From Comamonas aquatica NBRC 14918 (lineage in GTDB: Bacteria > Pseudomonadota > Gammaproteobacteria > Burkholderiales > Burkholderiaceae_C): DNA of 64,000 nt. Positions 1-64,000 of the stretch are shown here, one piece after another. The notes below the pieces were generated by a model. It searched no databases. It saw only the letters and a program-made list of their open reading frames with translations, and was not told where the DNA came from. The stretch spans positions 62,001-126,000 of the forward strand of contig NZ_BBJR01000035.1 of the NCBI RefSeq assembly GCF_000739875.1. Reading direction: 5' to 3'. Position numbers and translations under genes: made by a program. Positions within the stretch are counted from its first letter, which is position 1. Each line of letters begins with the position of its first letter.

Positions 1-58
1 CTGCCCGCTCGGTGTAGCGTGACATCCAGAACAGGTGGTCGGCGGTGCGGCTCAGCAT
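1..58 (-). CDS. Alpha-E domain protein, N-terminal fragment (runs off the left edge)
   Basis: Only the first 19 codons are inside the window. They begin MLSRTADHLFWMSRYTER, the usual start of alpha-E (DUF403) proteins, which are encoded next to circularly permuted ATP-grasp proteins; the joint function of the pair is not well defined, though a role in peptide or amide-bond formation has been proposed. The ATG has a strong purine-rich ribosome binding site (GGGGAGGAA) just upstream. The start and its upstream region are repeated twice more further upstream with a 134-bp period, so this copy is identified as the real gene because it alone carries the conserved RYTER sequence and continues off the edge. 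Confidence 0.8.
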   Translation of the reverse strand, partial: MLSRTADHLFWMSRYTERA

Positions 59-192
59 GATTCCTCCCCGGGCAGAAAACCCCGCGCCTGCTGCGCAGGC
101 GAGCGCTGTTGTGTTGCAAGCGCACAGCGCTTGTCTACCCGCTCGGTGTCACGCGACATCCAGAACAGGTGGTCGGCGGTGCGGCTCAGCAT
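52..192 (-). pseudogene. Duplicated N-terminal fragment of the alpha-E gene, copy 2
   Basis: A 46-codon frame starting MLSRTADHLFWMSRDTER and then leaving alpha-E similarity (DKRCALATQQ onward) where the duplication joint falls. Its stop overlaps the ATG of the true alpha-E gene (ATGCTGA), which would allow translational coupling. It keeps the purine-rich ribosome binding site of the parent. It most likely arose by tandem duplication of the gene start; a function as a leader or reinitiation peptide is possible but unsupported. Confidence 0.6.
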
Positions 193-326
193 GATTCCTC
201 CCCGGGCAGAAAACCCCGCGCCTGCTGCGCAGGCGGGCGCTGTGGTGTGGCAAGCGCACAGCGCTTGTCGGCCCGCTCGGTGTCGCACGACATCCCGAGC
301 CGGTGATCGGCGGTGCGGCTCAGCAT
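186..326 (-). pseudogene. Duplicated N-terminal fragment of the alpha-E gene, copy 3
   Basis: A second 46-codon relic, MLSRTADHRLGMSCDTER followed by the same non-homologous tail as copy 2. It has more substitutions in the alpha-E part than copy 2, as expected for a copy under no selection, and its ribosome binding site (GGGGAGAAC) differs from the GGGGAGGAA of the other two. Its stop overlaps the start of copy 2. Expression cannot be judged from sequence. Confidence 0.55.
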
Positions 327-430
327 GCGTTCTCCCCACGGATTGGGATGGCCAGCGCCAGGCGCCGGGCGGTCCGGCCGGTGCCAGGCAGCACGTGGAC
401 CTGCAAGAAGTGGGCATTCATCGGTGTCAT
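320..430 (-). CDS. Possible 36-residue linker peptide between the ATP-grasp and alpha-E genes
   Basis: An open frame of 36 codons, MTPMNAHFLQVHVLPGTG to IPIRGENAC, whose ATG overlaps the ATP-grasp stop codon and whose TGA overlaps the start of alpha-E repeat copy 3. Stop-start overlaps at both ends would permit coupled translation through the operon. I recognise no family. It may only be the remnant of the original intergenic spacer, so it is listed with low confidence. Confidence 0.2.
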   Translation of the reverse strand: MTPMNAHFLQVHVLPGTGRTARRLALAIPIRGENAC

Positions 431-1971
431 ACGCCCCCCACCAGCGAGGCTTGTGGGCTCCAGGCGCCGGCGGACTGCGGCAGCCCTGCGGCCAGGCTGG
501 CTGCCAGCGCTTCGCTGCCGTCGCCCAGGACCCAGGTGTCCTTGGTGCCACCGCCCTGGGAAGAGTTCACGACCAGCGATCCCTCCTTGAGCGCCACACG
601 CGTCAGGCCGCCGGCGACCATGCGCACGCCCTCCTGGCTGCTGAGCACGAAGGGGCGCAGGTCGATGTGGCGCGGGGCAATGCCCGTCTCCACCATGGTC
701 GGGCAGCTGGACAGGCTCAGCGTGGGCTGGGCAATGTAGCCCGCCGGATTGGCCAGCAGCGCCTGGCGGAAGCTCGCGATCTCCGCCTGGGTGGCGGCCG
801 GCCCGATCAGCATGCCGTAGCCACCCGCACCGTGGACTTCCTTGACCACCAGCTCGTGCAGGTGGTCCAGCACGTAGCGCAGGTCGTCGGGCTTGCGGCA
901 CAGCCAGGTGGGCACGTTGCTGAGGATGGGCTCCTCCCCCAGGTAGAAGCGGATCATGTCCGGCACATACGGGTAGACCGACTTGTCGTCGGCAATCCCG
1001 GTGCCCACCGCATTGCAGATGGTGACGTTGCCGGCGCGGTAGGCATCCATCAGGCCCGCACAGCCCAGCGACGAATCGGGGCGGAACACCTGGGGGTCCA
1101 GGAAGTCGTCGTCCACGCGGCGATAGATCACGTCCACGCGCTGCAAACCGCGCGTGGTGCGCATGTACACCACCCGGTCGCGCACCACCAGGTCCTGGCC
1201 CTCGACCAGCTCCACCCCCATCTGCTGCGCCAGGAAGGCATGCTCGAAGTAGGCGCTGTTGTACATGCCCGGCGTCAGCACCACCACCGTGGCCGAGGCG
1301 GCACCGGCCGACCCCGGCGCGCTGGCGCGCAGCGTGTCCAGCAGCAGGTCGGGGTAGTGGGCCACCGGCTCCACGGCATGGGTGCTGAACAGCTCGGGGA
1401 ACAGCCGCATCATCATCTTGCGGTTTTCCAGCATGTACGACACGCCGGACGGCACGCGCAGGTTGTCCTCCAGCACGTAGTACTCGCCCTCGCCCTGGGC
1501 GTTGCGGGCCCGCACGATGTCGATGCCGGCAATGTGGGCGTAGACCCCGCCGGGTACCAGCACGCCCTGCATCTGCGGGCGGAACTGGGCATTGCCATCG
1601 ATCAGGTCGCGCGGCACGATGCCGGCGTGCAGGATGGCCTGGCCATGGTAGATGTCCTCAATGAAGCGGTTCAGCGCCGTGACCCGCTGCACCAGCCCCT
1701 GCTGCATGCGCGCCCACTCGCCGGCGGGGATGATGCGCGGGATCAGGTCGAAGGGAATCAGGCGCTCCGTGCCCGCCCCGCTCTCATCCTTGTCGCCATA
1801 GACGGCAAAGGTGATGCCGACGCGGCGAAAGATCATCTCCGCCTCGGCCTGCCGCGCACGCATGGTGGTCTGCGCCTGCCGTGCCAGCCACTGGGCATAG
1901 GCCTTGTAATGGGTCCGCACGTCGCTGCCATCGAACGGCAGCATTGCGTACATCTCGTCAAACTTCTGCAT
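427..1971 (-). CDS. Circularly permuted type 2 ATP-grasp protein
   Basis: A 514-residue protein of the circularly permuted ATP-grasp type 2 family (formerly DUF404/DUF407). Visible family features are YGMLIGP after a glycine-rich HGAGG loop near residue 380, PRHIDLRPFV and the NSSQGGGTKDTW block near the C-terminus. Homologues lie in operons with alpha-E proteins and often a transglutaminase-like protein; the substrate is unknown, and an ATP-dependent ligase role is inferred from the fold. The start at MQKFDEMYAM fits the family better than the frame's first possible start 14 codons upstream, which gives an Arg-rich lead. Its TGA overlaps a downstream ATG (GTATGA), so the operon continues toward the alpha-E gene. 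Confidence 0.88.
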   Translation of the reverse strand: MQKFDEMYAMLPFDGSDVRTHYKAYAQWLARQAQTTMRARQAEAEMIFRRVGITFAVYGDKDESGAGTERLIPFDLIPRIIPAGEWARMQQGLVQRVTALNRFIEDIYHGQAILHAGIVPRDLIDGNAQFRPQMQGVLVPGGVYAHIAGIDIVRARNAQGEGEYYVLEDNLRVPSGVSYMLENRKMMMRLFPELFSTHAVEPVAHYPDLLLDTLRASAPGSAGAASATVVVLTPGMYNSAYFEHAFLAQQMGVELVEGQDLVVRDRVVYMRTTRGLQRVDVIYRRVDDDFLDPQVFRPDSSLGCAGLMDAYRAGNVTICNAVGTGIADDKSVYPYVPDMIRFYLGEEPILSNVPTWLCRKPDDLRYVLDHLHELVVKEVHGAGGYGMLIGPAATQAEIASFRQALLANPAGYIAQPTLSLSSCPTMVETGIAPRHIDLRPFVLSSQEGVRMVAGGLTRVALKEGSLVVNSSQGGGTKDTWVLGDGSEALAASLAAGLPQSAGAWSPQASLVGGV

Positions 1972-2082
1972 CTTTGCACGCCTCCTGCGAATGGATTGCT
2001 GTCGTGACAGCAAGAATCAGGCCCAGTCCGGACCCATCTGGTGGAGGAAGCAATTCCTGACATTTCCCGAACCACTCGGGGA

Positions 2083-4488
2083 TCACTCAGTGTAGCCAGC
2101 CCCTGCCGCCTCGGGCACGGCATGCTGCCAATACCGGCGCGCCAGCGTGCGCTCGCACTGCACCGCGCCCGGGTCCCAGGAACGCCACCGGGCCGCACCA
2201 CAGCCCGCGCTGGTCACCGTCCGTGCCCCCTGCGCCTGGTAGCGCTGGACCACCGCGGGATGGGGGTGGCCAAAGCGGTTGCGGTAGCCGCTTTGCGCGA
2301 TGGCCACCGCAGGCTGCACCGCCTGCACCCAGGCCGCGGTGGACGAGGTCTTGCTGCCATGGTGCGGCATGAGCACGAGATCGGCCCGCAAGGGGCTGCC
2401 GGCGTGCAGCAACGCCTGCTCCTGTCGGGCCTCCACATCGCCCGTCAGCAGGGCCGCCGTGCCAGCCACGCTGCGCACCCGCAGCACACAGCTTTGGGCA
2501 TTGCGCCCGGCGCCCCCCACCGGGGTGTGCGTCGCAGGGGCCATAGGGTGCAGCACCTCCAGTTGCACCCCATCCCAGGTCCAGGACTGCCCCTGGACAC
2601 AGGGCACACCGCCCGCCCCCAGGCGCTGCGCACGGGGGAAGGCGGCCACCACGGCCTCGGCCCCACCGGCATGGTCGCTGTCGGCATGGCTGACCAGCAG
2701 CACATCGGGCGCGATGCCCAAGGCCCGCAGCACCGGCACCACCGTGCGTTCGCCCGCATTCGCCTGCTCGGACCACTGCGGGCCGGCGTCAAACAGCAAG
2801 CTGTGGCCCTGGGTGCGCACCAGCGCAGCACTGCCCTGCCCCACATCCAGCGCCAGCACCTCGAAGTGCCCCCAGGCCGGCGCCTGCGGCTGCCACCCCA
2901 GCAGGGGCACCAGCAGCGGCAGGCCCAGCATGCGCCAACGCCACCCCCAAGGCATCACCAGCCACAGGCAGCCCAGCCCCCCGGCCAGGGCCGCCCACCA
3001 GGGCGGCTGGGCAAAAAACAGCACGGCCCCGCGCCAACCGACCATGGCGTCCAGCAGCCCGACCATGACCGTCACCCCCTGGGCGGCCAGCCACCACAGC
3101 GGCGACCAGAACACGCCCAGCATGGACAGGGGTGTGATCACCAGCGTGACCCAGGGGATGGCCCACAGGTTGGCCAGCAAGCCGATGACCGACACCTGGC
3201 CAAACAGCAGCAAGGTCAGCGGTGCCAGGGCGATGCCCACGATCCATTGCTCGCGCGCCATGCGCACCAGGGTCGGCGTCCAGCCCCGCGCCGTGTCACC
3301 CCCCAGCCTCGGCTGCGCGGCAAACAGCACGCCCACGGCCACAAAGCTGAGCCAGAAGCCCGCCTGCAGCAGGCTCCACGGATCGATCAGCACCACCACG
3401 GTCAACACCGTCAGCCAGATGCAGGGCCAGGGCCAGCTGCGGGCCTGGCTGCGCAGCAGCACCACCACCGCCAGCATGCCGATGGTGCGTTGCGCGGGAA
3501 TGCCCCAGCCGCTGAACAGCGCATAGGCCGTGGCCAGCGCCAAGCCGGCCCAGGCGGCCACCACCGGCGCCGGCCGCCACAGGCACAGCCGGGCCGAACG
3601 CCGCCAGCACAGCTGGACCACGGCCATCGCCATCCAGGCGAACATGGTGATGTGTAGCCCGCTGATGCTGACCAGGTGCGCCACCCCGGTGTCGCGGAAC
3701 AGCTGCCAGTCGGCGCGGCCGATGCTCGATTGCGCCCCGGTCACCAGGGCCTGGACCACACCCATGGAGGCCTGCAGGCGTGCCGAGGCCCCTTCCGGAG
3801 TCTGCATGCGCTGGTGGATCTGCCCCCGCCAGCGCGCCACCGGAGCCTGCCAGGTCTGGCCCAGCCATTGCGGCGGCGCATCGCGTGCGCCACGGCGCAC
3901 ATAACCTGTGGCCTGGATGCCCTGGCTCCACCACCACAACTCCCAATCCATGCCGTGGGGGTTGCGCTCCCCATGCGGGGCCTTGAGGCGCACGGTCCAG
4001 GCCCAGCGCTGGCCGGCCTGCAAGCCCTGCGGTGGCAGCTCACCGTACCAAGTCAGCGCCACCAGCGGCGGCAGTGGCACAGGCTGCGGGGGCACCTCGG
4101 CCGACTCGGCCTGCTCCACCGCAAAGCGCAGGCGCATCCCGCGCTCGACCGCCTGCGGCATGTCGGTGATGACCCCGGTCACGCGCACATCGCGCCCCTC
4201 CCACGCGGGCGGCATGGCCGTGGCAGCAAAGCTGGCAGCGCGCCAACCCGTCATCCCCCAGGCCAGTGCCGCGCCCCACAGCAGCCAGCCCCAGCGCCAT
4301 ACCGGCCGGCGCCACAGCAGCGGGCCCAGCAGCACGGCCGCGGTCAGCCACCCGGCATAGACGGGCCATGGCAGCAAGACCGCCTGCTGCAACTGGGTGG
4401 CCGTGCCCGCGACCACGCCCAGCATCCACCACATGCCGGGAGGATGTTGCTGCGAGGGGGACGGCGGTCTTGGCATACTGCGCAGCAT
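2083..4488 (-). CDS. comEC: ComEC/Rec2 DNA-uptake channel
   Basis: An 801-residue polytopic membrane protein of the ComEC/Rec2 family, the inner-membrane channel that takes single-stranded DNA into the cytoplasm during natural transformation. In order: N-terminal hydrophobic segments and a soluble OB-like region (to about residue 200), the multi-helix competence domain (about 230-500), and a C-terminal metallo-beta-lactamase-like domain with HADSDH near residue 600, followed by LTGD and MPHHGS. The frame extends to a TTG at 4545; the ATG at 4488 is preferred, with another ATG at 4476. It is divergent from the RidA-family gene. No other competence gene is in the window, and competence cannot be concluded from this gene alone. 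Confidence 0.9.
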   Translation of the reverse strand: MLRSMPRPPSPSQQHPPGMWWMLGVVAGTATQLQQAVLLPWPVYAGWLTAAVLLGPLLWRRPVWRWGWLLWGAALAWGMTGWRAASFAATAMPPAWEGRDVRVTGVITDMPQAVERGMRLRFAVEQAESAEVPPQPVPLPPLVALTWYGELPPQGLQAGQRWAWTVRLKAPHGERNPHGMDWELWWWSQGIQATGYVRRGARDAPPQWLGQTWQAPVARWRGQIHQRMQTPEGASARLQASMGVVQALVTGAQSSIGRADWQLFRDTGVAHLVSISGLHITMFAWMAMAVVQLCWRRSARLCLWRPAPVVAAWAGLALATAYALFSGWGIPAQRTIGMLAVVVLLRSQARSWPWPCIWLTVLTVVVLIDPWSLLQAGFWLSFVAVGVLFAAQPRLGGDTARGWTPTLVRMAREQWIVGIALAPLTLLLFGQVSVIGLLANLWAIPWVTLVITPLSMLGVFWSPLWWLAAQGVTVMVGLLDAMVGWRGAVLFFAQPPWWAALAGGLGCLWLVMPWGWRWRMLGLPLLVPLLGWQPQAPAWGHFEVLALDVGQGSAALVRTQGHSLLFDAGPQWSEQANAGERTVVPVLRALGIAPDVLLVSHADSDHAGGAEAVVAAFPRAQRLGAGGVPCVQGQSWTWDGVQLEVLHPMAPATHTPVGGAGRNAQSCVLRVRSVAGTAALLTGDVEARQEQALLHAGSPLRADLVLMPHHGSKTSSTAAWVQAVQPAVAIAQSGYRNRFGHPHPAVVQRYQAQGARTVTSAGCGAARWRSWDPGAVQCERTLARRYWQHAVPEAAGAGYTE

Positions 4489-4565
4489 GCGGGGCAAACG
4501 CCACTCCGGCAAAGCCGGCTGCACAGTTCGCCCGCCATTCAACAACCCTCTCCAGAAAGACCGTC

Positions 4566-5024
4566 ATGAGTGTTTACGACCGCCTGCAAGCCCTGAACAT
4601 TGCCCTGCCCCCCGTGGCCATTCCCGCCGCCGCCTATGTGCCATTTGTGCAGACGGGCAATCTGGTGTTCCTGAGCGGCCACATCGCCAAGAAGGAAGGC
4701 CAGGTCTGGGCCGGCCAGCTGGGTGCGGCGATCAGCACCGCCGAGGGCAAGCAAGCGGCCCGCGCCGTCGCCATCGACCTGCTGGGTACGCTGCAGGCGG
4801 CCTGCGGCGGCGACCTGAACCGCGTACAGCGCATCGTCAAGGTGATGAGCCTGGTGAACTCGACCGCTGGCTTCACCGAGCAGCACCTGGTGACCAATGG
4901 CTGCTCCGAGCTGCTGGCCGAGGTCTTCGGGGACAAGGGCTCGCACGCCCGCAGCGCGTTCGGCGTGGCGCAAATCCCCATGGGCGCCTGCGTGGAAATC
5001 GAGCTGATCGCAGAAATCGCTTGA
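4566..5024 (+). CDS. RidA (YjgF/YER057c/UK114) family protein
   Basis: A 152-residue member of the RidA superfamily, longer than the about 128-residue canonical RidA and resembling the YER057c-like-1 subgroup. Canonical RidA hydrolyses reactive enamine/imine intermediates made by PLP enzymes; this subgroup's substrate is less certain. Visible features are GNLVFLSGHIAKKEG near the N-terminus and HARSAFGVAQIPMG, which carries the conserved arginine needed for imine deaminase activity in canonical RidA. The ATG at 4566 matches the family N-terminus. The gene is divergent from comEC and followed by a long hairpin with a run of seven T. Confidence 0.88.
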   Translation: MSVYDRLQALNIALPPVAIPAAAYVPFVQTGNLVFLSGHIAKKEGQVWAGQLGAAISTAEGKQAARAVAIDLLGTLQAACGGDLNRVQRIVKVMSLVNSTAGFTEQHLVTNGCSELLAEVFGDKGSHARSAFGVAQIPMGACVEIELIAEIA

Positions 5025-5031
5025 TGTATGA

Positions 5032-5117
5032 GAGCTGCCTGCGCTTGCCATGCCTTGTTTTACGATGGAAAACATACGGAAAAACAAGCAGGACAATCGT
5101 TGTCAGCTCATTTTTTT
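5032..5117 (+). terminator. Structured 3' hairpin with T-run after the RidA-family gene
   Basis: GAGCTG (5032-5037) can pair with CAGCTC (5104-5109), followed by A and seven T. Inside it CTTGTTTT (5054-5061) pairs with AAAACAAG (5081-5088). The element shares AGCTGCCTGCGCTTGCC with a segment of puuD and has the same architecture as the element after argF, so it also appears to be a dispersed repeat. The rest of the interval to 5318 shows nothing recognisable. Confidence 0.5.
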
Positions 5118-5318
5118 AGGGCATGTGATTCTGATCTGAAGGCTGCCTGACCCAGACCCCGCGGCAGAACGGATGCTGCGCAGCGCTGCCACGCAGCAGG
5201 TGGCACACAGGCCGCGCGCGATCCGCCACAAAGCATCAAGAGCCCCGGCCCGTGATGTCCCCAGCCTGGGCCCTGGCGGCCGCACAACACCGCGCGGGCC
5301 ACCCTGCAGCGCGCGGTG

Positions 5319-5816
5319 TCAGGCCGACAGGGCGCTGGCGGCCCAGCGGGCATCCTGCGCCACAGCAATGCGCTGACCGGCCACAGCGGCCAATTGCGCG
5401 GCCGTGACCAGGTGGGCGTCCAACTCGTGCAACGGCAGGAGCACAAAGGCGCGCTCGTACATGCGCGGGTGCGGCACCGTCAGTGCCGGCGTGGCCAGCT
5501 GGCGCGGCCCCCACAACAGCACATCCAGGTCCAGGGTGCGCGGCGCATTGCGGTAGGGGCGCTCGCGCCCGGCGGCCAGCTCTAGCGCCTGCAAGGCCTG
5601 CAGCAAGGCTTCGGGCGCCAGGTGGGTCTCCAGGGCCGCCACGGCGTTCAGATAGTCCGGCCCCGAGGCATCCACCGGGGCGCTGCTGTAGAGCGAAGAC
5701 ACGGCGCACAGCCGGGTCTGCGGCAGGGCCGCCATGCGGTGCAGGGCCTGCAGCAAGGCCTCGCCGCGGTCCCCCAAGTTGGCCCCCAGGCCGATGTAGA
5801 CCCGTTCGGCCGCCAT
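5319..5816 (-). CDS. folK: 2-amino-4-hydroxy-6-hydroxymethyldihydropteridine pyrophosphokinase
   Basis: A 165-residue HPPK that transfers pyrophosphate from ATP to 6-hydroxymethyl-7,8-dihydropterin in folate synthesis, in the cytoplasm. The N-terminal VYIGLGANLGDR and the signature NAPRTLDLDVLLWG are both present, as is the family's C-terminal HPRMYERAFVLLPL. Its ATG overlaps the TGA of pcnB (TGATG), so translation is probably coupled. The pcnB-folK order is common in beta- and gamma-proteobacteria. Confidence 0.95.
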   Translation of the reverse strand: MAAERVYIGLGANLGDRGEALLQALHRMAALPQTRLCAVSSLYSSAPVDASGPDYLNAVAALETHLAPEALLQALQALELAAGRERPYRNAPRTLDLDVLLWGPRQLATPALTVPHPRMYERAFVLLPLHELDAHLVTAAQLAAVAGQRIAVAQDARWAASALSA

Positions 5817-7372
5817 CACTCGGCGCTGCCGCCGGAGGGCGCCATGTCGGCACCACCGGCAGGCTTGCGGCGGCGGCGACGGCGCTTCTTGGCGGGCGCA
5901 TCGCCTTCGCTGACGATGGTGTCCAGGGGCGAGGCCTCCTGCACGTCCTCCGCCTTGCGGGGCGCGCGGCGTGCGGCGGGTTGTGCCGCCTTTTGCTTCT
6001 GGCGCTGCTCCTCGCGCACCTGGGCCACCAGGTCCTCGCGGCGCGCATCGTCGGCGGCCTGGAACTCCTGCCACCACTCGGCCAGGTCTTCCTCGATCTC
6101 GCCCACATCGGCGCGCAGACGCAGGAAGTCGAAGCCGGCGCGGAAGCGCGCCTGCAGCACCATGCCGAACGGGGTCGAGCCGGTGCGCTTGTCGAAGCGC
6201 GGCTGCATGACCCAGATCTCGCGCATGTCGGCGGCCAGCTTGCCGCGGCCCGACACGTCGCCGATGCGCTGGTCGAACACCTCGTCGATCGCCTCGTTCA
6301 GCGCCGGGAAGGCGTGGTAGCCCTTCTTCAGGCGGCGCTCCCAGCCCTGCTTGACGTCCTGCCACAGCACGCATGCCAGCATGAAGCTGGGTGCCACGGG
6401 CTTGCCTTCGCCGACGCGGCGGTCGGTGTCGGCCAGGGCCGCCTGCACGAACGGGTGCCCGGCACGCTCCACCACCACATCCAGCAGGGGGTAAATGCCG
6501 TGCTCCAGGCCCAGCTTCTTGAGCTGCTCGATCGACGCCAGCGCGTGGCCGGTCTGCAGCAGCTTGAGCATTTCGTCGAACAGACGGCTTTGCGGCACTT
6601 CGCGCAGCAGCGGCTCGCATTCGAGCAGCGGCTTGGCGGTCTTGGGCTCCAGCTTGAAGCCCAGGGGGCTGAGCTTGGCGGCAAAGCGCACGGCGCGGAT
6701 GATGCGCACCGGGTCTTCGCGGTAGCGCGTGGCAGGGTCGCCGATCATGCGCAGCACTTTCTTTTGCGCGTCCTGGATGCCCTTGTGGAAGTCCACCACG
6801 ACCTGGGTCTCGGGGTCGTAGTACATGGCATTGACGGTGAAGTCACGGCGCGTGGCATCCTGGTCCTGCGGGCCCCAGACGTTGTCGCGCAGCACGCGAC
6901 CGCTGGCGTCCACGGCGTGCTTCATGCTGGCCAGGGCCAGCTTGCTGGTGCGCTCGTTGCCGCTGACCTGCTCGGCCTGGCTGTTGTCCATGAAGGCACG
7001 GAAGGTCGAGACCTCGATCACCTCGTGCTCACGCCCACGGCCGTACACCACGTGCACGATGCGAAAGCGCTTGCCGATGATGAAGGCGCGGCGGAACAGG
7101 TGCTTGACCTGCTCGGGCGTGGCATCGGTGGCCACGTCGAAGTCCTTGGGGCGCAGCCCCAGCAGCAGGTCGCGCACCGCGCCGCCGACGATGTAGGCCT
7201 CGTGGCCCGCATCCTTGAGGGTGCGCACCACATCCACCGCCCGCTGGTCCACCAGTTGCGGATCGATGCCGTGCACGCTGGCGGGCACCTCTTCACGCTT
7301 GCCGAAGCGCGACTTGCGCGCACGGGCGGCGGGCTCTTTGCCCAGCAATTTGTCGATGATGGTCTTGATCAT
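5816..7372 (-). CDS. pcnB: Poly(A) polymerase I
   Basis: A 518-residue class II nucleotidyltransferase of the PcnB/CCA-adding family. It adds 3' poly(A) tails to RNA, which marks RNAs for decay. The nucleotidyltransferase signature GGAVRDLLLGLRPKDFDVATD lies near residues 63-83 (split here between GGAVRDLL and DFDVATD), the RFAAKLSPLGF RNA-binding block follows, and the C-terminus has a basic tract with a run of arginines, which favours PcnB over a CCA-adding enzyme. It overlaps the HAD gene upstream by 4 bp (ATGA) and folK downstream. Confidence 0.94.
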   Translation of the reverse strand: MIKTIIDKLLGKEPAARARKSRFGKREEVPASVHGIDPQLVDQRAVDVVRTLKDAGHEAYIVGGAVRDLLLGLRPKDFDVATDATPEQVKHLFRRAFIIGKRFRIVHVVYGRGREHEVIEVSTFRAFMDNSQAEQVSGNERTSKLALASMKHAVDASGRVLRDNVWGPQDQDATRRDFTVNAMYYDPETQVVVDFHKGIQDAQKKVLRMIGDPATRYREDPVRIIRAVRFAAKLSPLGFKLEPKTAKPLLECEPLLREVPQSRLFDEMLKLLQTGHALASIEQLKKLGLEHGIYPLLDVVVERAGHPFVQAALADTDRRVGEGKPVAPSFMLACVLWQDVKQGWERRLKKGYHAFPALNEAIDEVFDQRIGDVSGRGKLAADMREIWVMQPRFDKRTGSTPFGMVLQARFRAGFDFLRLRADVGEIEEDLAEWWQEFQAADDARREDLVAQVREEQRQKQKAAQPAARRAPRKAEDVQEASPLDTIVSEGDAPAKKRRRRRRKPAGGADMAPSGGSAE

Positions 7373-8097
7373 GGGTTTTCAGTAAACAGGTCCAGCACGC
7401 GCCAGCCGCGCTCCTGCGCAATCGCTCGCAGACGGGGCTCGGGGTTGGTGGCCACGGGGTGGTTCACACGCTCCAGCAGGGGCAGGTCGTTCATGGAATC
7501 GCTGTAGAACGTCGATTCCACGCCCTCCCAAGACAGGCCGCGCGCCGCCAGCCAGGCATCCATGCGCACCACCTTGCCTTCGCGCATGTTCGGCACGCCC
7601 TGCACGCCGCCCGTGAACCAGCCCGTCTCGTCGCGCTCCAGCTCGGTCGAGAGCAGCTCCTGCACACCGAAGGCGGCGGCGATGGGGCGCGTGACGAACT
7701 CGTTGGTCGCCGAGGTGATGACCACCAGGTCGCCAGCCTGCTGGTGCGCGCGCACCAGGGCCTGCGCCTGGGGCAGGATGGCCGGGGTGATGACCTCCTG
7801 CATGAAGCGCTGGTGCGCCGCCTGCGCGGCGGCGGCACCGCGTTGCACGATGGCCTCGGTGGCAAAGCGCACATAGTCCGGCACATTCAGCGTGCCCGCC
7901 TGGTAGTGCGCAAAGAACTCGTCGTTGCGGCGCCCGAACTCGGTGCGGTCGCACCAGCCGATGGCAATCGCAAACTCGCCCCAGCCATGGTCGGAGTCCA
8001 TGGGGATCAGCGTGTGGTCCAGATCAAACAAGGCCAGTCGCGGGCGCTGGGACGGGGTTGCAGGGTTCATAGATTCATTCAAAGGGAGCGAAGACAT
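7369..8097 (-). CDS. HAD-IB family phosphatase (SerB-like)
   Basis: A 242-residue haloacid-dehalogenase-superfamily hydrolase of subfamily IB. Motif I is LFDLDHTL (catalytic DxD), motif II is ITSATN, and motif III is YSDSMNDLPLL. The family removes phosphate from small molecules; phosphoserine is one candidate, but the true substrate is unknown. It is a conserved neighbour of hda and pcnB in Burkholderiales. The ATG at 8097 gives a short N-terminal extension before MNPATPSQRPRLALFD; the internal ATG at 8070 is an alternative start. Confidence 0.88.
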   Translation of the reverse strand: MSSLPLNESMNPATPSQRPRLALFDLDHTLIPMDSDHGWGEFAIAIGWCDRTEFGRRNDEFFAHYQAGTLNVPDYVRFATEAIVQRGAAAAQAAHQRFMQEVITPAILPQAQALVRAHQQAGDLVVITSATNEFVTRPIAAAFGVQELLSTELERDETGWFTGGVQGVPNMREGKVVRMDAWLAARGLSWEGVESTFYSDSMNDLPLLERVNHPVATNPEPRLRAIAQERGWRVLDLFTENP

Positions 8098-8132
8098 ACA
8101 GCCATGGCATGCGGCACCAGCGTGCCGCTGGG

Positions 8133-8831
8133 CTATTCGGTCTCCAGCATGGTTTTGAGCAAGGGGATGGTGATCGCACGCTTGTTGCGCAGTGCAAACT
8201 CATCCAGCATGTCCAATAGCTGCATCAGGCTGGCCAGGTCGCGCGAAAAGCGCTTGAGCATGTAGTCCACCACATCGGCGCTCAGGGTTACGCCCCGGGC
8301 GGCCGCCTCGGTTTTCAACACCTCGCGGCGCTCTTCCTCGTTGGGCACCTGCAGCTGGAACACATGGCCCCAGCCCAGGCGGCTGCGCAGATCGTCGCGC
8401 ACCTCCATGCCTGCCGGCGGCGCATCGCCAGCCGACAAAATCCAGCGGGGCGAACCGCTGGGCGGGTTGATGGCATTCACAAACCAGTTGAAGGCACGGG
8501 CCTGCTGCATGGGCGTGAACAGGTGCACATCGTCCATCAGCACGGCCGACCAGCGTTCGTCAAACTCCGGCGGAAAACCGGTGCTGGCATCCATCCAGCC
8601 CACCTGGGCCCCCTGCTCCAGCAGCATTTCGCGCACTGCCTTGAGCAGGTGCGTCTTGCCGGAGCCGGAATCGCCCCACAGGTAGGTGGGCACCGGTGCG
8701 CGCGGCGCAGGGCCGAAGCCATCGCTGATCCAGGCCTGGAGGTGATCGACCACCGGCGCATTGCGACCGGCGTAAAAGCGCGCCAGAGAAGGCCCCGTGG
8801 GCAAGCCGATGTCCAGCGCCAGTTGCTTCAT
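8133..8831 (-). CDS. hda: DnaA regulatory inactivator Hda
   Basis: A 232-residue AAA+ protein related to the ATPase domain of DnaA. With the sliding clamp it stimulates ATP hydrolysis by DnaA and so limits replication initiation. Walker A is GDSGSGKTH, Walker B is VLMDDVHLF, and the N-terminus [11 protein letters not shown] holds the QLxLxxxxP-type clamp-binding motif, which decides this start over one 12 codons upstream. The C-terminal [12 protein letters not shown] helix is typical. It is first in a run with the HAD, pcnB and folK genes, divergent from purM. Confidence 0.93.
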
Positions 8832-9206
8832 AGAGGGCATGCCGTCGACACGTCCCGCTTGCTGCACAGCAAGCGCATGGGCACAAACTCAGCCATCGGG
8901 AGCAGGAACGTAGGCATAGGGGGAGGAAAGGAGCAGGAAACGCCCTGCATGCGCAAGACCACGGCCGCATGCCAGCCGGTCCCGGCATCGCGTTTACATA
9001 TTTTAATCAGCTTCCGCCCCGCTGACAGGCGTAGGCCCCGCGCACGCCTGGACCGCACTGTGCCACAGGCCGGCGCAGCAAGCTCTCACATCCCCAGATG
9101 TCCCGCATCCCTGGGGCGGCATGCGGACATTCCGGAGGGACTGCACTTAAAATCATGGGCGTTCCTGCCCCCACATCGGGCACCACACCCTGCACAGATC
9201 CTTCTC
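8832..9206. other. Intergenic region between hda and purM
   Basis: A 375-bp divergent spacer that must hold the promoters of hda and purM. There is an AT-rich patch (TTTACATATTTTAATCA, 8994-9010) and a CTTAAAATC stretch near 9146-9154, but no hexamer pair is good enough to call. No convincing gene was seen on either strand. Confidence 0.5.
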
Positions 9207-10259
9207 ATGAGCTCCTCTGCCTCCCCATCCACCCCCATTTCCTACAAAGACGCCGGCGTTGACATCGACGCAGGCGACGCACTGGTCGAGCGCATCAAGC
9301 CGCTGGCCAAGAAGACCATGCGCGAAGGCGTGATGGCCGGCATTGGCGGCTTTGGTGCTTTGTTCGAAGTGCCCAAGCGCTACCAGGAGCCCGTGCTGGT
9401 GTCCGGCACCGACGGCGTGGGCACCAAGCTGCGCCTGGCTTTCGAGTGGAACATGCACGACACCGTGGGCATCGACCTGGTGGCCATGAGCGTCAACGAC
9501 GTGCTGGTGCAAGGCGCGGAACCCCTGTTCTTCCTGGACTACTTTGCCTGCGGCAAGCTGGACGTGGACACGGCCGCGGCCGTGGTGGGCGGCATTGCCA
9601 AGGGCTGCGAGCTGTCCGGCTGCGCCCTGATCGGCGGTGAAACCGCGGAAATGCCAGGCATGTACCCCGATGGCGAGTACGACCTGGCCGGCTTTGCCGT
9701 TGGCGCCGTGGAAAAGTCCAAGATCCTGACCGGCCAGAACGTCAAGCCCGGCGACGTGGTCCTGGGCCTGGCCTCGGCCGGCGTGCACTCCAACGGCTTC
9801 TCGCTGGTGCGCAAGTGCATCGAGCGCGCCGAAAGCCAGGACACCGTGCCCGCCACCCTGGACGGCAAGCCCTTCAAGGCTGCCATCATGGAACCCACCC
9901 GCCTGTACGTGAAGAATGTGCTGGCGGCGCTGGCCCAGCACCCCATCAAGGCCCTGGCCCACATCACCGGCGGCGGCCTGCTGGAGAACATCCCCCGCGT
10001 GCTGCCCGAAGGCACGGGCGCCGACCTGCAGGCCGGCAGCTGGCCCCAGACCGAGCTGTTCGCCTGGCTGCAAAAGACCGCCGGCATCGACGATGTGGAA
10101 ATGAACCGCACCTTCAACAACGGCATCGGCATGGTGGTGGTGGTGGCCCCCGAGGCGGCCGAGGCCACCGCAGCAACTTTGCGTGAACTGGGTGAAACGG
10201 TCTACACGATCGGTAACATTACGGCACGCACAGAAGGCGCACCCGTCCAAGTCAAGTAG
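9207..10259 (+). CDS. purM: Phosphoribosylformylglycinamidine cyclo-ligase (AIR synthetase)
   Basis: A 350-residue PurM that closes the imidazole ring of 5-aminoimidazole ribonucleotide, the fifth step of purine synthesis. Visible landmarks are [16 protein letters not shown] at the N-terminus, GTDGVGTKL for nucleotide binding, [20 protein letters not shown] and [11 protein letters not shown]. The start at 9207 ([10 protein letters not shown]) sits directly before the conserved block. It is followed after 23 bp by the AI-2E-type transporter on the same strand. Confidence 0.96.
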
Positions 10260-10282
10260 TCTTTCATCCAGAGCGATCATCC

Positions 10283-11344
10283 ATGGGGAACCAGCACCAA
10301 CTTCCGACCGTTTGTCAGTCCCCCGTAACGCCGTCCCGCGGTGTGATGATCGCCAGTTACCTGCTCATGGCCTGCACGCTGCTGCTGGTCATGTGGCAAA
10401 AGCTTCTGCCCGGGCTGCTGTGCGCATGCCTGGGCTTTTTGTTGACGCGTGCCCTGTCCACCCTGCTGGCGCGCATCGACCGGCGCCCGCCCGGGCCGAT
10501 CCCGGACCGCTGGGCCCAGGCGACGGCTGCCACCCTGGTGATCCTGGGGCCGCTGCTGTGGATTGCGATTGCCCTGACGCATTCGCGCGGCTACCTGACC
10601 GACATTCCGCACCAGTACAAGGAGCTGCTGGACTACCTGGCCAACACCGTGCTGGAGCTGCGCCAGAAGCTGCCCAATGACCTGGGCGCCCTGCTGCCCC
10701 AGGGCTCGGCCGAGATCCAGCAGACGATCGCCACCTACCTGGCCACCAAGGCCGGCGCCCTGGCCTCGGCCGGCAAGGCCTGGCTGGGCGGCCTGCTGCA
10801 CGCCTACGTGGGCCTGCTGATCGGTGCGCTGGCGGCCGTGCGCCCGCGCCTGGTACCCCGGGCACCGCTGACGCAGGCGCTGCAGCGCCGCGTCATGCTG
10901 CTGGGCGAGGCCTTCCGCCAGATCGTGGCCGCGCAGTTCTGGATTGCGCTGTTCAACACCACGCTGACCGCCCTGTTCCTGCTGCTGGTCCTGCCCACCT
11001 TTGACATCGCGCTGCCGTATACGCCGGCGCTGATCCTGCTGACCTTTGTGGCGGGCCTGATCCCCATCGTCGGCAACCTGTTTTGCAACGTGGTGCTGAC
11101 GGTGGTGGGCCTGTCCGTCTCGCCCGTGGCCGCCGCCGTCTGCCTGGGCTTTCTGATCCTGATCCACAAGGCCGAATACGTGATCAACGCCAAGGTGGTT
11201 GGCCAGCGCACCCACATGGCCGTGTGGGAGCTGCTGTCGGTGATGTTCATTGCCGAATCGGTCTTCGGCCCGGCCGGTCTGGTGGCAGCCCCGCTGTTCT
11301 ACGCCTACCTGAAGAAGGAACTGGAAGCCGCACGGCTGGTCTGA
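10283..11344 (+). CDS. AI-2E family transporter (PerM-like)
   Basis: A 353-residue polytopic membrane protein of the AI-2E transporter/PerM family. It has about eight hydrophobic helices: a pair near residues 22-55, one near 77-95, and a C-terminal group that includes the family block TFVAGLIPIVGNLFCNVVLTVVGL (roughly 252-275). Members export diverse small molecules or ions; signal-molecule export is shown for only some, so the substrate here is unknown. It is downstream of purM and ends before a bidirectional terminator. Confidence 0.85.
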   Translation: MGNQHQLPTVCQSPVTPSRGVMIASYLLMACTLLLVMWQKLLPGLLCACLGFLLTRALSTLLARIDRRPPGPIPDRWAQATAATLVILGPLLWIAIALTHSRGYLTDIPHQYKELLDYLANTVLELRQKLPNDLGALLPQGSAEIQQTIATYLATKAGALASAGKAWLGGLLHAYVGLLIGALAAVRPRLVPRAPLTQALQRRVMLLGEAFRQIVAAQFWIALFNTTLTALFLLLVLPTFDIALPYTPALILLTFVAGLIPIVGNLFCNVVLTVVGLSVSPVAAAVCLGFLILIHKAEYVINAKVVGQRTHMAVWELLSVMFIAESVFGPAGLVAAPLFYAYLKKELEAARLV

Positions 11345-11410
11345 AATAAAGAGCAGCCTGCGCTGATTGACAACGGCTTTCCCATCGATTTCGCATCGAA
11401 ACATAGAAAA

Positions 11411-11436
11411 ACAGAGCGCTGGACGCTCTGTTTTTT
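11411..11436. terminator. Bidirectional rho-independent terminator
   Basis: ACAGAGCG (11411-11418) pairs with CGCTCTGT (11424-11431) across a 5-nt loop, with six T on the right and five A on the left. It lies between the convergent AI-2E transporter and SirB1 genes and can serve both. Confidence 0.85.
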
Positions 11437-11481
11437 ATTCCTTCGGCGCCAGGCGTGAAACCACACTCGCCCGACAGGCGC

Positions 11482-12330
11482 TCAGGGCTCGGCGCGCAAC
11501 AGCTCGATGCGCGCCTCGATCAGCGGCAGATCCTGCGGCGCCGGGGCATGGCGCACATAGGTCTGCAGGTCCTGCAAGGCCGCGTCCCGCTGCCCCAGTT
11601 GCGCCAGCACCAGCCCCCGGTCCCGGTAGTGGCTGTATTCCTGCGGGCGCAGCACGATCAGCCGGTGCAGCACTGCCAGCAGTTGCGGAGCATCCTCGGC
11701 CTGGGCATGGATGGTCTGCAGGTTGCGCAGCATGCGCTCCAGAATTTCACGGCCGCTGGCTGGCACCAGGAACAGGTGCAGCGGCGCCATCTCGTCCTGC
11801 GCCAGCCCCCAGCCTTCGCGAAAAGGCTCCAGCCGCTCCTGCAGGGCGTCCTGGGTCAGGCCACGGCCCGTCAACGGATCCTGGATGATCAGGCCCTCGT
11901 CCACGTGCACCTTGATCAGGAAATGCCCGGGGAAGGAAATGCCCTGCGCCTTCAGGCCGATGGCGGTGGCCAGCTCCAGCCACAGCACGGCCAGGGAGAT
12001 CGGGATGCCCTTGCGCGTGGCCAGCACGCGGTGCACAAAGCTGTTGGCCGGGTCGGCAAAATCGTTGGCGTTCACGCCAAAGCCCAGCTTGTCGTAGAAG
12101 AACTCGTTCAGCACCACGGTGCGCTGCAGCGCACTGGCGCCCTGCGGCAACGCGGACCGCAGGCGGGCAGCCAGGCTGTCGACCTGGAACAGCACATCCT
12201 GCAGGTCCAGCGCCGGCTCGGCATCGAGCGCCAGACTGGCCGCGGCTTCCAGCAGCGGCAAATCCAGGTCCTCACGCACCAGACAGCGAAAATGCTCCAG
12301 GGCACTGGGGGCTTCAAAGTTCAGCGACAT
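11482..12330 (-). CDS. SirB1 family protein (transglutaminase-like plus TPR)
   Basis: A 282-residue SirB1-family protein. The N-terminal half has the transglutaminase-like core (RTVVLNEFFYDKLGFGVN, RKGIPISLAVLWLELA, GISFPGHFLIKV) and the C-terminal third looks like tetratricopeptide helices (YSHYRDRGLVLAQLGQRDAAL). The biochemical role is not known; the family name comes from a Salmonella locus. The ATG at 12330 (MSLNFEAPS) is preferred to the one three codons upstream. It lies behind murJ on the same strand. Confidence 0.85.
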   Translation of the reverse strand: MSLNFEAPSALEHFRCLVREDLDLPLLEAAASLALDAEPALDLQDVLFQVDSLAARLRSALPQGASALQRTVVLNEFFYDKLGFGVNANDFADPANSFVHRVLATRKGIPISLAVLWLELATAIGLKAQGISFPGHFLIKVHVDEGLIIQDPLTGRGLTQDALQERLEPFREGWGLAQDEMAPLHLFLVPASGREILERMLRNLQTIHAQAEDAPQLLAVLHRLIVLRPQEYSHYRDRGLVLAQLGQRDAALQDLQTYVRHAPAPQDLPLIEARIELLRAEP

Positions 12331-12387
12331 GGGCCGCACTCTAGCGCGATTTGCAAAGCCTCACCCACGGCAGTTGCACCGCCCGCC

Positions 12388-13950
12388 TCAGCGGCGCAGC
12401 AGAGTGCGCACGCGCAAGCCGGTCGCCAGCAGCACCCCGAAGTACACCACGCCCGCACCGCCCAGCATCAGCGCCATCAGGCCCGCGCGCTGCCACTCGT
12501 GCGCGCCCAGCGCCTGCCAGTTCCAATGCCCTTGGCCCCACAGCAAAAAGGCCCCCAGCAAGGCGGATGCCGCCAGCACCTGCAGCCCATACTTGACCCA
12601 GCCCGGGCCCGGCTGGTAGGCGCCACGGCGCAGCAGCCCAATCAGCAGCCACAGTGCATTCACCAGCGCTGCCAAACCGATCGACAGCGCCAGGCCTGCA
12701 TGGGCCAGCCATGGCACCAGCACCACATTCAAAATCTGCGTCAGCACCAACACCGCCATGGCGATCTTGACCGGCGTGCGCATGTCCTGGCTGGCAAAGT
12801 AGCCCGGTGCCAACACCTTGATGGCCACCAGCCCCAGCAGGCCGGCACCGTATCCGATCAGCGCCACGGCAATCTGCGACACATCGCTGCCCTGCAGCGC
12901 GCCGCGGTGGAACAGCGTGGCCACCAGCGGTTCGGCAAAGGTCAGCAGGGCCACGGCCGATGGCACCGCCAGCAGCACCACCAGGCGCAGGCCCCAATCC
13001 AGCATGCCGGAGTAGCGCTGCGCATCACCCGCTGCCTTGGCCGAGGCCAGCTGCGGCGTCAGCACCACGCCCAGCGCCACCCCCAGCAGCGCTGTGGGAA
13101 ATTCCATCAAACGGTCGGCATAGAACAGCCAGGTCACACTGCCCGGGGTGAGGTAGGACGCGATCTGCGTATTGATCATCAGGCTGACCTGGGCCACACC
13201 CACCCCCAGCAGGGCCGGTGCCATCAGCGCCAGGATGCGGCGCACCCCACCATCGCGCCAGGCTGCACGCACGGCCACCGGCGACAGACCGATGCGTGGC
13301 AGCAAGCCCAGTTTTTTCAGCACGGGCAGCTGCACCGCCAGCTGCAGCACACCGCCCAGCATCACCCCCGCCGCCATGGCATAAATGGGCTCCAGGCCGT
13401 GGCGCCCCATCCAGGGGGCCAGCAGCACCGCCGCCGCGATCATGCAGACATTGAGCAGCACCGGCGTGGCCGCCGGCACGGCAAACTGCTTCCAGGTGTT
13501 GAGCACACCGGCGCACAGCGCCACCAGCGACATGAAGCCGATGTACGGGAACATCCAGCGCGTCATCAGCACCGCGGCCTCGTGCGCGTGGCTACCATCC
13601 AGCCCGCTGGCGAGCAGCCACACCAGCACCGGGGCCCCGGCCACACCGACCACGCAGGTCAGCAGCAGCACCCAGAACAGCACCGTCGCCACATTCGCCA
13701 CCAGGGCGCGCGTGCGCTCCTCCCCATCCTGGGTCTTGGTGGTTGCCAGCACCGGAATGAAAGCCTGGCTGAATGCCCCCTCGGCAAACAGGCGGCGAAA
13801 CAGGTTGGGAATGCGGAAGGCAACGTTGAAGGCATCGGTCAGCGCATTGGCGCCGAACATGGAGGCCATGATGAGGTCACGGACCAGACCCGTGACCCGC
13901 GAGGCCAGAGTCAGCAACGAAACAGTGGAGGCGGCTTTGAATAACGACAC
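12388..13950 (-). CDS. murJ: Lipid II flippase MurJ
   Basis: A 520-residue MOP-superfamily protein with about 14 membrane helices that flips lipid II across the inner membrane for peptidoglycan synthesis. The N-terminus [24 protein letters not shown] and the [25 protein letters not shown] block are diagnostic, including the conserved arginines of the central cavity. No ATG is suitably placed; the GTG at 13950 starts the protein exactly at the family N-terminus, so GTG initiation is inferred. It is divergent from rpsT, as in many Burkholderiales. Confidence 0.95.
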
Positions 13951-14118
13951 CCGCCCAGTGTAGCCACGCCCACCCGCGACAAAGTGTGGCAGGGCACACA
14001 AACTTGCAACAGCCGCGCGGCGCTGGCCTGCAGCCCGCCACACCGCTTTCAACCCAACTTGGTGCGCAAGTGCACCAAGTTGAAATCCGGTGCACCATTT
14101 CCGGTCAACACAGCCATC

Positions 14119-14147
14119 CTGCACAAGCGCCCAAGCATTGCTATAAT
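14119..14147 (+). promoter_or_regulatory. Likely rpsT promoter
   Basis: A perfect TATAAT (14142-14147) stands 46 bp before the rpsT start. The best -35 candidate at 17-bp spacing is the weak CTGCAC (14119-14124). A strong -10 with a GC-rich discriminator (CGCGGGC) downstream is usual for ribosomal-protein promoters subject to stringent control. Confidence 0.6.
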
Positions 14148-14193
14148 CGCGGGCTTCGCTGGCATCATCCCCAGACAACACAAGGAATACATC

Positions 14194-14487
14194 ATGGCAA
14201 CCAAAGCCAAAAAGAACCCCCGCCTGGCCTCCGGCCGCAAGCGCGCACGCCAGAACGTCAAGCTGAACGCAGCCAACACTTCGCTGCGTTCGAAGTACCG
14301 CACCGTGGTGAAGAATGTCGAGAAGGCCGTGCTGGCCGGCGACAAGGTGAAGGCCACCGAACTGTTTGCAAAGATGCAAGCTGTGGTCGACTCGATCGCC
14401 GACAAGGGCATCTTCCACAAGAACAAGGCCGCTCGCGACAAGAGCCGTCTGTCCGCCAAGGTCAAGGCCCTGGCCACTGCCGCCTAA
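14194..14487 (+). CDS. rpsT: 30S ribosomal protein S20
   Basis: A 97-residue, lysine-rich S20 that binds 16S rRNA early in 30S assembly. The sequence [17 protein letters not shown] and [16 protein letters not shown] are typical, and the C-terminal [18 protein letters not shown] is conserved. AAGGAA lies about 8 bases upstream of the ATG. The gene is monocistronic, with its own promoter and a strong terminator, and is divergent from murJ. Confidence 0.97.
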
Positions 14488-14561
14488 TTAACCTTAGGCA
14501 TCGCCCGGAAGGCACAGCCTTCCGCCGTTTGCTTCGGGTGCGCTGCCAGCGAAACAAAAGA

Positions 14562-14583
14562 ACCGCCTCAGGGCGGTTTTTTT
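14562..14583 (+). terminator. rpsT rho-independent terminator
   Basis: ACCGCC (14562-14567) and GGCGGT (14572-14577) form a tight hairpin with a 4-nt loop, followed by seven T. Confidence 0.85.
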
Positions 14584-14645
14584 GTTTCCGCGTCCGATGC
14601 ATGCCCCGGAGCCGCACCGCGCACGCCATGCACAACGCCGAAACG

Positions 14646-14660
14646 ACCTATCACATAGGT
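14646..14660. promoter_or_regulatory. Inverted repeat upstream of mqo (possible operator 1)
   Basis: ACCTAT-CAC-ATAGGT is a perfect 6+3+6 inverted repeat in the spacer between rpsT and mqo. Its half-site CCTAT recurs in inverted order in the second palindrome at 14733-14747. A protein-binding function is inference. Confidence 0.4.
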
Positions 14661-14732
14661 ACTAATACCAATTGATTAGCATCAAATTTTGATCATTCCT
14701 TGATAATCCGAGGCTGAAAAGTCTTGTGTCTT

Positions 14733-14747
14733 CTATAGGACCTATAG
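14733..14747. promoter_or_regulatory. Inverted repeat upstream of mqo (possible operator 2)
   Basis: CTATAGG-A-CCTATAG is a perfect 7+1+7 palindrome about 80 bp before the mqo start. It is close to an AT-rich stretch (14681-14707) that may contain the promoter, though no clear -35/-10 pair at proper spacing was found. Confidence 0.45.
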
Positions 14748-14770
14748 CAGCACGCCTTCTCTCCCATCGC

Positions 14771-14805
14771 AAAAGCCTGCCCCCCCCCTGTGCGCAGGCT
14801 TTTTT
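14771..14805 (+). terminator. Terminator-like hairpin in the mqo leader
   Basis: AAAAGCCTGC (14771-14780) pairs with GCAGGCTTTT (14794-14803) across a 13-nt loop, with six T at 14800-14805. It lies only 22 bp before the mqo ATG and well after the rpsT terminator, so it either insulates mqo or attenuates transcription that starts upstream. If the mqo promoter lies upstream of it, as the AT-rich region suggests, attenuation is the simpler reading. Confidence 0.6.
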
Positions 14806-14827
14806 AGTCGCTCAGCCTCTAAAAATC

Positions 14828-16531
14828 ATGAAAAGATCCATCCAAATAGGACTGGGGTTCGTCTCGACCCTGGTCCTGGCCGCACTGTTGTTTTTATCCT
14901 GGCCGCTGTTCCCCCGCTCCGTGCCCAAGCCCGAGAACGAGCAACCCGTCGATGTGGTGATGGTGGGTGCCGGCGCCATGAGCGCCACGCTGGCCACCTA
15001 CCTGCAGGAGCTGCAACCCAACTGGAAAATCGAGGTCTTCGAGCGCCTGGACGGCGTGGCCCTGGAAAGCTCGAACGGCTGGAACAACGCCGGCACCGGC
15101 CACTCGGGTTTTGCCGAACTGAACTACACCCCCCAGTTGCCCGACGGCAGCGTGGAGACCAAGCGTGCCGTGGGCATTGCCGAACAGTTTGAGGTGACGC
15201 GCCAGTTCTGGGCCCACCAGGTCGGCCGCGGCCACCTGCAGTCGCCCGAGACCTTCGTGAACCCCACAGCCCACATGAGCTTTGTTTGGGGTGACGACAA
15301 CATCGAATTCCTGAAGAAGCGCCAGCAAGCCATGGTGCAGCATCCCCTGTTCTATGGCATGGAGTATTCCGAGGACCACGCCAAGATCAAGCAGTGGGCC
15401 CCGCTGATGATCGAAGGCCGCGACCCGGCCCAGAAGATCGCCGCCACCTACATGCCCTTGGGCACCGACGTGAACCACGGCGCCTGGACCCAGCAGTTGA
15501 TGGCCTCGCTGCAGAAGACGGACAACTTCCAGCTGCACCTGCAAAGCGAAGTGACCGCCCTGCGCCAGAACGCCGACAAGACTTGGAACGTGACCGTGGC
15601 CGACCTGGCCAACAATCGCCAGGAAAAGACCGTCAAGGCCAAGTTCGTGTTCGTGGGCGCCGGTGGCGCCGCGCTCAAGCTGCTGCAGGCCTCGGGCATC
15701 CCTGAGTCCAAGAACTACGCCGGCTTCCCCGTGGGCGGCCAGTTCCTGGCCATCGAGAACCCCGAGCTGACCACCCGCCACGACGTCAAGGCCTATGGCA
15801 TTGCCTCCACCGGTTCGCCCCCGATGTCCGTGCCCCACCTGGACGCCCGCCAGCTCGACGGCAAGCCCGTGGTGCTGTTTGGCCCCTTCGCCCTGGCCAC
15901 GACCAAATTCCTCAAGAACGGCTCCTGGTGGGACCTGTTCTCCTCGGTCAACCACGACAACCTGATGGGCATGCTGCGCGTGGGCATCCACAACCTGGAC
16001 CTGGTGCAGTACCTGCTGCAACAGGCAGAGCTGACTGACGAAGACCGCCAGCAGGTGCTGCAGCAGTACTTCCCGCACGCCAAGCGCGAGGACTGGAAGC
16101 TGATCACCGCCGGCCAGCGCGTGCAGATCATCAAGCGTGACCCCGAAAAGGGCGCCGTGCTGCAGTTCGGCACCGAGATCGTAGGCTCCGAAGACGGCAG
16201 CATCGCCGCCCTGCTGGGTGCTTCGCCCGGTGCCTCGACCGCCCCCCACATCATGCTGAACCTGCTCAAGAAGTCCTTCCCCGAGCAGATGGCCAGCGCC
16301 GAGTGGAAGGCCCACATCCAGCAGATCGTGCCCTCGTACGGTCGCAAGATCAACGAAGACGCTGCCTACACCAACGAGATCCGCCGCATGACCAGCTCGG
16401 CGCTGAAGCTGCCCTACCTAGACGTGCCACTGACCGTGGGCCAGAAGGCCGAGGCACCAGTGGCTGCCCCTGCCGCTCCGGCTGCGGCCCAGCACCCCAC
16501 GCAGCTGAACAAGGAAATGCAGGCACTCTGA
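14828..16531 (+). CDS. mqo: Malate:quinone oxidoreductase
   Basis: A 567-residue FAD enzyme that oxidises malate to oxaloacetate and passes electrons to the quinone pool. The N-terminus has a hydrophobic helix (about residues 8-27), then the dinucleotide fold [17 protein letters not shown] near residue 42. Family blocks include [28 protein letters not shown] and [11 protein letters not shown]. The C-terminus carries an Ala/Pro-rich tail. The ATG at 14828 is chosen because it starts just before the hydrophobic segment; an in-frame start further upstream would run through the leader hairpin. Regulation is likely at the leader (palindromes and hairpin upstream). Confidence 0.94.
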
Positions 16532-16566
16532 TTGCCTCCACCCCACACACCGGCCCTGCCGGTGCC

Positions 16567-16598
16567 ACCCCGCCGACCGCTGTCGCGCGGGGTTTTTT
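16567..16598 (+). terminator. mqo rho-independent terminator
   Basis: ACCCCGC (16567-16573) pairs with GCGGGGT (16587-16593), followed by T (16593-16598). It lies 36 bp after the mqo stop. Confidence 0.75.
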
Positions 16599-16635
16599 CT
16601 TGGGGTGACGGACGCCACCGGCTTCCCGCTTTGTC

Positions 16636-18012
16636 ATGTCCCGCCTGCTGACCCACGGCCCGATCGGCCGCGCCCTGCTGCGTTTTGCCCTGCCCCTGTG
16701 GGGCGGCTACGTGCTGCAGTCGCTCAACACCTCGGTCAACGCCTTCTGGATAGGTCGCCACCTGGGCGAGGCCGCGTTGTCGGCGGCGGTGCACGCCAAC
16801 AACCTGCTGTTCGTGCTGATCGCCCTGGTCTTCGGCATCAGCCAGGCCACCAACCTGCTGGTCGCCCAGGCCGTGGGCGCGGGCGACTGGGCGCTGGCGC
16901 GGCGCACCACGGGCACCAGCGCCAGCCTGTTTCTGAGTGCGGCCCTGCTGATGGCCACCCTGGGTTGGCCGCTGGCTGCCCCGCTGCTGCGCGCCATGGG
17001 CGCCGAGCCCGCCACCACCGCCCTGGCCGTGGACTACCTGCGGGTGCTCTTTCTGGCGCTGCCCCCCATGCTGCTGCTGATCTTTGTCGCCGCCGTGCTG
17101 CGCGGCACGGGGGACAGCCGCACGCCCTTCATCGCCCTGCTGGCCGTGGCCCTGGGCGATGCTGCGCTCAATCCTCTGTTCATCTTCGGCGCTGGCCCGC
17201 TGCCCGCCTGGGGCATGGCCGGCTCGGCCCTGGCCACCCTGGTGGCCAACAGCCTGGGTCTGGCGGGGCTGCTGGCCTGGCTGCGCTGGCGGCGCGTGCC
17301 GCTGTGGCATGGCTGGCGCAAGGGTCACCGCCTGCGGCCTGATCCCGCGCTGGTGCACTGCCTGGTCGCCAAGGGCCTGCCCATGGGCCTGCAGATGCTG
17401 CTGGTGGCGCTGTCCCTGGTGCTGATGCTGGGCCTGGTCAACGCCCACGGCGCCCAGGCTTCGGCCGCGTACAGCGCGGCCCTGCAACTGTGGGCCTATG
17501 TGCAGATGCCAGCGATTGCCGTGGCCTCGGCCTGCACCACCATCGCCGCACAGAACGTGGGCGCCGGGCACTGGCCGCGCGTGGCGCGCACGGCGCATGC
17601 CGGGATTGCCTGCCACCTGCTGCTGACCGGGGCCTGCGTGGCCCTGGTCCTGGTCTTTGACCGCCCGGTGCTGGCCCTGTTCCTGCCCGATGGCAGCGCC
17701 GCCCTGGAGCCGGCGCGCCACCTCAACCGCATCGTGCTGGGCTCGTTCGTGCTGCTGGGCATCAGCGGCGTGCTGGCCGGCGTGGTGCGTGCCACGGGCG
17801 CGGTGCTGGTGCCGCTGGCCATCCTGGCCGTGGCCCTGTGGGGCGTGCGCCTGCCCCTGGCCTGGGGGCTGCAACCACTGTGGGGGCTTGAGGCGCTGTG
17901 GTGGAGCTTCCCGCTCAGCGCCCTGGCGTCCCTGCTGCTGTCCCTGGCCTACTACCTCTGGGGCCACTGGCGCCAGACCCGCCTGCTGGGCAGCGCACCG
18001 CCAACGCATTGA
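16636..18012 (+). CDS. MATE family efflux transporter
   Basis: A 458-residue polytopic protein with about 12 helices in two related halves, typical of MATE (DinF/NorM-type) cation-coupled exporters of drugs or organic cations. Recognisable segments are LRFALPLWGGYVLQSL, GISQATNLLVAQAVGAGD near residue 75 and AAVLRGTGDSRTPFIA. The second half repeats the pattern (CTTIAAQNVGAGHWPR). The substrate cannot be predicted. It starts 38 bp after the mqo terminator and is convergent with the DUF3579 gene. Confidence 0.88.
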   Translation: MSRLLTHGPIGRALLRFALPLWGGYVLQSLNTSVNAFWIGRHLGEAALSAAVHANNLLFVLIALVFGISQATNLLVAQAVGAGDWALARRTTGTSASLFLSAALLMATLGWPLAAPLLRAMGAEPATTALAVDYLRVLFLALPPMLLLIFVAAVLRGTGDSRTPFIALLAVALGDAALNPLFIFGAGPLPAWGMAGSALATLVANSLGLAGLLAWLRWRRVPLWHGWRKGHRLRPDPALVHCLVAKGLPMGLQMLLVALSLVLMLGLVNAHGAQASAAYSAALQLWAYVQMPAIAVASACTTIAAQNVGAGHWPRVARTAHAGIACHLLLTGACVALVLVFDRPVLALFLPDGSAALEPARHLNRIVLGSFVLLGISGVLAGVVRATGAVLVPLAILAVALWGVRLPLAWGLQPLWGLEALWWSFPLSALASLLLSLAYYLWGHWRQTRLLGSAPPTH

Positions 18013-18024
18013 GGCCGCAGAAAC

Positions 18025-18047
18025 AAAAAAAGCTTCCCTTCGGAAGC
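18025..18047 (-). terminator. Rho-independent terminator for the DUF3579 gene
   Basis: GCTTCC (18032-18037) pairs with GGAAGC (18042-18047) over a 4-nt loop, with seven A on the left, so read leftward it ends in seven U. Confidence 0.8.
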
Positions 18048-18081
18048 CTTCATATGCACGGCGCCAACGCCCCCACCACGA

Positions 18082-18408
18082 TCAGCCCTTGCGACCAGGC
18101 GCCTCGTCGGGGATCAGACAGGCCTCGACCACCTGCAGGTGGTTGTCCCGGGCGAAATTCAGCACGAAATCCCAGGCCATGGGCTCATGGGCCTGCAGGT
18201 CGCGGTGGACGACGATGCACTTGACGCCATTCATGGTGGTGGGGGTGCACCATGGCGAATAGCCCAGGTGGCTGCCGCGATGGGCGCCACCGGGACGAAA
18301 CTGGCTCATCACCCCCGCCAAACGCTCGGCCCAGTCACTGGGGCGAAAGGTTTTTCCCTCCAAGGTCAGGCCTTGGATGAACAATTCTTTGGAGCTTGGG
18401 GAAACCAT
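18082..18408 (-). CDS. DUF3579 domain protein
   Basis: A 108-residue cytoplasmic protein of a small beta-proteobacterial family of unknown function (DUF3579). The sequence KTFRPSDWAERLAGVMSQFRPGG and VKCIVVHRDLQAHEPMAWDFVLNFA (read as two blocks) matches the family pattern. The start at MVSPSSKEL is chosen because the family begins near SKELFIQGLT; a start 11 codons upstream would add a hydrophobic lead. It is divergent from argD, so the shared 235-bp spacer holds both promoters. Confidence 0.8.
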   Translation of the reverse strand: MVSPSSKELFIQGLTLEGKTFRPSDWAERLAGVMSQFRPGGAHRGSHLGYSPWCTPTTMNGVKCIVVHRDLQAHEPMAWDFVLNFARDNHLQVVEACLIPDEAPGRKG

Positions 18409-18643
18409 CAAGATACATCTGCGTAAGAAAAGGTGCGCCACGGGATCACCGCCTGAACACCGACGGTGCGATTCTAACTCTTATACAAGACATGGGCGTG
18501 ACGCACGGAATTGCCAACCCTGCAGTTTTCCAAATATGGAAACAGTCCACGCGGTACTACTTGCAGGGCCCTAGAATCGACGTTTGTCTTTTGCGAAAGC
18601 TCGCAAAAGTTGTGCCACGACTGCCATGTCAGGAGATGTATTC

Positions 18644-19840
18644 ATGACCGCTCACATTGAGGCTGCCTCGCCCCACGTTATGCCCACCTACGGCCGCGTA
18701 CCGATCGCGCTGGAGCGAGGCCGAGGCTGCCGCGTGTGGGATGTGAACGGCAAGGAATACCTGGACGCACTGGGCGGCATCGCCGTCAACACCCTGGGCC
18801 ACAACCACCCCAAGCTGGTGCCGGCCCTGCAGGACCAGATCGCCAAGCTGATCCACACCAGCAACTACTACCACGTGCCCGGCCAGGAAACCCTGGCCAA
18901 GCTGCTGACCGACCGCGCGGGCATGACCAATGTGTTCTTCTGCAGCACCGGCCTGGAAGCCAACGAGGCCGCCATCAAGATCGCCCGCAAGTACGGCGTG
19001 GACCAGGGCATTGCTAAACCCGAGATCGTGGTCTATGACCACGCCTTCCACGGCCGCTCCATCGCCACCATGTCGGCCACGGCCAACCCCAAGGTGCGCA
19101 ATGGCTTTGGTGCGCTGCTGGAGGGCTTCACCCGCGTGGCCCCCAACGACTACCAGGCGCTGGTGGAAGCCACCGAAGGCAATCCCAACATCGTCGCCGT
19201 GATGATGGAGCCCATCCAGGGCGAAGGTGGCCTGCACCCCATGCGCGCCGAGTACCTGAAGCAGGTGCGCGCGCTGTGCGATGCCAAGGGCTGGCTGCTG
19301 ATCATGGACGAGGTGCAGGCCGGCATGGGCCGCACCGGCAAGTGGTTTGCCCACCAGTGGGCCGGCATCGTGCCAGACGTGATGACCCTGGCCAAGGGCC
19401 TGGGCTCGGGCGTGCCCATCGGCGCCGTGGTGGCGCACAACAAGGCGGCCGAAGTGCTCAAGGCGGGCAACCACGGCTCCACCTTCGGCGGCAACCCGCT
19501 GGCCATGCGCGCCGGTGTGGAAACCATCCGCATCATGGAAGAGGACGGCCTGCTGGCACACGCCACCGAAGTGGGGAACTACCTGAAGGCCCAGCTGCAC
19601 GCCGCCCTGAGCAGCCTGGAAGGCTTTGTCGAAGTGCGCGGCCAGGGCCTGATGATTGGCGTGGAGCTGACCAAGCCCTGCGGCCAGCTGATTGGCGAAG
19701 CGGCCGAAGCCGGCCTGCTGATCAGCGTGACCTCGGACACCGTGATCCGCATCGTGCCGCCGCTGATCCTGAGCCAGGCCGAAGCCGACGAGATCGTCAC
19801 CAAGCTCAAGCCCCTGGTCCAAGCCCTGCTGGCCGCCTGA
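18644..19840 (+). CDS. argD: Acetylornithine aminotransferase
   Basis: A 398-residue class III PLP aminotransferase that converts N-acetylglutamate semialdehyde to N-acetylornithine in arginine synthesis. STGLEANEAAIKIARKYG, VYDHAFHGRSIATMSAT and the PLP lysine K251 in LAKGLGSGVPIGA are all present. The ATG at 18644 has AGGAG 8 bases upstream. It is followed after 16 bp by argF, forming an argDF operon. Confidence 0.94.
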   Translation: MTAHIEAASPHVMPTYGRVPIALERGRGCRVWDVNGKEYLDALGGIAVNTLGHNHPKLVPALQDQIAKLIHTSNYYHVPGQETLAKLLTDRAGMTNVFFCSTGLEANEAAIKIARKYGVDQGIAKPEIVVYDHAFHGRSIATMSATANPKVRNGFGALLEGFTRVAPNDYQALVEATEGNPNIVAVMMEPIQGEGGLHPMRAEYLKQVRALCDAKGWLLIMDEVQAGMGRTGKWFAHQWAGIVPDVMTLAKGLGSGVPIGAVVAHNKAAEVLKAGNHGSTFGGNPLAMRAGVETIRIMEEDGLLAHATEVGNYLKAQLHAALSSLEGFVEVRGQGLMIGVELTKPCGQLIGEAAEAGLLISVTSDTVIRIVPPLILSQAEADEIVTKLKPLVQALLAA

Positions 19841-19856
19841 ACCCAAGGAATCCCGC

Positions 19857-20780
19857 ATGAAGCATTACCTGCAATTCAGTGACTTCACCGCCGACGAGTA
19901 CGCCTACCTGCTGGCGCGCGCGGCGCTGATCAAGAAGAAGTTCAAGAACTACGAAAAGCACCACACGCTCAGCGACCGCACGCTGGCCATGATCTTCGAG
20001 AAGGCCAGCACGCGCACGCGCGTCAGCTTCGAGGCCGGCATGTACCAACTGGGCGGCTCCGTGGTCCACCTGACCACGGGCGACAGCCAGTTGGGCCGTG
20101 CCGAGCCCATCGAGGACAGCGCGCGCGTCATCAGCCGCATGACCGACCTGGTGATGATCCGCACTTTCGGCCAGGACAAGATCGAGCGCTTCGCGGCCCA
20201 CTCGCGCGTGCCCGTGATCAACGGCCTGACCAACGAATTCCACCCCTGCCAGATCCTGGCCGACATCTTCACCTTCATCGAGCACCGCGGCCCCATCCAG
20301 GGCAAGGTGGTGGCCTGGGTGGGCGATGGCAACAACATGGCCAACACCTGGCTGCAGGCGGCCGACCTGCTGGGCTTCACCGTCCATGTCAGCACGCCCG
20401 GTGGCTACGAGGTGGACGAGCAGCTGGCCTTCAACGGCAAGCCCGTCAACCCCGGCTGCTACAAGGTGTTCAAGGATCCGCTTGCCGCCTGCCAGGGCGC
20501 CGACCTGGTCACCACCGACGTGTGGACCAGCATGGGCTACGAGGCCGAGAACGAGGAGCGCCGCAAAGCCTTTGCCGACTGGTGCGTGGATGCCGAAATG
20601 ATGGCCGCCGCCCAGCCGCAAGCCCTGTTCATGCACTGCCTGCCCGCCCACCGCGGCGAAGAGGTGGAAGCCGACGTCATCGACGGCCCGCAGTCCGTGG
20701 TCTGGGATGAGGCCGAAAACCGCATGCACGTGCAAAAGGCGCTCATGGAGTACCTGCTGCTGGGCCAGCAGCCCGGCTGA
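19857..20780 (+). CDS. argF: Ornithine carbamoyltransferase
   Basis: A 307-residue OTCase that makes citrulline from ornithine and carbamoyl phosphate. The carbamoyl-phosphate motif STRTR is at residues 51-55, HPCQ at 129-132, and the ornithine-binding Cys is in FMHCLPAHRGEE near the C-terminus. AAGGAA precedes the start. It is the second gene of argDF and is followed by a large structured terminator. Confidence 0.96.
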   Translation: MKHYLQFSDFTADEYAYLLARAALIKKKFKNYEKHHTLSDRTLAMIFEKASTRTRVSFEAGMYQLGGSVVHLTTGDSQLGRAEPIEDSARVISRMTDLVMIRTFGQDKIERFAAHSRVPVINGLTNEFHPCQILADIFTFIEHRGPIQGKVVAWVGDGNNMANTWLQAADLLGFTVHVSTPGGYEVDEQLAFNGKPVNPGCYKVFKDPLAACQGADLVTTDVWTSMGYEAENEERRKAFADWCVDAEMMAAAQPQALFMHCLPAHRGEEVEADVIDGPQSVVWDEAENRMHVQKALMEYLLLGQQPG

Positions 20781-20859
20781 CGCCCCACGCCCATGGCCCA
20801 CCCGGTGAGTGAAGCGATGCATGCTCTGAACAGGTTCTGCACGCCACTCACCAAAACAG

Positions 20860-20944
20860 GAGCTGCTTGCGCGCGCCTGCAAAAGCTTTCACACATCTTT
20901 CGTGTGAAAAGCCAAGCAGGATCAGCGCTGGCAGCTCTTTTTTT
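20860..20944 (+). terminator. Multi-stem terminator element after argF
   Basis: GAGCTGC (20860-20866) pairs with GCAGCTC (20931-20937), followed by seven T (20938-20944). Within it CTGCTTG (20863-20869) can pair with CAAGCAG (20913-20919), which competes with the outer stem, and TTTCACAC (20887-20894) pairs with GTGTGAAA (20902-20909). The layout resembles the element after the RidA-family gene. Confidence 0.55.
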
Positions 20945-21283
20945 ATTCAAGCCCCGCAGCACCGTGATGCGGCTGCGGGCGCAACAACCCTTCTCTTGCT
21001 CCGTCAGCGGCAGCCGCAGCCTGGATCTGCGCCGCATGTCCCGCCGCCGCAGTGCCCTGCACGCCATCGCCTGCAGCCACCTGCTGAAGACGCCGCGCTA
21101 CCTCCTCGGTCACACCTAGGGCCTCGTTGCCCATTTCGCCCACTGCACGCCTTGCGCCTGCCGTGGGCGGGCCTGTGTCTTGCTTGCTGCCACACCGCCC
21201 GCCTGCGCAGGGGCACCCCGTGCCGTGCGCCCTTGCCCATTGCCTGCCTATCGAAGAACACCCCGAGCCCCCGCTTCCCCACC
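20945..21283. other. Intergenic region between the argF terminator and a YkgJ-type gene
   Basis: About 340 bp with ordinary GC-rich composition. A 66-codon frame on the minus strand (MGEMGNEALGVTEEVARR to HHGAAGLE, 20943-21143) exists but resembles no family I know and overlaps the terminator, so I do not call it. The promoter for the gene at 21284 presumably lies here. Confidence 0.4.
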
Positions 21284-21634
21284 ATGTCCGAAGCCATCCA
21301 CCCTTGCCTGAAGTGCGGCGTCTGCTGCCAGAACTACCGCGTCGAGTTTTCCATCTACGAGCTGCAATCCATGGGCGGCACCGTGCCCGACCACCTGGCC
21401 CACGAAGTGAACGGCAACCGCGCCCGCATGAACGGCACGGAACGCCACCCCGTGCGCTGCGTGGCCCTGGGGGACCTGGGCAATGACTGCATCGGCTGCA
21501 CGATCTACGAACAGCGCTCGCGCCCGTGCCGGGACTTTCCGTTCGCCTCGTATGGCTGCCACGACACCCGCGCCAAGTTCGACCTGCCGCCCCTGACCGA
21601 AGACGAGATCACACGCTGGCAGGAAGCGGGCTGA
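21284..21634 (+). CDS. YkgJ family cysteine-cluster protein
   Basis: A 116-residue cysteine-cluster protein of the YkgJ (zinc/iron-chelate binding) family. It opens with CLKCGVCC, and the second half has CIGCTIYEQRSRPCRDFPF; the spaced cysteines suggest metal or Fe-S binding. The family function is not established. A paralogue sits at 24363 on the other side of the feo operon, with the same CxxCGxCC start and IYExRxxPCRxF block. The ATG at 21284 gives an N-terminus that starts 8 residues before the first Cys. Confidence 0.82.
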   Translation: MSEAIHPCLKCGVCCQNYRVEFSIYELQSMGGTVPDHLAHEVNGNRARMNGTERHPVRCVALGDLGNDCIGCTIYEQRSRPCRDFPFASYGCHDTRAKFDLPPLTEDEITRWQEAG

Positions 21635-21671
21635 GCCACCTTCGCCCCGACTGCACCGCGCAGAAACAAGC

Positions 21672-21704
21672 AAGGCCTGGGGCGCTGACAGCACCCCAGG
21701 CCTT
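21672..21704. terminator. Hairpin between convergent YkgJ-type and feo genes
   Basis: AAGGCCTGGGG (21672-21682) and CCCCAGGCCTT (21694-21704) are perfect 11-base arms; the 11-nt loop itself holds GCTG-A-CAGC. No long T-run follows, but the strong stem between convergent genes suggests a bidirectional terminator. Confidence 0.6.
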
Positions 21705-21749
21705 CGGTGGGCTGGGTACGTCACCACCGGCTACTGGCCGGCGCCTGCC

Positions 21750-21950
21750 TCAGGGCTTTTTCACCGCCGGAGCACAACGCTCCCCCTCGCAGCCGCTGCA
21801 GCCCCCGCAGCCCGCCGACTTGCTGGCCACCGGGGCCAGGGCCGGCACCCAGCGCCCGGCGTGCTGGCGCCAGCGCCGCGGCAGGTAACGCCACAGCAGG
21901 GACACCGCGGCCAGCGCCACGACCACGCCCACGATCCATTCTTGCCACAT
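21750..21950 (-). CDS. FeoB-associated Cys-rich small membrane protein
   Basis: A 66-residue protein with one N-terminal membrane helix (WIVGVVVALAAVSLLW), a basic stretch (RYLPRRWRQHAGR) and a C-terminal cluster CGGCSGCEGERC. This architecture matches the small Cys-rich proteins found behind feoB, which may act like FeoC or help deliver iron; the role is inferred from position. It lies 17 bp downstream of feoB on the same strand and is the last gene of the feo operon. Confidence 0.75.
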   Translation of the reverse strand: MWQEWIVGVVVALAAVSLLWRYLPRRWRQHAGRWVPALAPVASKSAGCGGCSGCEGERCAPAVKKP

Positions 21951-21967
21951 ACCCGCGTTCCTTTCGT

Positions 21968-23898
<1,931 letters not shown>

Positions 23899-23902
<4 letters not shown>

Positions 23903-24222
23903 GCGTTGGCCTCCGGCTGTACCAGCACCATCGACGCCTCATGGCGACGCAGGGCAAATGTGGCCTGCCCGATGCGCACTGCCAAGGGATCGGCCCCGGG
24001 GAAGCCGGCGGACACCACGCGCACCGACTCTCCAGGCAGAAAGCCGATTTCCATCAGGCGCAGCAGCAGGCCTTGCTCGTGCTCGGTGGTGGCCGGGGCC
24101 CAGTCCACCACACGGGCAGGCACCCGCAAGGCCAGAGAATCCAGACTGACCAGGGCGGCAGAACCACCCGGGCGCGCAGACGCAGCCACCGGTGCCGGTG
24201 CTGCCGAAGAAGAAGTGTGCAT
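23899..24222 (-). CDS. feoA: Ferrous iron transport protein FeoA
   Basis: A 107-residue FeoA with an SH3-like core (LLLRLMEIGFLPGESVRVVSAG, then ADPLAVRIGQATFALRRHEASMVLV) that is thought to act on FeoB. The first 45 or so residues form an Ala/Ser-rich extension not usual in FeoA; there is no internal ATG before MEIGFL, so the extension appears genuine unless a non-ATG start is used. It is the first gene of feoA-feoB-Cys-rich protein. Confidence 0.88.
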
Positions 24223-24231
24223 ACGAGTTTT

Positions 24232-24252
24232 AATTGATTTTGATTCTTATTG
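24232..24252 (-). promoter_or_regulatory. Possible Fur box upstream of feoA
   Basis: AATTGATTTTGATTCTTATT is an AT-rich stretch with repeated GAT/ATT hexamer-like units starting 10 bp upstream of the feoA ATG, in an otherwise GC-rich context. It resembles the NAT(A/T)AT-array form of Fur sites. Match quality was judged by eye only. Confidence 0.45.
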
Positions 24253-24362
24253 TCTTTCTGACACCCCCGCCGTCCAAGTCCGCGGCATGAACCAGACTTC
24301 CGCCAAGGGACTTTACCCCGATTGCCCCGGCGCCCTGTAGGGCACCGCATTTCCCGGAGACA

Positions 24363-24713
24363 ATGCGCAGCTCCCGGCCTTCTGACGCGCCCATGACCCA
24401 CCCCTGCCTGTCCTGCGGCGCTTGCTGCGCCTCGTTCCGTGTCGATTTTTCGGTCTACGAATCCGAAGAGAACGGCGGGCGCGTGCCGCGCGGCCTGATC
24501 GATGCGGTCACCGACTTCACCTGCCGCATGCGCGGCACCGACCATGCCCGGCCGCGTTGCGCCGCGCTGACGGGCAAGGTCGGGGAGCAGGCTGCCTGCG
24601 GCATCTACGAGTGGCGCCCCTCGCCCTGCCGAGAATTCGCCGCCGGCTCTGATGCCTGCAACCGTGTGCGCCTGCGCCATGGCCTGCCGGCGCTGGAGCG
24701 CGGATTACTGTAA
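24363..24713 (+). CDS. YkgJ family cysteine-cluster protein (paralogue)
   Basis: A 116-residue protein with CLSCGACC, a mid-protein cysteine (CAAL) and CGIYEWRPSPCREF, the same pattern as the protein at 21284. Alignable text such as FRVDFSVYE versus YRVEFSIYE shows they are paralogues. GGAGA lies 3 bases before the ATG at 24363, which supports this start; an ATG at 24393 (MTHPCLSC) would give a 106-residue protein closer in N-terminal length to its paralogue but has no visible ribosome binding site. It is divergent from feoA, 140 bp away. Confidence 0.8.
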   Translation: MRSSRPSDAPMTHPCLSCGACCASFRVDFSVYESEENGGRVPRGLIDAVTDFTCRMRGTDHARPRCAALTGKVGEQAACGIYEWRPSPCREFAAGSDACNRVRLRHGLPALERGLL

Positions 24714-24821
24714 GACTATGTAATCTCCTGGCCTGCAGCACCTCAGGCAGGCCACGCGCAGACAAGGGACACGCGGCAGGCGCACACTGCCCACATCGCC
24801 CACTCCCCAGCGGAGGCTGCC

Positions 24822-24929
24822 ATGTTCACCTTGTGGATGCTGATTGCCAGTGGACTCATCGTCGGTGGCTTGCTGGTGGCGGTGCTGTGCATGGAACAGA
24901 CCCTGAGCGACAACGCGGGCGACCTGTAA
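24822..24929 (+). CDS. Small single-helix membrane protein (35 residues)
   Basis: A 35-codon frame, MFTLWMLIASGLIVGGLLVAV followed by a short acidic tail ending NAGDL. It would be one membrane helix with an extra-membrane C-terminus. CGGAGG stands 6 bases before the ATG. I recognise no family. It lies between the YkgJ-type and LysE-type genes on the same strand. The ribosome binding site and the clean hydrophobic profile support it; conservation is not known. Confidence 0.45.
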   Translation: MFTLWMLIASGLIVGGLLVAVLCMEQTLSDNAGDL

Positions 24930-24991
24930 CACCCCGCTCGGCGCAATTGCGTTCAATACACGGCCGCCACACCCCGGCACAGTGCCGGGCT

Positions 24992-25630
24992 GTGAACCTG
25001 CCATCCACCTTCCCCCTGTTGCCCACGCTGCTGGCCATGGCCAGCTTTGCCCTGGTGGGCGCCGTCACCCCCGGACCGGTCAACGTGCTGGCATTGCGCC
25101 ACGGCAGCCAGGGCCTGCGCCTGGCAGCGCTGCTGTATGTGCTGGGCGCCAGCCTCAGCTATGCGCTGATCGTCGCGGGCATGGGGCTGTTTGCCAGCCA
25201 GCTGACGCAGGCGCTGCCACGCTGGGCCGACGCCGCACAAGCCCTGTGCGCCGCCTACCTGCTGTGGCTGGCCTGGAAGCTGGCGCGGGCACCGGCCGAC
25301 CACCCCGGCCCCGCCACGGGGCACCATGCCCTCGCGCTGTGGCCGTCCTTTGTCCAGGGGGTCGCGATCCAGACCCTCAACCCCAAGGCCTGGCTGTTTG
25401 CCCTGTCGGCCGTCGGCGTGTTCGCCCTGCCCGCATCGGCGTCCGGGCCCGGCGCCCTGCTGGCCCTGTGCGCCATCTCCCTGCTCGCCTGCCTCGTGGG
25501 CGTGGGCTGCTGGGCGGTGCTGGGCCGCGTGCTCACGCAGTGGCTGCGCACGCCGCAGCGCCAGCAATGGCTGCACCGCGCGCTGGCGGCGCTGCTGGTG
25601 GTGGTCAGCGTGCTGGGCATGCTGGCATGA
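24992..25630 (+). CDS. LysE/RhtB family amino-acid exporter
   Basis: A 212-residue membrane protein with about six helices. The family signature VTPGPVNVLALRHG lies in helix 1 and TLNPKAWLFALSAVGVF in the middle. LysE-family proteins export amino acids or related metabolites. No ATG precedes the first helix at a suitable distance; GTG at 24992 gives the expected length, while the ATG at 25037 (MASFALVG) would truncate helix 1. Its stop overlaps the start of the AraC gene (ATGATGG), so the exporter and regulator are probably co-translated. Confidence 0.82.
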   Translation: MNLPSTFPLLPTLLAMASFALVGAVTPGPVNVLALRHGSQGLRLAALLYVLGASLSYALIVAGMGLFASQLTQALPRWADAAQALCAAYLLWLAWKLARAPADHPGPATGHHALALWPSFVQGVAIQTLNPKAWLFALSAVGVFALPASASGPGALLALCAISLLACLVGVGCWAVLGRVLTQWLRTPQRQQWLHRALAALLVVVSVLGMLA

Positions 25631-26433
25631 TGGCGCCCATGACCGCGCCCGTGCACCAGTTCCACCGCCACCCGGCCCTGCCCTGGGCCGAACTGCGCAC
25701 CAGCCGCCAGTCGTCCCACTGCTACCGGCTGCACATGCATGCCGAGTATTCGTTCGGCCTGGTGGACGCCGGCACGGCCCAGTTCCAGCACCCGCAGGGG
25801 CCACAGGCCCTGGTCCCGGGGGATGTGGTGCTGATCGAGCCCGGCATCTGGCACGCCTGCAACCCGGCGCAGCCCACGCGCTGGTCCTACCGCATGCTGT
25901 ATGTGCAGGCCGGGTGGCTGCACGACCAACTGGGTGTGGACGGCCTGCAGTTTGTGCAACGTCACCTGCGCAGCGCCACCAGCACCGCCACCATGCAGCG
26001 GCTGTGCCAGGCCCTGGTCGCAGGCGACGCTGCGGGCTGGACCGCGCAGCTGCTGCAATGGCTGCACGCCAACCAGCTGTGCCATGCCCGCCCCGGCCCG
26101 GCGCCGGCGATGGGGGAACCGGCGGTGCAACAGGCCCTGCAGTGCCTGCACCAGCACCCGGACGCGGCCCCCAGCGTGCAGGACCTGGCCGCCGCCGGTG
26201 GCATGAGCCCCTCGCGTTTCATCCGCCACTTCAAGGCCGCCACCGGGGTGACGCCCGGCGCCTACCGCTTGAACCTGCGCCTGAACGGCGCGCGCCACCT
26301 GCTGGCCCAGGGCGTGGCGCTGGCCGACGCCGCCCACGCCATGGGCTTTGCCGACCAGGCCCACCTGCAGCGCAGCTTCAAAGCCCACCACGCGCTGACG
26401 CCGGGGCGCTACGCCTACCCCCAGGCGCATTGA
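25627..26433 (+). CDS. AraC family transcriptional regulator
   Basis: A 268-residue regulator with an N-terminal cupin-type sensor (HMHAEYSFGLVDAG, LVPGDVVLIEPGIWHACNP) and a C-terminal pair of helix-turn-helix motifs (VQDLAAAGGMSPSRFIRHFK, then ADAAHAMGFADQAHLQRSFKAH). It belongs to the AraC type often paired with LysE exporters and probably responds to an amino acid, controlling the upstream exporter; this is inference from the overlap. A second ATG one codon later is equally possible as the start. Confidence 0.88.
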   Translation: MMAPMTAPVHQFHRHPALPWAELRTSRQSSHCYRLHMHAEYSFGLVDAGTAQFQHPQGPQALVPGDVVLIEPGIWHACNPAQPTRWSYRMLYVQAGWLHDQLGVDGLQFVQRHLRSATSTATMQRLCQALVAGDAAGWTAQLLQWLHANQLCHARPGPAPAMGEPAVQQALQCLHQHPDAAPSVQDLAAAGGMSPSRFIRHFKAATGVTPGAYRLNLRLNGARHLLAQGVALADAAHAMGFADQAHLQRSFKAHHALTPGRYAYPQAH

Positions 26434-26537
26434 CGCACCCCCAGTGCCGACTGCGGAAATCCGCGAGCAGCACCATCGCCAGGCGCGATAACGCCGATAC
26501 TTGCAGGCTTTGCTTGAACACAGGACGGAGCTGGCGC

Positions 26538-27899
26538 ATGGCCGATTTCCACGACATCCAACGCCGCGAAACCGGCTTGCAACAACACCTGACCAGCGCG
26601 CAGATGGTGATGATCGCCATTGGTGGCGCCGTGGGCACCGGTCTGTTCATGGGCAGCGCCTTCGCCATCGGCTTTGCCGGCCCGGCCGTGCTGGTCAGCT
26701 ATGCCATCGGCGCCTTCATCGCCCTGCTGCTGATCGGCTGCCTGGGTGAGATGACCGTGGCCCACCCCACCTCGGGCTCGTTCGGCGCCTATGCCGAGTA
26801 CTACCTGGGTCCGCTGGCCGGCTTTGTGGTGCGCTATGCCTACTGGGCCGCGCTGGTGCTGGCCGTGGGCATGGAGGTCACCGCCGTCGGCATCTACATG
26901 GCCTACTGGTTCCCGCAGGTGCCGCAGTGGATCTGGGTGGGCGTATTCTCGGCCCTGCTGATCGGCATCAACCTGCGCAGCGTGAAGGTCTATGGCGCGG
27001 CCGAGTACCTGTTCTCGGCCATCAAGGTCGCGGCCATCGTGGCCTTTGTGCTGATCGGCAGCTACGTGGTCTTCGGGGCGCGGATTCCCGGCATCGGGCT
27101 GGAGAACTACCAGCTGGGCGGGGGCTTCTGGGCCAAGGGCCTGTGGGGCATGTGGCTGGGCGTGATCGTGGCCATGTTCAGCTACCTGGGCGTGGAAGCG
27201 ATTGCCGTGGCCGCCGGCGAGGCGCAACACCCCCAGCAGGCCGTGCAGCGCGCCATGAAGACCACCGTGCTGCGCCTGGTGCTGTTCTACCTGCTGACCC
27301 TGGCGCTGATGCTGGCCATCGTGCCCTGGACCGAAGCCGCCACCCAGACCAGCCCGTTTGTGCGCGTGATGGAGATCATCGACATCCCCTACGCCGCCGG
27401 GGTACTGAACTTCGTGGTGCTGGTGGCGGCCCTGTCGGCCATGAACAGCCAGCTCTACACCACCTCGCGCATGATGTTCAGCCTGGCGCGCGCCGGCCAT
27501 GCGCCCGCCCGCTTCGGCCAGACCAATGCCAGCGGCGTGCCCGTGGCCGCCATCCTGGTGTCCAGCCTGGGCGCCGCCGTGGCCATGGTGATCAACGCCT
27601 TCTGGCCCGAGCAATCCTTCATGTGGATGATGTCGATCGCCATGTTCGGCGCCATGTTTGCGTGGTTCATGGTGTTCGTCACCCACCTGGCCTTCCGCCG
27701 CCGCCGCGACCGCGAAGGCGCCGACCGCGTGCCGTTCCGCATGTGGGGCTTCCCCTGGCTGACGCTGCTGGGTGCCACCCTGATGGGCGCCGTGCTGCTG
27801 ACCACTTTGTTCACGCCCGCCTTCCGCCTGACCCTGGTCTTCGGCCTGCCCTGGCTGCTGGTGCTGACCCTGGTCTACTGGCGCCTGCACCGCCGCTGA
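26538..27899 (+). CDS. Amino acid permease (APC superfamily, AAT type)
   Basis: A 453-residue, 12-helix permease. It has the family's N-terminal block LTSAQMVMIAIGGAVGTGLFMGS and, further on, GVEAIAVAAGEAQHPQQAVQRAM, which are characteristic of the proton-coupled amino acid transporter (AAT) family such as GabP and ProY. The substrate is not predictable. The ATG at 26538 is preceded by GGAG 9-12 bases upstream. It follows the exporter/AraC pair on the same strand, with its own upstream gap of 104 bp. Confidence 0.88.
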   Translation: MADFHDIQRRETGLQQHLTSAQMVMIAIGGAVGTGLFMGSAFAIGFAGPAVLVSYAIGAFIALLLIGCLGEMTVAHPTSGSFGAYAEYYLGPLAGFVVRYAYWAALVLAVGMEVTAVGIYMAYWFPQVPQWIWVGVFSALLIGINLRSVKVYGAAEYLFSAIKVAAIVAFVLIGSYVVFGARIPGIGLENYQLGGGFWAKGLWGMWLGVIVAMFSYLGVEAIAVAAGEAQHPQQAVQRAMKTTVLRLVLFYLLTLALMLAIVPWTEAATQTSPFVRVMEIIDIPYAAGVLNFVVLVAALSAMNSQLYTTSRMMFSLARAGHAPARFGQTNASGVPVAAILVSSLGAAVAMVINAFWPEQSFMWMMSIAMFGAMFAWFMVFVTHLAFRRRRDREGADRVPFRMWGFPWLTLLGATLMGAVLLTTLFTPAFRLTLVFGLPWLLVLTLVYWRLHRR

Positions 27900-28000
27900 A
27901 GCCGGCGGGCGGCCCCGTCCGCTGCGCGGCGCTGAGCACAGTCACACGGCAGCCCGGACGGCCGCGCCGCTGCGACAGCCCAGGGCCGTACTGCACTGCG

Positions 28001-28924
28001 CTAGGCCTGGGCCCGCAACCACGCCAGCAGATCGGCCTGCAGGCTGCCGGGCTGGATGGGCTGCGGCGCCAGCAGGCAGTAGCGCGATCCGTCCTCGACA
28101 AAGCCCAGCGGCGCCGCCAGCACCCCGCTGTCCAGGTCGTCGCGCACCATGTGCCAGGGGCCGATGGCCACCCCCAGCCCCGCCACGGCCGCCTGCAGGC
28201 TGAAGTAGAAGTGCTCGAAGGTCTGCCCCGCCCCCTCGGGCAGGGGCTGGCCGGCCGCCGCGGCCCACTGCGCCCAGGCCCCGGGCCGCGTGCGCGTATG
28301 CAGGCAGGGGACACCGGGTGGGCACCCCGCCTGTGCCGGTGCCACGCCAAACCAGGCCGCCACCTTGTCCGGGCGGCAGACCGGCCCGACCTGCTCCGCA
28401 AACAGGGGCGCGGCATGGCAGCCGGGCGGCCAGGGGAAATCGTTGCGGCGGATGGCCAGATCCATGCCGCTGCCAAAGGCAAACGGCCCGCCCCCGGCAA
28501 CCAGGTGCACCTCCACCCCCGGGTGCCGGGCCTGGAAGTCCGGCCAGCGTGGAATCAGCCAGCGCATCAGCAGGGTCGGCTCGCACGACAGCACCCAGCG
28601 CCGCTGCTGGCGGGCGCTGGCGCGCAGTTCCGCCACCGCCTGGCGCATCAGATCCAGCCCCTGGCCCACGGCCCGCGCCAGCGTGCGCCCCGCGTCGGTG
28701 AGGTAGACGCGCCGGCTGCGGCGCTCGAACAGGGCCACGCCCAGCTCCTCCTCCAGCAGGCGCACGGCACGGCTGACGGCGCCATGCGTCAGGTGCAACT
28801 CGTCGGCGGCGCGGCTGAAGTGCTCCAGGCGTGCCGCCGCCTCGAAGCAGCGCAGCGCCAGCAGCGAGGGCAGGCGGGCGCTGTTGATTGGTGATTCCAA
28901 TTCACCATCTTTGTCAGAAATCAT
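28001..28924 (-). CDS. LysR family transcriptional regulator (GcvA-like)
   Basis: A 307-residue LysR-type regulator. The N-terminal winged helix (LLALRCFEAAARLEHFSRAADELHLTHGAVSRAVRLLEEELG, spanning about residues 21-62) is of the GcvA/AmpR subtype, and a substrate-binding-protein-like effector domain follows. It is divergent from the LysE-type exporter at 28990 with a 65-bp spacer, the classical arrangement for a LysR protein and its target. The effector is unknown. Confidence 0.88.
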   Translation of the reverse strand: MISDKDGELESPINSARLPSLLALRCFEAAARLEHFSRAADELHLTHGAVSRAVRLLEEELGVALFERRSRRVYLTDAGRTLARAVGQGLDLMRQAVAELRASARQQRRWVLSCEPTLLMRWLIPRWPDFQARHPGVEVHLVAGGGPFAFGSGMDLAIRRNDFPWPPGCHAAPLFAEQVGPVCRPDKVAAWFGVAPAQAGCPPGVPCLHTRTRPGAWAQWAAAAGQPLPEGAGQTFEHFYFSLQAAVAGLGVAIGPWHMVRDDLDSGVLAAPLGFVEDGSRYCLLAPQPIQPGSLQADLLAWLRAQA

Positions 28925-28989
28925 CGTTATGCCATCCCGTTTCAGCCTTTTAGCATGGAGGCCATTCGCATTGATTCACAGGATAGAGC

Positions 28990-29607
28990 ATGACCGAATG
29001 GATAGCTGTCATCACCATCACCTTGCTGGCCGTCATCAGCCCCGGCCCGGATTTCGCCATGGTCACGCGCAACAGCCTGCTGCTGTCGCGCCGCGCCGGG
29101 GTGGGAACGGCGCTGGGCATCGCCCTGGGCGTGCTGGTCCACGTCACCTACACCCTGGTCGGCGTGGGGCTGCTGATCCAGCAGTCCATGGTGCTGTTCC
29201 AGGTGCTCAAGCTGGTCGGCGCCGCCTACCTGATCTACCTGGGCATGAAGATGCTGCGCACCCGCGCCAGCACCCCGCAGACCGACCACGCCGCCGCGGC
29301 ACTGTCGGATGCCGCCGCGCTGCGCACGGGCTTTCTGACGAATGTGCTGAACCCCAAGACCACCGTGTTCATCGTCAGCCTGTTCATGCAGGTGGTGCAG
29401 CCGGACACGCCGCTGGCGGTGCAGATCGGCTATGGCGCCTTCATTGCGCTGGCCCATGCGGCGTGGTTCAGCCTGGTGGCACTGTGTTTTTCGGCCGGCG
29501 CAGTGCGGGCGCGGCTGCTGGCCGTGCGCCACTGGATCGACCGGGCCTTTGGCGGACTGCTGGTCAGCCTAGGCCTGCTGCTGGCCATAGCCCGCGGGTC
29601 GCGCTGA
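28990..29607 (+). CDS. LysE/RhtC family amino-acid exporter
   Basis: A 205-residue exporter with six predicted helices. The signature VISPGPDFAMVTRNSLL in helix 1 and TGFLTNVLNPKTTVFIVSLFMQ in the middle match RhtC-like threonine/homoserine exporters, though the substrate is not determined by sequence. Control by the divergent LysR regulator is inferred. Confidence 0.88.
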   Translation: MTEWIAVITITLLAVISPGPDFAMVTRNSLLLSRRAGVGTALGIALGVLVHVTYTLVGVGLLIQQSMVLFQVLKLVGAAYLIYLGMKMLRTRASTPQTDHAAAALSDAAALRTGFLTNVLNPKTTVFIVSLFMQVVQPDTPLAVQIGYGAFIALAHAAWFSLVALCFSAGAVRARLLAVRHWIDRAFGGLLVSLGLLLAIARGSR

Positions 29608-29758
29608 GCCGTCACGGCCTGCGCTGGGCCTGCACCGGCCACCCCGGCATGTCGGCCTCCCCGTGACCCCACGACCCTCAAAGGGCAAGTGCCTGCAGGC
29701 CGCGCCAGACGCCCCCACGGCCCAGCTGTGGTGCAATAACCCCCTAGCCGCCCGCACC

Positions 29759-30415
29759 ATGCCCACCACCAACGCCCCGTCCGTCTGGGACATTTCCGCC
29801 CCCGTGCACCGCGCCAGCCCCGTCTATCCGGGGGATGCGCCCTATCAGCAACGCTGGAGCGCCAGCATGGCCGAGGGCAGCGTGGTCAACCTCAGCACCC
29901 TCAGCCTGTCGCCCCACGTGGGCACGCACGCCGATGCACCGCTGCATTACGACGCACAGGGCGCTGCCGCCGGCGCGCTGGACCTGGCGCCCTACCTGGG
30001 GCCCTGCCGCGTGGTGCATGCCATCGGCTGCGGGCCGCAGGTGCAATGGCAGCACCTGGCCCACGCCATCACGCCCGACCTGCCGCCGCGCCTGCTGGTG
30101 CGCACCTACCGGCAGGCACCGCAGGGCTGGGACCCCCAGCTCAGCGGCATCGCCCCCGAGGTGCTGGCGCGCCTGGCGGACCTGGGGCTGCGCCTGATCG
30201 GCATCGACACCGCCAGCATCGACCCGGCCAACAGCCACGCGCTGCACAGCCACCAGGTGGCACGCACGCGCCAGCTGCGCGTGCTGGAAAACCTGGTGCT
30301 GGACGCCGTGCCCGAGGGCGACTACGAACTCATCGCCCTGCCCCTGAAGCTGATGGAGGCCGAGGCCTCACCCGTGCGCGCCGTGCTGCGAAATTTGGGC
30401 ACACAATCGGGCTAA
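29759..30415 (+). CDS. kynB: Kynurenine formamidase (arylformamidase)
   Basis: A 218-residue metal-dependent hydrolase that cleaves N-formylkynurenine to kynurenine in tryptophan breakdown. The metal-binding signature HVGTHADAPLHY is present near residues 57-68, with WDISAPVHRASPVYPGD before it and GIDTASIDPANS later, as in bacterial KynB. The start at MPTTNAPSVWDI is chosen because the enzyme family begins there; an upstream frame adds about 32 atypical residues. The usual partners kynA and kynU are not in the window. Confidence 0.9.
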   Translation: MPTTNAPSVWDISAPVHRASPVYPGDAPYQQRWSASMAEGSVVNLSTLSLSPHVGTHADAPLHYDAQGAAAGALDLAPYLGPCRVVHAIGCGPQVQWQHLAHAITPDLPPRLLVRTYRQAPQGWDPQLSGIAPEVLARLADLGLRLIGIDTASIDPANSHALHSHQVARTRQLRVLENLVLDAVPEGDYELIALPLKLMEAEASPVRAVLRNLGTQSG

Positions 30416-30453
30416 AGTGCTGACTGGACCAGCACAGACAGCTATCAAAAACC

Positions 30454-31113
30454 ATGCAACAACGCATTGCCATCCTGGACTTTGAAACCACGGGCATGAG
30501 CCCCGCCCACGGCGCGCGCGCGGCCGAGGTCGGCATCGTGCTGGTGGAGGGCGGGCGCATCGTCGACCGTTTCCAGAGCCTGATGGATGCCGGGCAGAGC
30601 ATGCCGTGGAACATCACCCAGCTCACCGGCATCAGCAGCGCCATGCTGCGCGCAGCGCCGCCGGCCGACCACGTCATGCGCGAGGCCGCCGCCTTTGTGG
30701 GCAGCACGCCCCTGGTGGCGCACAACGCGGCCTTCGACCGCAAGTTCTGGGTGGATGAGCTGCAGCGCGCCGGCTGCGATGCCACGCAGCCCTTTGCCTG
30801 CACCGTGCTGCTGTCGCGCCGCCTCTACCCCGAGGCGCCCAGCCACTCGCTGGGCCGCATCGTGCGCCACCTGCAGCTGCCGCCGGCCGACAAGGCCCAC
30901 CGCGCGCTGGCCGATGCCGAGATGACGGCCCACCTGCTGCTGCGCATGCAAAGCGATTTGCAGCGGCGCTGGCACATTCCCGATCCGCACCACGGCCTGT
31001 TGTGCAGCCTGCAAAGCTGCCAGCGCGCCCACGTGGCGGCCCTGCTGCAGCGCAGCGCGCAGCAGCAAACCCAGCCGATGCTGCCGGGGCTGGACATCAC
31101 GGCGGCGGGCTGA
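30454..31113 (+). CDS. DnaQ-like 3'-5' exonuclease
   Basis: A 219-residue DEDDh exonuclease: ExoI LDFETTG (residues 9-15), ExoII VAHNAAFDRKF, ExoIII HRALADAEMTAHLL. It resembles free-standing DnaQ/PolC-type proofreading exonucleases; the C-terminal tail (QQQTQPMLPGLDI) contains QPMLPGL, which resembles a sliding-clamp-binding pentapeptide. A clamp interaction is inference. It lies 38 bp after kynB and may be co-transcribed, with no obvious functional link. Confidence 0.85.
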   Translation: MQQRIAILDFETTGMSPAHGARAAEVGIVLVEGGRIVDRFQSLMDAGQSMPWNITQLTGISSAMLRAAPPADHVMREAAAFVGSTPLVAHNAAFDRKFWVDELQRAGCDATQPFACTVLLSRRLYPEAPSHSLGRIVRHLQLPPADKAHRALADAEMTAHLLLRMQSDLQRRWHIPDPHHGLLCSLQSCQRAHVAALLQRSAQQQTQPMLPGLDITAAG

Positions 31114-31211
31114 GCCTTCATGTTCTGTAGCGGGTAGCGCAGCCGCTTCAAGGCTTTTAAGGTGTTTTCTGGCTGAAACGCCCTGCCATCCAGCGCCGGC
31201 CGCTCCTTGTT

Positions 31212-31748
31212 TCAAGCCGCTTCCTGCGCCAGCAATTGCTGCTTGCGCGCCAGACCCCAGCGGTAGCCGCCCAGGCCGCCATCGCTGCGCAGCACGCGGT
31301 GGCAGGGCACCAGCACCGCCACCGGGTTGACCGCGCAGGCACTGGCCACGGCGCGCACGGCCCGTGGTTGGCCCAACGCCTGGGCCAGCTGGGTGTAGGT
31401 GCAGGTCTGCCCACCGGGAATGCGCTGCAGCGCTGCCCAGACCCGGCGCTGAAAGTCCGTGCCGCCCACCACGTCCAGCGGCAGGCTGTGCGCCTGCGCC
31501 GGGTGGGCCAGCGCCACCAGCACCTCATCGCTCCAGTGGTGCAACGGCGTTCCGCCCGTCGCCAGCTGCGCCTGCGGATAGCGCTGCGCCAGCTCCTGCA
31601 CCAGACTGGCCTTGTCATCGCCCAGCAGCACGGCCGCAATCCCCTGGCCGGTGGCCGCCACCAGCACCTGCCCCTGCGGACAGCTGCGCACCGTGTAGTG
31701 CAAAACCAGGGGGGCGGGCGGTGTGGAGGGCGTCGGGCGGGTGGGCAT
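31212..31748 (-). CDS. Methylated-DNA-protein-cysteine methyltransferase
   Basis: A 178-residue O6-alkylguanine-DNA alkyltransferase (Ogt/Ada C-terminal type) that repairs O6-methylguanine by suicidal transfer to cysteine. The active site PCHRVL has Cys149, and VWAALQRIPGGQTCTYTQLA with AVASACAVNPVAVLVPCH supplies the DNA-binding helix and core. The start at MPTRPTPSTP gives a short Pro-rich lead typical for the family. No Ada N-terminal domain is present. It is convergent with the exonuclease gene. Confidence 0.9.
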   Translation of the reverse strand: MPTRPTPSTPPAPLVLHYTVRSCPQGQVLVAATGQGIAAVLLGDDKASLVQELAQRYPQAQLATGGTPLHHWSDEVLVALAHPAQAHSLPLDVVGGTDFQRRVWAALQRIPGGQTCTYTQLAQALGQPRAVRAVASACAVNPVAVLVPCHRVLRSDGGLGGYRWGLARKQQLLAQEAA

Positions 31749-31860
31749 GCCGTGCACTGTATGCGAGCCGACCCCGTGCGCCAAGGGCAAGCCCCTAACC
31801 ACAGGAGACAGCGCGTGCGCCGGCTTGCCGCTACGCTTGCGCCCAGGAGAGATGTAGCCC

Positions 31861-33111
31861 GTGACCACCCCACCCACCACCGCCCAGACGCACACGCACC
31901 GCCAGCTCTGGGTCATGCTGCTGGCCTTGCTCAGCGGTTTTGCGCTCAGCCAGGCGTTTCGCACCATCACCGCCATCCTGGCGCAGGGGCTGCAGCAGGA
32001 TTTCGGCATCAGCGCCAGCTCCCTGGGCGCTTTCGCCGGGCTGTTCGGCCTGTCGTTCGGTGTGGCCCAGTTGCTGATGGGCATCGGCATGGACCTGTAC
32101 GGCCTGCGCCGCACCGTACTCACCGCCTTCCCGCTGGCCGCGCTGGGGGCGGGCGTGTCGGCCGCCGCACCCAGCTACGGCTGGCTGATGCTGGGCCAGC
32201 TGCTGATCGGCGTGGGCTGCTCGCCCGCCTTCCTGGCCTGCACCATCTTCATCGCCCGCCACTTTCCGGCCGACCGGTTTGCCTTCTTCTCGGGCCTGTC
32301 CATGGGTGTGGGCGGCCTGGGCCTGCTGTTCACCGGAACCCCGCTGGCATGGGTGGTGGAGCTGGGCGGCTGGCGCAGCGGCTTTTGGCTGCTGTGCGGG
32401 CTGTGCGTGGCGTCCTGGCTGCTGATCTTCGCCATGGTGCACGAGCCGCGTTTGCCGCAGGCGCCCAGCACGAACAAGGAATCCTGGGGCCAGGCCTTTG
32501 TGCGCCTGGCCGAGCTGCTGACCCTGCCCCACACCTGGGGCATGCTGGTGCTGGGCATGTCCTGCTACGCGGCCTTTCTGTCGCTGCGCGGCCTGTGGCT
32601 AGGGCCCCTGCTGATGGACCGCCACAGTTTCAGCCTGGTCAGCAGCGGCCACGTGGCGTTCGGCGTGTCGCTGATTTCGCTGTTCACGCCCGCCATGTTC
32701 GGCCGCCTGGACCCGGGCACGCTGCGCCGCCGCACCTGGCTGGGCTGGCTGTCGCTGCTGATGGCCGCGCTGTTCGTGACCCTGGCGCTGTGGCACCACC
32801 CACTGGCCAATGTGCTGACCCTGGTCGCCATGGCCCTGCTGTCCGGCTACAGCCTGCTGCAGTACGCGGACGTGCGCGCCTCCTACCCCAACCACATGAC
32901 CGGGCGGGCGCTGTCGCTGTTCACCATGTCCATGTTCCTGGGCGTGGCGCTGATGCAGTGGTTCACCGGCGTGGTGGCCGCCTGGGCCACGCGCCAGGGC
33001 TGGGAGGCCTACACCGCCGTGGCCCTGACAATTGCCCTGTGGCTGGCCTGTGCCTCCACCGCCTACCGCCTGCTGCCGGCCTCGCCGCTGCTCAAGGCCA
33101 CGGCTGCCTGA
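31861..33111 (+). CDS. MFS transporter
   Basis: A 416-residue major-facilitator protein with 12 predicted helices and a GMDLYGLRRT loop between helices 2 and 3 that corresponds to the family's GxxxDRxGRR motif. It starts at a GTG (31861) by frame; no better ATG exists upstream of the first helix. The substrate cannot be inferred. It has no obvious operon partners; a divergent O6-alkylguanine methyltransferase is 112 bp away. Confidence 0.82.
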   Translation: MTTPPTTAQTHTHRQLWVMLLALLSGFALSQAFRTITAILAQGLQQDFGISASSLGAFAGLFGLSFGVAQLLMGIGMDLYGLRRTVLTAFPLAALGAGVSAAAPSYGWLMLGQLLIGVGCSPAFLACTIFIARHFPADRFAFFSGLSMGVGGLGLLFTGTPLAWVVELGGWRSGFWLLCGLCVASWLLIFAMVHEPRLPQAPSTNKESWGQAFVRLAELLTLPHTWGMLVLGMSCYAAFLSLRGLWLGPLLMDRHSFSLVSSGHVAFGVSLISLFTPAMFGRLDPGTLRRRTWLGWLSLLMAALFVTLALWHHPLANVLTLVAMALLSGYSLLQYADVRASYPNHMTGRALSLFTMSMFLGVALMQWFTGVVAAWATRQGWEAYTAVALTIALWLACASTAYRLLPASPLLKATAA

Positions 33112-33247
33112 GTCCGGAGTTATGAGCAACCCACCTGGGGTGGAGGCCTGGGACTGACACCTGCATGGTCTGCCCAGGACTGACGCTCTACCAGGACACG
33201 TAAGGCCTCACACGCCAGCCACAGGCCCACCCGCACCTTCCCCCGTT

Positions 33248-34459
33248 TTACAAGCTGCTGGCGCTGGATCCATCCCCGCGGTACAGCCAGGGCACATCCA
33301 TCAGGCGGGCACCCAGCAGGCGCATGGACAAATCACGCCCCCAGCGCACCGGTCCGGTGGCGTGGAAGATGTTGCCATTGCGGATGGAGCGCGCCTGCAC
33401 GCGGGCGTTGCGCTCCCAACGGTTCAGGGCATAACGGCGCAGCCGCAGCGCCACGTCCAGGTCGTCCATGGCCAGGGCGCGTTGCAGCTCGGCCGCATCC
33501 TCGATGGCCATGCCCGCGCCCTGGGCCAAGTAGGGGCGCATCGGGTGGGCGGCATCGCCAATCAACCCGACCAGGCCCTTGGCCATGCCTTCGGGCCCCT
33601 GCAAGGGTGTGCGGTCCGACAGCGGCCACAGGCGCCACGCCTTTCCGGCCGCAGGCACGCTGCGCACCAGGTCCTGCAGGCTGCTGGCGCAGCCCTGCAG
33701 CGCCTGCTCCAGGGCCTGGGCATTGGCGGCGTGGTCCCAGTGCTCCATGTCCTCGGGGGCTGCGCCCTCGATGATGACCACGATATTCATCATCTCCCCG
33801 CGGCGCACGGGGTAGTGCACGGCATGCATGTGCGGTCCCAGCCACACGGTCACTTCATTGCTGCGCCAGCCGGCGGGCACATCGGCCATGGGCAGCAGCG
33901 CACGGTACGCCAGATGGCCCGACACCCGGGGCCGGCTGGCATCGCCCAACAGCGGGCCACGCAGCTTGCTCCACACCCCGTCGGCCAGCATCAGGGCATC
34001 CCCCTCGATCTCTTTGTTCAGCGAGGTGCGAATGGTGGTCACGCGCTCGGTGCCCAGCACCTCCACCACTTCCTGGCCAGGATTGATGAACACATCCGCG
34101 CGCTCACTGGCGGCATACCACAGCAGACTGTGCAGGTCGGCGCGGTGGATGGTGACATAGGCCGCACCGTAGCGGTCCACCATGCTCTGCCCCAGCGGCG
34201 CACCCGCCAGCACCTTGCCGCTGCGGCCGCAGCGGGCCACCAGTTGCTGGGGCACGGACGCCACGGCGTGCAGGGCCTTCTGTAGCCCCCAAGCCTGCAA
34301 GCGGCGCACCACGTTGGGCCCCAGCTGCACGCCGGCCCCCACCTCGGAGAATTCCTGCGCCCGCTCAAACAAGCGTGCGTCCCAACCCGCGTGCGATGCG
34401 CCCAGAGCGGCGGCCATCCCTGCGATGCCGCCACCAGCAATCAATACTTGTTTTCTCAT
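33248..34459 (-). CDS. FAD-dependent aromatic monooxygenase family protein
   Basis: A 403-residue class A flavoprotein monooxygenase. It has the N-terminal dinucleotide fold VLIAGGGIAGMAAALGASHAG, a DG-type motif around LMLADGVWSKLR and the second FAD motif GLIGDAAHPMRPYLAQGAGMAIEDA (two blocks here). Relatives include salicylate and 3-hydroxybenzoate hydroxylases and related ring hydroxylases; the substrate is unknown. It is not flanked by other aromatic-degradation genes. An AT-rich 220-bp spacer separates it from the H-NS gene. Confidence 0.82.
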   Translation of the reverse strand: MRKQVLIAGGGIAGMAAALGASHAGWDARLFERAQEFSEVGAGVQLGPNVVRRLQAWGLQKALHAVASVPQQLVARCGRSGKVLAGAPLGQSMVDRYGAAYVTIHRADLHSLLWYAASERADVFINPGQEVVEVLGTERVTTIRTSLNKEIEGDALMLADGVWSKLRGPLLGDASRPRVSGHLAYRALLPMADVPAGWRSNEVTVWLGPHMHAVHYPVRRGEMMNIVVIIEGAAPEDMEHWDHAANAQALEQALQGCASSLQDLVRSVPAAGKAWRLWPLSDRTPLQGPEGMAKGLVGLIGDAAHPMRPYLAQGAGMAIEDAAELQRALAMDDLDVALRLRRYALNRWERNARVQARSIRNGNIFHATGPVRWGRDLSMRLLGARLMDVPWLYRGDGSSASSL

Positions 34460-34659
34460 GCGCTAAATTGTGGCGCCGAAACCGTGCGCAGCGCGCGAGC
34501 CGGCGCGGCAATCTCTGACGTCCAGCAAATCGGTCCCACAATTCATGCGGAACGCAGCGCAGGCACCACACCCAGGATTTAGTGGCGTCCGCAAGGCACG
34601 GGTTTGAAAATACCCCAACCGCATTAAATAAAAAATCTATGAGATATTTAAAATCAATA

Positions 34660-34679
34660 AAGCCCGCTGATGCGGGCTT
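34660..34679 (-). terminator. Terminator of the H-NS-like gene
   Basis: AAGCCCGC (34660-34667) pairs with GCGGGCTT (34672-34679) over a 4-nt loop; read leftward it is followed by an AT-rich stretch (TTATTGATTTTAAAT) but not a continuous U-run. It starts 4 bp after the H-NS stop codon. Confidence 0.65.
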
Positions 34680-34682
34680 GAA

Positions 34683-34973
34683 TCAAATTTCAAACTTGCT
34701 GCGGTCCTGATCTTGAATCCATTTTGGAGGCTTGCCACGGCCAGTCCAGGTTTCCCCGGTTTCAGGATGGCGATATTTGGGTGGCACCTTACTGCCAGCA
34801 CCACCGCTGCGTGCAGCGCGCGCAGGCGGGAAAACATCTTCGGCCGTCAACCCATATTCATCCACCAGCGACCGCACTTTGGCCACAGCGTCCATCAGCT
34901 CGCGCTTGCGGGCATCCTGGATTTGTTTTTCCAGTTCGTCACGTTGCTTCAACAGGTCTTGGTAAGAGGTCAT
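34683..34973 (-). CDS. H-NS family nucleoid protein
   Basis: A 96-residue H-NS homologue of the short beta-proteobacterial type. The N-terminal coiled-coil (YQDLLKQRDELEKQIQDARK) mediates oligomerisation, and the C-terminal DNA-binding core has TWTGRGKPPKW. Such proteins silence AT-rich DNA. AAAGGA lies 9 bases upstream of the ATG at 34973, a better spacing than for the ATG two codons earlier (34979). The gene lies within the most AT-rich part of the window (about 34570-35200), with its own terminator. Autoregulation through this AT-rich region is plausible. Confidence 0.9.
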   Translation of the reverse strand: MTSYQDLLKQRDELEKQIQDARKRELMDAVAKVRSLVDEYGLTAEDVFPPARAARSGGAGSKVPPKYRHPETGETWTGRGKPPKWIQDQDRSKFEI

Positions 34974-35198
34974 TTGCATGCATCCTTTCGTTGATGAAAA
35001 TGATTATAGATACCCGGAAAATGATTGAATGCATTTCTGCAGCATGCAACAGCGACTGAAGCGCATTCACAACTACGTATTTACCACATTCACGATTGGA
35101 TTCACGGCCTGGTCACCCTGGTGAGTCTCTAGCGCCATAAGATCGATGCCATCTGTCACTGAATGGCCGATGGCATTCAATATTTTCCGGATTGAAAA

Positions 35199-36044
35199 GT
35201 GTCTACTTACTTGATTGGAGATATCCAGGGCTGCGACAGCGCCTTGGTGCGCCTGCTGCAACACATCGATTTCTCCCCGAGCCGCGACACCCTGTACCTG
35301 CTGGGTGACCTGATCAACCGGGGCCCGGCTTCCGCCGACGTTCTGCGCCGCTGCATGGAATATGGCGATGCGGTGAAACCCCTGCTGGGCAATCACGACC
35401 TGCATTTGCTGGCCAGTGCCCATGGGGTGCGCAAACCCGGGCGGCGCGATACTTTGCAAACCATTCTGGATGCCCCCGACCGCCAGGATTTACTGGCGTG
35501 GGTGGCACAACAACCTTTGGCCCGGTGCCTGGAAAATCCCCAGGGGCAGCAGCTTTTAATGGTCCACGCCGGGGTTTTACCGCAATGGAGCCTGAAAGAC
35601 GTGATGGCCCTGGCGCAGGAAGTCCACGATCATATTCGCAGCGAGGGATTGCCGGAGTTTCTGCAGCACATGTATGGCAATACGCCGAATCAATGGCATG
35701 CCACGCTGACAGGCCATGACCGGCTGCGCGTGATTGTGAATGCCTTGACCCGCATCCGGTTTTGCACGCCCGGTGGTGCCATGGATTTTGAAAGCGCGGA
35801 ATCGGCCGAAGCGGCACCGGTCGGCCTGGTGCCCTGGTTTGAATGCCCGGACCGCCAGACACGCGATGTCATGGTCGCATTCGGCCATTGGTCGACCCTG
35901 GGATTGATCAACCGCCCCAACCTGATGGCACTGGATACCGGCTGCGTCTGGGGCGGCTGTCTCAGCGCCATGGAAATCGGCCATGATTTCACCGAGCGCC
36001 AATTGCACCAGGTGCACTGCGATCAAGCGCAGCAACCTGGGTGA
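35199..36044 (+). CDS. apaH: Bis(5'-nucleosyl)-tetraphosphatase (symmetrical)
   Basis: A 281-residue ApaH that splits diadenosine tetraphosphate into two ADP and can remove Np4 caps from RNA. The phosphoesterase motifs are LIGDIQGC (residues 5-12), GDLINRGP and LGNHDLHLL. The start is a GTG at 35199, which places the first motif as in the family; no ATG is available before it. It is divergent from the H-NS gene. E. coli apaH is usually with apaG-rsmA; that context is absent here. Confidence 0.93.
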   Translation: MSTYLIGDIQGCDSALVRLLQHIDFSPSRDTLYLLGDLINRGPASADVLRRCMEYGDAVKPLLGNHDLHLLASAHGVRKPGRRDTLQTILDAPDRQDLLAWVAQQPLARCLENPQGQQLLMVHAGVLPQWSLKDVMALAQEVHDHIRSEGLPEFLQHMYGNTPNQWHATLTGHDRLRVIVNALTRIRFCTPGGAMDFESAESAEAAPVGLVPWFECPDRQTRDVMVAFGHWSTLGLINRPNLMALDTGCVWGGCLSAMEIGHDFTERQLHQVHCDQAQQPG

Positions 36045-36067
36045 GCCACGGGCAAACGTTCACCCAC

Positions 36068-36098
36068 AAAAAAGCCACGCTAAAAAGCGTGGCTTTTT
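36068..36098. terminator. Bidirectional terminator between apaH and the helicase gene
   Basis: AAAAGCCACGC (36070-36080) pairs with GCGTGGCTTTT (36087-36097) across a 6-nt loop, giving U-runs on both strands between convergent genes. Confidence 0.88.
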
Positions 36099-36120
36099 CA
36101 TCCTGCTGCCAACGGCAGCG

Positions 36121-37539
36121 TCAGTAGCTGCCCGCAGGCTTGAACAGGGCGGCCACCTTGCGCTTGGTCTTCAGGCCAGGGGGCACCGCCTTGGGGCCGG
36201 TGCTGCCGGCGGCATCCCAGGATGGCGTGTGGGCGTCGCTGGCCTCGTAGGGCTTGTCAAAGAAAGGATCGGCCGGCGCACTGCGCACAGGGCGGGCACC
36301 GCGCATCGGGCGTGTGCTGGGCATGGAGGCGCTTCGCTGCACCTCTTCGCGGCCAGCCACATCCCGGCGTGGATCGCGCTCGCGGTAGCGGCGCGCATCG
36401 GGCAATTCAATCGCTTCGACGTTGATCTTCTTCTTGATCAGCTTCTCGATGTCGGCCACCAACCGGGTGTCCGAACTGCTGACCATGGTCACGGCCAGGC
36501 CAGAAGCCCCGGCACGGCCCGTGCGGCCAATCCGGTGCACGTAATCCTCGGCGTTGAACGGCACGTCGTAATTGAACACGGCCGGCACATCCTTGATGTC
36601 CAGGCCACGTGCCGCCACATCGGTACAGACCAGCAGATCGACTTCCCCCTGCTTGAAAGCTTCCAGGGCCTTCAGACGCTCGTCCTGGCTCTTGTCACCG
36701 TGCAGGGCCGCAGCGCGATAGCCATCGCGCTCCAGGGCGCGCGTCAGGCGCGCACAGCCCAGCTTGCTGTTGGAGAAAATGAACGCTTGGCGAATTCCGC
36801 GGTCCTTGAGGACGGTGCAAATCGCACGGCGCTTGTCGTCGTCATTGGCGCTGTAAAAACGCTGCTCCACCGTGGACGCTGTCTCGTTGGGGCGCGCCAC
36901 CTCAATGGTCACGGGATCTTGCAGGTAGCTGCTGGCCAGGCGCTTGATCTCTGGCGAGAAGGTCGCGCTGAACAGCAGGGTGGTACGCGCCTTGGGCAGG
37001 TGGCTCAGGATGCGCTGCAGATCGGGCAGAAAACCGATGTCCAGCATGCGGTCGGCTTCATCCAGCACCACGTACTCGACCTGGTTGAGCACCACGTTTT
37101 TGGCTTCGATATGGTCCAGCAGACGCCCCGGCGTAGCCACCAGCACCTCGACGCCTTTTTTCAGCTCCAGGGTCTGGGGCTTCATGTCCATGCCACCAAA
37201 CACCACGGTGCTGCGCAGCTTGGTGTGCTTGGCATACAGCGCGATCTGCTGCGCCACCTGGTCGGCCAGTTCGCGCGTAGGCAACAGCACCAGGGCACGC
37301 ACGGGATGGCGCGCTGGCGAGGCCGAGCTGTTCTCGTGCCGCATCAAGCGCTGCAGCAGCGGCAGCGAAAAGGCAGCGGTCTTGCCGGTGCCGGTTTGCG
37401 CTGCTCCCATCACATCCTTGCCGGTCAAAACCACCGGAATTGCCTGGGCCTGGATGGGGGTCATGGACTCGTAGCCCATTTCGGCCACGGCGCGTGCCAG
37501 AGGCTCCGCCAAGAGTAAAGAGGAAAAAGAGCTTGTCAT
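36121..37539 (-). CDS. DEAD-box RNA helicase (RhlE-like)
   Basis: A 472-residue ATP-dependent RNA helicase with all canonical motifs: Q motif YESMTPIQAQAIP, motif I AQTGTGKT, Ib TPGR, II DEAD, III SAT, and VI HRIGRTGRAG. The C-terminal 110 residues form a low-complexity basic region (RRYRERDPRRD, ending KVAALFKPAGSY) that probably binds RNA. RhlE-type enzymes act in ribosome maturation and RNA decay. The ATG at 37539 is preferred over a GTG 12 codons upstream since MTSSFSSLLLAEPLAR matches the family. Confidence 0.92.
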   Translation of the reverse strand: MTSSFSSLLLAEPLARAVAEMGYESMTPIQAQAIPVVLTGKDVMGAAQTGTGKTAAFSLPLLQRLMRHENSSASPARHPVRALVLLPTRELADQVAQQIALYAKHTKLRSTVVFGGMDMKPQTLELKKGVEVLVATPGRLLDHIEAKNVVLNQVEYVVLDEADRMLDIGFLPDLQRILSHLPKARTTLLFSATFSPEIKRLASSYLQDPVTIEVARPNETASTVEQRFYSANDDDKRRAICTVLKDRGIRQAFIFSNSKLGCARLTRALERDGYRAAALHGDKSQDERLKALEAFKQGEVDLLVCTDVAARGLDIKDVPAVFNYDVPFNAEDYVHRIGRTGRAGASGLAVTMVSSSDTRLVADIEKLIKKKINVEAIELPDARRYRERDPRRDVAGREEVQRSASMPSTRPMRGARPVRSAPADPFFDKPYEASDAHTPSWDAAGSTGPKAVPPGLKTKRKVAALFKPAGSY

Positions 37540-37646
37540 TGAGCCTGCTATTGTCGCACCGAGTACAGAAACCACCTTGTGAGGTCATTAAATCCAGCGT
37601 GATCTCGCGGATTCCGTCAGTTTTCAACCTCAAGGATCACAGGATT

Positions 37647-37718
37647 GGAGCCGTGGCGCCCGGTGCACGCAGGCCGGCTCCAAGGCGGTAGCTCACAGCT
37701 GGATGGGCCGTCCCATCC
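37647..37718. other. Intergenic hairpins between the helicase and metallopeptidase genes
   Basis: GGAGCCG (37647-37653) pairs with CGGCTCC (37675-37681), and GGATGGG (37701-37707) pairs with CCCATCC (37712-37718). Neither is followed by a T-run. They may stop or stabilise the metallopeptidase transcript, which ends at 37751. Confidence 0.35.
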
Positions 37719-37750
37719 CACACTGGCGCGGCAGCCGCCGAACGTGAGCA

Positions 37751-38611
37751 CTACAGGCTGGCGGCCGAGAAGGTATCACAAGCCTGCACGGAGCCCGACT
37801 GCAAACCGGTGCGGAACCAGCGCTGGCGTTGCGCACTGGTGCCATGGGTGAAGCTGTCAGGCACCACCTGCCCGGTCTGCGCACGTTGCAGCGCATCATC
37901 ACCGATCTTGGCCGCCGCGTTCATGGCCTCCTCGATGTCGCCCTGCTCCAGAATCTGGCGCTGCTGATCAGCATGGTGGGCCCAGACCCCGGCCAGGCAA
38001 TCGGCCTGCAGCTCCAGCTTCACCGACAGGCGGTTGTAGGCCACCTGGCTGACACGGCCACGCATCTGCTCCACCTGGCCGCTGATGCCCAGCAAATGCT
38101 GCACATGGTGGCCCACCTCGTGGGCAATCACATAGGCCTGGGCAAAATCGCCCGGCGCGCCCAATTGGTTCTTGAGCTGGTCGTAAAAAGACAGGTCGAT
38201 GTAGACCTTCTGGTCACCAGGGCAGTAAAAAGGCCCCATGGCCGCCTGCCCGGTGCCGCAAGCGGTGGGCACGGCACCGCGGAACAGCACCAGCCGCGGC
38301 TCACGGTAGGCACCGCCGCCTTGCTGAAAAATCGGGCCCCAAACGTCTTCCGTGTCGGCCAGCACCGTGGACACGAACTGGGCCATGGTGTCATGGGCCG
38401 GTGGAGCCTGGGCTGGCGCCGGTGCCTGCACCACGCTGCCCCCGCCACTCAGCACGCCCAGCAAGGTCAGAGGATTGATGCCCAGCACCCAGCCGCCGAT
38501 CAAGGCCACCACGATGGTGCCGATGCCAATGCTGCGCCCTCCCAGCATCGGTGCACCGTCGCCGCGGCGATCTTCCACATTGTCGGACTGGCGATTGCCT
38601 TCCCATTTCAT
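37751..38611 (-). CDS. YpfJ-type neutral zinc metallopeptidase family protein
   Basis: A 286-residue membrane-anchored protein of the YpfJ/KPN_02809 family. An N-terminal segment MKWEGNRQSDNVEDRRG is highly typical, followed by one membrane helix (about residues 27-48), a Pro/Ala-rich linker, and the metallopeptidase-like domain with HEVGHH (residues 164-169) and a downstream QADCLAGVWA that may supply the third zinc ligand. Substrates are unknown. It stands alone with a 371-bp spacer upstream. Confidence 0.88.
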   Translation of the reverse strand: MKWEGNRQSDNVEDRRGDGAPMLGGRSIGIGTIVVALIGGWVLGINPLTLLGVLSGGGSVVQAPAPAQAPPAHDTMAQFVSTVLADTEDVWGPIFQQGGGAYREPRLVLFRGAVPTACGTGQAAMGPFYCPGDQKVYIDLSFYDQLKNQLGAPGDFAQAYVIAHEVGHHVQHLLGISGQVEQMRGRVSQVAYNRLSVKLELQADCLAGVWAHHADQQRQILEQGDIEEAMNAAAKIGDDALQRAQTGQVVPDSFTHGTSAQRQRWFRTGLQSGSVQACDTFSAASL

Positions 38612-38982
38612 CGGTTGCTCCTCTCATCGTCTGCGGGCCATCCCGTGCGCAGCATACCCGGCATGGCTTCCCGGTGGGGCAGGCCCGTGCGGGCCGGCGC
38701 ACTCTCTGTCAATCCGAAACTTTGCCACGGCCGCCATGCCATCTGGGCCACGGCCAGCATGGTCTGCAGCGGCCTGTGGACCCGGCTCGCAGGCTATGCC
38801 AGGAAAGCGCAGCGCGGTCGGCCAGGCTGTGATTCCCCCTATGGCATGTAGGCGGTTCCCGCCAGACTGCCTCCGGGTAATCCCGCTTTCGCGCACAGTT
38901 CGCCGCTGTTTGCATTTATTTTCTGGAGCGGGACCGGTATAACCGAGCCATCCTTACTCTCCCGCTTGTTCCGCCACAGACA
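38612..38982. other. Intergenic region between the metallopeptidase and a diguanylate cyclase gene
   Basis: A 371-bp divergent spacer. GGCCCGTGCGGGCC near 38683-38696 is a strong self-complementary stretch. A weak promoter candidate for the rightward gene is TTTATT (38915-38920), 17 bp, TATAAC (38938-38943). No gene was supported on either strand. Confidence 0.4.
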
Positions 38983-40674
38983 ATGGTCGAGCCCCCCCCA
39001 CCGATCCGCAGCCTGCGCACCCAGATCGCCTTGGTCTTCGGCAGTTTCTCTGCGGCCCTGGCCATGGTCGTGTGCTTCATCGCGGGCGAGGTTCTCAAGA
39101 CACGGCTACAGAACCAGGCGGGCACCGCACTGGGCATCGTGGCCCACAACGCGGGCAACCTGCTGCAGCAGGATTTGCAGCAGCAAATCCGCAGGGCCCA
39201 GGTGCTGGCCAGCTCTCCCGAGCTGTGGGAAGAGGGGCTGGACTCACCCTCCGTGGCGCAGCTGCTGCAACGCATGCAGCATTTGAACCCCTACAACGTG
39301 TGGATTGGTGTCACCGACATCCATGGCCAGGTGCAGAACGCCACGGGCGGCCTGCTGCAGGGCAGCAATGTCAGCGAACGCCCCTGGTTTCAGGAAGCCT
39401 TGCGGGGCCCCTACATCAGTGACGTGCATCCGGCCAAGCTGCTACAGAACCTGCTGCCGCGCAGTGCAACCGGGGAGCCCCTGCGTCTTGTAGATTTCGT
39501 CACCCCGATCTACCAATCCGACAGCGGCAAACGCCTGGGGGTGCTCGGCATCCATGCCAACTGGGACTGGGTGCAGGGCGCGATGGACCGCTTGCTGCAG
39601 GGTCCTGCCAAATACAGCCAGCAGTCCATCTTCATCTTTGACCGTGCGGGCACGCTCATCTACGCCCCCGGCGGGGCAATCGCCCCCTACCTGGCGCTGG
39701 GGCAGGCCTACCCGAAAGCACTGGTCGGCACAGCCCCGCAGCCCCAGTTGGTCACCTGGAAAGACCGTCCCCAACCCTATCTGACGGCGGCCTTGCGCCT
39801 GCAGCCCCCCAGTGATGAGAACGACCTGGGCTGGTGGATCGTGGCACGCCAGCCGATGGAAACCGCGTACGCCGATGCCAACCGCGTGCTGTGGATGGCA
39901 CTGGGCCTGGGCCTGGTCGCAGGATTGTTCGCTGCCTGGATTGCCTGGCGCCTGGCCCGCCATGTCAGCAACGACCTGAAACAGCTGGCCCAGGCCGCCA
40001 CCCACGTGCAGACGACCCACGACATCGACAGCCTTCCCCTGCTGCACAGCAACCGCGAAGTGTTCCAGCTGTCCCAGGCCCTGTCCGAGATGACGCACAA
40101 GCTGCTGCGGGCCAACGAGGAAATGCAGGAGCAGGTGCGCATCCGCACCCTGGAGCTGCAGCAGGCGAATGCCGAGCTGGAATGCCAGGCCAGCACCGAC
40201 CCGCTGACGGGCCTGCTCAACCGCCGGGGCTTCGAGACCCAGGCCCAGGTGGCGCTGGCACTGGCCATCCGCAGCGGCCGCCCGCTGAGCGTGCTGACCC
40301 TGGACATCGACTTCTTCAAGCACATCAACGACCAGTTCGGCCACGATGCCGGCGACCTGGTGCTGACCAGCCTGGCCCACCTGCTGCGCAAACGCCTGCG
40401 CCAGGCGGACATCGTGGCGCGCTTCGGGGGCGAGGAGTTTGTGGTGCTGTTGCCCGACACCGATGGCGAGGATGCGCTGCGCACGGGCCACAGCCTGCTG
40501 CAGACCATCGAGGAAACACCCATTCCGCAGGTCGGGCACATCACCGCCAGCGCCGGGGTCAGCAGCCTGCAGGCGGGCGACGCGGACGGTCTGACCGACA
40601 TGCTGCGCCGCGCCGACGATGCCCTGTACCAGGCCAAGCGTACTGGCCGCAACCGCGCCTGCCGCCAGGACTAG
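38983..40674 (+). CDS. Membrane diguanylate cyclase (Cache-HAMP-GGDEF)
   Basis: A 563-residue sensor enzyme predicted to make cyclic di-GMP. Order: membrane helix (about 17-37), periplasmic dCache-like sensor domain (PYNVWIGVTDIHGQVQNATG, NVSERPWFQEAL), second helix (about 300-322), HAMP-like region, a short coiled coil, and a C-terminal GGDEF domain. The active site is RFGGEEF, the signature DFFKHINDQFGHDAGD is intact, and RQAD five residues before GGEEF forms a product-inhibition I-site. The ligand is unknown. Confidence 0.92.
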   Translation: MVEPPPPIRSLRTQIALVFGSFSAALAMVVCFIAGEVLKTRLQNQAGTALGIVAHNAGNLLQQDLQQQIRRAQVLASSPELWEEGLDSPSVAQLLQRMQHLNPYNVWIGVTDIHGQVQNATGGLLQGSNVSERPWFQEALRGPYISDVHPAKLLQNLLPRSATGEPLRLVDFVTPIYQSDSGKRLGVLGIHANWDWVQGAMDRLLQGPAKYSQQSIFIFDRAGTLIYAPGGAIAPYLALGQAYPKALVGTAPQPQLVTWKDRPQPYLTAALRLQPPSDENDLGWWIVARQPMETAYADANRVLWMALGLGLVAGLFAAWIAWRLARHVSNDLKQLAQAATHVQTTHDIDSLPLLHSNREVFQLSQALSEMTHKLLRANEEMQEQVRIRTLELQQANAELECQASTDPLTGLLNRRGFETQAQVALALAIRSGRPLSVLTLDIDFFKHINDQFGHDAGDLVLTSLAHLLRKRLRQADIVARFGGEEFVVLLPDTDGEDALRTGHSLLQTIEETPIPQVGHITASAGVSSLQAGDADGLTDMLRRADDALYQAKRTGRNRACRQD

Positions 40675-40683
40675 CGCAGGCGC

Positions 40684-40707
40684 AAAAAAGCCGACCAGAG
40701 GTCGGCT
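40684..40707 (-). terminator. dcd rho-independent terminator
   Basis: AGCCGACC (40689-40696) pairs with GGTCGGCT (40700-40707) with a 3-nt loop; six A on the left give U6 when read leftward. Confidence 0.85.
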
Positions 40708-40735
40708 GGGCGGGGGCAGGCCGTGTGCGGCCGGC

Positions 40736-41302
40736 TCAGGTGCGCGGCAGGGTCACGCCGTGCTGGCCCTGGTACTTGCCGTTGCGGTCCTTGTAGCTCA
40801 TCTCGCACTGCTCGTCGCCCTGGAAGAACAGCACCTGGGCGCAGCCTTCACCGGCGTAGATCTTGGCCGGCAGCGGCGTGGTGTTGGAGAACTCCAGCGT
40901 CACATAGCCTTCCCACTCGGGCTCGAAGGGTGTCACGTTGACGATGATGCCGCAGCGCGCGTAGGTGCTCTTGCCCAGGCACACGGTCAGCACGTCGCGG
41001 GGGATGCGGAAATACTCCACCGTGCGGGCCAGCGCAAAGCTGTTGGGCGGGATGATGCAGTAGTCGCCTTCCATATCGACAAAGCTCTTCTCGTCGAAGT
41101 TCTTGGGGTCCACCACGGTGCTGTGGATGTTGGTGAAGACCTTGAATTCACGGGCGCAGCGGATGTCGTAACCGTAGCTGGACGTGCCGTAGCTGATGAC
41201 CTTCTTGCCGTCGACCTGGCGCACCTGGCCGGGCTCGAAAGGCTCGATCATGCCGTGCTGCTCCGCCATCTGGCGGATCCATTTGTCGCTCTTGATACTC
41301 AT
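40736..41302 (-). CDS. dcd: dCTP deaminase
   Basis: A 188-residue dCTP deaminase that makes dUTP for dTMP synthesis. [29 protein letters not shown], the active-site segment [29 protein letters not shown] (in two blocks) and the C-terminal [12 protein letters not shown] are all conserved. It is downstream of guaD on the same strand, 64 bp away, and may be partly co-transcribed with it; the spacer carries a repeat-like element. Confidence 0.95.
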
Positions 41303-41324
41303 TGGGAAAATCCTGTTCGCTTGT

Positions 41325-41366
41325 TTTTTGATAGCGCCATGCGGCTATACAACCAGCGCAAGGGCC
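41325..41366. repeat. Possible dispersed repeat between dcd and guaD
   Basis: TTTTTTGATAGCGCC-ATGCGGCTATAC, followed by CAGCGCAAGGGCCCTATTTTGC, contains GATAGC...GGCTAT arms and resembles in style the AGCTGC...TGCGC elements elsewhere in the window (T-run, GATAGC/AGCTGC, TGCGC, then a TATTTTGCTTGA end). The match to the other elements is loose. Confidence 0.35.
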
Positions 41367-42665
41367 CTATTTTGCTTGAGAAACAATGGTTTGCTCAATC
41401 AGCCGGTCATCCCCGAGCACGATCATGGCAAAAAGCAGTTCGTCCAGCGAAGCCGCCTGCTGCGTCTTGCGCGCCAGCAAGGGCGTGCAGGCCGGATTGA
41501 GGACCACGAAGTCGGCCTCGCAACCGGGCTGCAGGTTGCCGATCACCCCCTCCAGCCCCAGGGCGCGCGCCGCGCCGGCGGTGTGCTGCCACCACAGCTG
41601 GCCGGGCTTGAGGCTCAGGCCCTGCTTGCTGTGCTGCTCGCGCCCCACCACATAGGCGGCCTGCATGGTGCGGAAGGGCGAAAAGCTCATGCCCCCGCCC
41701 ACGTCACTGGCCAGGCCGTACCTGAAACCGGCGGCATCGGCCTGCAAGTAGTCGAAGTAGCCGCTGGACAGGAATAGGTTGCTGGTGGGGCTGATGGCGG
41801 CGGCCGTGCCGGTATCGCGCAGCAGGGCGCGGTCGGCGGCATCCAGCCAGATGCAGTGGGCGTAAACGGCGCGCTCGCGCATCAGGCCGAAGCCGTGGTA
41901 GACGTCCAGGTAGCTGCGCGCCTGCGGGTACAGCTCGCGCACCCAGCGGATTTCGTCCAGGTTTTCGGAGGCGTGCGAATGCACCCACACGTCCGGGTAT
42001 TGGGCGGCCAGCGCGCCCGCGCCGCGCAACTGGGCCTCGCTGCTGGTGGGCGCAAAGCGCGGCGTGATGGCGTAGCCCAGGCGGTCGACGCCGTGCCAGC
42101 GCTGGATCAGGGTGTCGGTGTCGATCAGGCCCTGCTCGGTGTCGTCGCGCACGCCATCGGGGCTGTGGCGGTCCTGCAGCACCTTGCCGGCGATCATGCG
42201 CATGCCGCGCTGCTGCGCGGCCGTCAGGATGGCATCCACCGACGCGGGGTGCGAGGTGGCAAAGGTCAGCGCCGTGGTCACGCCGTTGCGCAGCAGCTCA
42301 TCGATAAAGAACTCGGCCACGCCGTCGGCATAGGCCCGGTCGTGGAAGCGCGCCTCGTGCGGGAAGGTGTAGTGCTCCAGCCAGGGCAGCAGGCCGTCGG
42401 CCGGCGCACCGATCACATCGGTCTGCGGGTAGTGGATGTGCATGTCCACAAAGCCCGGGGCCAGCAGCTTGCCGGGCAGGTGGACCACCTGCGCACCCGG
42501 CAGCCCCACGAACTGCGCCTGCAGCGCCTGCCAGCTGCCGGCCGCCAGCACCCGCTGCTGCCCATGCGCATCCGGTGCCACGGCCAGCAGGCCGTCGCTG
42601 TCGTACAGGGGGCTGCCGTCATCGGCAAAGCGGAGCAAGGCACTGCGGTAGATCTGGGTGGGCAT
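41367..42665 (-). CDS. guaD: Guanine deaminase
   Basis: A 432-residue amidohydrolase that converts guanine to xanthine. Zinc ligands are in GFVDMHIHYPQ (His76 and His78), with HSHASEN and SDVGGGMSFSPFRTM further on; the IHYPQ motif distinguishes guanine deaminase from other amidohydrolases. The ATG at 42665 (MPTQIYRSAL) is the family-like start. It lies 196 bp downstream of a BMP-family gene on the same strand and fits the purine-catabolic cluster. Confidence 0.93.
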   Translation of the reverse strand: MPTQIYRSALLRFADDGSPLYDSDGLLAVAPDAHGQQRVLAAGSWQALQAQFVGLPGAQVVHLPGKLLAPGFVDMHIHYPQTDVIGAPADGLLPWLEHYTFPHEARFHDRAYADGVAEFFIDELLRNGVTTALTFATSHPASVDAILTAAQQRGMRMIAGKVLQDRHSPDGVRDDTEQGLIDTDTLIQRWHGVDRLGYAITPRFAPTSSEAQLRGAGALAAQYPDVWVHSHASENLDEIRWVRELYPQARSYLDVYHGFGLMRERAVYAHCIWLDAADRALLRDTGTAAAISPTSNLFLSSGYFDYLQADAAGFRYGLASDVGGGMSFSPFRTMQAAYVVGREQHSKQGLSLKPGQLWWQHTAGAARALGLEGVIGNLQPGCEADFVVLNPACTPLLARKTQQAASLDELLFAMIVLGDDRLIEQTIVSQAK

Positions 42666-42861
42666 GGGCACGGAGCGGGGCAACAAACGGGTTCAGGGGC
42701 GGTCAGCGCGGGGCTTCCCAGGAATTCATGCATGAAACATGCCAAACCCTATATGGAAAGCGCGCCAGATGCTCCTTATTTTCAAGCAAACCTGGGGCCC
42801 GCGGCATAGGGATTTGCCACCCACTGCCGCAGCACGCCCCAGTATGGCAGGCCCGCCGCGT

Positions 42862-43962
42862 TCAGCGCACGCTGCCCTGCACGCCGTCCACCAGCCAGTC
42901 CATCTGGCGCAGCTGGGTGTCGGTCAGCTGCACGCCCTTGGGAATGCGGACCTGGCCCTGGTTGTCCTTCACGTCGGCCTGGAGTGCGGCAAACGGCTGC
43001 AGCTTGCCCTGGGCCATCTGCTGCTGGCGTGCCAGCACCTCGTCGCGCACGGCAGCGGGCAGCTTGGGGCCAAAGGCCTCGACGCGCACCATGCCCTCCT
43101 TCACACCGCCCCAGGTGTCGGCGCTTTTCCAGCGGCCCTCCAGCGCGGCCTTGGCGCGCTGGGTGTAGTAGCCGCCCCACTGATGGGTTACGGCCAGCAA
43201 CTGGGCGTCCGGCCCGTCCTTGCGCATGTCGGAGTGGAAGGCGATCGCCATCTTGCCGCGCTCCTGCGCAGCGGCCATCACGGCCGTGGTCGCCACCTGG
43301 AAGGACAGCACATCGGCGCCCTGGTCCATCAGCGTCATGGCGGCGTCGCGCTCACGCGGTGGGTCGAACCAGGCGTTCAGCCACACCACCTTGACCTGGG
43401 CCTTGGGGTTGACGCTGCGCATGCCCAGCGTGAAGGCGTTGATGCCCTGCAGCACTTCGGGGATGGGGAAGCCCGCCACAAAGCCGGCCACGCCGGTCTT
43501 GCTCATGCGGCCGGCAGCGATGCCGGACAAATAGCGCCCTTCGTAGTTGCGCGCGTTGCCGGTGGCCACGTTGTCCGCCAGCTTGTAGCCGGTCACGTTC
43601 TCGAACTTGACCTGGGGGAATTCCTTGGCGACCCGCAGCGTCGGGTCCATGTAACCAAAGCTGGTGGTGAAGATCAGCTGGTGGCCGTTGGCCGCCAGGT
43701 CGCGGATCACGCGCTCGGCATCCGGACCTTCGGGCACGTTCGCCACGGCGGTGGACTGCACCTGCGCGCCCAGGGCCTTTTGCATTTCCAGGCGGCCGTT
43801 TTCGTGCTGGCGCGTCCAGCCGGCGTCCAGCACGGGCGTGACGTAGACAAAGGCGGCCTTCAGGGGCGCGGTGCTGGGAGTGGCAGGGGTGGCGGCGGTT
43901 TGCGCCAGGGACGGGGCGATAACGCAGGCGGCCACGAGCGTGGCTGCGAGGTTTTTGTACAT
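42862..43962 (-). CDS. BMP family ABC transporter substrate-binding protein (copy 1)
   Basis: A 366-residue periplasmic binding protein of the BMP/Med family, which binds nucleosides or purine derivatives. A standard signal peptide ends near APSLAQ, without a lipobox, unlike the two other copies. The mature part has APLKAAFVYVTPVLDAGWTRQHENG and SFGYMDPTLRVAKEFPQVKFENVTG (split). It sits just before guaD and presumably feeds the ABC importer encoded at 49638-53231 or a system elsewhere. Confidence 0.88.
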   Translation of the reverse strand: MYKNLAATLVAACVIAPSLAQTAATPATPSTAPLKAAFVYVTPVLDAGWTRQHENGRLEMQKALGAQVQSTAVANVPEGPDAERVIRDLAANGHQLIFTTSFGYMDPTLRVAKEFPQVKFENVTGYKLADNVATGNARNYEGRYLSGIAAGRMSKTGVAGFVAGFPIPEVLQGINAFTLGMRSVNPKAQVKVVWLNAWFDPPRERDAAMTLMDQGADVLSFQVATTAVMAAAQERGKMAIAFHSDMRKDGPDAQLLAVTHQWGGYYTQRAKAALEGRWKSADTWGGVKEGMVRVEAFGPKLPAAVRDEVLARQQQMAQGKLQPFAALQADVKDNQGQVRIPKGVQLTDTQLRQMDWLVDGVQGSVR

Positions 43963-44155
43963 GGTGTTCCTCTACATGGCTCCAGCAACGATGAATTCAC
44001 GCACCACTGGAGCAACGCGGTACGCGAAGGGAGCGGATTCTAGCGCCGATTGCCCGCCCCTGCATGCCGGGGGCTAACCACACTGGCGGCACCCTGGGTG
44101 GTCTGGCTACGATGGCGGCAAGAACCCTTTTCCCTATTTTCAGGAACCCCTTGCC

Positions 44156-44605
44156 ATGCCCATGTTTGTGGACACCTCCCCCCCCGGCCAGTGCATCTTC
44201 TGCAAGATCGTGGCCGGCGACATCCCGGCCGCCAAGGTCTACGAGGACGCGCTGACCGTGGCCTTCATGGACATCGGCCAGGTCAACCCAGGCCATGTGC
44301 TGGTGGCCAGCAAGCGCCATGCGGTGACGGTGCTGGACCTGACCCCCGAGGAAGCCGCCGCCGTGATGCAGACCGCGCAGCGCGTGGCGGCTGCGGCCCA
44401 GACCGCGTTTGCGCCCGATGGCATCACCCTGTTCCAGGCCAATGGCGCCGCCGGCGGGCAGACGGTGTTCCACTTTCACCTGCATGTGCTGCCGCGCCAT
44501 GCAGGCGACGGCGTGGCCCTGGCCTGGCCGCGCAAGGAACCGGGGGCCCAGGTGCTGCAGACCTATGCCGCGCAGTTGCAGGCGGCCCTGCAGGCCACTG
44601 CATAA
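44156..44605 (+). CDS. HIT family nucleotide-binding protein
   Basis: A 149-residue histidine-triad protein with CIFCKIVAGDIPAAKVYED near residue 14 and the catalytic triad HFHLHVLPR, as in HINT-type phosphoramidases and nucleotide hydrolases. The exact substrate is unknown. It lies in the purine region but on the opposite strand to guaD and the deaminase, followed by a perfect palindromic hairpin. Confidence 0.9.
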   Translation: MPMFVDTSPPGQCIFCKIVAGDIPAAKVYEDALTVAFMDIGQVNPGHVLVASKRHAVTVLDLTPEEAAAVMQTAQRVAAAAQTAFAPDGITLFQANGAAGGQTVFHFHLHVLPRHAGDGVALAWPRKEPGAQVLQTYAAQLQAALQATA

Positions 44606-44630
44606 GCCATAGCAGGCTGCGCAGATGAAT

Positions 44631-44666
44631 CAAGGGGTTGAGGTTCTTATGAACCTCAACCCCTTG
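44631..44666. terminator. Perfect 16-bp palindromic hairpin
   Basis: CAAGGGGTTGAGGTTC (44631-44646) and its exact complement (44651-44666) flank a 4-nt loop TTAT. It stands between the convergent HIT gene and the deaminase gene, with a TTCTTC tail and no long U-run. The likely role is bidirectional termination or transcript protection. Sixteen perfect pairs are more than a terminator needs. Confidence 0.65.
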
Positions 44667-44758
44667 TTCTTCAAGCGCTGTGCGCTATGTTTTCAGCATG
44701 GCCTGCGCACCGCGCTTCCTGCGCCGCCACGGCAGACCAACCCCGATGCCGCGTCGCC

Positions 44759-45823
44759 TCAGGACGCCTGGGCCAGCTGTGCCACGCAGTCGTCCAGCTG
44801 CTGCACCCAGGCAGCCTGCTGGGCCGGGCTGGCAAACGTCGCCTCCAGGCTGTTGCGGGCCAGCTGGTAGGCCTGCACCGCGCCCATGCCGGTGGCGGCA
44901 AACAGCTGCAGGTAGTTGTCGTTCACATAGCCACCAAAGTAGGCTGGATCGTCCGAGTTGACGGTCACGTTCAGCCCCGCCGCCAGCAGGCGTGGCAGGT
45001 TGTGGTCGCGCAGGTCGGGGAAGACGCACAGCTTCTGGTTGGACAGCGGACACACCGTCAGCGGCATGCGCGTGGCGGCCAGGTGGCGCATCAGTTCCGG
45101 GTCCTGCTCGGACTGCACGCCGTGGTCGATGCGCTCCACCTGCAGGGCGTTGAGCGCGCCCCAGACGTAGGCGGGTGGCCCCTCCTCGCCCGCGTGGGCG
45201 ACCAGGTGCAGGCCCAGTGCCTTGCAGCGGGCAAACACGCGCTCAAACTTTTCGGGCGGATTGCCACGCTCCGAGCTGTCCAGGCCGATGCCGATGAAGT
45301 GCTCGCGGTACGGCAGGGCGGCCTCCAGCGTCTCGAAGGCGGCTTCCTCGCTCAGGTGGCGCAGGAAGCTCAGGATCAGCACCGCGCTAATGCCCCAGCG
45401 CGCCTCGGCGTCCTTGCAGGCGCTCGACAGGCCGTGGATCACGGTGGCCATGGGCACGCCGCGCTCGGTGTGGGTCTGGGGGTCGAAGAAGATCTCGGTG
45501 CGCACCACGTGGTCGGCGGCAGCGCGCGCCAGGTAGGCCATGGCCATGTCGTAGAAATCGACCTCCTGCAGCAGCACGCTGGCACCGGCGTAGTAGATGT
45601 CCAGAAAGCTCTGCAGATCGGTGAAGGCATAGGCCGCGCGCAGCGCTTCCACGCTGGCGTAAGGCAATGTCACACCGTTGCGCTGGGCCAGGGCAAAGAT
45701 CAGCTCGGGCTCCAGCGAGCCTTCGATGTGCATGTGCAGCTCGGCCTTGGGCATGGTGCACAGCAGCGCGGGCACGTGGGCCGCAGCCATGTGCTGGACG
45801 GCGTCGGGAATGGCATAGCTCAT
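44759..45823 (-). CDS. Adenine/adenosine deaminase
   Basis: A 354-residue deaminase of the adenosine deaminase superfamily. Zinc ligands are in PKAELHMHIEGSLEPEL (His30 and His32), then HAGEEGPP and SDDPAYFGG. LHMHIEGSLEPELIFALAQRN resembles the adenine deaminase subgroup (Aah1-like) more than classical adenosine deaminase, and the purine-catabolic setting agrees, but the choice is not certain. The ATG at 45823 comes 2 bp after the stop of the Rieske oxygenase gene, suggesting coupling; a TTG at 45832 would overlap that gene. Confidence 0.86.
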   Translation of the reverse strand: MSYAIPDAVQHMAAAHVPALLCTMPKAELHMHIEGSLEPELIFALAQRNGVTLPYASVEALRAAYAFTDLQSFLDIYYAGASVLLQEVDFYDMAMAYLARAAADHVVRTEIFFDPQTHTERGVPMATVIHGLSSACKDAEARWGISAVLILSFLRHLSEEAAFETLEAALPYREHFIGIGLDSSERGNPPEKFERVFARCKALGLHLVAHAGEEGPPAYVWGALNALQVERIDHGVQSEQDPELMRHLAATRMPLTVCPLSNQKLCVFPDLRDHNLPRLLAAGLNVTVNSDDPAYFGGYVNDNYLQLFAATGMGAVQAYQLARNSLEATFASPAQQAAWVQQLDDCVAQLAQAS

Positions 45824-45825
45824 GG

Positions 45826-46830
45826 TCAGCAAACTCCAAAGGTCACGCCGCTGGCCTTGAGGTAGCGGCGGTAGGCGGACGACATGCGGTCGGCCGCCGA
45901 ATGCAACTCCGCGCGCGGGTCCAGGGGCAGCGCCTTGGGCTGCTGCGACTCCAGCACCGGCTGGTCCTGCGTGAAGATGGTGTGCTGGAAGGCCTGAAGC
46001 TGTTCATCGCTGGATTCGAAGTCTGCCACGGCCAGGCGGAACCACACACGGCTGGTGGTGGGGCTCACCGGGCAGATGAAGAGGCCGATCGCCTCGCGCC
46101 AGCCGTCCTTGCTGCTGCCGGCTTCGGGAATCTTGGTCAGCAGCGCGGTAAAGGGCGCGGTGACTTCGTAGGTGTAGTGCACCTCGGCCGGCTTGGTGGA
46201 GTGCAGGTTGGACATCGGCTGCACGGCCTTGCAGTTGGTGGCCTTCACGCCGCAGGCAGTGTTCTCGACCTGGTACGGCGCCATCTCGGTCGCATCGCGG
46301 CTGCCCAGCCAGCCCTCGTGCACGAAGCCGAAGTGCGACATGTCCAGGAAGTTCTCGATGATGCGCGGCGCGCTGGCCTGCACGTCGTAGGGCCCGCAGT
46401 TCACCTTGCGCAGGCGCGCGTCGCCCTCGGCCTCGAACACCGGCAGCGGCACCTCGGCCGCCTCCAGTTGCACCCAGATCAGGCCATGGGCTTCCTGCAC
46501 GCCAAAGGATTTCACGCAGTGCTGTGGGGGCGGGGTGAAGGCCGGCACGGCCGGCACCTTGACGCACTGGCCGCTGCTGGCAAACTGCCAGCCGTGGTAG
46601 GGGCACTCCAGCTGGCCGCCCTGGACACGGCCCAGCGACAAGCGCGCACCACGGTGCGGGCAGCGGTCCACAAACGCCTGGGCTGCGCCTTGGGCATCGC
46701 GCCACAGCACCAGGTCTTCATCCAACAGGCGCACGGGCACAGGGGCATCGGTCACGGCATGGGCCAGGGCCACGGGGTGCCATTGGTTTTTTTCCATCAT
46801 CGGGGTCACATTCATCGTCATGGGCGGCAT
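45826..46830 (-). CDS. Rieske-type aromatic ring-hydroxylating oxygenase, alpha subunit
   Basis: A 334-residue Rieske non-heme iron oxygenase. The N-terminal [2Fe-2S] motif is CPHRG (Cys57/His59) and CPYHGW (Cys76/His79); the mononuclear iron site is DMSHFGFVH (Asp163, His166, His171), the usual DxxHxxxxH arrangement. In a purine region such enzymes may act on purines: HpxD of Klebsiella and methylxanthine demethylases are of this family. No reductase partner is in the window, so its electron donor must be encoded elsewhere. It precedes the deaminase by 2 bp. The ATG at 46830 has GGAAAG immediately upstream; the ATG at 46821 is an alternative. Confidence 0.88.
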   Translation of the reverse strand: MPPMTMNVTPMMEKNQWHPVALAHAVTDAPVPVRLLDEDLVLWRDAQGAAQAFVDRCPHRGARLSLGRVQGGQLECPYHGWQFASSGQCVKVPAVPAFTPPPQHCVKSFGVQEAHGLIWVQLEAAEVPLPVFEAEGDARLRKVNCGPYDVQASAPRIIENFLDMSHFGFVHEGWLGSRDATEMAPYQVENTACGVKATNCKAVQPMSNLHSTKPAEVHYTYEVTAPFTALLTKIPEAGSSKDGWREAIGLFICPVSPTTSRVWFRLAVADFESSDEQLQAFQHTIFTQDQPVLESQQPKALPLDPRAELHSAADRMSSAYRRYLKASGVTFGVC

Positions 46831-46840
46831 CTTTCCAAAG

Positions 46841-46864
46841 AAAAAGGCTGCCCGTAGGCAGCCT
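46841..46864 (-). terminator. Terminator after BMP copy 2
   Basis: AGGCTGCC (46845-46852) and GGCAGCCT (46857-46864) pair over CGTA; read leftward it ends in UUUUU. It lies between the BMP gene at 46905 and the Rieske gene, so the Rieske-deaminase pair needs read-through or its own promoter within about 75 bp. Confidence 0.75.
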
Positions 46865-46904
46865 CTGCAATATCCGAGCCTGGTTCAGGCCCGAATGCCA
46901 GTCC

Positions 46905-48053
46905 TTACTGACCAGGCACCTTGCCTTCCACACCCTTGACGTAGAAGTTGATGCCAGACAGGAAAGCGTCGTCGGCTGCAGCGCCCGTGGCCAGGATTTC
47001 CTTGCCGTCATTGCCGGCGATCGGGCCCTTCCAGATCTGGAAGGTGCCCGCCTTCAGGCCGGCCTTGACTTCGTCCACCTTGACCTTGAGTTCGGCAGGC
47101 ACGTCGGAGGCCACGGAGACCAGGTCGATCGCGCCTTCCTTCACGCCCCACCAGCTGCTGCCCGTGGTCCAGCTGCCGTTGATGGCTTCATTGGCGGCCT
47201 TGATGTAGTACGGCGACCAGTCGATGATGGCCGAGCCCAGGTGGGCCTTGGGGCCGTAGGCGGTCATGTCCGAATCCCAGCCGAAGGCGCGCTTGCCCTT
47301 TTCCTCGGCCGTCTTCAGCACGGCGGGCGAATCGGTGTTCTGGAACAGGATGTCGGCACCGCCATTGATCAGGCTGGTGGCGGCTTCGGTTTCCTTGGGT
47401 GGGCTGAACCATTCGTTGACCCAGACCACCTTGGTGGTGATCTTGGGGTTGACCGACTGCGCGCCCAGGGTGAAGGAGTTGATGTTGCGGATCACTTCAG
47501 GGATCGGCACCGATGCCACCACGCCCAGGGTGTTGGACTTGGTCATGCCACCGGCGATCACTCCGGCCATGTAGGCGCCTTCGTAGGTGCGGCTGTCGTA
47601 GGTGCGCACGTTCTCGGCGGTCTTGTAGCCGGTGGCGTGTTCGAACTTGACGTCCTTGAAGTCGGGGGCGATCTTCTGCAGCGAATCCATGTAGCCGAAG
47701 GTGGTGCCGAAGATCAGCTTGTTGCCCTGGCTGGCCAGGTCGCGCAGCACGCGCTCGGCGTCGGGGCCTTCGGGCACGCTCTCCACATAGCTGGTCTGAA
47801 CCTTGTCACCCAACGCGTCCTGCATCTTCTTGCGGGCCGTGTCGTGCGCGAAGCTCCAGCCGCCATCCCCCACGGGACCCACGTAGGCGAAAGCGATCTT
47901 CAAGGGCTCGGCCTTAGCAGGCGCTTCGGCCGCAGGGGCTGCCGCAGGTGCGGGAGCGGCTTCTTCTTTCTTGCCGCACGCCGCCAGGGCTGTCACGGTC
48001 AGCGCCGACACGGCGGTCAGTTTGAACAGGGAACGTTTGTTCAGGTCAGTCAT
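46905..48053 (-). CDS. BMP family ABC transporter substrate-binding lipoprotein (copy 2)
   Basis: A 382-residue lipoprotein with an N-terminal signal and lipobox (LTVTALAAC, Cys26), then an Ala/Pro/Glu-rich linker and the BMP fold (LKIAFAYVGPVGDGGWSFAHD, EGPDAERVLRDLASQG). It is close in sequence to copy 3, so they are a tandem duplication; copy 1 is more distant. It would deliver a nucleoside to the ABC importer. Confidence 0.9.
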   Translation of the reverse strand: MTDLNKRSLFKLTAVSALTVTALAACGKKEEAAPAPAAAPAAEAPAKAEPLKIAFAYVGPVGDGGWSFAHDTARKKMQDALGDKVQTSYVESVPEGPDAERVLRDLASQGNKLIFGTTFGYMDSLQKIAPDFKDVKFEHATGYKTAENVRTYDSRTYEGAYMAGVIAGGMTKSNTLGVVASVPIPEVIRNINSFTLGAQSVNPKITTKVVWVNEWFSPPKETEAATSLINGGADILFQNTDSPAVLKTAEEKGKRAFGWDSDMTAYGPKAHLGSAIIDWSPYYIKAANEAINGSWTTGSSWWGVKEGAIDLVSVASDVPAELKVKVDEVKAGLKAGTFQIWKGPIAGNDGKEILATGAAADDAFLSGINFYVKGVEGKVPGQ

Positions 48054-48367
48054 GAATCGTCCTTATGTAGGGGAGTAGCAAACCACTGCAGCAGCGTCTG
48101 CAGCGCACGGCAGCTTGCCCGCAGGCATGCCTCCGTTTGCTGAGGGCGTGATGGTTGCACAAAACCAGTGCACTTTTTCAAAAGCCCATCACATCCTAAT
48201 GCCGGTGTGTCGAAATCCATCCAGCGATCCGGCACGCAGACGGCAAGCGTTGCATTCAGAGCGCACCGCAAGATGCATGCCACCGCCTGTCGCCCACAAA
48301 AAAGCCTCCGACAAACGGAGGCCTGGGTATCTGCTGCACGGCGCAGATCGCCGTGCAGCGGGCAGCT
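48054..48367. other. Spacer between BMP copies 2 and 3
   Basis: This 314-bp region holds the terminator of copy 3 (48298-48322) and presumably the promoter of copy 2. A stretch TGCACAAAACCAGTGCA (48155-48171) has TGCAC/GTGCA arms. No gene was seen. Confidence 0.45.
48298..48322 (-). terminator. Terminator after BMP copy 3
   Basis: GCCTCCG (48304-48310) pairs with CGGAGGC (48316-48322) across a 5-nt loop; six A on the left give U6 leftward. It separates copy 3 from copy 2 as transcription units. Confidence 0.8.
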
Positions 48368-49525
48368 TTACTTGCCGGTACCGGGCACGGTACCTTCCAC
48401 GCCATGGACGTAGAACTTGATGCTGGTGATGAAGGGCATGTCGGCCACTTGGCCATCGGCCAGCAGTTCCTTGCCGGTGTTGTCCTTCAACGGGCCCTTC
48501 CAGATCTGGAACGTGCCGTCCTTCAGACCCTGGCGCACTTCAGCCACCTTGTCCTTGATGTTCTGGGGCACGTCGTCCGAGATCTTGACCAGATCCATCG
48601 CGCCTTCCTTCACGCCCCACCAGAAGTTCTGGCCGTTCTCCACCTTGCCGTCCAGCGCGTCCTGCACCACCTTGGTGTAGTAAGGCGCCCAGTTGATCAC
48701 GGCCGAGCCCAGGTGGGCCTTGGGCGCATAGGCGCTCATGTCGCCGTCCTTGCCGAAAGCGTAGACACCGCGCTCTTCCGCCGTCTTCAGCACGGCGGGC
48801 GAGTTGGTGTTCTGGTACATCACGTCCACGCCGCCGTTGATCAGGCTGGTGGCCGCTTCGGCTTCCTGGGGTGGGCTGAACCAGGAGTTCACCCACACCA
48901 CCTTGGCCTTGATCGAGGGATCGACGCTTTGCGCACCCAGCACAAAGGAGTTGATGTTGCGCACCACTTCAGGAATTGGCACCGACGCGACCACACCGAT
49001 GGTCTTGGTCTTGGTCATGCCACCGGCCACGATGCCGGCCATGTAGGCGCCTTCGAAGGTCTTGGCATCGTAGGTGGCGCTGTTGGCCGCCTGCTTGTAG
49101 CCCGTGGCGTGCTGGAAGTTCACGCCGGGCAGCTCGGGGGCCAGCTTCTGCACAAATTCCTGGTAGCCGAAGCTGGTGGCGAACACCAGCTTGGTGCCCT
49201 GGGCGGCCATGTCGCGCATCACACGCTCGGCGTCCGGACCTTCGGCCACGCTTTCCACGAAGCTGGTGACGATCTTGTCGCCAAACTTCTCCTGGATGGC
49301 CTTGCGGCCCAGATCGTGCTGGAATGTCCAGCCACCGTCGCCAATCGGGCTCACATACACGAAACCAACCTTCAGGGGCTCGGCGTTGGCCGGCGCTGGG
49401 GCGGCCGGTGCGGCGGCAGGAGCTGGTGCAGCTTCTTCCTTCTTGCCACAGGCGGCCAGGGTGGCCACGGAGACAGCAGACAGTGCCACCATCTTCAGCA
49501 CAGTGCGTTTGTGCAGTTTGGACAT
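48368..49525 (-). CDS. BMP family ABC transporter substrate-binding lipoprotein (copy 3)
   Basis: A 385-residue lipoprotein with MSKLHKRTVLKMVALSAVS leading to the lipobox ATLAAC, an Ala/Pro linker, and a BMP domain (LKVGFVYVSPIGDGGWTFQHD). It is strikingly like copy 2 throughout (for example SVNPKITTKVVWVNEWFSPP versus SVDPSIKAKVVWVNSWFSPP). It lies 112 bp downstream of the permease gene at 49638 and is likely the principal binding protein of that importer. The ATG at 49525 precedes a proper signal peptide; the frame is open 29 codons further. Confidence 0.9.
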   Translation of the reverse strand: MSKLHKRTVLKMVALSAVSVATLAACGKKEEAAPAPAAAPAAPAPANAEPLKVGFVYVSPIGDGGWTFQHDLGRKAIQEKFGDKIVTSFVESVAEGPDAERVMRDMAAQGTKLVFATSFGYQEFVQKLAPELPGVNFQHATGYKQAANSATYDAKTFEGAYMAGIVAGGMTKTKTIGVVASVPIPEVVRNINSFVLGAQSVDPSIKAKVVWVNSWFSPPQEAEAATSLINGGVDVMYQNTNSPAVLKTAEERGVYAFGKDGDMSAYAPKAHLGSAVINWAPYYTKVVQDALDGKVENGQNFWWGVKEGAMDLVKISDDVPQNIKDKVAEVRQGLKDGTFQIWKGPLKDNTGKELLADGQVADMPFITSIKFYVHGVEGTVPGTGK

Positions 49526-49637
49526 GGAGTGTTTCCTCGACGTTGATGTAGAAAGCGGGCTGAAACAGCCCGCTGCGCGCTTTGCGTGTCCACTGCCCAG
49601 GGCAGCAGACACCAGCGTCGTTGATGTAAGGCCCTGT

Positions 49638-50558
49638 TTAAGAGCCGGGGTAAAAAGGCTTGCCTAACGAAGCTGGCATGTTCGCACGAATCCATGCCGG
49701 ATTGCGTGAAATCAGGACCAGCACCACGATGGTGGCGATGTACGGCAGCATGCTCAGCAGCTGGCTGGCAATGTGCACGCCGGTGGCCTGCAGGTGGAAC
49801 TGCAGCATGGTCACGCCGCCAAACAGGTAGGCGCCCAGCAAAATGCGACCAGGCCTCCACGTGGCAAACGTGGTCAGCGCCAGCGCAATCCAACCGCGGC
49901 CGGCCACCATGCCTTCGACCCACAGCGGGGTGTAGACGGTCGACACATAGGCCCCCGCCAGACCGCACAGCGCGCCGCCCGCCATCACCGCACCCAGGCG
50001 GATCATGCGCACGTTATAGCCCAGGGCGTGGGCCGACTCGGGCGACTCGCCGACCGAGCGCAGCACCAGGCCGGCACGCGTGCGGTACAGGAAATAGACC
50101 AGCAGCGCTGCGATCACGATGGCGCCGTACACCAGGGGGTGGTGGCGGAACAGCGCGGGCCCCACCACGGGCAGGTCGGCCAGGTAGGGGATGGCGAACT
50201 TGGGGGTCTCGGGCATCTTGGCCTGCACATAGTTCAGGCCTGCAAATGCAGAGAAGCCGCCCCCAAATAGGCTCAGGGCCAGCCCAGTGGCCGACTGGTT
50301 GGTGTTCAGCCAGATCACCAACACGCCAAAGATGGCCGCCAGCAGGGCACCGGCCCCCATGCCGGCCAGAAAGCCGACCAGCGTACTGCCGGTGTGCACC
50401 ACGGCGGCAAAGCCCGCCAGTGCCGCGCACAGCATCATGCCTTCGGCGCCCAGGTTGATCACCCCGGCCTTTTCGTTGATCAGCAGGCCCAGGGCCGCCA
50501 GCGCCAGCACGGTGCCCGCGCTGAGGGTGGAAGCAAACAGCAATGCGTAGGCATCCAT
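49638..50558 (-). CDS. Nucleoside ABC transporter permease 2
   Basis: A 306-residue inner-membrane permease of the branched-chain-amino-acid/ribose type family found in BMP nucleoside importers (NupQ/YufQ-like). LINEKAGVINLGAEGMML near residue 27 and the EAA-like SVGESPESAHALGYNVRMIRLGA block near 190 are typical. Its ATG overlaps the stop of the upstream permease gene (TGATGG-type overlap). Confidence 0.9.
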   Translation of the reverse strand: MDAYALLFASTLSAGTVLALAALGLLINEKAGVINLGAEGMMLCAALAGFAAVVHTGSTLVGFLAGMGAGALLAAIFGVLVIWLNTNQSATGLALSLFGGGFSAFAGLNYVQAKMPETPKFAIPYLADLPVVGPALFRHHPLVYGAIVIAALLVYFLYRTRAGLVLRSVGESPESAHALGYNVRMIRLGAVMAGGALCGLAGAYVSTVYTPLWVEGMVAGRGWIALALTTFATWRPGRILLGAYLFGGVTMLQFHLQATGVHIASQLLSMLPYIATIVVLVLISRNPAWIRANMPASLGKPFYPGS

Positions 50559-51643
50559 CACTGGGCTCCCTTCACTGCGCCCGACTTGGCACCGACCCAG
50601 CGCACGCGGTACGCGATCAGGGTGTCGCAGGCCAGCAGGGCAAACAGCAGCAGCCCCTGGAAGACACCCGTCAGAGATTTGGGCAAGCCCAGGCGCGACT
50701 GCGCCAGCTCACCGCCGATGTAGAACATGCTCATCAAAATGGCAGAGAAAATCATGCCCACGGGGTGCAAACGCCCCACGAAGGCAACAATGATGGCCGC
50801 AAAACCGTAGCCGGCCGGCACATAGGGCGTGAGCTGGCCGATCGGGCCCGCCACCTCCAGCGCACCCGCCAGACCGGCCGCGCCCCCGGAGATCAGCAGC
50901 GCCGTCCACAGCGCGCGACGCGAGGAAAAGCCGGCATAGCGTGCCGCGGCCGGGGCCATGCCCCCCACCTGCTGGGCAAAGCCGGCCTTGGTGCGGAACA
51001 GGAACACCCACAGGCCCGCAGCCCCCGCCAGCGCCAGCAGCGTGCCGATGTGTACGCGGGTGCCCTCAATCAGCTTGGGAATCTGGGTGACACGCTCGAA
51101 GGCCTTGGACTGCGGGAAGTTGTAGCCCATGGGGTCCTTCCAGGGACCATAGACCAGATAGCCCAGCACCAGGGTCCCGACGTACACCAGCATCAGGCTG
51201 ACCAGGATCTCGTTGGCGTTGAAGCGGTCACGCAACAAGGCCACGATGCCTGCCCACACCATGCCGCCCAGCACACCGGCCAGCAAAATCGCCGGTACGA
51301 TCCAAGGGCCCGTGGTCTTGTCGGCCAGCAGCGCCACGCCGCCTGCCGTGACCGCACCGATCACGAACTGGCCTTCAGCGCCGATGTTCCAGATGTTGGA
51401 GCGGAAGCACACGGCCAAGCCCAGCGCGATCAGCAGCAGGGGGGTGGCCTTCATCACCAGCTCACCCAGGGCGTAGCTGGTCTTGATGGGCTCCCAGAAA
51501 AAGGCCTGCAGGCCCTTGACCGGGTCCTTGCCCAGGGCCGCAAACAGGCACACGCCGATCGCCACCGTGATCAGCAAGGCCAGGATCGGCGCGCCATAGG
51601 TCCAGAACCTGGACACCTGGGGACGGGGTTCGAGCTTAAACAT
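50558..51643 (-). CDS. Nucleoside ABC transporter permease 1
   Basis: A 361-residue permease, the partner of the protein at 49638 (NupP/YufP-like). It has VCFRSNIWNIGAEGQFVIGAVTAGG (two blocks) near residue 79 and AAARYAGFSSRRALWTALLISG in the cytoplasmic loop. The ATG at 51643 overlaps the ATPase gene by 8 bp, so ATPase, permease 1 and permease 2 are one translation-coupled operon. Confidence 0.9.
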   Translation of the reverse strand: MFKLEPRPQVSRFWTYGAPILALLITVAIGVCLFAALGKDPVKGLQAFFWEPIKTSYALGELVMKATPLLLIALGLAVCFRSNIWNIGAEGQFVIGAVTAGGVALLADKTTGPWIVPAILLAGVLGGMVWAGIVALLRDRFNANEILVSLMLVYVGTLVLGYLVYGPWKDPMGYNFPQSKAFERVTQIPKLIEGTRVHIGTLLALAGAAGLWVFLFRTKAGFAQQVGGMAPAAARYAGFSSRRALWTALLISGGAAGLAGALEVAGPIGQLTPYVPAGYGFAAIIVAFVGRLHPVGMIFSAILMSMFYIGGELAQSRLGLPKSLTGVFQGLLLFALLACDTLIAYRVRWVGAKSGAVKGAQ

Positions 51644-53231
51644 GCTGGGCCCCTCCGTTGCGCGACTGCGCCTCCACCTGCGCCAGGTGCTGCTGCACGT
51701 CGGCATTCCACAAACCACTCATCCACTCTCCCACCAACTGCAAGGTGGCCTCCGCACGGTCCAGCGACGGGCTGAGCTGCCCCTTGGCCACCACGTGCAG
51801 GCGATCGCTGATTTCAAACAATTCGTCCAACTCCTCGCTGAGCACCAGCACGGCGCAGCCCGCATCGCGCAGGGCCAGGATTTCACCGCGGATTTGTGCC
51901 GCCGCGCCCACATCCACGCCCCAGGTCGGCTGCGAGACGATGAGCAGCTTGGGCTTGGCGTCGATCTCGCGACCGACGATGAACTTCTGCAGGTTGCCGC
52001 CCGACAGCGACTTGGCCAGGGCATTCGGGCCGCCGGCCTTGACGCTGAAGCGGCGGATGATGTCGGCCGCATGCGCTTCCAGCTTGGCAATGCTCAGCCA
52101 GCCGCCCTGCCCCACCGCGTCATCGCGCGTCAGCAGCATGTTGTGCGCCAGCCCCATGGCCGGCACGGCGCCGCGCCCCAGGCGTTCTTCGGGCACGAAG
52201 TGCAGGCCCAGCGCACGGCGCTGGCGTGGGTTCATGCGCCCCGCCGCCTGGCCAGCTACCTGGACCATGCCAGCCTCTGCGCGCGTGTCCTCACCGGACA
52301 GGGCGTACAGCAGTTCCTGCTGGCCGTTGCCCGAGACCCCGGCAATGCCGACCACCTCGCCGGCACGCACCTCGAAATGCATGTCGACCAGGTCGACCCC
52401 GAACTGGTCCTGCTTGGCCAGGCTCAGTCCCTGGACACGCAGCACGGCGGCGCCGGCCTGCACCGCGCGGTGCTGCAGGGCGGCGGGTTCGGCACCGATC
52501 ATCAGGCGCGACAGCGAGGCATTGCTTTCCTCCTGCGGATTGCAGTAGCCCGTGACCTTGCCGCCACGCAGCACGGTGCAGGCCGTGCACAGCTCGCGGA
52601 TCTCGTGCAGCTTGTGGCTGATGTAGAGGATGGAGCAGCCTTCGGATGCCAGTTTTTTCAGCACCACAAACAGCTTTTCCACCGCCTGGGGCGTGAGCAC
52701 CGAGGTGGGCTCGTCCAGGATCAGCACGCGCGGATCGGTCAGCAGGGCACGGATGATTTCCACGCGCTGCATCTCGCCCACCGACAGGGTGTGCACGGGC
52801 CGCGAAGGGTCGATGTCCATGCCGTACTCCGCGCCCTTGGACTGGATGCGGCGCGTCACCTCGGCCAGGGACATCGACTTGTCCAGGCCCAGCCACACGT
52901 TCTCGGCCACGGTCAGCGTGTCGAACAGGCTGAAGTGCTGGAACACCATGGCGATGCCCAGCTGGCGCGCTTCCTGCGGATTGCGGATGTACACCGGCTG
53001 GCCGTCGAACAGCACCTGGCCTTCATCGGGCTTGACGGTGCCGTAGATGATCTTCATCAGCGTGGACTTGCCAGCGCCGTTTTCACCCAGCACCGCGTGC
53101 ACTTCGCCGGGCTGCACCGTCAGCGATACACCATCGTTGGCCACCACGGCCGGATATCGTTTGGTGATGCCCACCAGCTGCAGTCGCGGTGGCGCGTCAC
53201 CGGGCGTGGGGAGGGATTGAGGGGATGTCAT
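51636..53231 (-). CDS. Nucleoside ABC transporter ATP-binding protein (double NBD)
   Basis: A 531-residue ATPase with two nucleotide-binding domains of the RbsA/NupO type. The first has Walker A GENGAGKST (residues 49-57), signature LSVGEMQRVEI and Walker B VLILDEPTSVLT; the second has the degenerate loop GVSGNGQQEL, signature SLSGGNLQKF and a SQPTWGVDVGA segment in place of a full DEPT motif, which is usual for this class. It energises uptake of nucleosides delivered by BMP proteins. It is first in the operon, behind a LysR gene on the same strand. Confidence 0.93.
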   Translation of the reverse strand: MTSPQSLPTPGDAPPRLQLVGITKRYPAVVANDGVSLTVQPGEVHAVLGENGAGKSTLMKIIYGTVKPDEGQVLFDGQPVYIRNPQEARQLGIAMVFQHFSLFDTLTVAENVWLGLDKSMSLAEVTRRIQSKGAEYGMDIDPSRPVHTLSVGEMQRVEIIRALLTDPRVLILDEPTSVLTPQAVEKLFVVLKKLASEGCSILYISHKLHEIRELCTACTVLRGGKVTGYCNPQEESNASLSRLMIGAEPAALQHRAVQAGAAVLRVQGLSLAKQDQFGVDLVDMHFEVRAGEVVGIAGVSGNGQQELLYALSGEDTRAEAGMVQVAGQAAGRMNPRQRRALGLHFVPEERLGRGAVPAMGLAHNMLLTRDDAVGQGGWLSIAKLEAHAADIIRRFSVKAGGPNALAKSLSGGNLQKFIVGREIDAKPKLLIVSQPTWGVDVGAAAQIRGEILALRDAGCAVLVLSEELDELFEISDRLHVVAKGQLSPSLDRAEATLQLVGEWMSGLWNADVQQHLAQVEAQSRNGGAQHV

Positions 53232-53315
53232 GCGCGAGATTGTCTCAGTTCAAAAAAATCCTAATAACAAATACTGCGTAACCGCAGATTTGGCGTTGGC
53301 TGATAGCTATTCATC

Positions 53316-54239
53316 TCATAGCAAAAGAGCGGTATTCTTCACGGCCTCACGCAGCCAGGTGCCGGCACTCGAGTGGTGCGTGCGGTCGTGCCACAGCTGG
53401 TAGTAGCGCATCTGCGGCAAGGGCACTGGCACCGGCAGGATGGCCAGCGGCAGCTGCGCGGCATAGCGCTCGCAGAACTGGCGCCCGGTGGTCAGCACAA
53501 GCAAGCTCGATGCCACCATCTGCGGCATCAGGCCGAAATGGGCGCAGCGCACCGCGATGTTGCGGTGCAGCCCCTGGGCGTTGAGGGCTTCGTCGATCAC
53601 GCCCTTGGCCCCGGGGTGGGTCGGCATCGGGGCGATGTGTTCGGCGTCCAGCCACTCCTCGGCCGTCCAGCCGCGGCGCACGGCCGGGTGCGACTGGCTG
53701 ACCAGGCACACGGGTTCATCGGAGAACAGCTGGGCCATGCGCAGCTCGGTCGGTGGCTGGGGCCAGTTGCCGATCACCACATCCACCTCGCCCTGGGCCA
53801 GCTGGCCGCTGTAGTCCACGCCCTGGCTCAGCGCCTGGAGTTCCACGGCGCACAGCGGCGCCTGCTTTTTCAGGAGGGCCACCAGCTTGGGCAGGAACTG
53901 CGGGTCCAGGTAGTCGCTGGCGGCGATGCGAAAGGTGCGCGCCGAGCTGCGCGGATCGAAGGCCCGCGCATCCGTGAACAGGTGCTCCGCCGACTGCAGG
54001 ATGGCGGCCGCAGGCTCCAGCATGCGCAGCGCGGCATCGGTGGGCTGCATGCCGCCGCCCGAACGCACCAGGATGGGATCGCCCGACAGGTCCCGCAGGC
54101 GCTTGAGCGCCGTGGACACCGCCGGCTGGTGCATGCCCAGACGCACTGCCGCCCGCGATACGCTGCGTTCGGCAATCACCGTATGCAGCACGCGGATCAG
54201 GTGCAGGTCAATCTTTTCAAAGGGCGTGGTTTCTCGCAT
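53316..54239 (-). CDS. LysR family transcriptional regulator (NodD-like type)
   Basis: A 307-residue LysR regulator. The winged helix (LIRVLHTVIAERSVSRAAVRLGMHQPAVSTALKRLRD, about 12-48) has the AVSTALKRLR pattern of the NodD/NahR subgroup. It is 85 bp upstream of the nucleoside ABC operon on the same strand, so it is a candidate controller of purine or nucleoside uptake genes; effector unknown. The start at MRETTPFEKIDLHL is preferred over one 13 codons upstream because LysR proteins begin shortly before the helix. Confidence 0.87.
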   Translation of the reverse strand: MRETTPFEKIDLHLIRVLHTVIAERSVSRAAVRLGMHQPAVSTALKRLRDLSGDPILVRSGGGMQPTDAALRMLEPAAAILQSAEHLFTDARAFDPRSSARTFRIAASDYLDPQFLPKLVALLKKQAPLCAVELQALSQGVDYSGQLAQGEVDVVIGNWPQPPTELRMAQLFSDEPVCLVSQSHPAVRRGWTAEEWLDAEHIAPMPTHPGAKGVIDEALNAQGLHRNIAVRCAHFGLMPQMVASSLLVLTTGRQFCERYAAQLPLAILPVPVPLPQMRYYQLWHDRTHHSSAGTWLREAVKNTALLL

Positions 54240-54317
54240 GAAAGAACGATGGGCCGCGAAAGCGACCCAGTATGCCAAGGCGGTGGCGCCCAGGGGGCAG
54301 GGATTATTCGGTGGTGT

Positions 54318-55112
54318 TCAATGCTGCTGCACGGCCTCGCCGGTCAGGGCTGCTTCGTCCAGCTTGGCCTGCCAGTACGCCAGCCGGGCGTTGTGGCGGG
54401 CCATGATGGCTGCGTCGATGGCCACCTTGTGGGTGTCGGAGTAATCCTCCATCTCATCCACCAGCTGGAGCATGGTGCGTTCCATCTGCGACATCTGCTC
54501 CATCAGCTCCTCCTCGGCGGTCTTCTCGGTCCGCAGGGGATTGGCCAGGGCGGCGATCAGCTTGCTGTTCTTCGGGGTGTCGGCGGTGCGCAGCACCCGG
54601 CAGGCTTCATCGTAGGCGGCGCGCACGGTCGTGAACTCTTCCATGCGTTCGTTGAAGCCTTCGTTGAGCACGGCCTTCAGGTGCGCCTCGGCCTGCAGAT
54701 AGACCTCGTGGCAGCGCTGCACCTCGGCCTCGCGCTGCAGGCGCTCGGCACGGGTGCGCGGGCCTTCCAGGCGGAACAGCACAGCAAACGCCAGCACGGC
54801 CGCGGCGCCATACCACAGCAGCCAGTCGGTGGGCACCTGAAAGCCCCCCCAAGCCAATGCCGCCGTGCCTGCCCATGCCCCCAGATAGATCGCCTGGCTC
54901 TCCCAGCGCACCTCGCGGGGCACAGGAATGGGGGCCAGTTTGACCAAGGAGTGGAACTGCGTCGGCTCTTTGGGCTCGGGGACCTTGAGCTTGGCGACCC
55001 GCTCGGCAACTTCGTCGATGTGAAATTCTGTGGGGGCAGGTTCAGGTTGTGCAGGTGCAGACCAGAACTTGAGGGAACTTTTGGCGCGTCGCAAGAAGTC
55101 AGAAAAATTCAT
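54318..55112 (-). CDS. Uncharacterised membrane/coiled-coil protein
   Basis: A 264-residue protein that I cannot assign. Residues 1-70 are soluble and Pro/Glu-rich; two hydrophobic helices follow (about 74-91, AIYLGAWAGTAALAWGGF, and 96-113, WLLWYGAAAVLAFAVLF); the C-terminal 150 residues are mostly charged helices with coiled-coil character (RAERLQREAEVQRCHEVY, EELMEQMSQMERTMLQL). There is no signal peptide. It is divergent from xdhA with a 243-bp spacer containing the TTGTATACAC motif. Function unknown. Confidence 0.75.
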   Translation of the reverse strand: MNFSDFLRRAKSSLKFWSAPAQPEPAPTEFHIDEVAERVAKLKVPEPKEPTQFHSLVKLAPIPVPREVRWESQAIYLGAWAGTAALAWGGFQVPTDWLLWYGAAAVLAFAVLFRLEGPRTRAERLQREAEVQRCHEVYLQAEAHLKAVLNEGFNERMEEFTTVRAAYDEACRVLRTADTPKNSKLIAALANPLRTEKTAEEELMEQMSQMERTMLQLVDEMEDYSDTHKVAIDAAIMARHNARLAYWQAKLDEAALTGEAVQQH

Positions 55113-55210
55113 GTTGCGGCAAAAGGTCCAGAAAATTGGTGGTGCAGTTTAGCAATTGCAGGGGTGTACAGGCCGCCCAAAGCTCGTTGCACGGAAATTG
55201 CTTGGAACTT

Positions 55211-55220
55211 TTGTATACAC
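55211..55220 (+). promoter_or_regulatory. Motif TTGTATACAC upstream of xdhA
   Basis: TTGTATACAC, with the palindromic core TGTATACA, lies 135 bp before the xdhA start. A near-identical TTGCATACAC occurs 140 bp before puuD in the same orientation. It may be an operator or activator site for purine oxidation genes. The TGTATACA core is typical of GntR-type operators, but no GntR gene is in the window. Confidence 0.45.
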
Positions 55221-55355
55221 ATCGGGCCCGCGGTGTGCACCGGCCCTGGCCGGGCGCACTATGGCTGCAATCGCATGGACTACATACGGAAGTCTATATG
55301 TCGCGGCAAGACCCGGATGGCTTAATGAACAAAAACACCGTCAAATTGCAAGACT

Positions 55356-56857
<1,502 letters not shown>

Positions 56858-56861
<4 letters not shown>

Positions 56862-59185
56862 ACGCCCCGGACACCCTGTTGAACACGGCCGCGCAGGGCG
56901 CGGTCGGCCAGTCCCACCTGCACGAAAGCGCACGCGCCCAGGTGCTGGGCCAGGCGCCCTACCTGGACGACATGCCCGAGGTGCGCGGCACACTGTATGC
57001 CGCGCCCATCCTGTCCCGGGTGGCCCACGGCACGCTGCACGGCGTGGACACGCGCGCGGCCCTGGCCATGCCCGGTGTGCGCGGCGTGGTGCTGGCAGCC
57101 GACATTCCCGGCGACCCCATCCTGGCCGCCTTCGGCCATGACGAACCCATTTTTGCCCTGGACCAGGTGCTGTACGTCGGCCAGGTGATCGGCCTGGTCG
57201 TGGCCGACAGCGTGATGGCCGCGCGCCGCGCGGCGCGCCAGGTCCAGCCGGACATCAGCCCCCTGCCCGCCATCCTGACGGTGCAGCAGGCGCTAGAGGC
57301 CGAACACTATGTGCTGCCGCCCGTCCATGTGACGCGCGGCGACGCCGATGCCGGCCTGGCGCGTGCGTCCCACCGCCTGCAGGGAACGCTGGAAGTGGGC
57401 GGTCAGGAGCACTTCTACCTGGAAGGCCAGATCGCCTACGTGCTGCCCATGGAACAGAACCAGTGGTGGGTCTACTCCAGCACCCAGCACCCGGGCGAGG
57501 TGCAGGAATGGGTGGCCCACGCCCTGGGCATCGGCAACCACGCCGTCACCGTGCAGTGCCGCCGCATGGGCGGGGGCTTTGGCGGCAAGGAAACCCAGGC
57601 CGGGCACCTGGCCGTGTGGTCGGCCCTGGCGGCGCGCAAGTTCGGCTGCCCGATCAAGCTGCGCCTGGACCGTGACGACGACTTCATGATCACCGGCAAG
57701 CGCCACCCGTTTGCCTACAACTGGGACGTGGGCTTTGACGATACGGGCCTGATCACCGGCCTGAAGCTGCAGATGGCCGCCAACTGCGGTTTCAGCGCCG
57801 ACCTGTCCGGCCCCGTGGCGGACCGCGCCATCTTCCACGCCGACAACGCCTATTTCCTGTCGGACGTGCGCATCAGCTCCTACCGCTGCAAGCTGCACAC
57901 CCAGAGCCACACGGCCTTCCGCGGCTTTGGCGGACCGCAGGGCGTGATCGTCATCGAAACCATCCTGGGCGACATCGCCCGCACCCTGGGCCTGGACCCG
58001 CTGGCCGTGCGCCAGCGCAACTACTACGACGCCGACGCCAGCTCACCGCGCGCCGTCACCCACTACCAGATGACGGTGGAGGACAACATCCTGCACCCGA
58101 TGACCAAAAAACTGGAGCAGGATGCGCTCTACCAGCAAAGGCTGGAGGCCATTTCGGCCTGGAATGCCCAGAACCCGGTGCTGCAGCGCGGCCTCGCCAT
58201 CACGCCGGTCAAGTTCGGCATCAGCTTCACGGCCACGCTGTTCAACCAGGCCGGGGCGCTGGTGCATGTCTACACCGATGGCAGCGTGCAAGTGAACCAC
58301 GGTGGCACCGAGATGGGCCAGGGCCTGAACACCAAGGTGGCCCAGGTGGTGGCCGACGAACTGGGCGTGCTCCTGTCGGCGGTGCAGGTCACCGCCAGCG
58401 ACACCAGCAAGGTGCCCAACGCCAGCGCCACCGCGGCCAGCAGCGGCACCGACCTGAACGGCCGTGCCGCCCAGTATGCGGCACGCAAGGTGCGCGGCAA
58501 CCTGGCGGCCTTCGTCGCCGGGCTGGACGGCTGCGGGGCCGGCGCCGTCAGCTTTGCGGGCGGCCAAATCCACACCCCAAAGGGCACGCGCGACTTCCGG
58601 GCCGTGGTCAAGGAGGCCTATGCCAACCGCATCCAGCTGTGGAGCGATGGCTTCTACCGCACGCCCAAGATCCACTACGACAAGACCACGCTGACCGGAC
58701 GCCCCTTCTATTACTTCGCCTATGGCCTGGCCTGCGCCGAGGTGGCCATCGACACGCTGACCGGCGAATCCAAGGTGCTGGCCATCGACGTGCTGTACGA
58801 CGCCGGCCGCAGCATCAACCCGGCCATCGACATCGGCCAGGTCGAAGGCGGCTTCGTGCAGGGCATGGGCTGGCTGACCACGGAACAGCTGGTCTGGAAC
58901 GACCAGGGCGTACTGACCACGCACGCCCCCAGCACCTACAAGATCCCGGCCACCGGCGACATTCCGGAACACTTCCAAGTCCAGCTCTACCAGGAGCCGA
59001 ACCGCGAGGACAACGTCGGCGGCAGCAAGGCCGTGGGCGAGCCACCGTTCATGCTGGCCATCAGCGTCTACGAAGCCCTGCGCCACGCCATCGCCAGCGC
59101 GCGCGAGCGCCAGGGCAAGCGGGGCGTGGTCCAGTTGCAGGCCCCGGCCACGGCCGAGCATGTGCTGCAGGCCCTGCAGCGCTGA
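56858..59185 (+). CDS. xdhB: Xanthine dehydrogenase large subunit (molybdopterin)
   Basis: A 775-residue molybdenum-binding subunit that oxidises hypoxanthine and xanthine to urate. Diagnostic blocks are RRMGGGFGGKETQ, HTAFRGFGGPQG, GTEMGQGLNTK and, near the C-terminus, KAVGEPPFML, which carries the catalytic glutamate. Ser/Asp-rich start MNAPDTLLNT is normal. It follows xdhA in an overlap. The accessory gene xdhC is found about 4.5 kb away at the right edge, not directly after xdhB. Confidence 0.96.
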
Positions 59186-59230
59186 ACCTTGTGCACCCAC
59201 CCCGGCCCGTATGCGCCAGGGGCGCGGCCC

Positions 59231-61234
59231 TCAGGCTGCGGGCCGGCTGACGGCCTGCAGCGTGCTGACCTGCCCCACGGCCACCTGGCAGCGACCGCGG
59301 CGCTTGGCCTCGTAGCAGGCCATGTCGGCCCCGCGCACCGCCTCCTGCGGGGCATGGCGCAAGGCATCCACGGCCACCACCCCGACGCTGACGCTGATCC
59401 AGTGGCGCTCGCCACCCCAGCTGGGCTGCCAGCGCCACACGGCATCGCACAGGGCCTGGGCCACGCCCTGGGCATGGGCCAGGCTCAGCCCCGGCAGTAG
59501 CACGGCAAACTCATCCCCGCCCAGCCGCGCGACATCGCCCAGCGGCTGGACGTGGCTGTGCAGCAGACGGCCGATGTGGCGCAGCATCTTGTTGCCCATG
59601 TCGCGCGAGGTGACCTCGTTCATCATGCCCAGGTGGTCCACATCGATAAACAGCAGACAGCCCTGGGTGGGCACGCGTGCCACCGCGCTGTCGGCCAGGG
59701 CTTTGGGCGGCTGCAGGCTGTCCGTCACCCAGGACTGCAGGCTCCACATGAAGGCCTCGCGGTTCGGCAGGCCGGTGAGCCCGTCGCGCCAGGCATGGGC
59801 CTCGACCGGCCAGGAGGGCACGCTGCGCCCCTGGCGCCAGGGCAGGCGCAGGCGCCAGACCGTGCTGTCCGGGGCGCGATCGGGGGTCCAGGCCAGCACC
59901 TCCACCCACACCCAGTCACCGTCCTTCTTGCGCAATTGCACCAGCCCCTCGAAGCCGCCCAGGTCGACCAGCGCATGGCGCACCGCCGCCAGCGCCTGCG
60001 GGTTCTCAAACAGCTGGTCCAGCGCCAGCACCGCACCTTCCGAGGGGAAATAGCCCAGGATCACGCCCACCTGCGGCGTCGCCACCTGGACCCGCCCGTC
60101 CTGCTCCAGCAGCATGGCCACCGGCACGTTGTCCAGCATGGCCAGCGTGCCGGCCACGGGCGGGGTGTCAGCCTCGGCCACCGCGCCGCCGGGTTCGCCG
60201 TGGCGGTGGACCGCCAGCCCCTCGGCCGTGCCAGGGGCCACCGCAGCGCCCGCATGGCGCGGCCAGGGGGCCAGCCAGCCCCACAGCGCCCAGACGGCCA
60301 GGGCCGTCAGGACGACCAGCCCCAGGCCCAGCATCAGCCAGGTCTGCACGGGCAGGCCCTGATTGCCCAGCATGTCGCCCGACATGTCCCGCAGGATCAC
60401 GGCCTGCCACTGCGGCAGGGGCAGGCCCACCCGCGTCACCAGCCGCGCCCCCCAGGCCACGGTCTGCGCACTGGCTGCCGAAGGCTTGGACAGCGACTGC
60501 CATTCCGCCCAATGGGTCTCCCACAGTTCGCGCGCATGCTTCCAGCGCTGCGTGACATCGGAATGCGCCAGCACCACTCCATCCGGATCCAGCAGCACAT
60601 ACTGCAGACCGGGCACAGCGCCCAGCGGTTCGGGGATCAGGGTGGCCAGGGGCAGTTTGGAGACTGCCGCCAGGGCACCGGCGACCGCACCATCGGCCCG
60701 GCGCATGGGCACGGTCAGCAGGACACGCAGGTGGCTGGCATCTTCCGGCGTCTGGATCTGCACCACATTGGGCTTGCCCTCGGCAATCGTGCGGCGCAGC
60801 GCCTCCACCCCGTTGGTGTCGATCTCGACCACCGCGCCGCCCAGACCATGGTGGGTGATGGAGCCGCTGGGCAGGGCCACGTGCAGGCTGTCGAACAGCC
60901 GCAGCGTGGAACCCTCCTGCTGCATCAGCGCATCCAGCACGGCCGGCTTGTCCAGCAGGCTGGTGTGCATGCCCTGGGCGATCGACACCAGCAGGCGCTG
61001 CTGAGCTTCCATGCGTGCCGTCAGCATGCGCGCCCACAGGTCGGCCTCGGTGTTCTGCTGGGCCATCAGGCGCTCCTGGGTGCGGGCATCGACCACCTGC
61101 ACCAGGCACCAGGCGCCAAACGCCGCCACCGTGAGCACCAGGGCCGCCAGCACCAGCACCAGCAGACGCAGTCCGCGCCAGTCGGTCACTGCGTCAGCCA
61201 GGGGGGCAGGAGCGGGTTTGCTGGAATTGATCAC
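59231..61234 (-). CDS. Membrane-anchored GGDEF protein
   Basis: A 667-residue protein with an N-terminal membrane helix (about 26-47), a periplasmic sensor region (residues 50-285), a second helix (about 290-312), a cytoplasmic PAS-like region (near 345-460) and a C-terminal GGDEF domain. RLGGDEFAVLLP is intact. The substrate-binding stretch is unusual: DHLGMMNEVTSRDMGNKM has N where the guanine-contacting Asp of the consensus GD usually stands, and there is no RxxD I-site (PLGD instead). It is convergent with xdhB. Activity is therefore uncertain. Confidence 0.85.
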   Translation of the reverse strand: MINSSKPAPAPLADAVTDWRGLRLLVLVLAALVLTVAAFGAWCLVQVVDARTQERLMAQQNTEADLWARMLTARMEAQQRLLVSIAQGMHTSLLDKPAVLDALMQQEGSTLRLFDSLHVALPSGSITHHGLGGAVVEIDTNGVEALRRTIAEGKPNVVQIQTPEDASHLRVLLTVPMRRADGAVAGALAAVSKLPLATLIPEPLGAVPGLQYVLLDPDGVVLAHSDVTQRWKHARELWETHWAEWQSLSKPSAASAQTVAWGARLVTRVGLPLPQWQAVILRDMSGDMLGNQGLPVQTWLMLGLGLVVLTALAVWALWGWLAPWPRHAGAAVAPGTAEGLAVHRHGEPGGAVAEADTPPVAGTLAMLDNVPVAMLLEQDGRVQVATPQVGVILGYFPSEGAVLALDQLFENPQALAAVRHALVDLGGFEGLVQLRKKDGDWVWVEVLAWTPDRAPDSTVWRLRLPWRQGRSVPSWPVEAHAWRDGLTGLPNREAFMWSLQSWVTDSLQPPKALADSAVARVPTQGCLLFIDVDHLGMMNEVTSRDMGNKMLRHIGRLLHSHVQPLGDVARLGGDEFAVLLPGLSLAHAQGVAQALCDAVWRWQPSWGGERHWISVSVGVVAVDALRHAPQEAVRGADMACYEAKRRGRCQVAVGQVSTLQAVSRPAA

Positions 61235-61308
61235 GCCCCACTATAGGCAGGACTGGGCGGGGCGTTGTTCCGGTGGAACCCTTGAAGTCCGTGCCCTACA
61301 AACGCCAA

Positions 61309-61326
61309 GGAGGCCTTGCGGCCTCC
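61309..61326. other. Hairpin between the Crp/Fnr and GGDEF genes
   Basis: GGAGGCC (61309-61315) and GGCCTCC (61320-61326) pair over TTGC, extendable by a few bases. No U-run is present on either side, so its role as a terminator for the Crp/Fnr gene is weakly supported. Confidence 0.35.
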
Positions 61327-61360
61327 TGGTTGCGTCCCCCTGCTGCGCTGGCGCGCGGGC

Positions 61361-61984
61361 TCAGATGCCGGCCACGCTTTGCAGTGCGCTGGGCTGGGGC
61401 AGGTTCAGCACATTGCCCGTGCCGGCGATCAGGCCATGTTCGCGCAGGTGGCGCAGCACGCGCGAAAAGGTTTCGGGCGCAATCCCCAGCTGCGCGGCAA
61501 TCGTGCGTTTGCGCTGGTTCAGCGTGACGCACATGGTGCCGTTGTCCGCATGCTGGGCATGGCGCAGCAGCCACTGGGCGCAGCGGGCCTCGGCATCCTG
61601 TGCCAGGCGGCTGACGGCGGTTTCCGTCTGCTGGCAGTACCCCTGGGCCATGTCGCGCACCAGGGTGGCCACCGTGTCCGGCAGGGACTGCAGGCTGTGC
61701 TGGAAGGCGCCCAGCGAAATGCGGCGCAGACGCACCCGCGAATCGGTCACCATGTCCACACCACAGCTGCTACCCGTCAAGGCAAAAGCGGCATCCAGCC
61801 ACGCCGGACCTTCCACCACGCCGAGCTGGTGGCGCATCTGCCCGTCTTCGAGCACGCCCAGCACCACGCAGCCGCTGTCCAAGTACAGGACCGAGTCGGG
61901 ACGTGAGCCACATTGGCGCAGCAGCTGGCCGGCGGGAACCACCTCTGCCTGGGCCAATGGATCGAAGGATGGAATGTGGAACAT
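61361..61984 (-). CDS. Crp/Fnr family transcriptional regulator
   Basis: A 207-residue regulator with a cyclic-nucleotide-binding-like beta-roll and a C-terminal winged helix (KRTIAAQLGIAPETFSRVLRHLREHGLI). The recognition helix ETFSRVLRHL has the E..SR pattern of FNR-type proteins, which bind TTGAT-N4-ATCAA-like sites. It lacks the N-terminal cysteine cluster for an oxygen-sensing [4Fe-4S] centre. The ATG at 61984 (MFHIPSFDPL) gives the normal length; the longer frame has no clear start. It lies upstream of the GGDEF gene on the same strand. Confidence 0.85.
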   Translation of the reverse strand: MFHIPSFDPLAQAEVVPAGQLLRQCGSRPDSVLYLDSGCVVLGVLEDGQMRHQLGVVEGPAWLDAAFALTGSSCGVDMVTDSRVRLRRISLGAFQHSLQSLPDTVATLVRDMAQGYCQQTETAVSRLAQDAEARCAQWLLRHAQHADNGTMCVTLNQRKRTIAAQLGIAPETFSRVLRHLREHGLIAGTGNVLNLPQPSALQSVAGI

Positions 61985-62095
61985 GGTCACGGACTGTGCC
62001 GCAGCGCTGTCCGGACGGTGTTGAGCCACATCAATAATGAATGCCACGCCAGACAGGCCCCGACCGGCGTGCCGGCCAGCGGTTGCAGCGCCCGC

Positions 62096-62126
62096 AAAAA
62101 AGGCCCGCAACCACGGCTGCGGGCCT
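62096..62126 (-). terminator. puuD terminator
   Basis: AGGCCCGCA (62101-62109) pairs with TGCGGGCCT (62118-62126) across an 8-nt loop; six A on the left give a U-run leftward, 30 bp past the puuD stop. Confidence 0.85.
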
Positions 62127-62156
62127 GAAAGGATGAGGCTCGGCCGGCGTGCGACC

Positions 62157-63452
62157 TCAGGGGGTGGGCACGGGCGCTCCGGACTCGAACCACTGCTTGA
62201 AGCTGTCGCGCTCCTCGGCGCTCAGGGCGCCGGGATTGCCGAAGGGCATCTTGCGCAGCTGCACCACCTGGGCATAGATCTGCTGGGCATGGCTCTTCAC
62301 ATCGGCGGGGGTGTCGAACTTGACGTTCTTTTGCGCGATCGTGGCGGAGCTGTGGCAGACCACGCAGTGCTGCTGCATGATGGCGTGCATTTTTTCATAG
62401 CTGCCTGCGCTTGCCGTGCTTGGGCTGGAGGCCGATTCAGCCACAGGTTTGGCGGTCTCCCCCTGCACCACGGACTGGCCCACGGGGGCGATCACGGCCG
62501 GGTTGGCGGCCACCGCCGCGGGCGGGGCCGGGCGCAGCCAGGCGATGACGCCCAGCAGCACCACCACACCCACGGCGGCGTACTTCCAGGGATGGGGGTT
62601 GCGGCCCAGCTTGTGGCCATGGCGCATGACGAAGAACTGGCGGATGGCAGCGCCGGCAAACATCATCAGGATCAGGACCAGCCAGTTCTGCGGGTGGCTG
62701 TGCAGCCAGCCATAGTGGTTGGACAGCATGGCAAACAGCACCGGCAGGGTGAAATAGGTGTTGTGCACGCTGCGCTGCTTGCCGCGCTTGCCGTGGATGG
62801 GGTCAACGGGTTCACCGGCCTTGATGGAAGCCACCATCTTCTTTTGGCCGGGGATGATCCAGAAGAACACGTTGGCGCTCATGGATGTGGCCAGCATGGC
62901 ACCGATCAGCAGGAAGGCGGCCTGGCCGGGGAAGATGTGGCAGGCCAGGTAGGCGGCCACGCAGACCAGCACCAGCACCAGCGCGCCGACGGTGGCATCG
63001 CCGCCGTCCTTTTGCCCGAAGACGCGGCAGATGCCGTCGTACAGGAACCAGAACACCACCAGGAAGGCCAGGGCCGCGACGATGGCCATCTGGCTGGACA
63101 TCAGCGGGTTGGCGGGATCGACCAGGTAGATCTTGGCATTCCACAGGTAGGACACCGTCAGCAGCGCAAAGCCGGACAGCCAGGTGGTGTAGCTTTCCCA
63201 ATAGAACCAGTGCAGGTGGTCAGGCAGCTTGGGCGGGGAGACGTTGAACTTGACCGGGTGGTAGAAGCCGCCGCCGTGCACGGCCCAGAGTTCGCCGCTG
63301 ACGCCCTGCTTTTTCAGGTCCTCATCGACCGGCGGGGTCAGGCTGCTGTCGAGGAACACGAAGTAGAACGACGAGCCCACCCAGGCGATGGCGGTAATGA
63401 CATGCAGCCACCGCAACAGCAGGTTGGCCCAGTCGAGGATATAGCTTTCCAT
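62157..63452 (-). CDS. puuD: Urate hydroxylase PuuD (membrane uricase with cytochrome c domain)
   Basis: A 431-residue integral-membrane urate oxidase that converts urate to 5-hydroxyisourate. About eight helices span residues 5-320 (including WLHVITAIAWVGSSFYFVFLD), then an Ala/Pro/Ser-rich linker (about 310-350) and a C-terminal cytochrome c domain with CVVCH at 363-367 and the axial Met402 in LRKMPFG. The fused cytochrome passes electrons to the respiratory chain, so no hydrogen peroxide is made. The ATG at 63452 (MESYILDWANLLLRW) is the family start. Xanthine dehydrogenase makes its substrate. Confidence 0.93.
   Translation of the reverse strand: MESYILDWANLLLRWLHVITAIAWVGSSFYFVFLDSSLTPPVDEDLKKQGVSGELWAVHGGGFYHPVKFNVSPPKLPDHLHWFYWESYTTWLSGFALLTVSYLWNAKIYLVDPANPLMSSQMAIVAALAFLVVFWFLYDGICRVFGQKDGGDATVGALVLVLVCVAAYLACHIFPGQAAFLLIGAMLATSMSANVFFWIIPGQKKMVASIKAGEPVDPIHGKRGKQRSVHNTYFTLPVLFAMLSNHYGWLHSHPQNWLVLILMMFAGAAIRQFFVMRHGHKLGRNPHPWKYAAVGVVVLLGVIAWLRPAPPAAVAANPAVIAPVGQSVVQGETAKPVAESASSPSTASAGSYEKMHAIMQQHCVVCHSSATIAQKNVKFDTPADVKSHAQQIYAQVVQLRKMPFGNPGALSAEERDSFKQWFESGAPVPTP
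62399..62415 (+). repeat. AGCTGCCTGCGCTTGCC element inside puuD
   Basis: These 17 bases are identical to 5033-5049 behind the RidA-family gene and share AGCTGC(C/T)TGCGC with the argF terminator element (20861). Here they lie antisense in the linker-coding part of puuD (residues about 346-352, between the membrane and cytochrome domains). Confidence 0.6.
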
Positions 63453-63592
63453 AGCACTCAACTCCGGCAGCACAAGGGCTGCCCTGGAAGATCAACCTGC
63501 TCACCACTGCGGGCGCTCTGAGCAGAAGAATGGGCCGCGCACCTGGGTTGTAACAACATCGTGGGCACCGCTGCGACCTGTCTTTCGTCAAA

Positions 63593-63602
63593 GTGTATGC
63601 AA
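63593..63602 (-). promoter_or_regulatory. Motif TTGCATACAC upstream of puuD
   Basis: On the minus strand TTGCATACAC lies 140 bp before the puuD ATG, in the same orientation and at nearly the same distance as TTGTATACAC before xdhA. It is next to, and overlaps, the long AT-rich palindrome at 63598-63623. A shared purine-responsive regulator is inference. Confidence 0.4.
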
Positions 63603-63623
63603 TTTTTGTCGCCAAAAATTGCA
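63598..63623. promoter_or_regulatory. AT-rich 11-bp inverted repeat between xdhC and puuD
   Basis: TGCAATTTTTG (63598-63608) and CAAAAATTGCA (63613-63623) are perfect arms around TCGC in a GC-rich neighbourhood. As RNA it is a weak A/U-rich hairpin about 50 bp after the xdhC stop; as DNA it could be a dyad operator upstream of puuD. No U-tract follows, so I favour an operator. Confidence 0.45.
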
Positions 63624-63670
63624 AATTCAGCCTGCCCCCGGGCAACTACCAAGGACCCAGCACGGCCCCG

Positions 63671-64000
63671 TCAGGCGGCTGCAAGCTGCTGGGCCCGCAG
63701 CTGCAATAACTGTGCCGCCACGGCGATGGCGATCACCTCGGGCTCCTTGCCTGGAATGCCGGGCAGGCCGATCGGGCAGGTGATGTGGGCGATCTCGGCC
63801 GCGCTGAAGCCCCGCTGCGCCAGCCGACGCTGGAACACGGCCCACTTGGTGGCGCTGCCAATCAGGCCCACGAAGGGCAGGTCGCCCCGCTCGCGCTGGC
63901 GCCGCAGGCAGGCGGCGACGATGTCCAGGTCCTCGGTGTGACTGAAGCTCATCACCAGCACCAGCGCATGCGCGGGCAGGTCGCGCACGGCCGCGTGCAC
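63671..64000 (-). CDS. xdhC: Xanthine dehydrogenase accessory protein XdhC, C-terminal part
   Basis: The last 109 residues of XdhC, cut by the right edge. VHAAVRDLPAHALVLVMSFSHTEDL, FVGLIGSATKWAVFQRRLA and ITCPIGLPGIPGKEPEVIAIAVAAQLL match the XdhC family C-terminal Rossmann-like domain; XdhC inserts the sulfurated molybdenum cofactor into XdhB. It is on the same strand as puuD and 218 bp upstream, and separated from xdhAB by the GGDEF and regulator genes. Confidence 0.9.
   Translation of the reverse strand: MHAAVRDLPAHALVLVMSFSHTEDLDIVAACLRRQRERGDLPFVGLIGSATKWAVFQRRLAQRGFSAAEIAHITCPIGLPGIPGKEPEVIAIAVAAQLLQLRAQQLAAA

Follow-up and report, generated by a model that had tools for sequence, protein, structure and literature searches.

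We analysed a window of 64,000 nucleotides from Comamonas aquatica NBRC 14918 and found a gene for a Rieske non-heme iron oxygenase (RO) which, judged by its sequence, is an NdmC relative built as one chain. The gene belongs, as an optional member, to a conserved purine operon, comprising a LysR regulator, a BMP-type ABC importer and a deaminase and located beside xdhAB. It extends this core purine-base operon and is no substitute for xanthine dehydrogenase (XDH). We tentatively propose, with a probability of roughly 45%, that the RO is an NdmC-related enzyme for the oxidative N-demethylation of methylated purine bases taken up by the cell.

Gene organization and features of the oxygenase

The following features were assigned in the window:

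33248-34459, FAD monooxygenase (142.7 bits against the urate hydroxylase HpxO cut-off of 500)
41367..42686, minus strand, guanine deaminase GuaD (TIGR02967, 480.2 bits, over cut-off)
42862..43962, minus strand, third BMP-type protein (BMP1), adjoining guanine deaminase (Pfam Bmp, 180.9 bits)
44759..45823, minus strand, deaminase of the adenine-deaminase-like (PA0148-type) branch (solved-chain and profile matches)
45826..46830, minus strand, RO, single chain, NdmC-related (334 aa)
46132..46221, minus strand, RO stretch with the NdmC-clade signature Q204, Y219, K233 (Q288 at 45967-45969)
46318..46344, minus strand, RO D163 and iron ligands H166 and H171 (third ligand D289 at 45964-45966)
46594..46662, minus strand, Rieske [2Fe-2S] ligands of the RO, C57-x-H59 / C76-x-x-H79 (invariant in 54/54 family members)
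46843..46866, minus strand, intrinsic-terminator-like hairpin and T run between BMP2 and RO (sequence scan and fold)
46905..48053, minus strand, BMP/PnrA-type substrate-binding protein (BMP2; Pfam Bmp, 188.7 bits)
48368..49525, minus strand, second BMP-type substrate-binding protein (BMP3; Pfam Bmp, 182.2 bits)
49638..50561, minus strand, ABC transporter permease A (BPD_transp_2, 105.6 bits)
50558..51640, minus strand, ABC transporter permease B (BPD_transp_2, 133.4 bits)
51636..53231, minus strand, ABC transporter ATPase (ABC_tran, 165.2 bits, two stretches)
53316..54278, minus strand, LysR-type regulator, start codon uncertain (LysR_substrate, 104.5 bits; HTH_1, 58.5 bits)
55356..56861, plus strand, xanthine dehydrogenase small subunit XdhA (TIGR02963, 573 bits, over cut-off)
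56858..59185, plus strand, xanthine dehydrogenase large subunit XdhB (TIGR02965, 1110.7 bits, over cut-off)
62157-63473, membrane urate oxidase domain (Urate_ox_N, 423.5 bits)

A CxH...CxxH motif, a His-His-Asp site and the RO fold (predicted model, pLDDT 93.9) place the protein among the Rieske non-heme iron oxygenase alpha subunits. A preliminary description of this DNA had reported intact Rieske and mononuclear iron ligands, and all of them, including H166, H171 and D289, are invariant in 54/54 family members; the metal-ligand roles are presumed by analogy with the RO family. The D163/H166/H171 block is also invariant in 10/10 NdmC-like chains, five HpxD, two NdmA and two NdmB. Since E13 is kept in 53/54 family members, the true start may be Met11 or Met12 (46800/46797) rather than 46830.

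The same description had the RO gene ending 2 bp before an adenine/adenosine deaminase gene, which is indeed the distance to the deaminase ATG (45823), and its guanine deaminase, BMP proteins and xanthine dehydrogenase around the pair were recovered by profile matches. Its flanking urate hydroxylase was not: the FAD monooxygenase stays far below the HpxO cut-off, and its better match, 3-hydroxybenzoate 6-monooxygenase, is also below cut-off. Among solved chains, the deaminase matches 3ou8 (404 bits) and 3rys (366 bits), with 6n9m next at only 129 bits, which speaks for a PA0148-type enzyme rather than an adenosine deaminase; its NCBIfam name, above cut-off, is 'adenosine deaminase'. We take 3ou8/3pan/3pao to be P. 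aeruginosa PA0148, an adenine deaminase, and saw no sequence-level difference from it. At the sequence level, the window protein belongs to this adenine-deaminase-like branch, and adenine deamination is predicted.

The hairpin between BMP2 and RO folds with −19.4 kcal/mol (z −3.4); terminator-like sites numbered 6 in 4 kb versus 2.9 ± 1.8 in shuffles, which is not significant by the scan alone. Equivalents were present in 23/54 named RO loci, 8/42 loci of the family sample and 8/10 RO-less loci. Given the position of the terminator upstream of RO, the oxygenase and deaminase genes may constitute a single unit. A scan of positions 44500-48500 found no sigma-70-type promoter, and the window has no Rfam match at gathering thresholds, which speaks against riboswitch control; an NMT1/xanthine riboswitch is described in passages of PMC7373994 as sitting beside hpxD-like genes in other bacteria.

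Relation to NdmC and other purine oxygenases

In a catalytic-domain tree, the RO family, ten split NdmC-type chains and the chain of locus L083 grouped as a clade of their own (support 97.7/100), to which neither HpxD nor NdmA/NdmB belongs. Branch order within this clade is weakly supported; the tree was built without 11 chains that were partial, unrelated or had only the Rieske part, and without three reference chains of Rieske/reductase type. AU tests on a 43-sequence subset rejected a grouping of RO with HpxD (p = 0.026) and with NdmA/NdmB (p = 0.016). Over the catalytic columns, RO is 35–41% identical to the ten NdmC-like chains, 29–34% to five HpxD-type chains, 31% to NdmA and 25% to NdmB. 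Q204, Y219, K233 and Q288 occur in 54/54 family members and 10/10 NdmC-like chains versus 0/5 HpxD, 0/2 NdmA and 0/2 NdmB, and their conservation drops to at least 90% once more distant relatives are added. The RO family has A202 where 10/10 NdmC-like chains have F, and W263 where 9/10 have another residue, so the substrate of RO may differ from that of NdmC.

The clade is anchored to NdmC by one split chain, L139, which is encoded in a cluster of the caffeine type together with NdmA (70%) and NdmB (60%) orthologues, a reductase, GST and BMP matches; the naming rests on this synteny, the CBB5 NdmC sequence itself being outside the tree. BMP genes are also found next to several split relatives from rhizobia and Burkholderiaceae. 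In passages of PMC4408171, NdmC is described as the catalytic subunit of 7-methylxanthine N7-demethylase in caffeine breakdown. RO shares the catalytic-domain clade and the four signature residues with NdmC-type chains; however, NdmC (with NdmD and NdmE; Pseudomonas putida CBB5) is without a Rieske domain of its own, which its partner carries, whereas RO has intact Rieske and catalytic domains in one chain. NdmC furthermore sits in a caffeine cluster and RO in a core purine operon, and an NdmE-like GST was found near RO in 0/54 and 0/72 loci (one rhizobial GST tblastn probe, 1e-12; many pieces short).

HpxD, the hypoxanthine/xanthine hydroxylase of Klebsiella hpxDE, resembles RO in overall architecture, purine setting and sequence (35–37% identity), but RO does not group with Klebsiella/Erwinia HpxD, for which sequences from plasmid-collection records were used, in either the tree or the AU test. 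Beside RO, no HpxE, HpxO or HpxR was found in the window, and a search of 274 class genomes yielded a single HpxO above the cut-off, next to which no HpxD was seen. NdmA and NdmB, the N1- and N3-demethylases of methylxanthines, are likewise single-chain purine enzymes (35% and 30% identity) with a fold close to the RO model (Z 34.3 and 32.9), but fall into a separate clade; the position-282/286 pair is Q/F in RO, N/F in NdmA and Q/L in NdmB. Among solved structures, the saxitoxin-pathway hydroxylases SxtT/GxtA match best in both sequence and fold (Z up to 39.0); they hydroxylate a ring carbon of a bicyclic, purine-like substrate. In a pairwise alignment inspected by eye, SxtT, which is outside the tree, is without equivalents of Q204, Y219 and K233 but shares Q288. 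Because these best solved matches are ring hydroxylases, the fold does not discriminate between a hydroxylation and a demethylation reaction. Outside the family, the best full-length relative is a Mycetohabitans RO (43%; 35% over catalytic columns), which lies in a biosynthetic-looking cluster and just outside the RO and NdmC clade.

Distribution of the oxygenase and its operon

RO is present in 55/200 sampled genomes of the GTDB family, about a quarter. Four of 59 RO-positive genomes (G061, G191, G175 and G052; partial or 41–47%) were set RO-negative in the Fisher test below, and G105 (35%) was not counted as an RO genome. Loci were counted in two sets that overlap in species, one of 54 (leaving out L083, L084, L085 and L087) and one of 72 (leaving out L228-L235; 39–43%). 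A BMP gene lies directly upstream of RO, within 1 kb, in 46/54 loci. Operons lacking RO are otherwise intact, with the importer BMP gene within 300 bp of the deaminase in 10/20 RO-less control loci. XdhB matched at 1e-100 in 54/55 RO genomes, the exception being 74% complete, and in 7/7 further genomes, which rules out RO as a stand-in for a missing xanthine dehydrogenase. GuaD matched at 1e-60 in 53/55 RO genomes; about 20 of these 53 matches are only 45–52% identical and many XdhB matches 50–58%, and such low-identity matches may represent sister types. The reading of a purine-region oxygenase in the preliminary description is upheld by this recurrent linkage to BMP, XdhB, GuaD and deaminase, and by a tree in which the nearest relatives of RO include a purine N-demethylase rather than a clade of non-purine oxygenases.

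Neighbour content was taken from tblastn with the window proteins, since the gene caller had mispicked some shadow ORFs. Clustering of ORFs from 58 loci gave, beyond the window genes, only a few small clusters (4–9 loci each), several of which look like shadow ORFs. Distance correlations over 43 loci singled out no partner of RO (ADE 0.45, BMP2 0.55, PermB 0.45; ATPase values looked unreliable).

Proposed function and alternative readings

Many Comamonas-like bacteria probably use the operon for purine-base uptake and breakdown. From the observed layout, conservation, clade, predicted fold, intact ligands, optional status and co-presence of XDH and GuaD matches, we infer import, the substrate class and demethylation over ring hydroxylation. 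The BMP-type ABC importer would bring in a purine base, whose N-methyl (or other N-alkyl) group would be hydroxylated by RO. The hydroxymethyl product would break up into formaldehyde and the plain base, which could join the ordinary route as guanine via GuaD or as adenine via the adjoining deaminase, followed by xanthine dehydrogenase and urate oxidase. As the natural substrate we would guess an N7-methylpurine, for instance 7-methylguanine.

Alternatively, RO could strip the N6 substituent from N6-methyladenine or cytokinin-type adenines and supply adenine to the deaminase. The 2 bp gap fits this, as does the terminator upstream of a possible RO and deaminase unit, and the pair is not a chance arrangement because the deaminase follows RO within 300 bp in 42/54 loci sampled elsewhere in the family. 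A deaminase match was found in 52/55 RO genomes versus 105/145 others (Fisher p = 4e-4), a difference confounded by operon presence. However, deaminase matches are far commoner than RO (157/200 genomes) and the operon exists without it, so that the adjacency may only reflect the slot in the operon; 3/55 RO genomes gave no deaminase match at 1e-90 (completeness 100, 93 and 76%). In 7/72 named loci (Duganella, Noviherbaspirillum and Herminiimonas; Oxalobacteraceae), RO adjoins a CDA-type deaminase, the adenine-type enzyme being encoded elsewhere in 6/6 of these genomes that were searched. As the Oxalobacteraceae RO adjoins this different deaminase, feeding adenine deaminase is not the defining link of RO, and the earlier suggestion that it does so specifically is not sustained. 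To our knowledge, NdmC is the one characterised member of the clade, and it acts on N7 and not on the exocyclic N6 group. A literature search for cytokinins returned nothing relevant by title. We regard N6-dealkylation as unlikely.

An HpxD- or SxtT-like ring-carbon hydroxylation of a purine base, whether plain or damaged, appears similarly improbable. Both HpxD and SxtT/GxtA are ring hydroxylases, and 3/72 named loci contain an 8-oxoguanine-deaminase match; however, XdhB in nearly all RO genomes would make an HpxD-type activity redundant, as the preliminary description had argued, and the tree, gene content and signature residues shared with NdmC-like chains reject an HpxD-type function. A substrate other than a nucleobase, i.e., a purine-like or other N-heterocycle such as a pterin or an alkaloid from plants or fungi using the same importer, is very unlikely given how tightly and repeatedly RO is linked to genes for the BMP importer, XDH, GuaD and deaminase, even though SxtT/GxtA and the Mycetohabitans relative show that this part of the superfamily also acts outside purine catabolism and a few loci have RO without importer or deaminase beside it.

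N-demethylation by RO may enable the cell to feed on purines with chemical modifications. RNA turnover sets free methylated purine bases, and a search of open-licence papers did not find a general bacterial oxidative route for them; the conserved, optional RO is a concrete candidate for such breakdown, for which a handful of substrates can be tested. It further points to a context from which NdmCDE, the unusual split enzyme of caffeine degradation, could have emerged. A broader conjecture, which we hold to be rather doubtful, is that Comamonadaceae and relatives possess a dedicated oxidative route for RNA- or DNA-derived methylated purine bases, in which RO would N7-demethylate imported 7-methylguanine (or another 7-methylpurine) to guanine for GuaD, XDH and urate oxidase. 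If true, the N7-demethylation of caffeine would have branched off, as a specialisation, from an older catabolism of methylated nucleobases.

Electrons for RO must come from a remote or shared donor. As stated in the preliminary description, no reductase gene was found beside RO in the window, nor did the 58-locus clustering contain one; an NdmD/HpxE-like match near RO occurred in only 1/54 and 1/72 loci, and HpxE gave only weak matches in the own genome, none of them in the window. This genome encodes only one plant-type-ferredoxin/FNR fusion (L151, 345 aa), a candidate electron donor, whose Fer2-first order is unlike that of VanB/NdmD. The remaining four Fer2 matches comprise two short frames of 137 aa and 173 aa, a longer one of 728 aa, and XdhA.

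Gene context of the oxygenase and deaminase

In the window, the Rieske oxygenase P0001 (RO) and its adenine-deaminase-like partner P0002 are the final genes of a minus-strand set with the order LysR, ABC ATPase, two permeases, two BMP/PnrA-type substrate-binding proteins (BMP), RO, and deaminase. Relevant features are as follows:

46830-45826, minus strand, RO, 334 aa, Pfam Rieske and VanA_C
45823-44759, minus strand, partner deaminase, Pfam A_deaminase
62157-63473, membrane urate oxidase domain (domain match)

The coordinates 45826 and 45823 bear out the 2-bp gap between oxygenase and purine deaminase given in the preliminary description, and no reductase gene was found beside RO in the window, as it had stated. 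The urate hydroxylase that it placed nearby was not confirmed: the FAD monooxygenase at 33248-34459 scores below the HpxO cut-off. This protein resembles 3-hydroxybenzoate 6-monooxygenase (305 bits, below the cut-off of 459). The xdhAB genes lie on the strand opposite to the RO set, and a HIT-domain gene, followed by a third BMP gene and a guanine deaminase gene, lies downstream of the deaminase.

Of 200 genomes sampled from the GTDB family, the own genome among them, 55 have a clear RO orthologue (at least 45% identity). A class-wide sample of 369 genomes gave only four matches at 1e-38, three of them from the same GTDB family. Among the 54 orthologous loci from other genomes, a BMP gene lies at most 1 kb upstream of RO in 46, and a deaminase gene follows within 300 bp in 42 and within 3 kb in five more; the remaining seven have no deaminase by RO, two of them ending at a contig edge within 500 bp. 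Locus pieces of up to 20 kb contained ABC permease genes (48/54), xanthine dehydrogenase (XDH) genes (36/54), guanine deaminase GuaD (30/54), and an NdmD/HpxE-like reductase match (1/54), while a GST match was found in 0/54. In a named set, for which 72 of the best 80 loci of a larger number were counted, BMP was found in 57 and a deaminase within 300 bp in 50; genera include Delftia, Comamonas, Acidovorax, Variovorax, Diaphorobacter, and Hydrogenophaga, among others.

RO as an optional operon member

RO is an optional part of the purine operon. A deaminase match occurs in 157 of the 200 GTDB-family genomes. Of roughly 105 genomes with a deaminase but no RO orthologue, 20, for the most part those listed first, supplied control loci. 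ABC/BMP genes are kept upstream in 17 of these loci; in 10, no more than 300 bp separates BMP from the deaminase and the RO slot is empty, and in six further loci the gap holds short or unrelated-looking ORFs (by eye). At L133, the slot between the BMP and deaminase genes is occupied by what looks, by eye, like a Tsx/OmpK-type outer-membrane nucleoside channel.

A terminator-like hairpin lies 3' of the BMP gene in the window, and one follows BMP in 23/54 named RO loci (expected ~0.5), 8/42 sampled RO loci (expected ~0.4), and 8/10 RO-less loci (expected 0.1). RO thus has the terminator of the importer on one side and the deaminase gene on the other, and RO and deaminase may be transcribed together.

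A CDA-type deaminase (Pfam dCMP_cyt_deam_1 in the one tested) adjoins RO in Duganella (4), Noviherbaspirillum (2), and Herminiimonas (1). For two of these, the best solved matches were 'CMP/dCMP deaminase' entries, followed by guanine deaminase 1wkq, and the top NCBIfam match was TadA, below cut-off. Six of six searched genomes with CDA-type loci, and one Rhizobacter, have an adenine-type deaminase match elsewhere. Across lineages, then, RO keeps its BMP gene more consistently than its deaminase, which varies. As for electron donors, the own genome gave five Fer2 matches; among them are a Fer2-FNR fusion protein and two ferredoxin-like frames that are short.

Relationship to NdmC-like chains

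In a tree of 82 sequences, the 54 RO-family members, the outlier L083, and 10 NdmC-like chains (NdmC being the N7-demethylase of 7-methylxanthine) grouped together with support of 97.7/100; the Mycetohabitans type sat immediately outside this group, and HpxD and NdmA/NdmB branched further away. Over one set of catalytic columns, P0001 matched the NdmC-like chains at 35-41% identity and the Mycetohabitans RO at 35%; the values for HpxD types, NdmA, and NdmB were 29-34%, 31%, and 25%, respectively. Grouping of the RO family with NdmA/B was rejected (AU p 0.016; AU tests were run on a 43-sequence subset). Q204, Y219, K233, and Q288 are common to 54/54 RO-family members and 10/10 NdmC-like chains and were missing from the five HpxD, two NdmA, and two NdmB sequences compared. 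W263 occurs in 54/54 RO-family members versus 1/10 NdmC-like chains, and A202 in 53/54, F being found there in 10/10 NdmC-like chains; A202 and W263 mark the RO family. Two mutations turn NdmA from N1 to N3, according to PMC8055839; the pair altered in the NdmA 'QL mutant' (PDB titles) aligns, in two NdmA chains, to P0001 positions 282 (Q in 53/54 RO-family members) and 286 (F in 54/54).

The RO model built from 38 sequences (pLDDT 93.9) matched SxtT/GxtA best among solved folds (Z 39.0, rmsd 1.7, 319 residues), ahead of NdmA (Z 34.3, rmsd 2.2, 308 residues) and NdmB (Z 32.9, rmsd 2.3, 301 residues). This predicted model confirms the fold and neighbourhood, not the reaction.

The review PMC4408171 describes NdmC as lacking a Rieske cluster and needing a GST-like protein; it also states that Sinorhizobium, Mesorhizobium, and others carry ndmCDE homologues whose function is unknown. 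The split pairs examined in Burkholderiaceae and rhizobia mostly have a GST gene after them and often an adjoining BMP gene. One NdmC-like chain lies in a caffeine-type ndm cluster (L139 4353-17714, Burkholderiaceae) with NdmA (70%) and NdmB (60%) orthologues and reductase, GST, and BMP matches; its Rieske partner is a separate small protein and not part of the reductase. Rhizobial split NdmC-like systems at L110 9977-18165 and L111 3794-13133 (Rieske protein or Rieske-reductase, catalytic chain, and GST) adjoin BMP importers; at L110, an amidohydrolase resembling 8-oxoguanine deaminase (below cut-off) is present too, as are genes of the XDH family.

Candidate reactions

Taken together, these features are consistent with an optional enzyme that would demethylate (or dealkylate) modified purine bases at nitrogen after their import. 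Our best guess for the substrate is an N7-methylpurine, given the link to NdmC and the presence of guanine-type deaminases; the alternatives are ring hydroxylation and the N6-dealkylation of adenines. Hydroxylation of the HpxD kind is argued against by an XdhB match in 54/55 RO genomes (the exception is 74% complete) and by rejection of joint placement with HpxD (AU p 0.026); P0001 shares 35-37% identity with the HpxD references, which are annotated sequences from Klebsiella and Erwinia records. XdhB was also matched in 7/7 further genomes, and GuaD in 53/55 RO genomes. No description of the single-chain RO family was recognised in the portions of open-licence papers covered by the literature search.

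The nearest relative outside the RO family by full-length BLAST is the Mycetohabitans RO (43%), borne on a Mycetohabitans rhizoxinica plasmid (L108 8376-14468). Its neighbours are annotated as a 4-HPA 3-hydroxylase N-terminal domain, a diaminobutyrate transaminase family member, and a SidA/IucD/PvdA monooxygenase, and the cluster looks biosynthetic. On the mobilizable Acinetobacter plasmid NZ_CP015595.1 (L115 10210-18558), two HpxD-like Rieske oxygenases adjoin HpxO. Genes for a CDA-type nucleoside deaminase and for an ABC importer of the BMP type come right after the second oxygenase, which is 45-47% identical to Erwinia/Klebsiella HpxD; this arrangement parallels the RO-deaminase-BMP layout.
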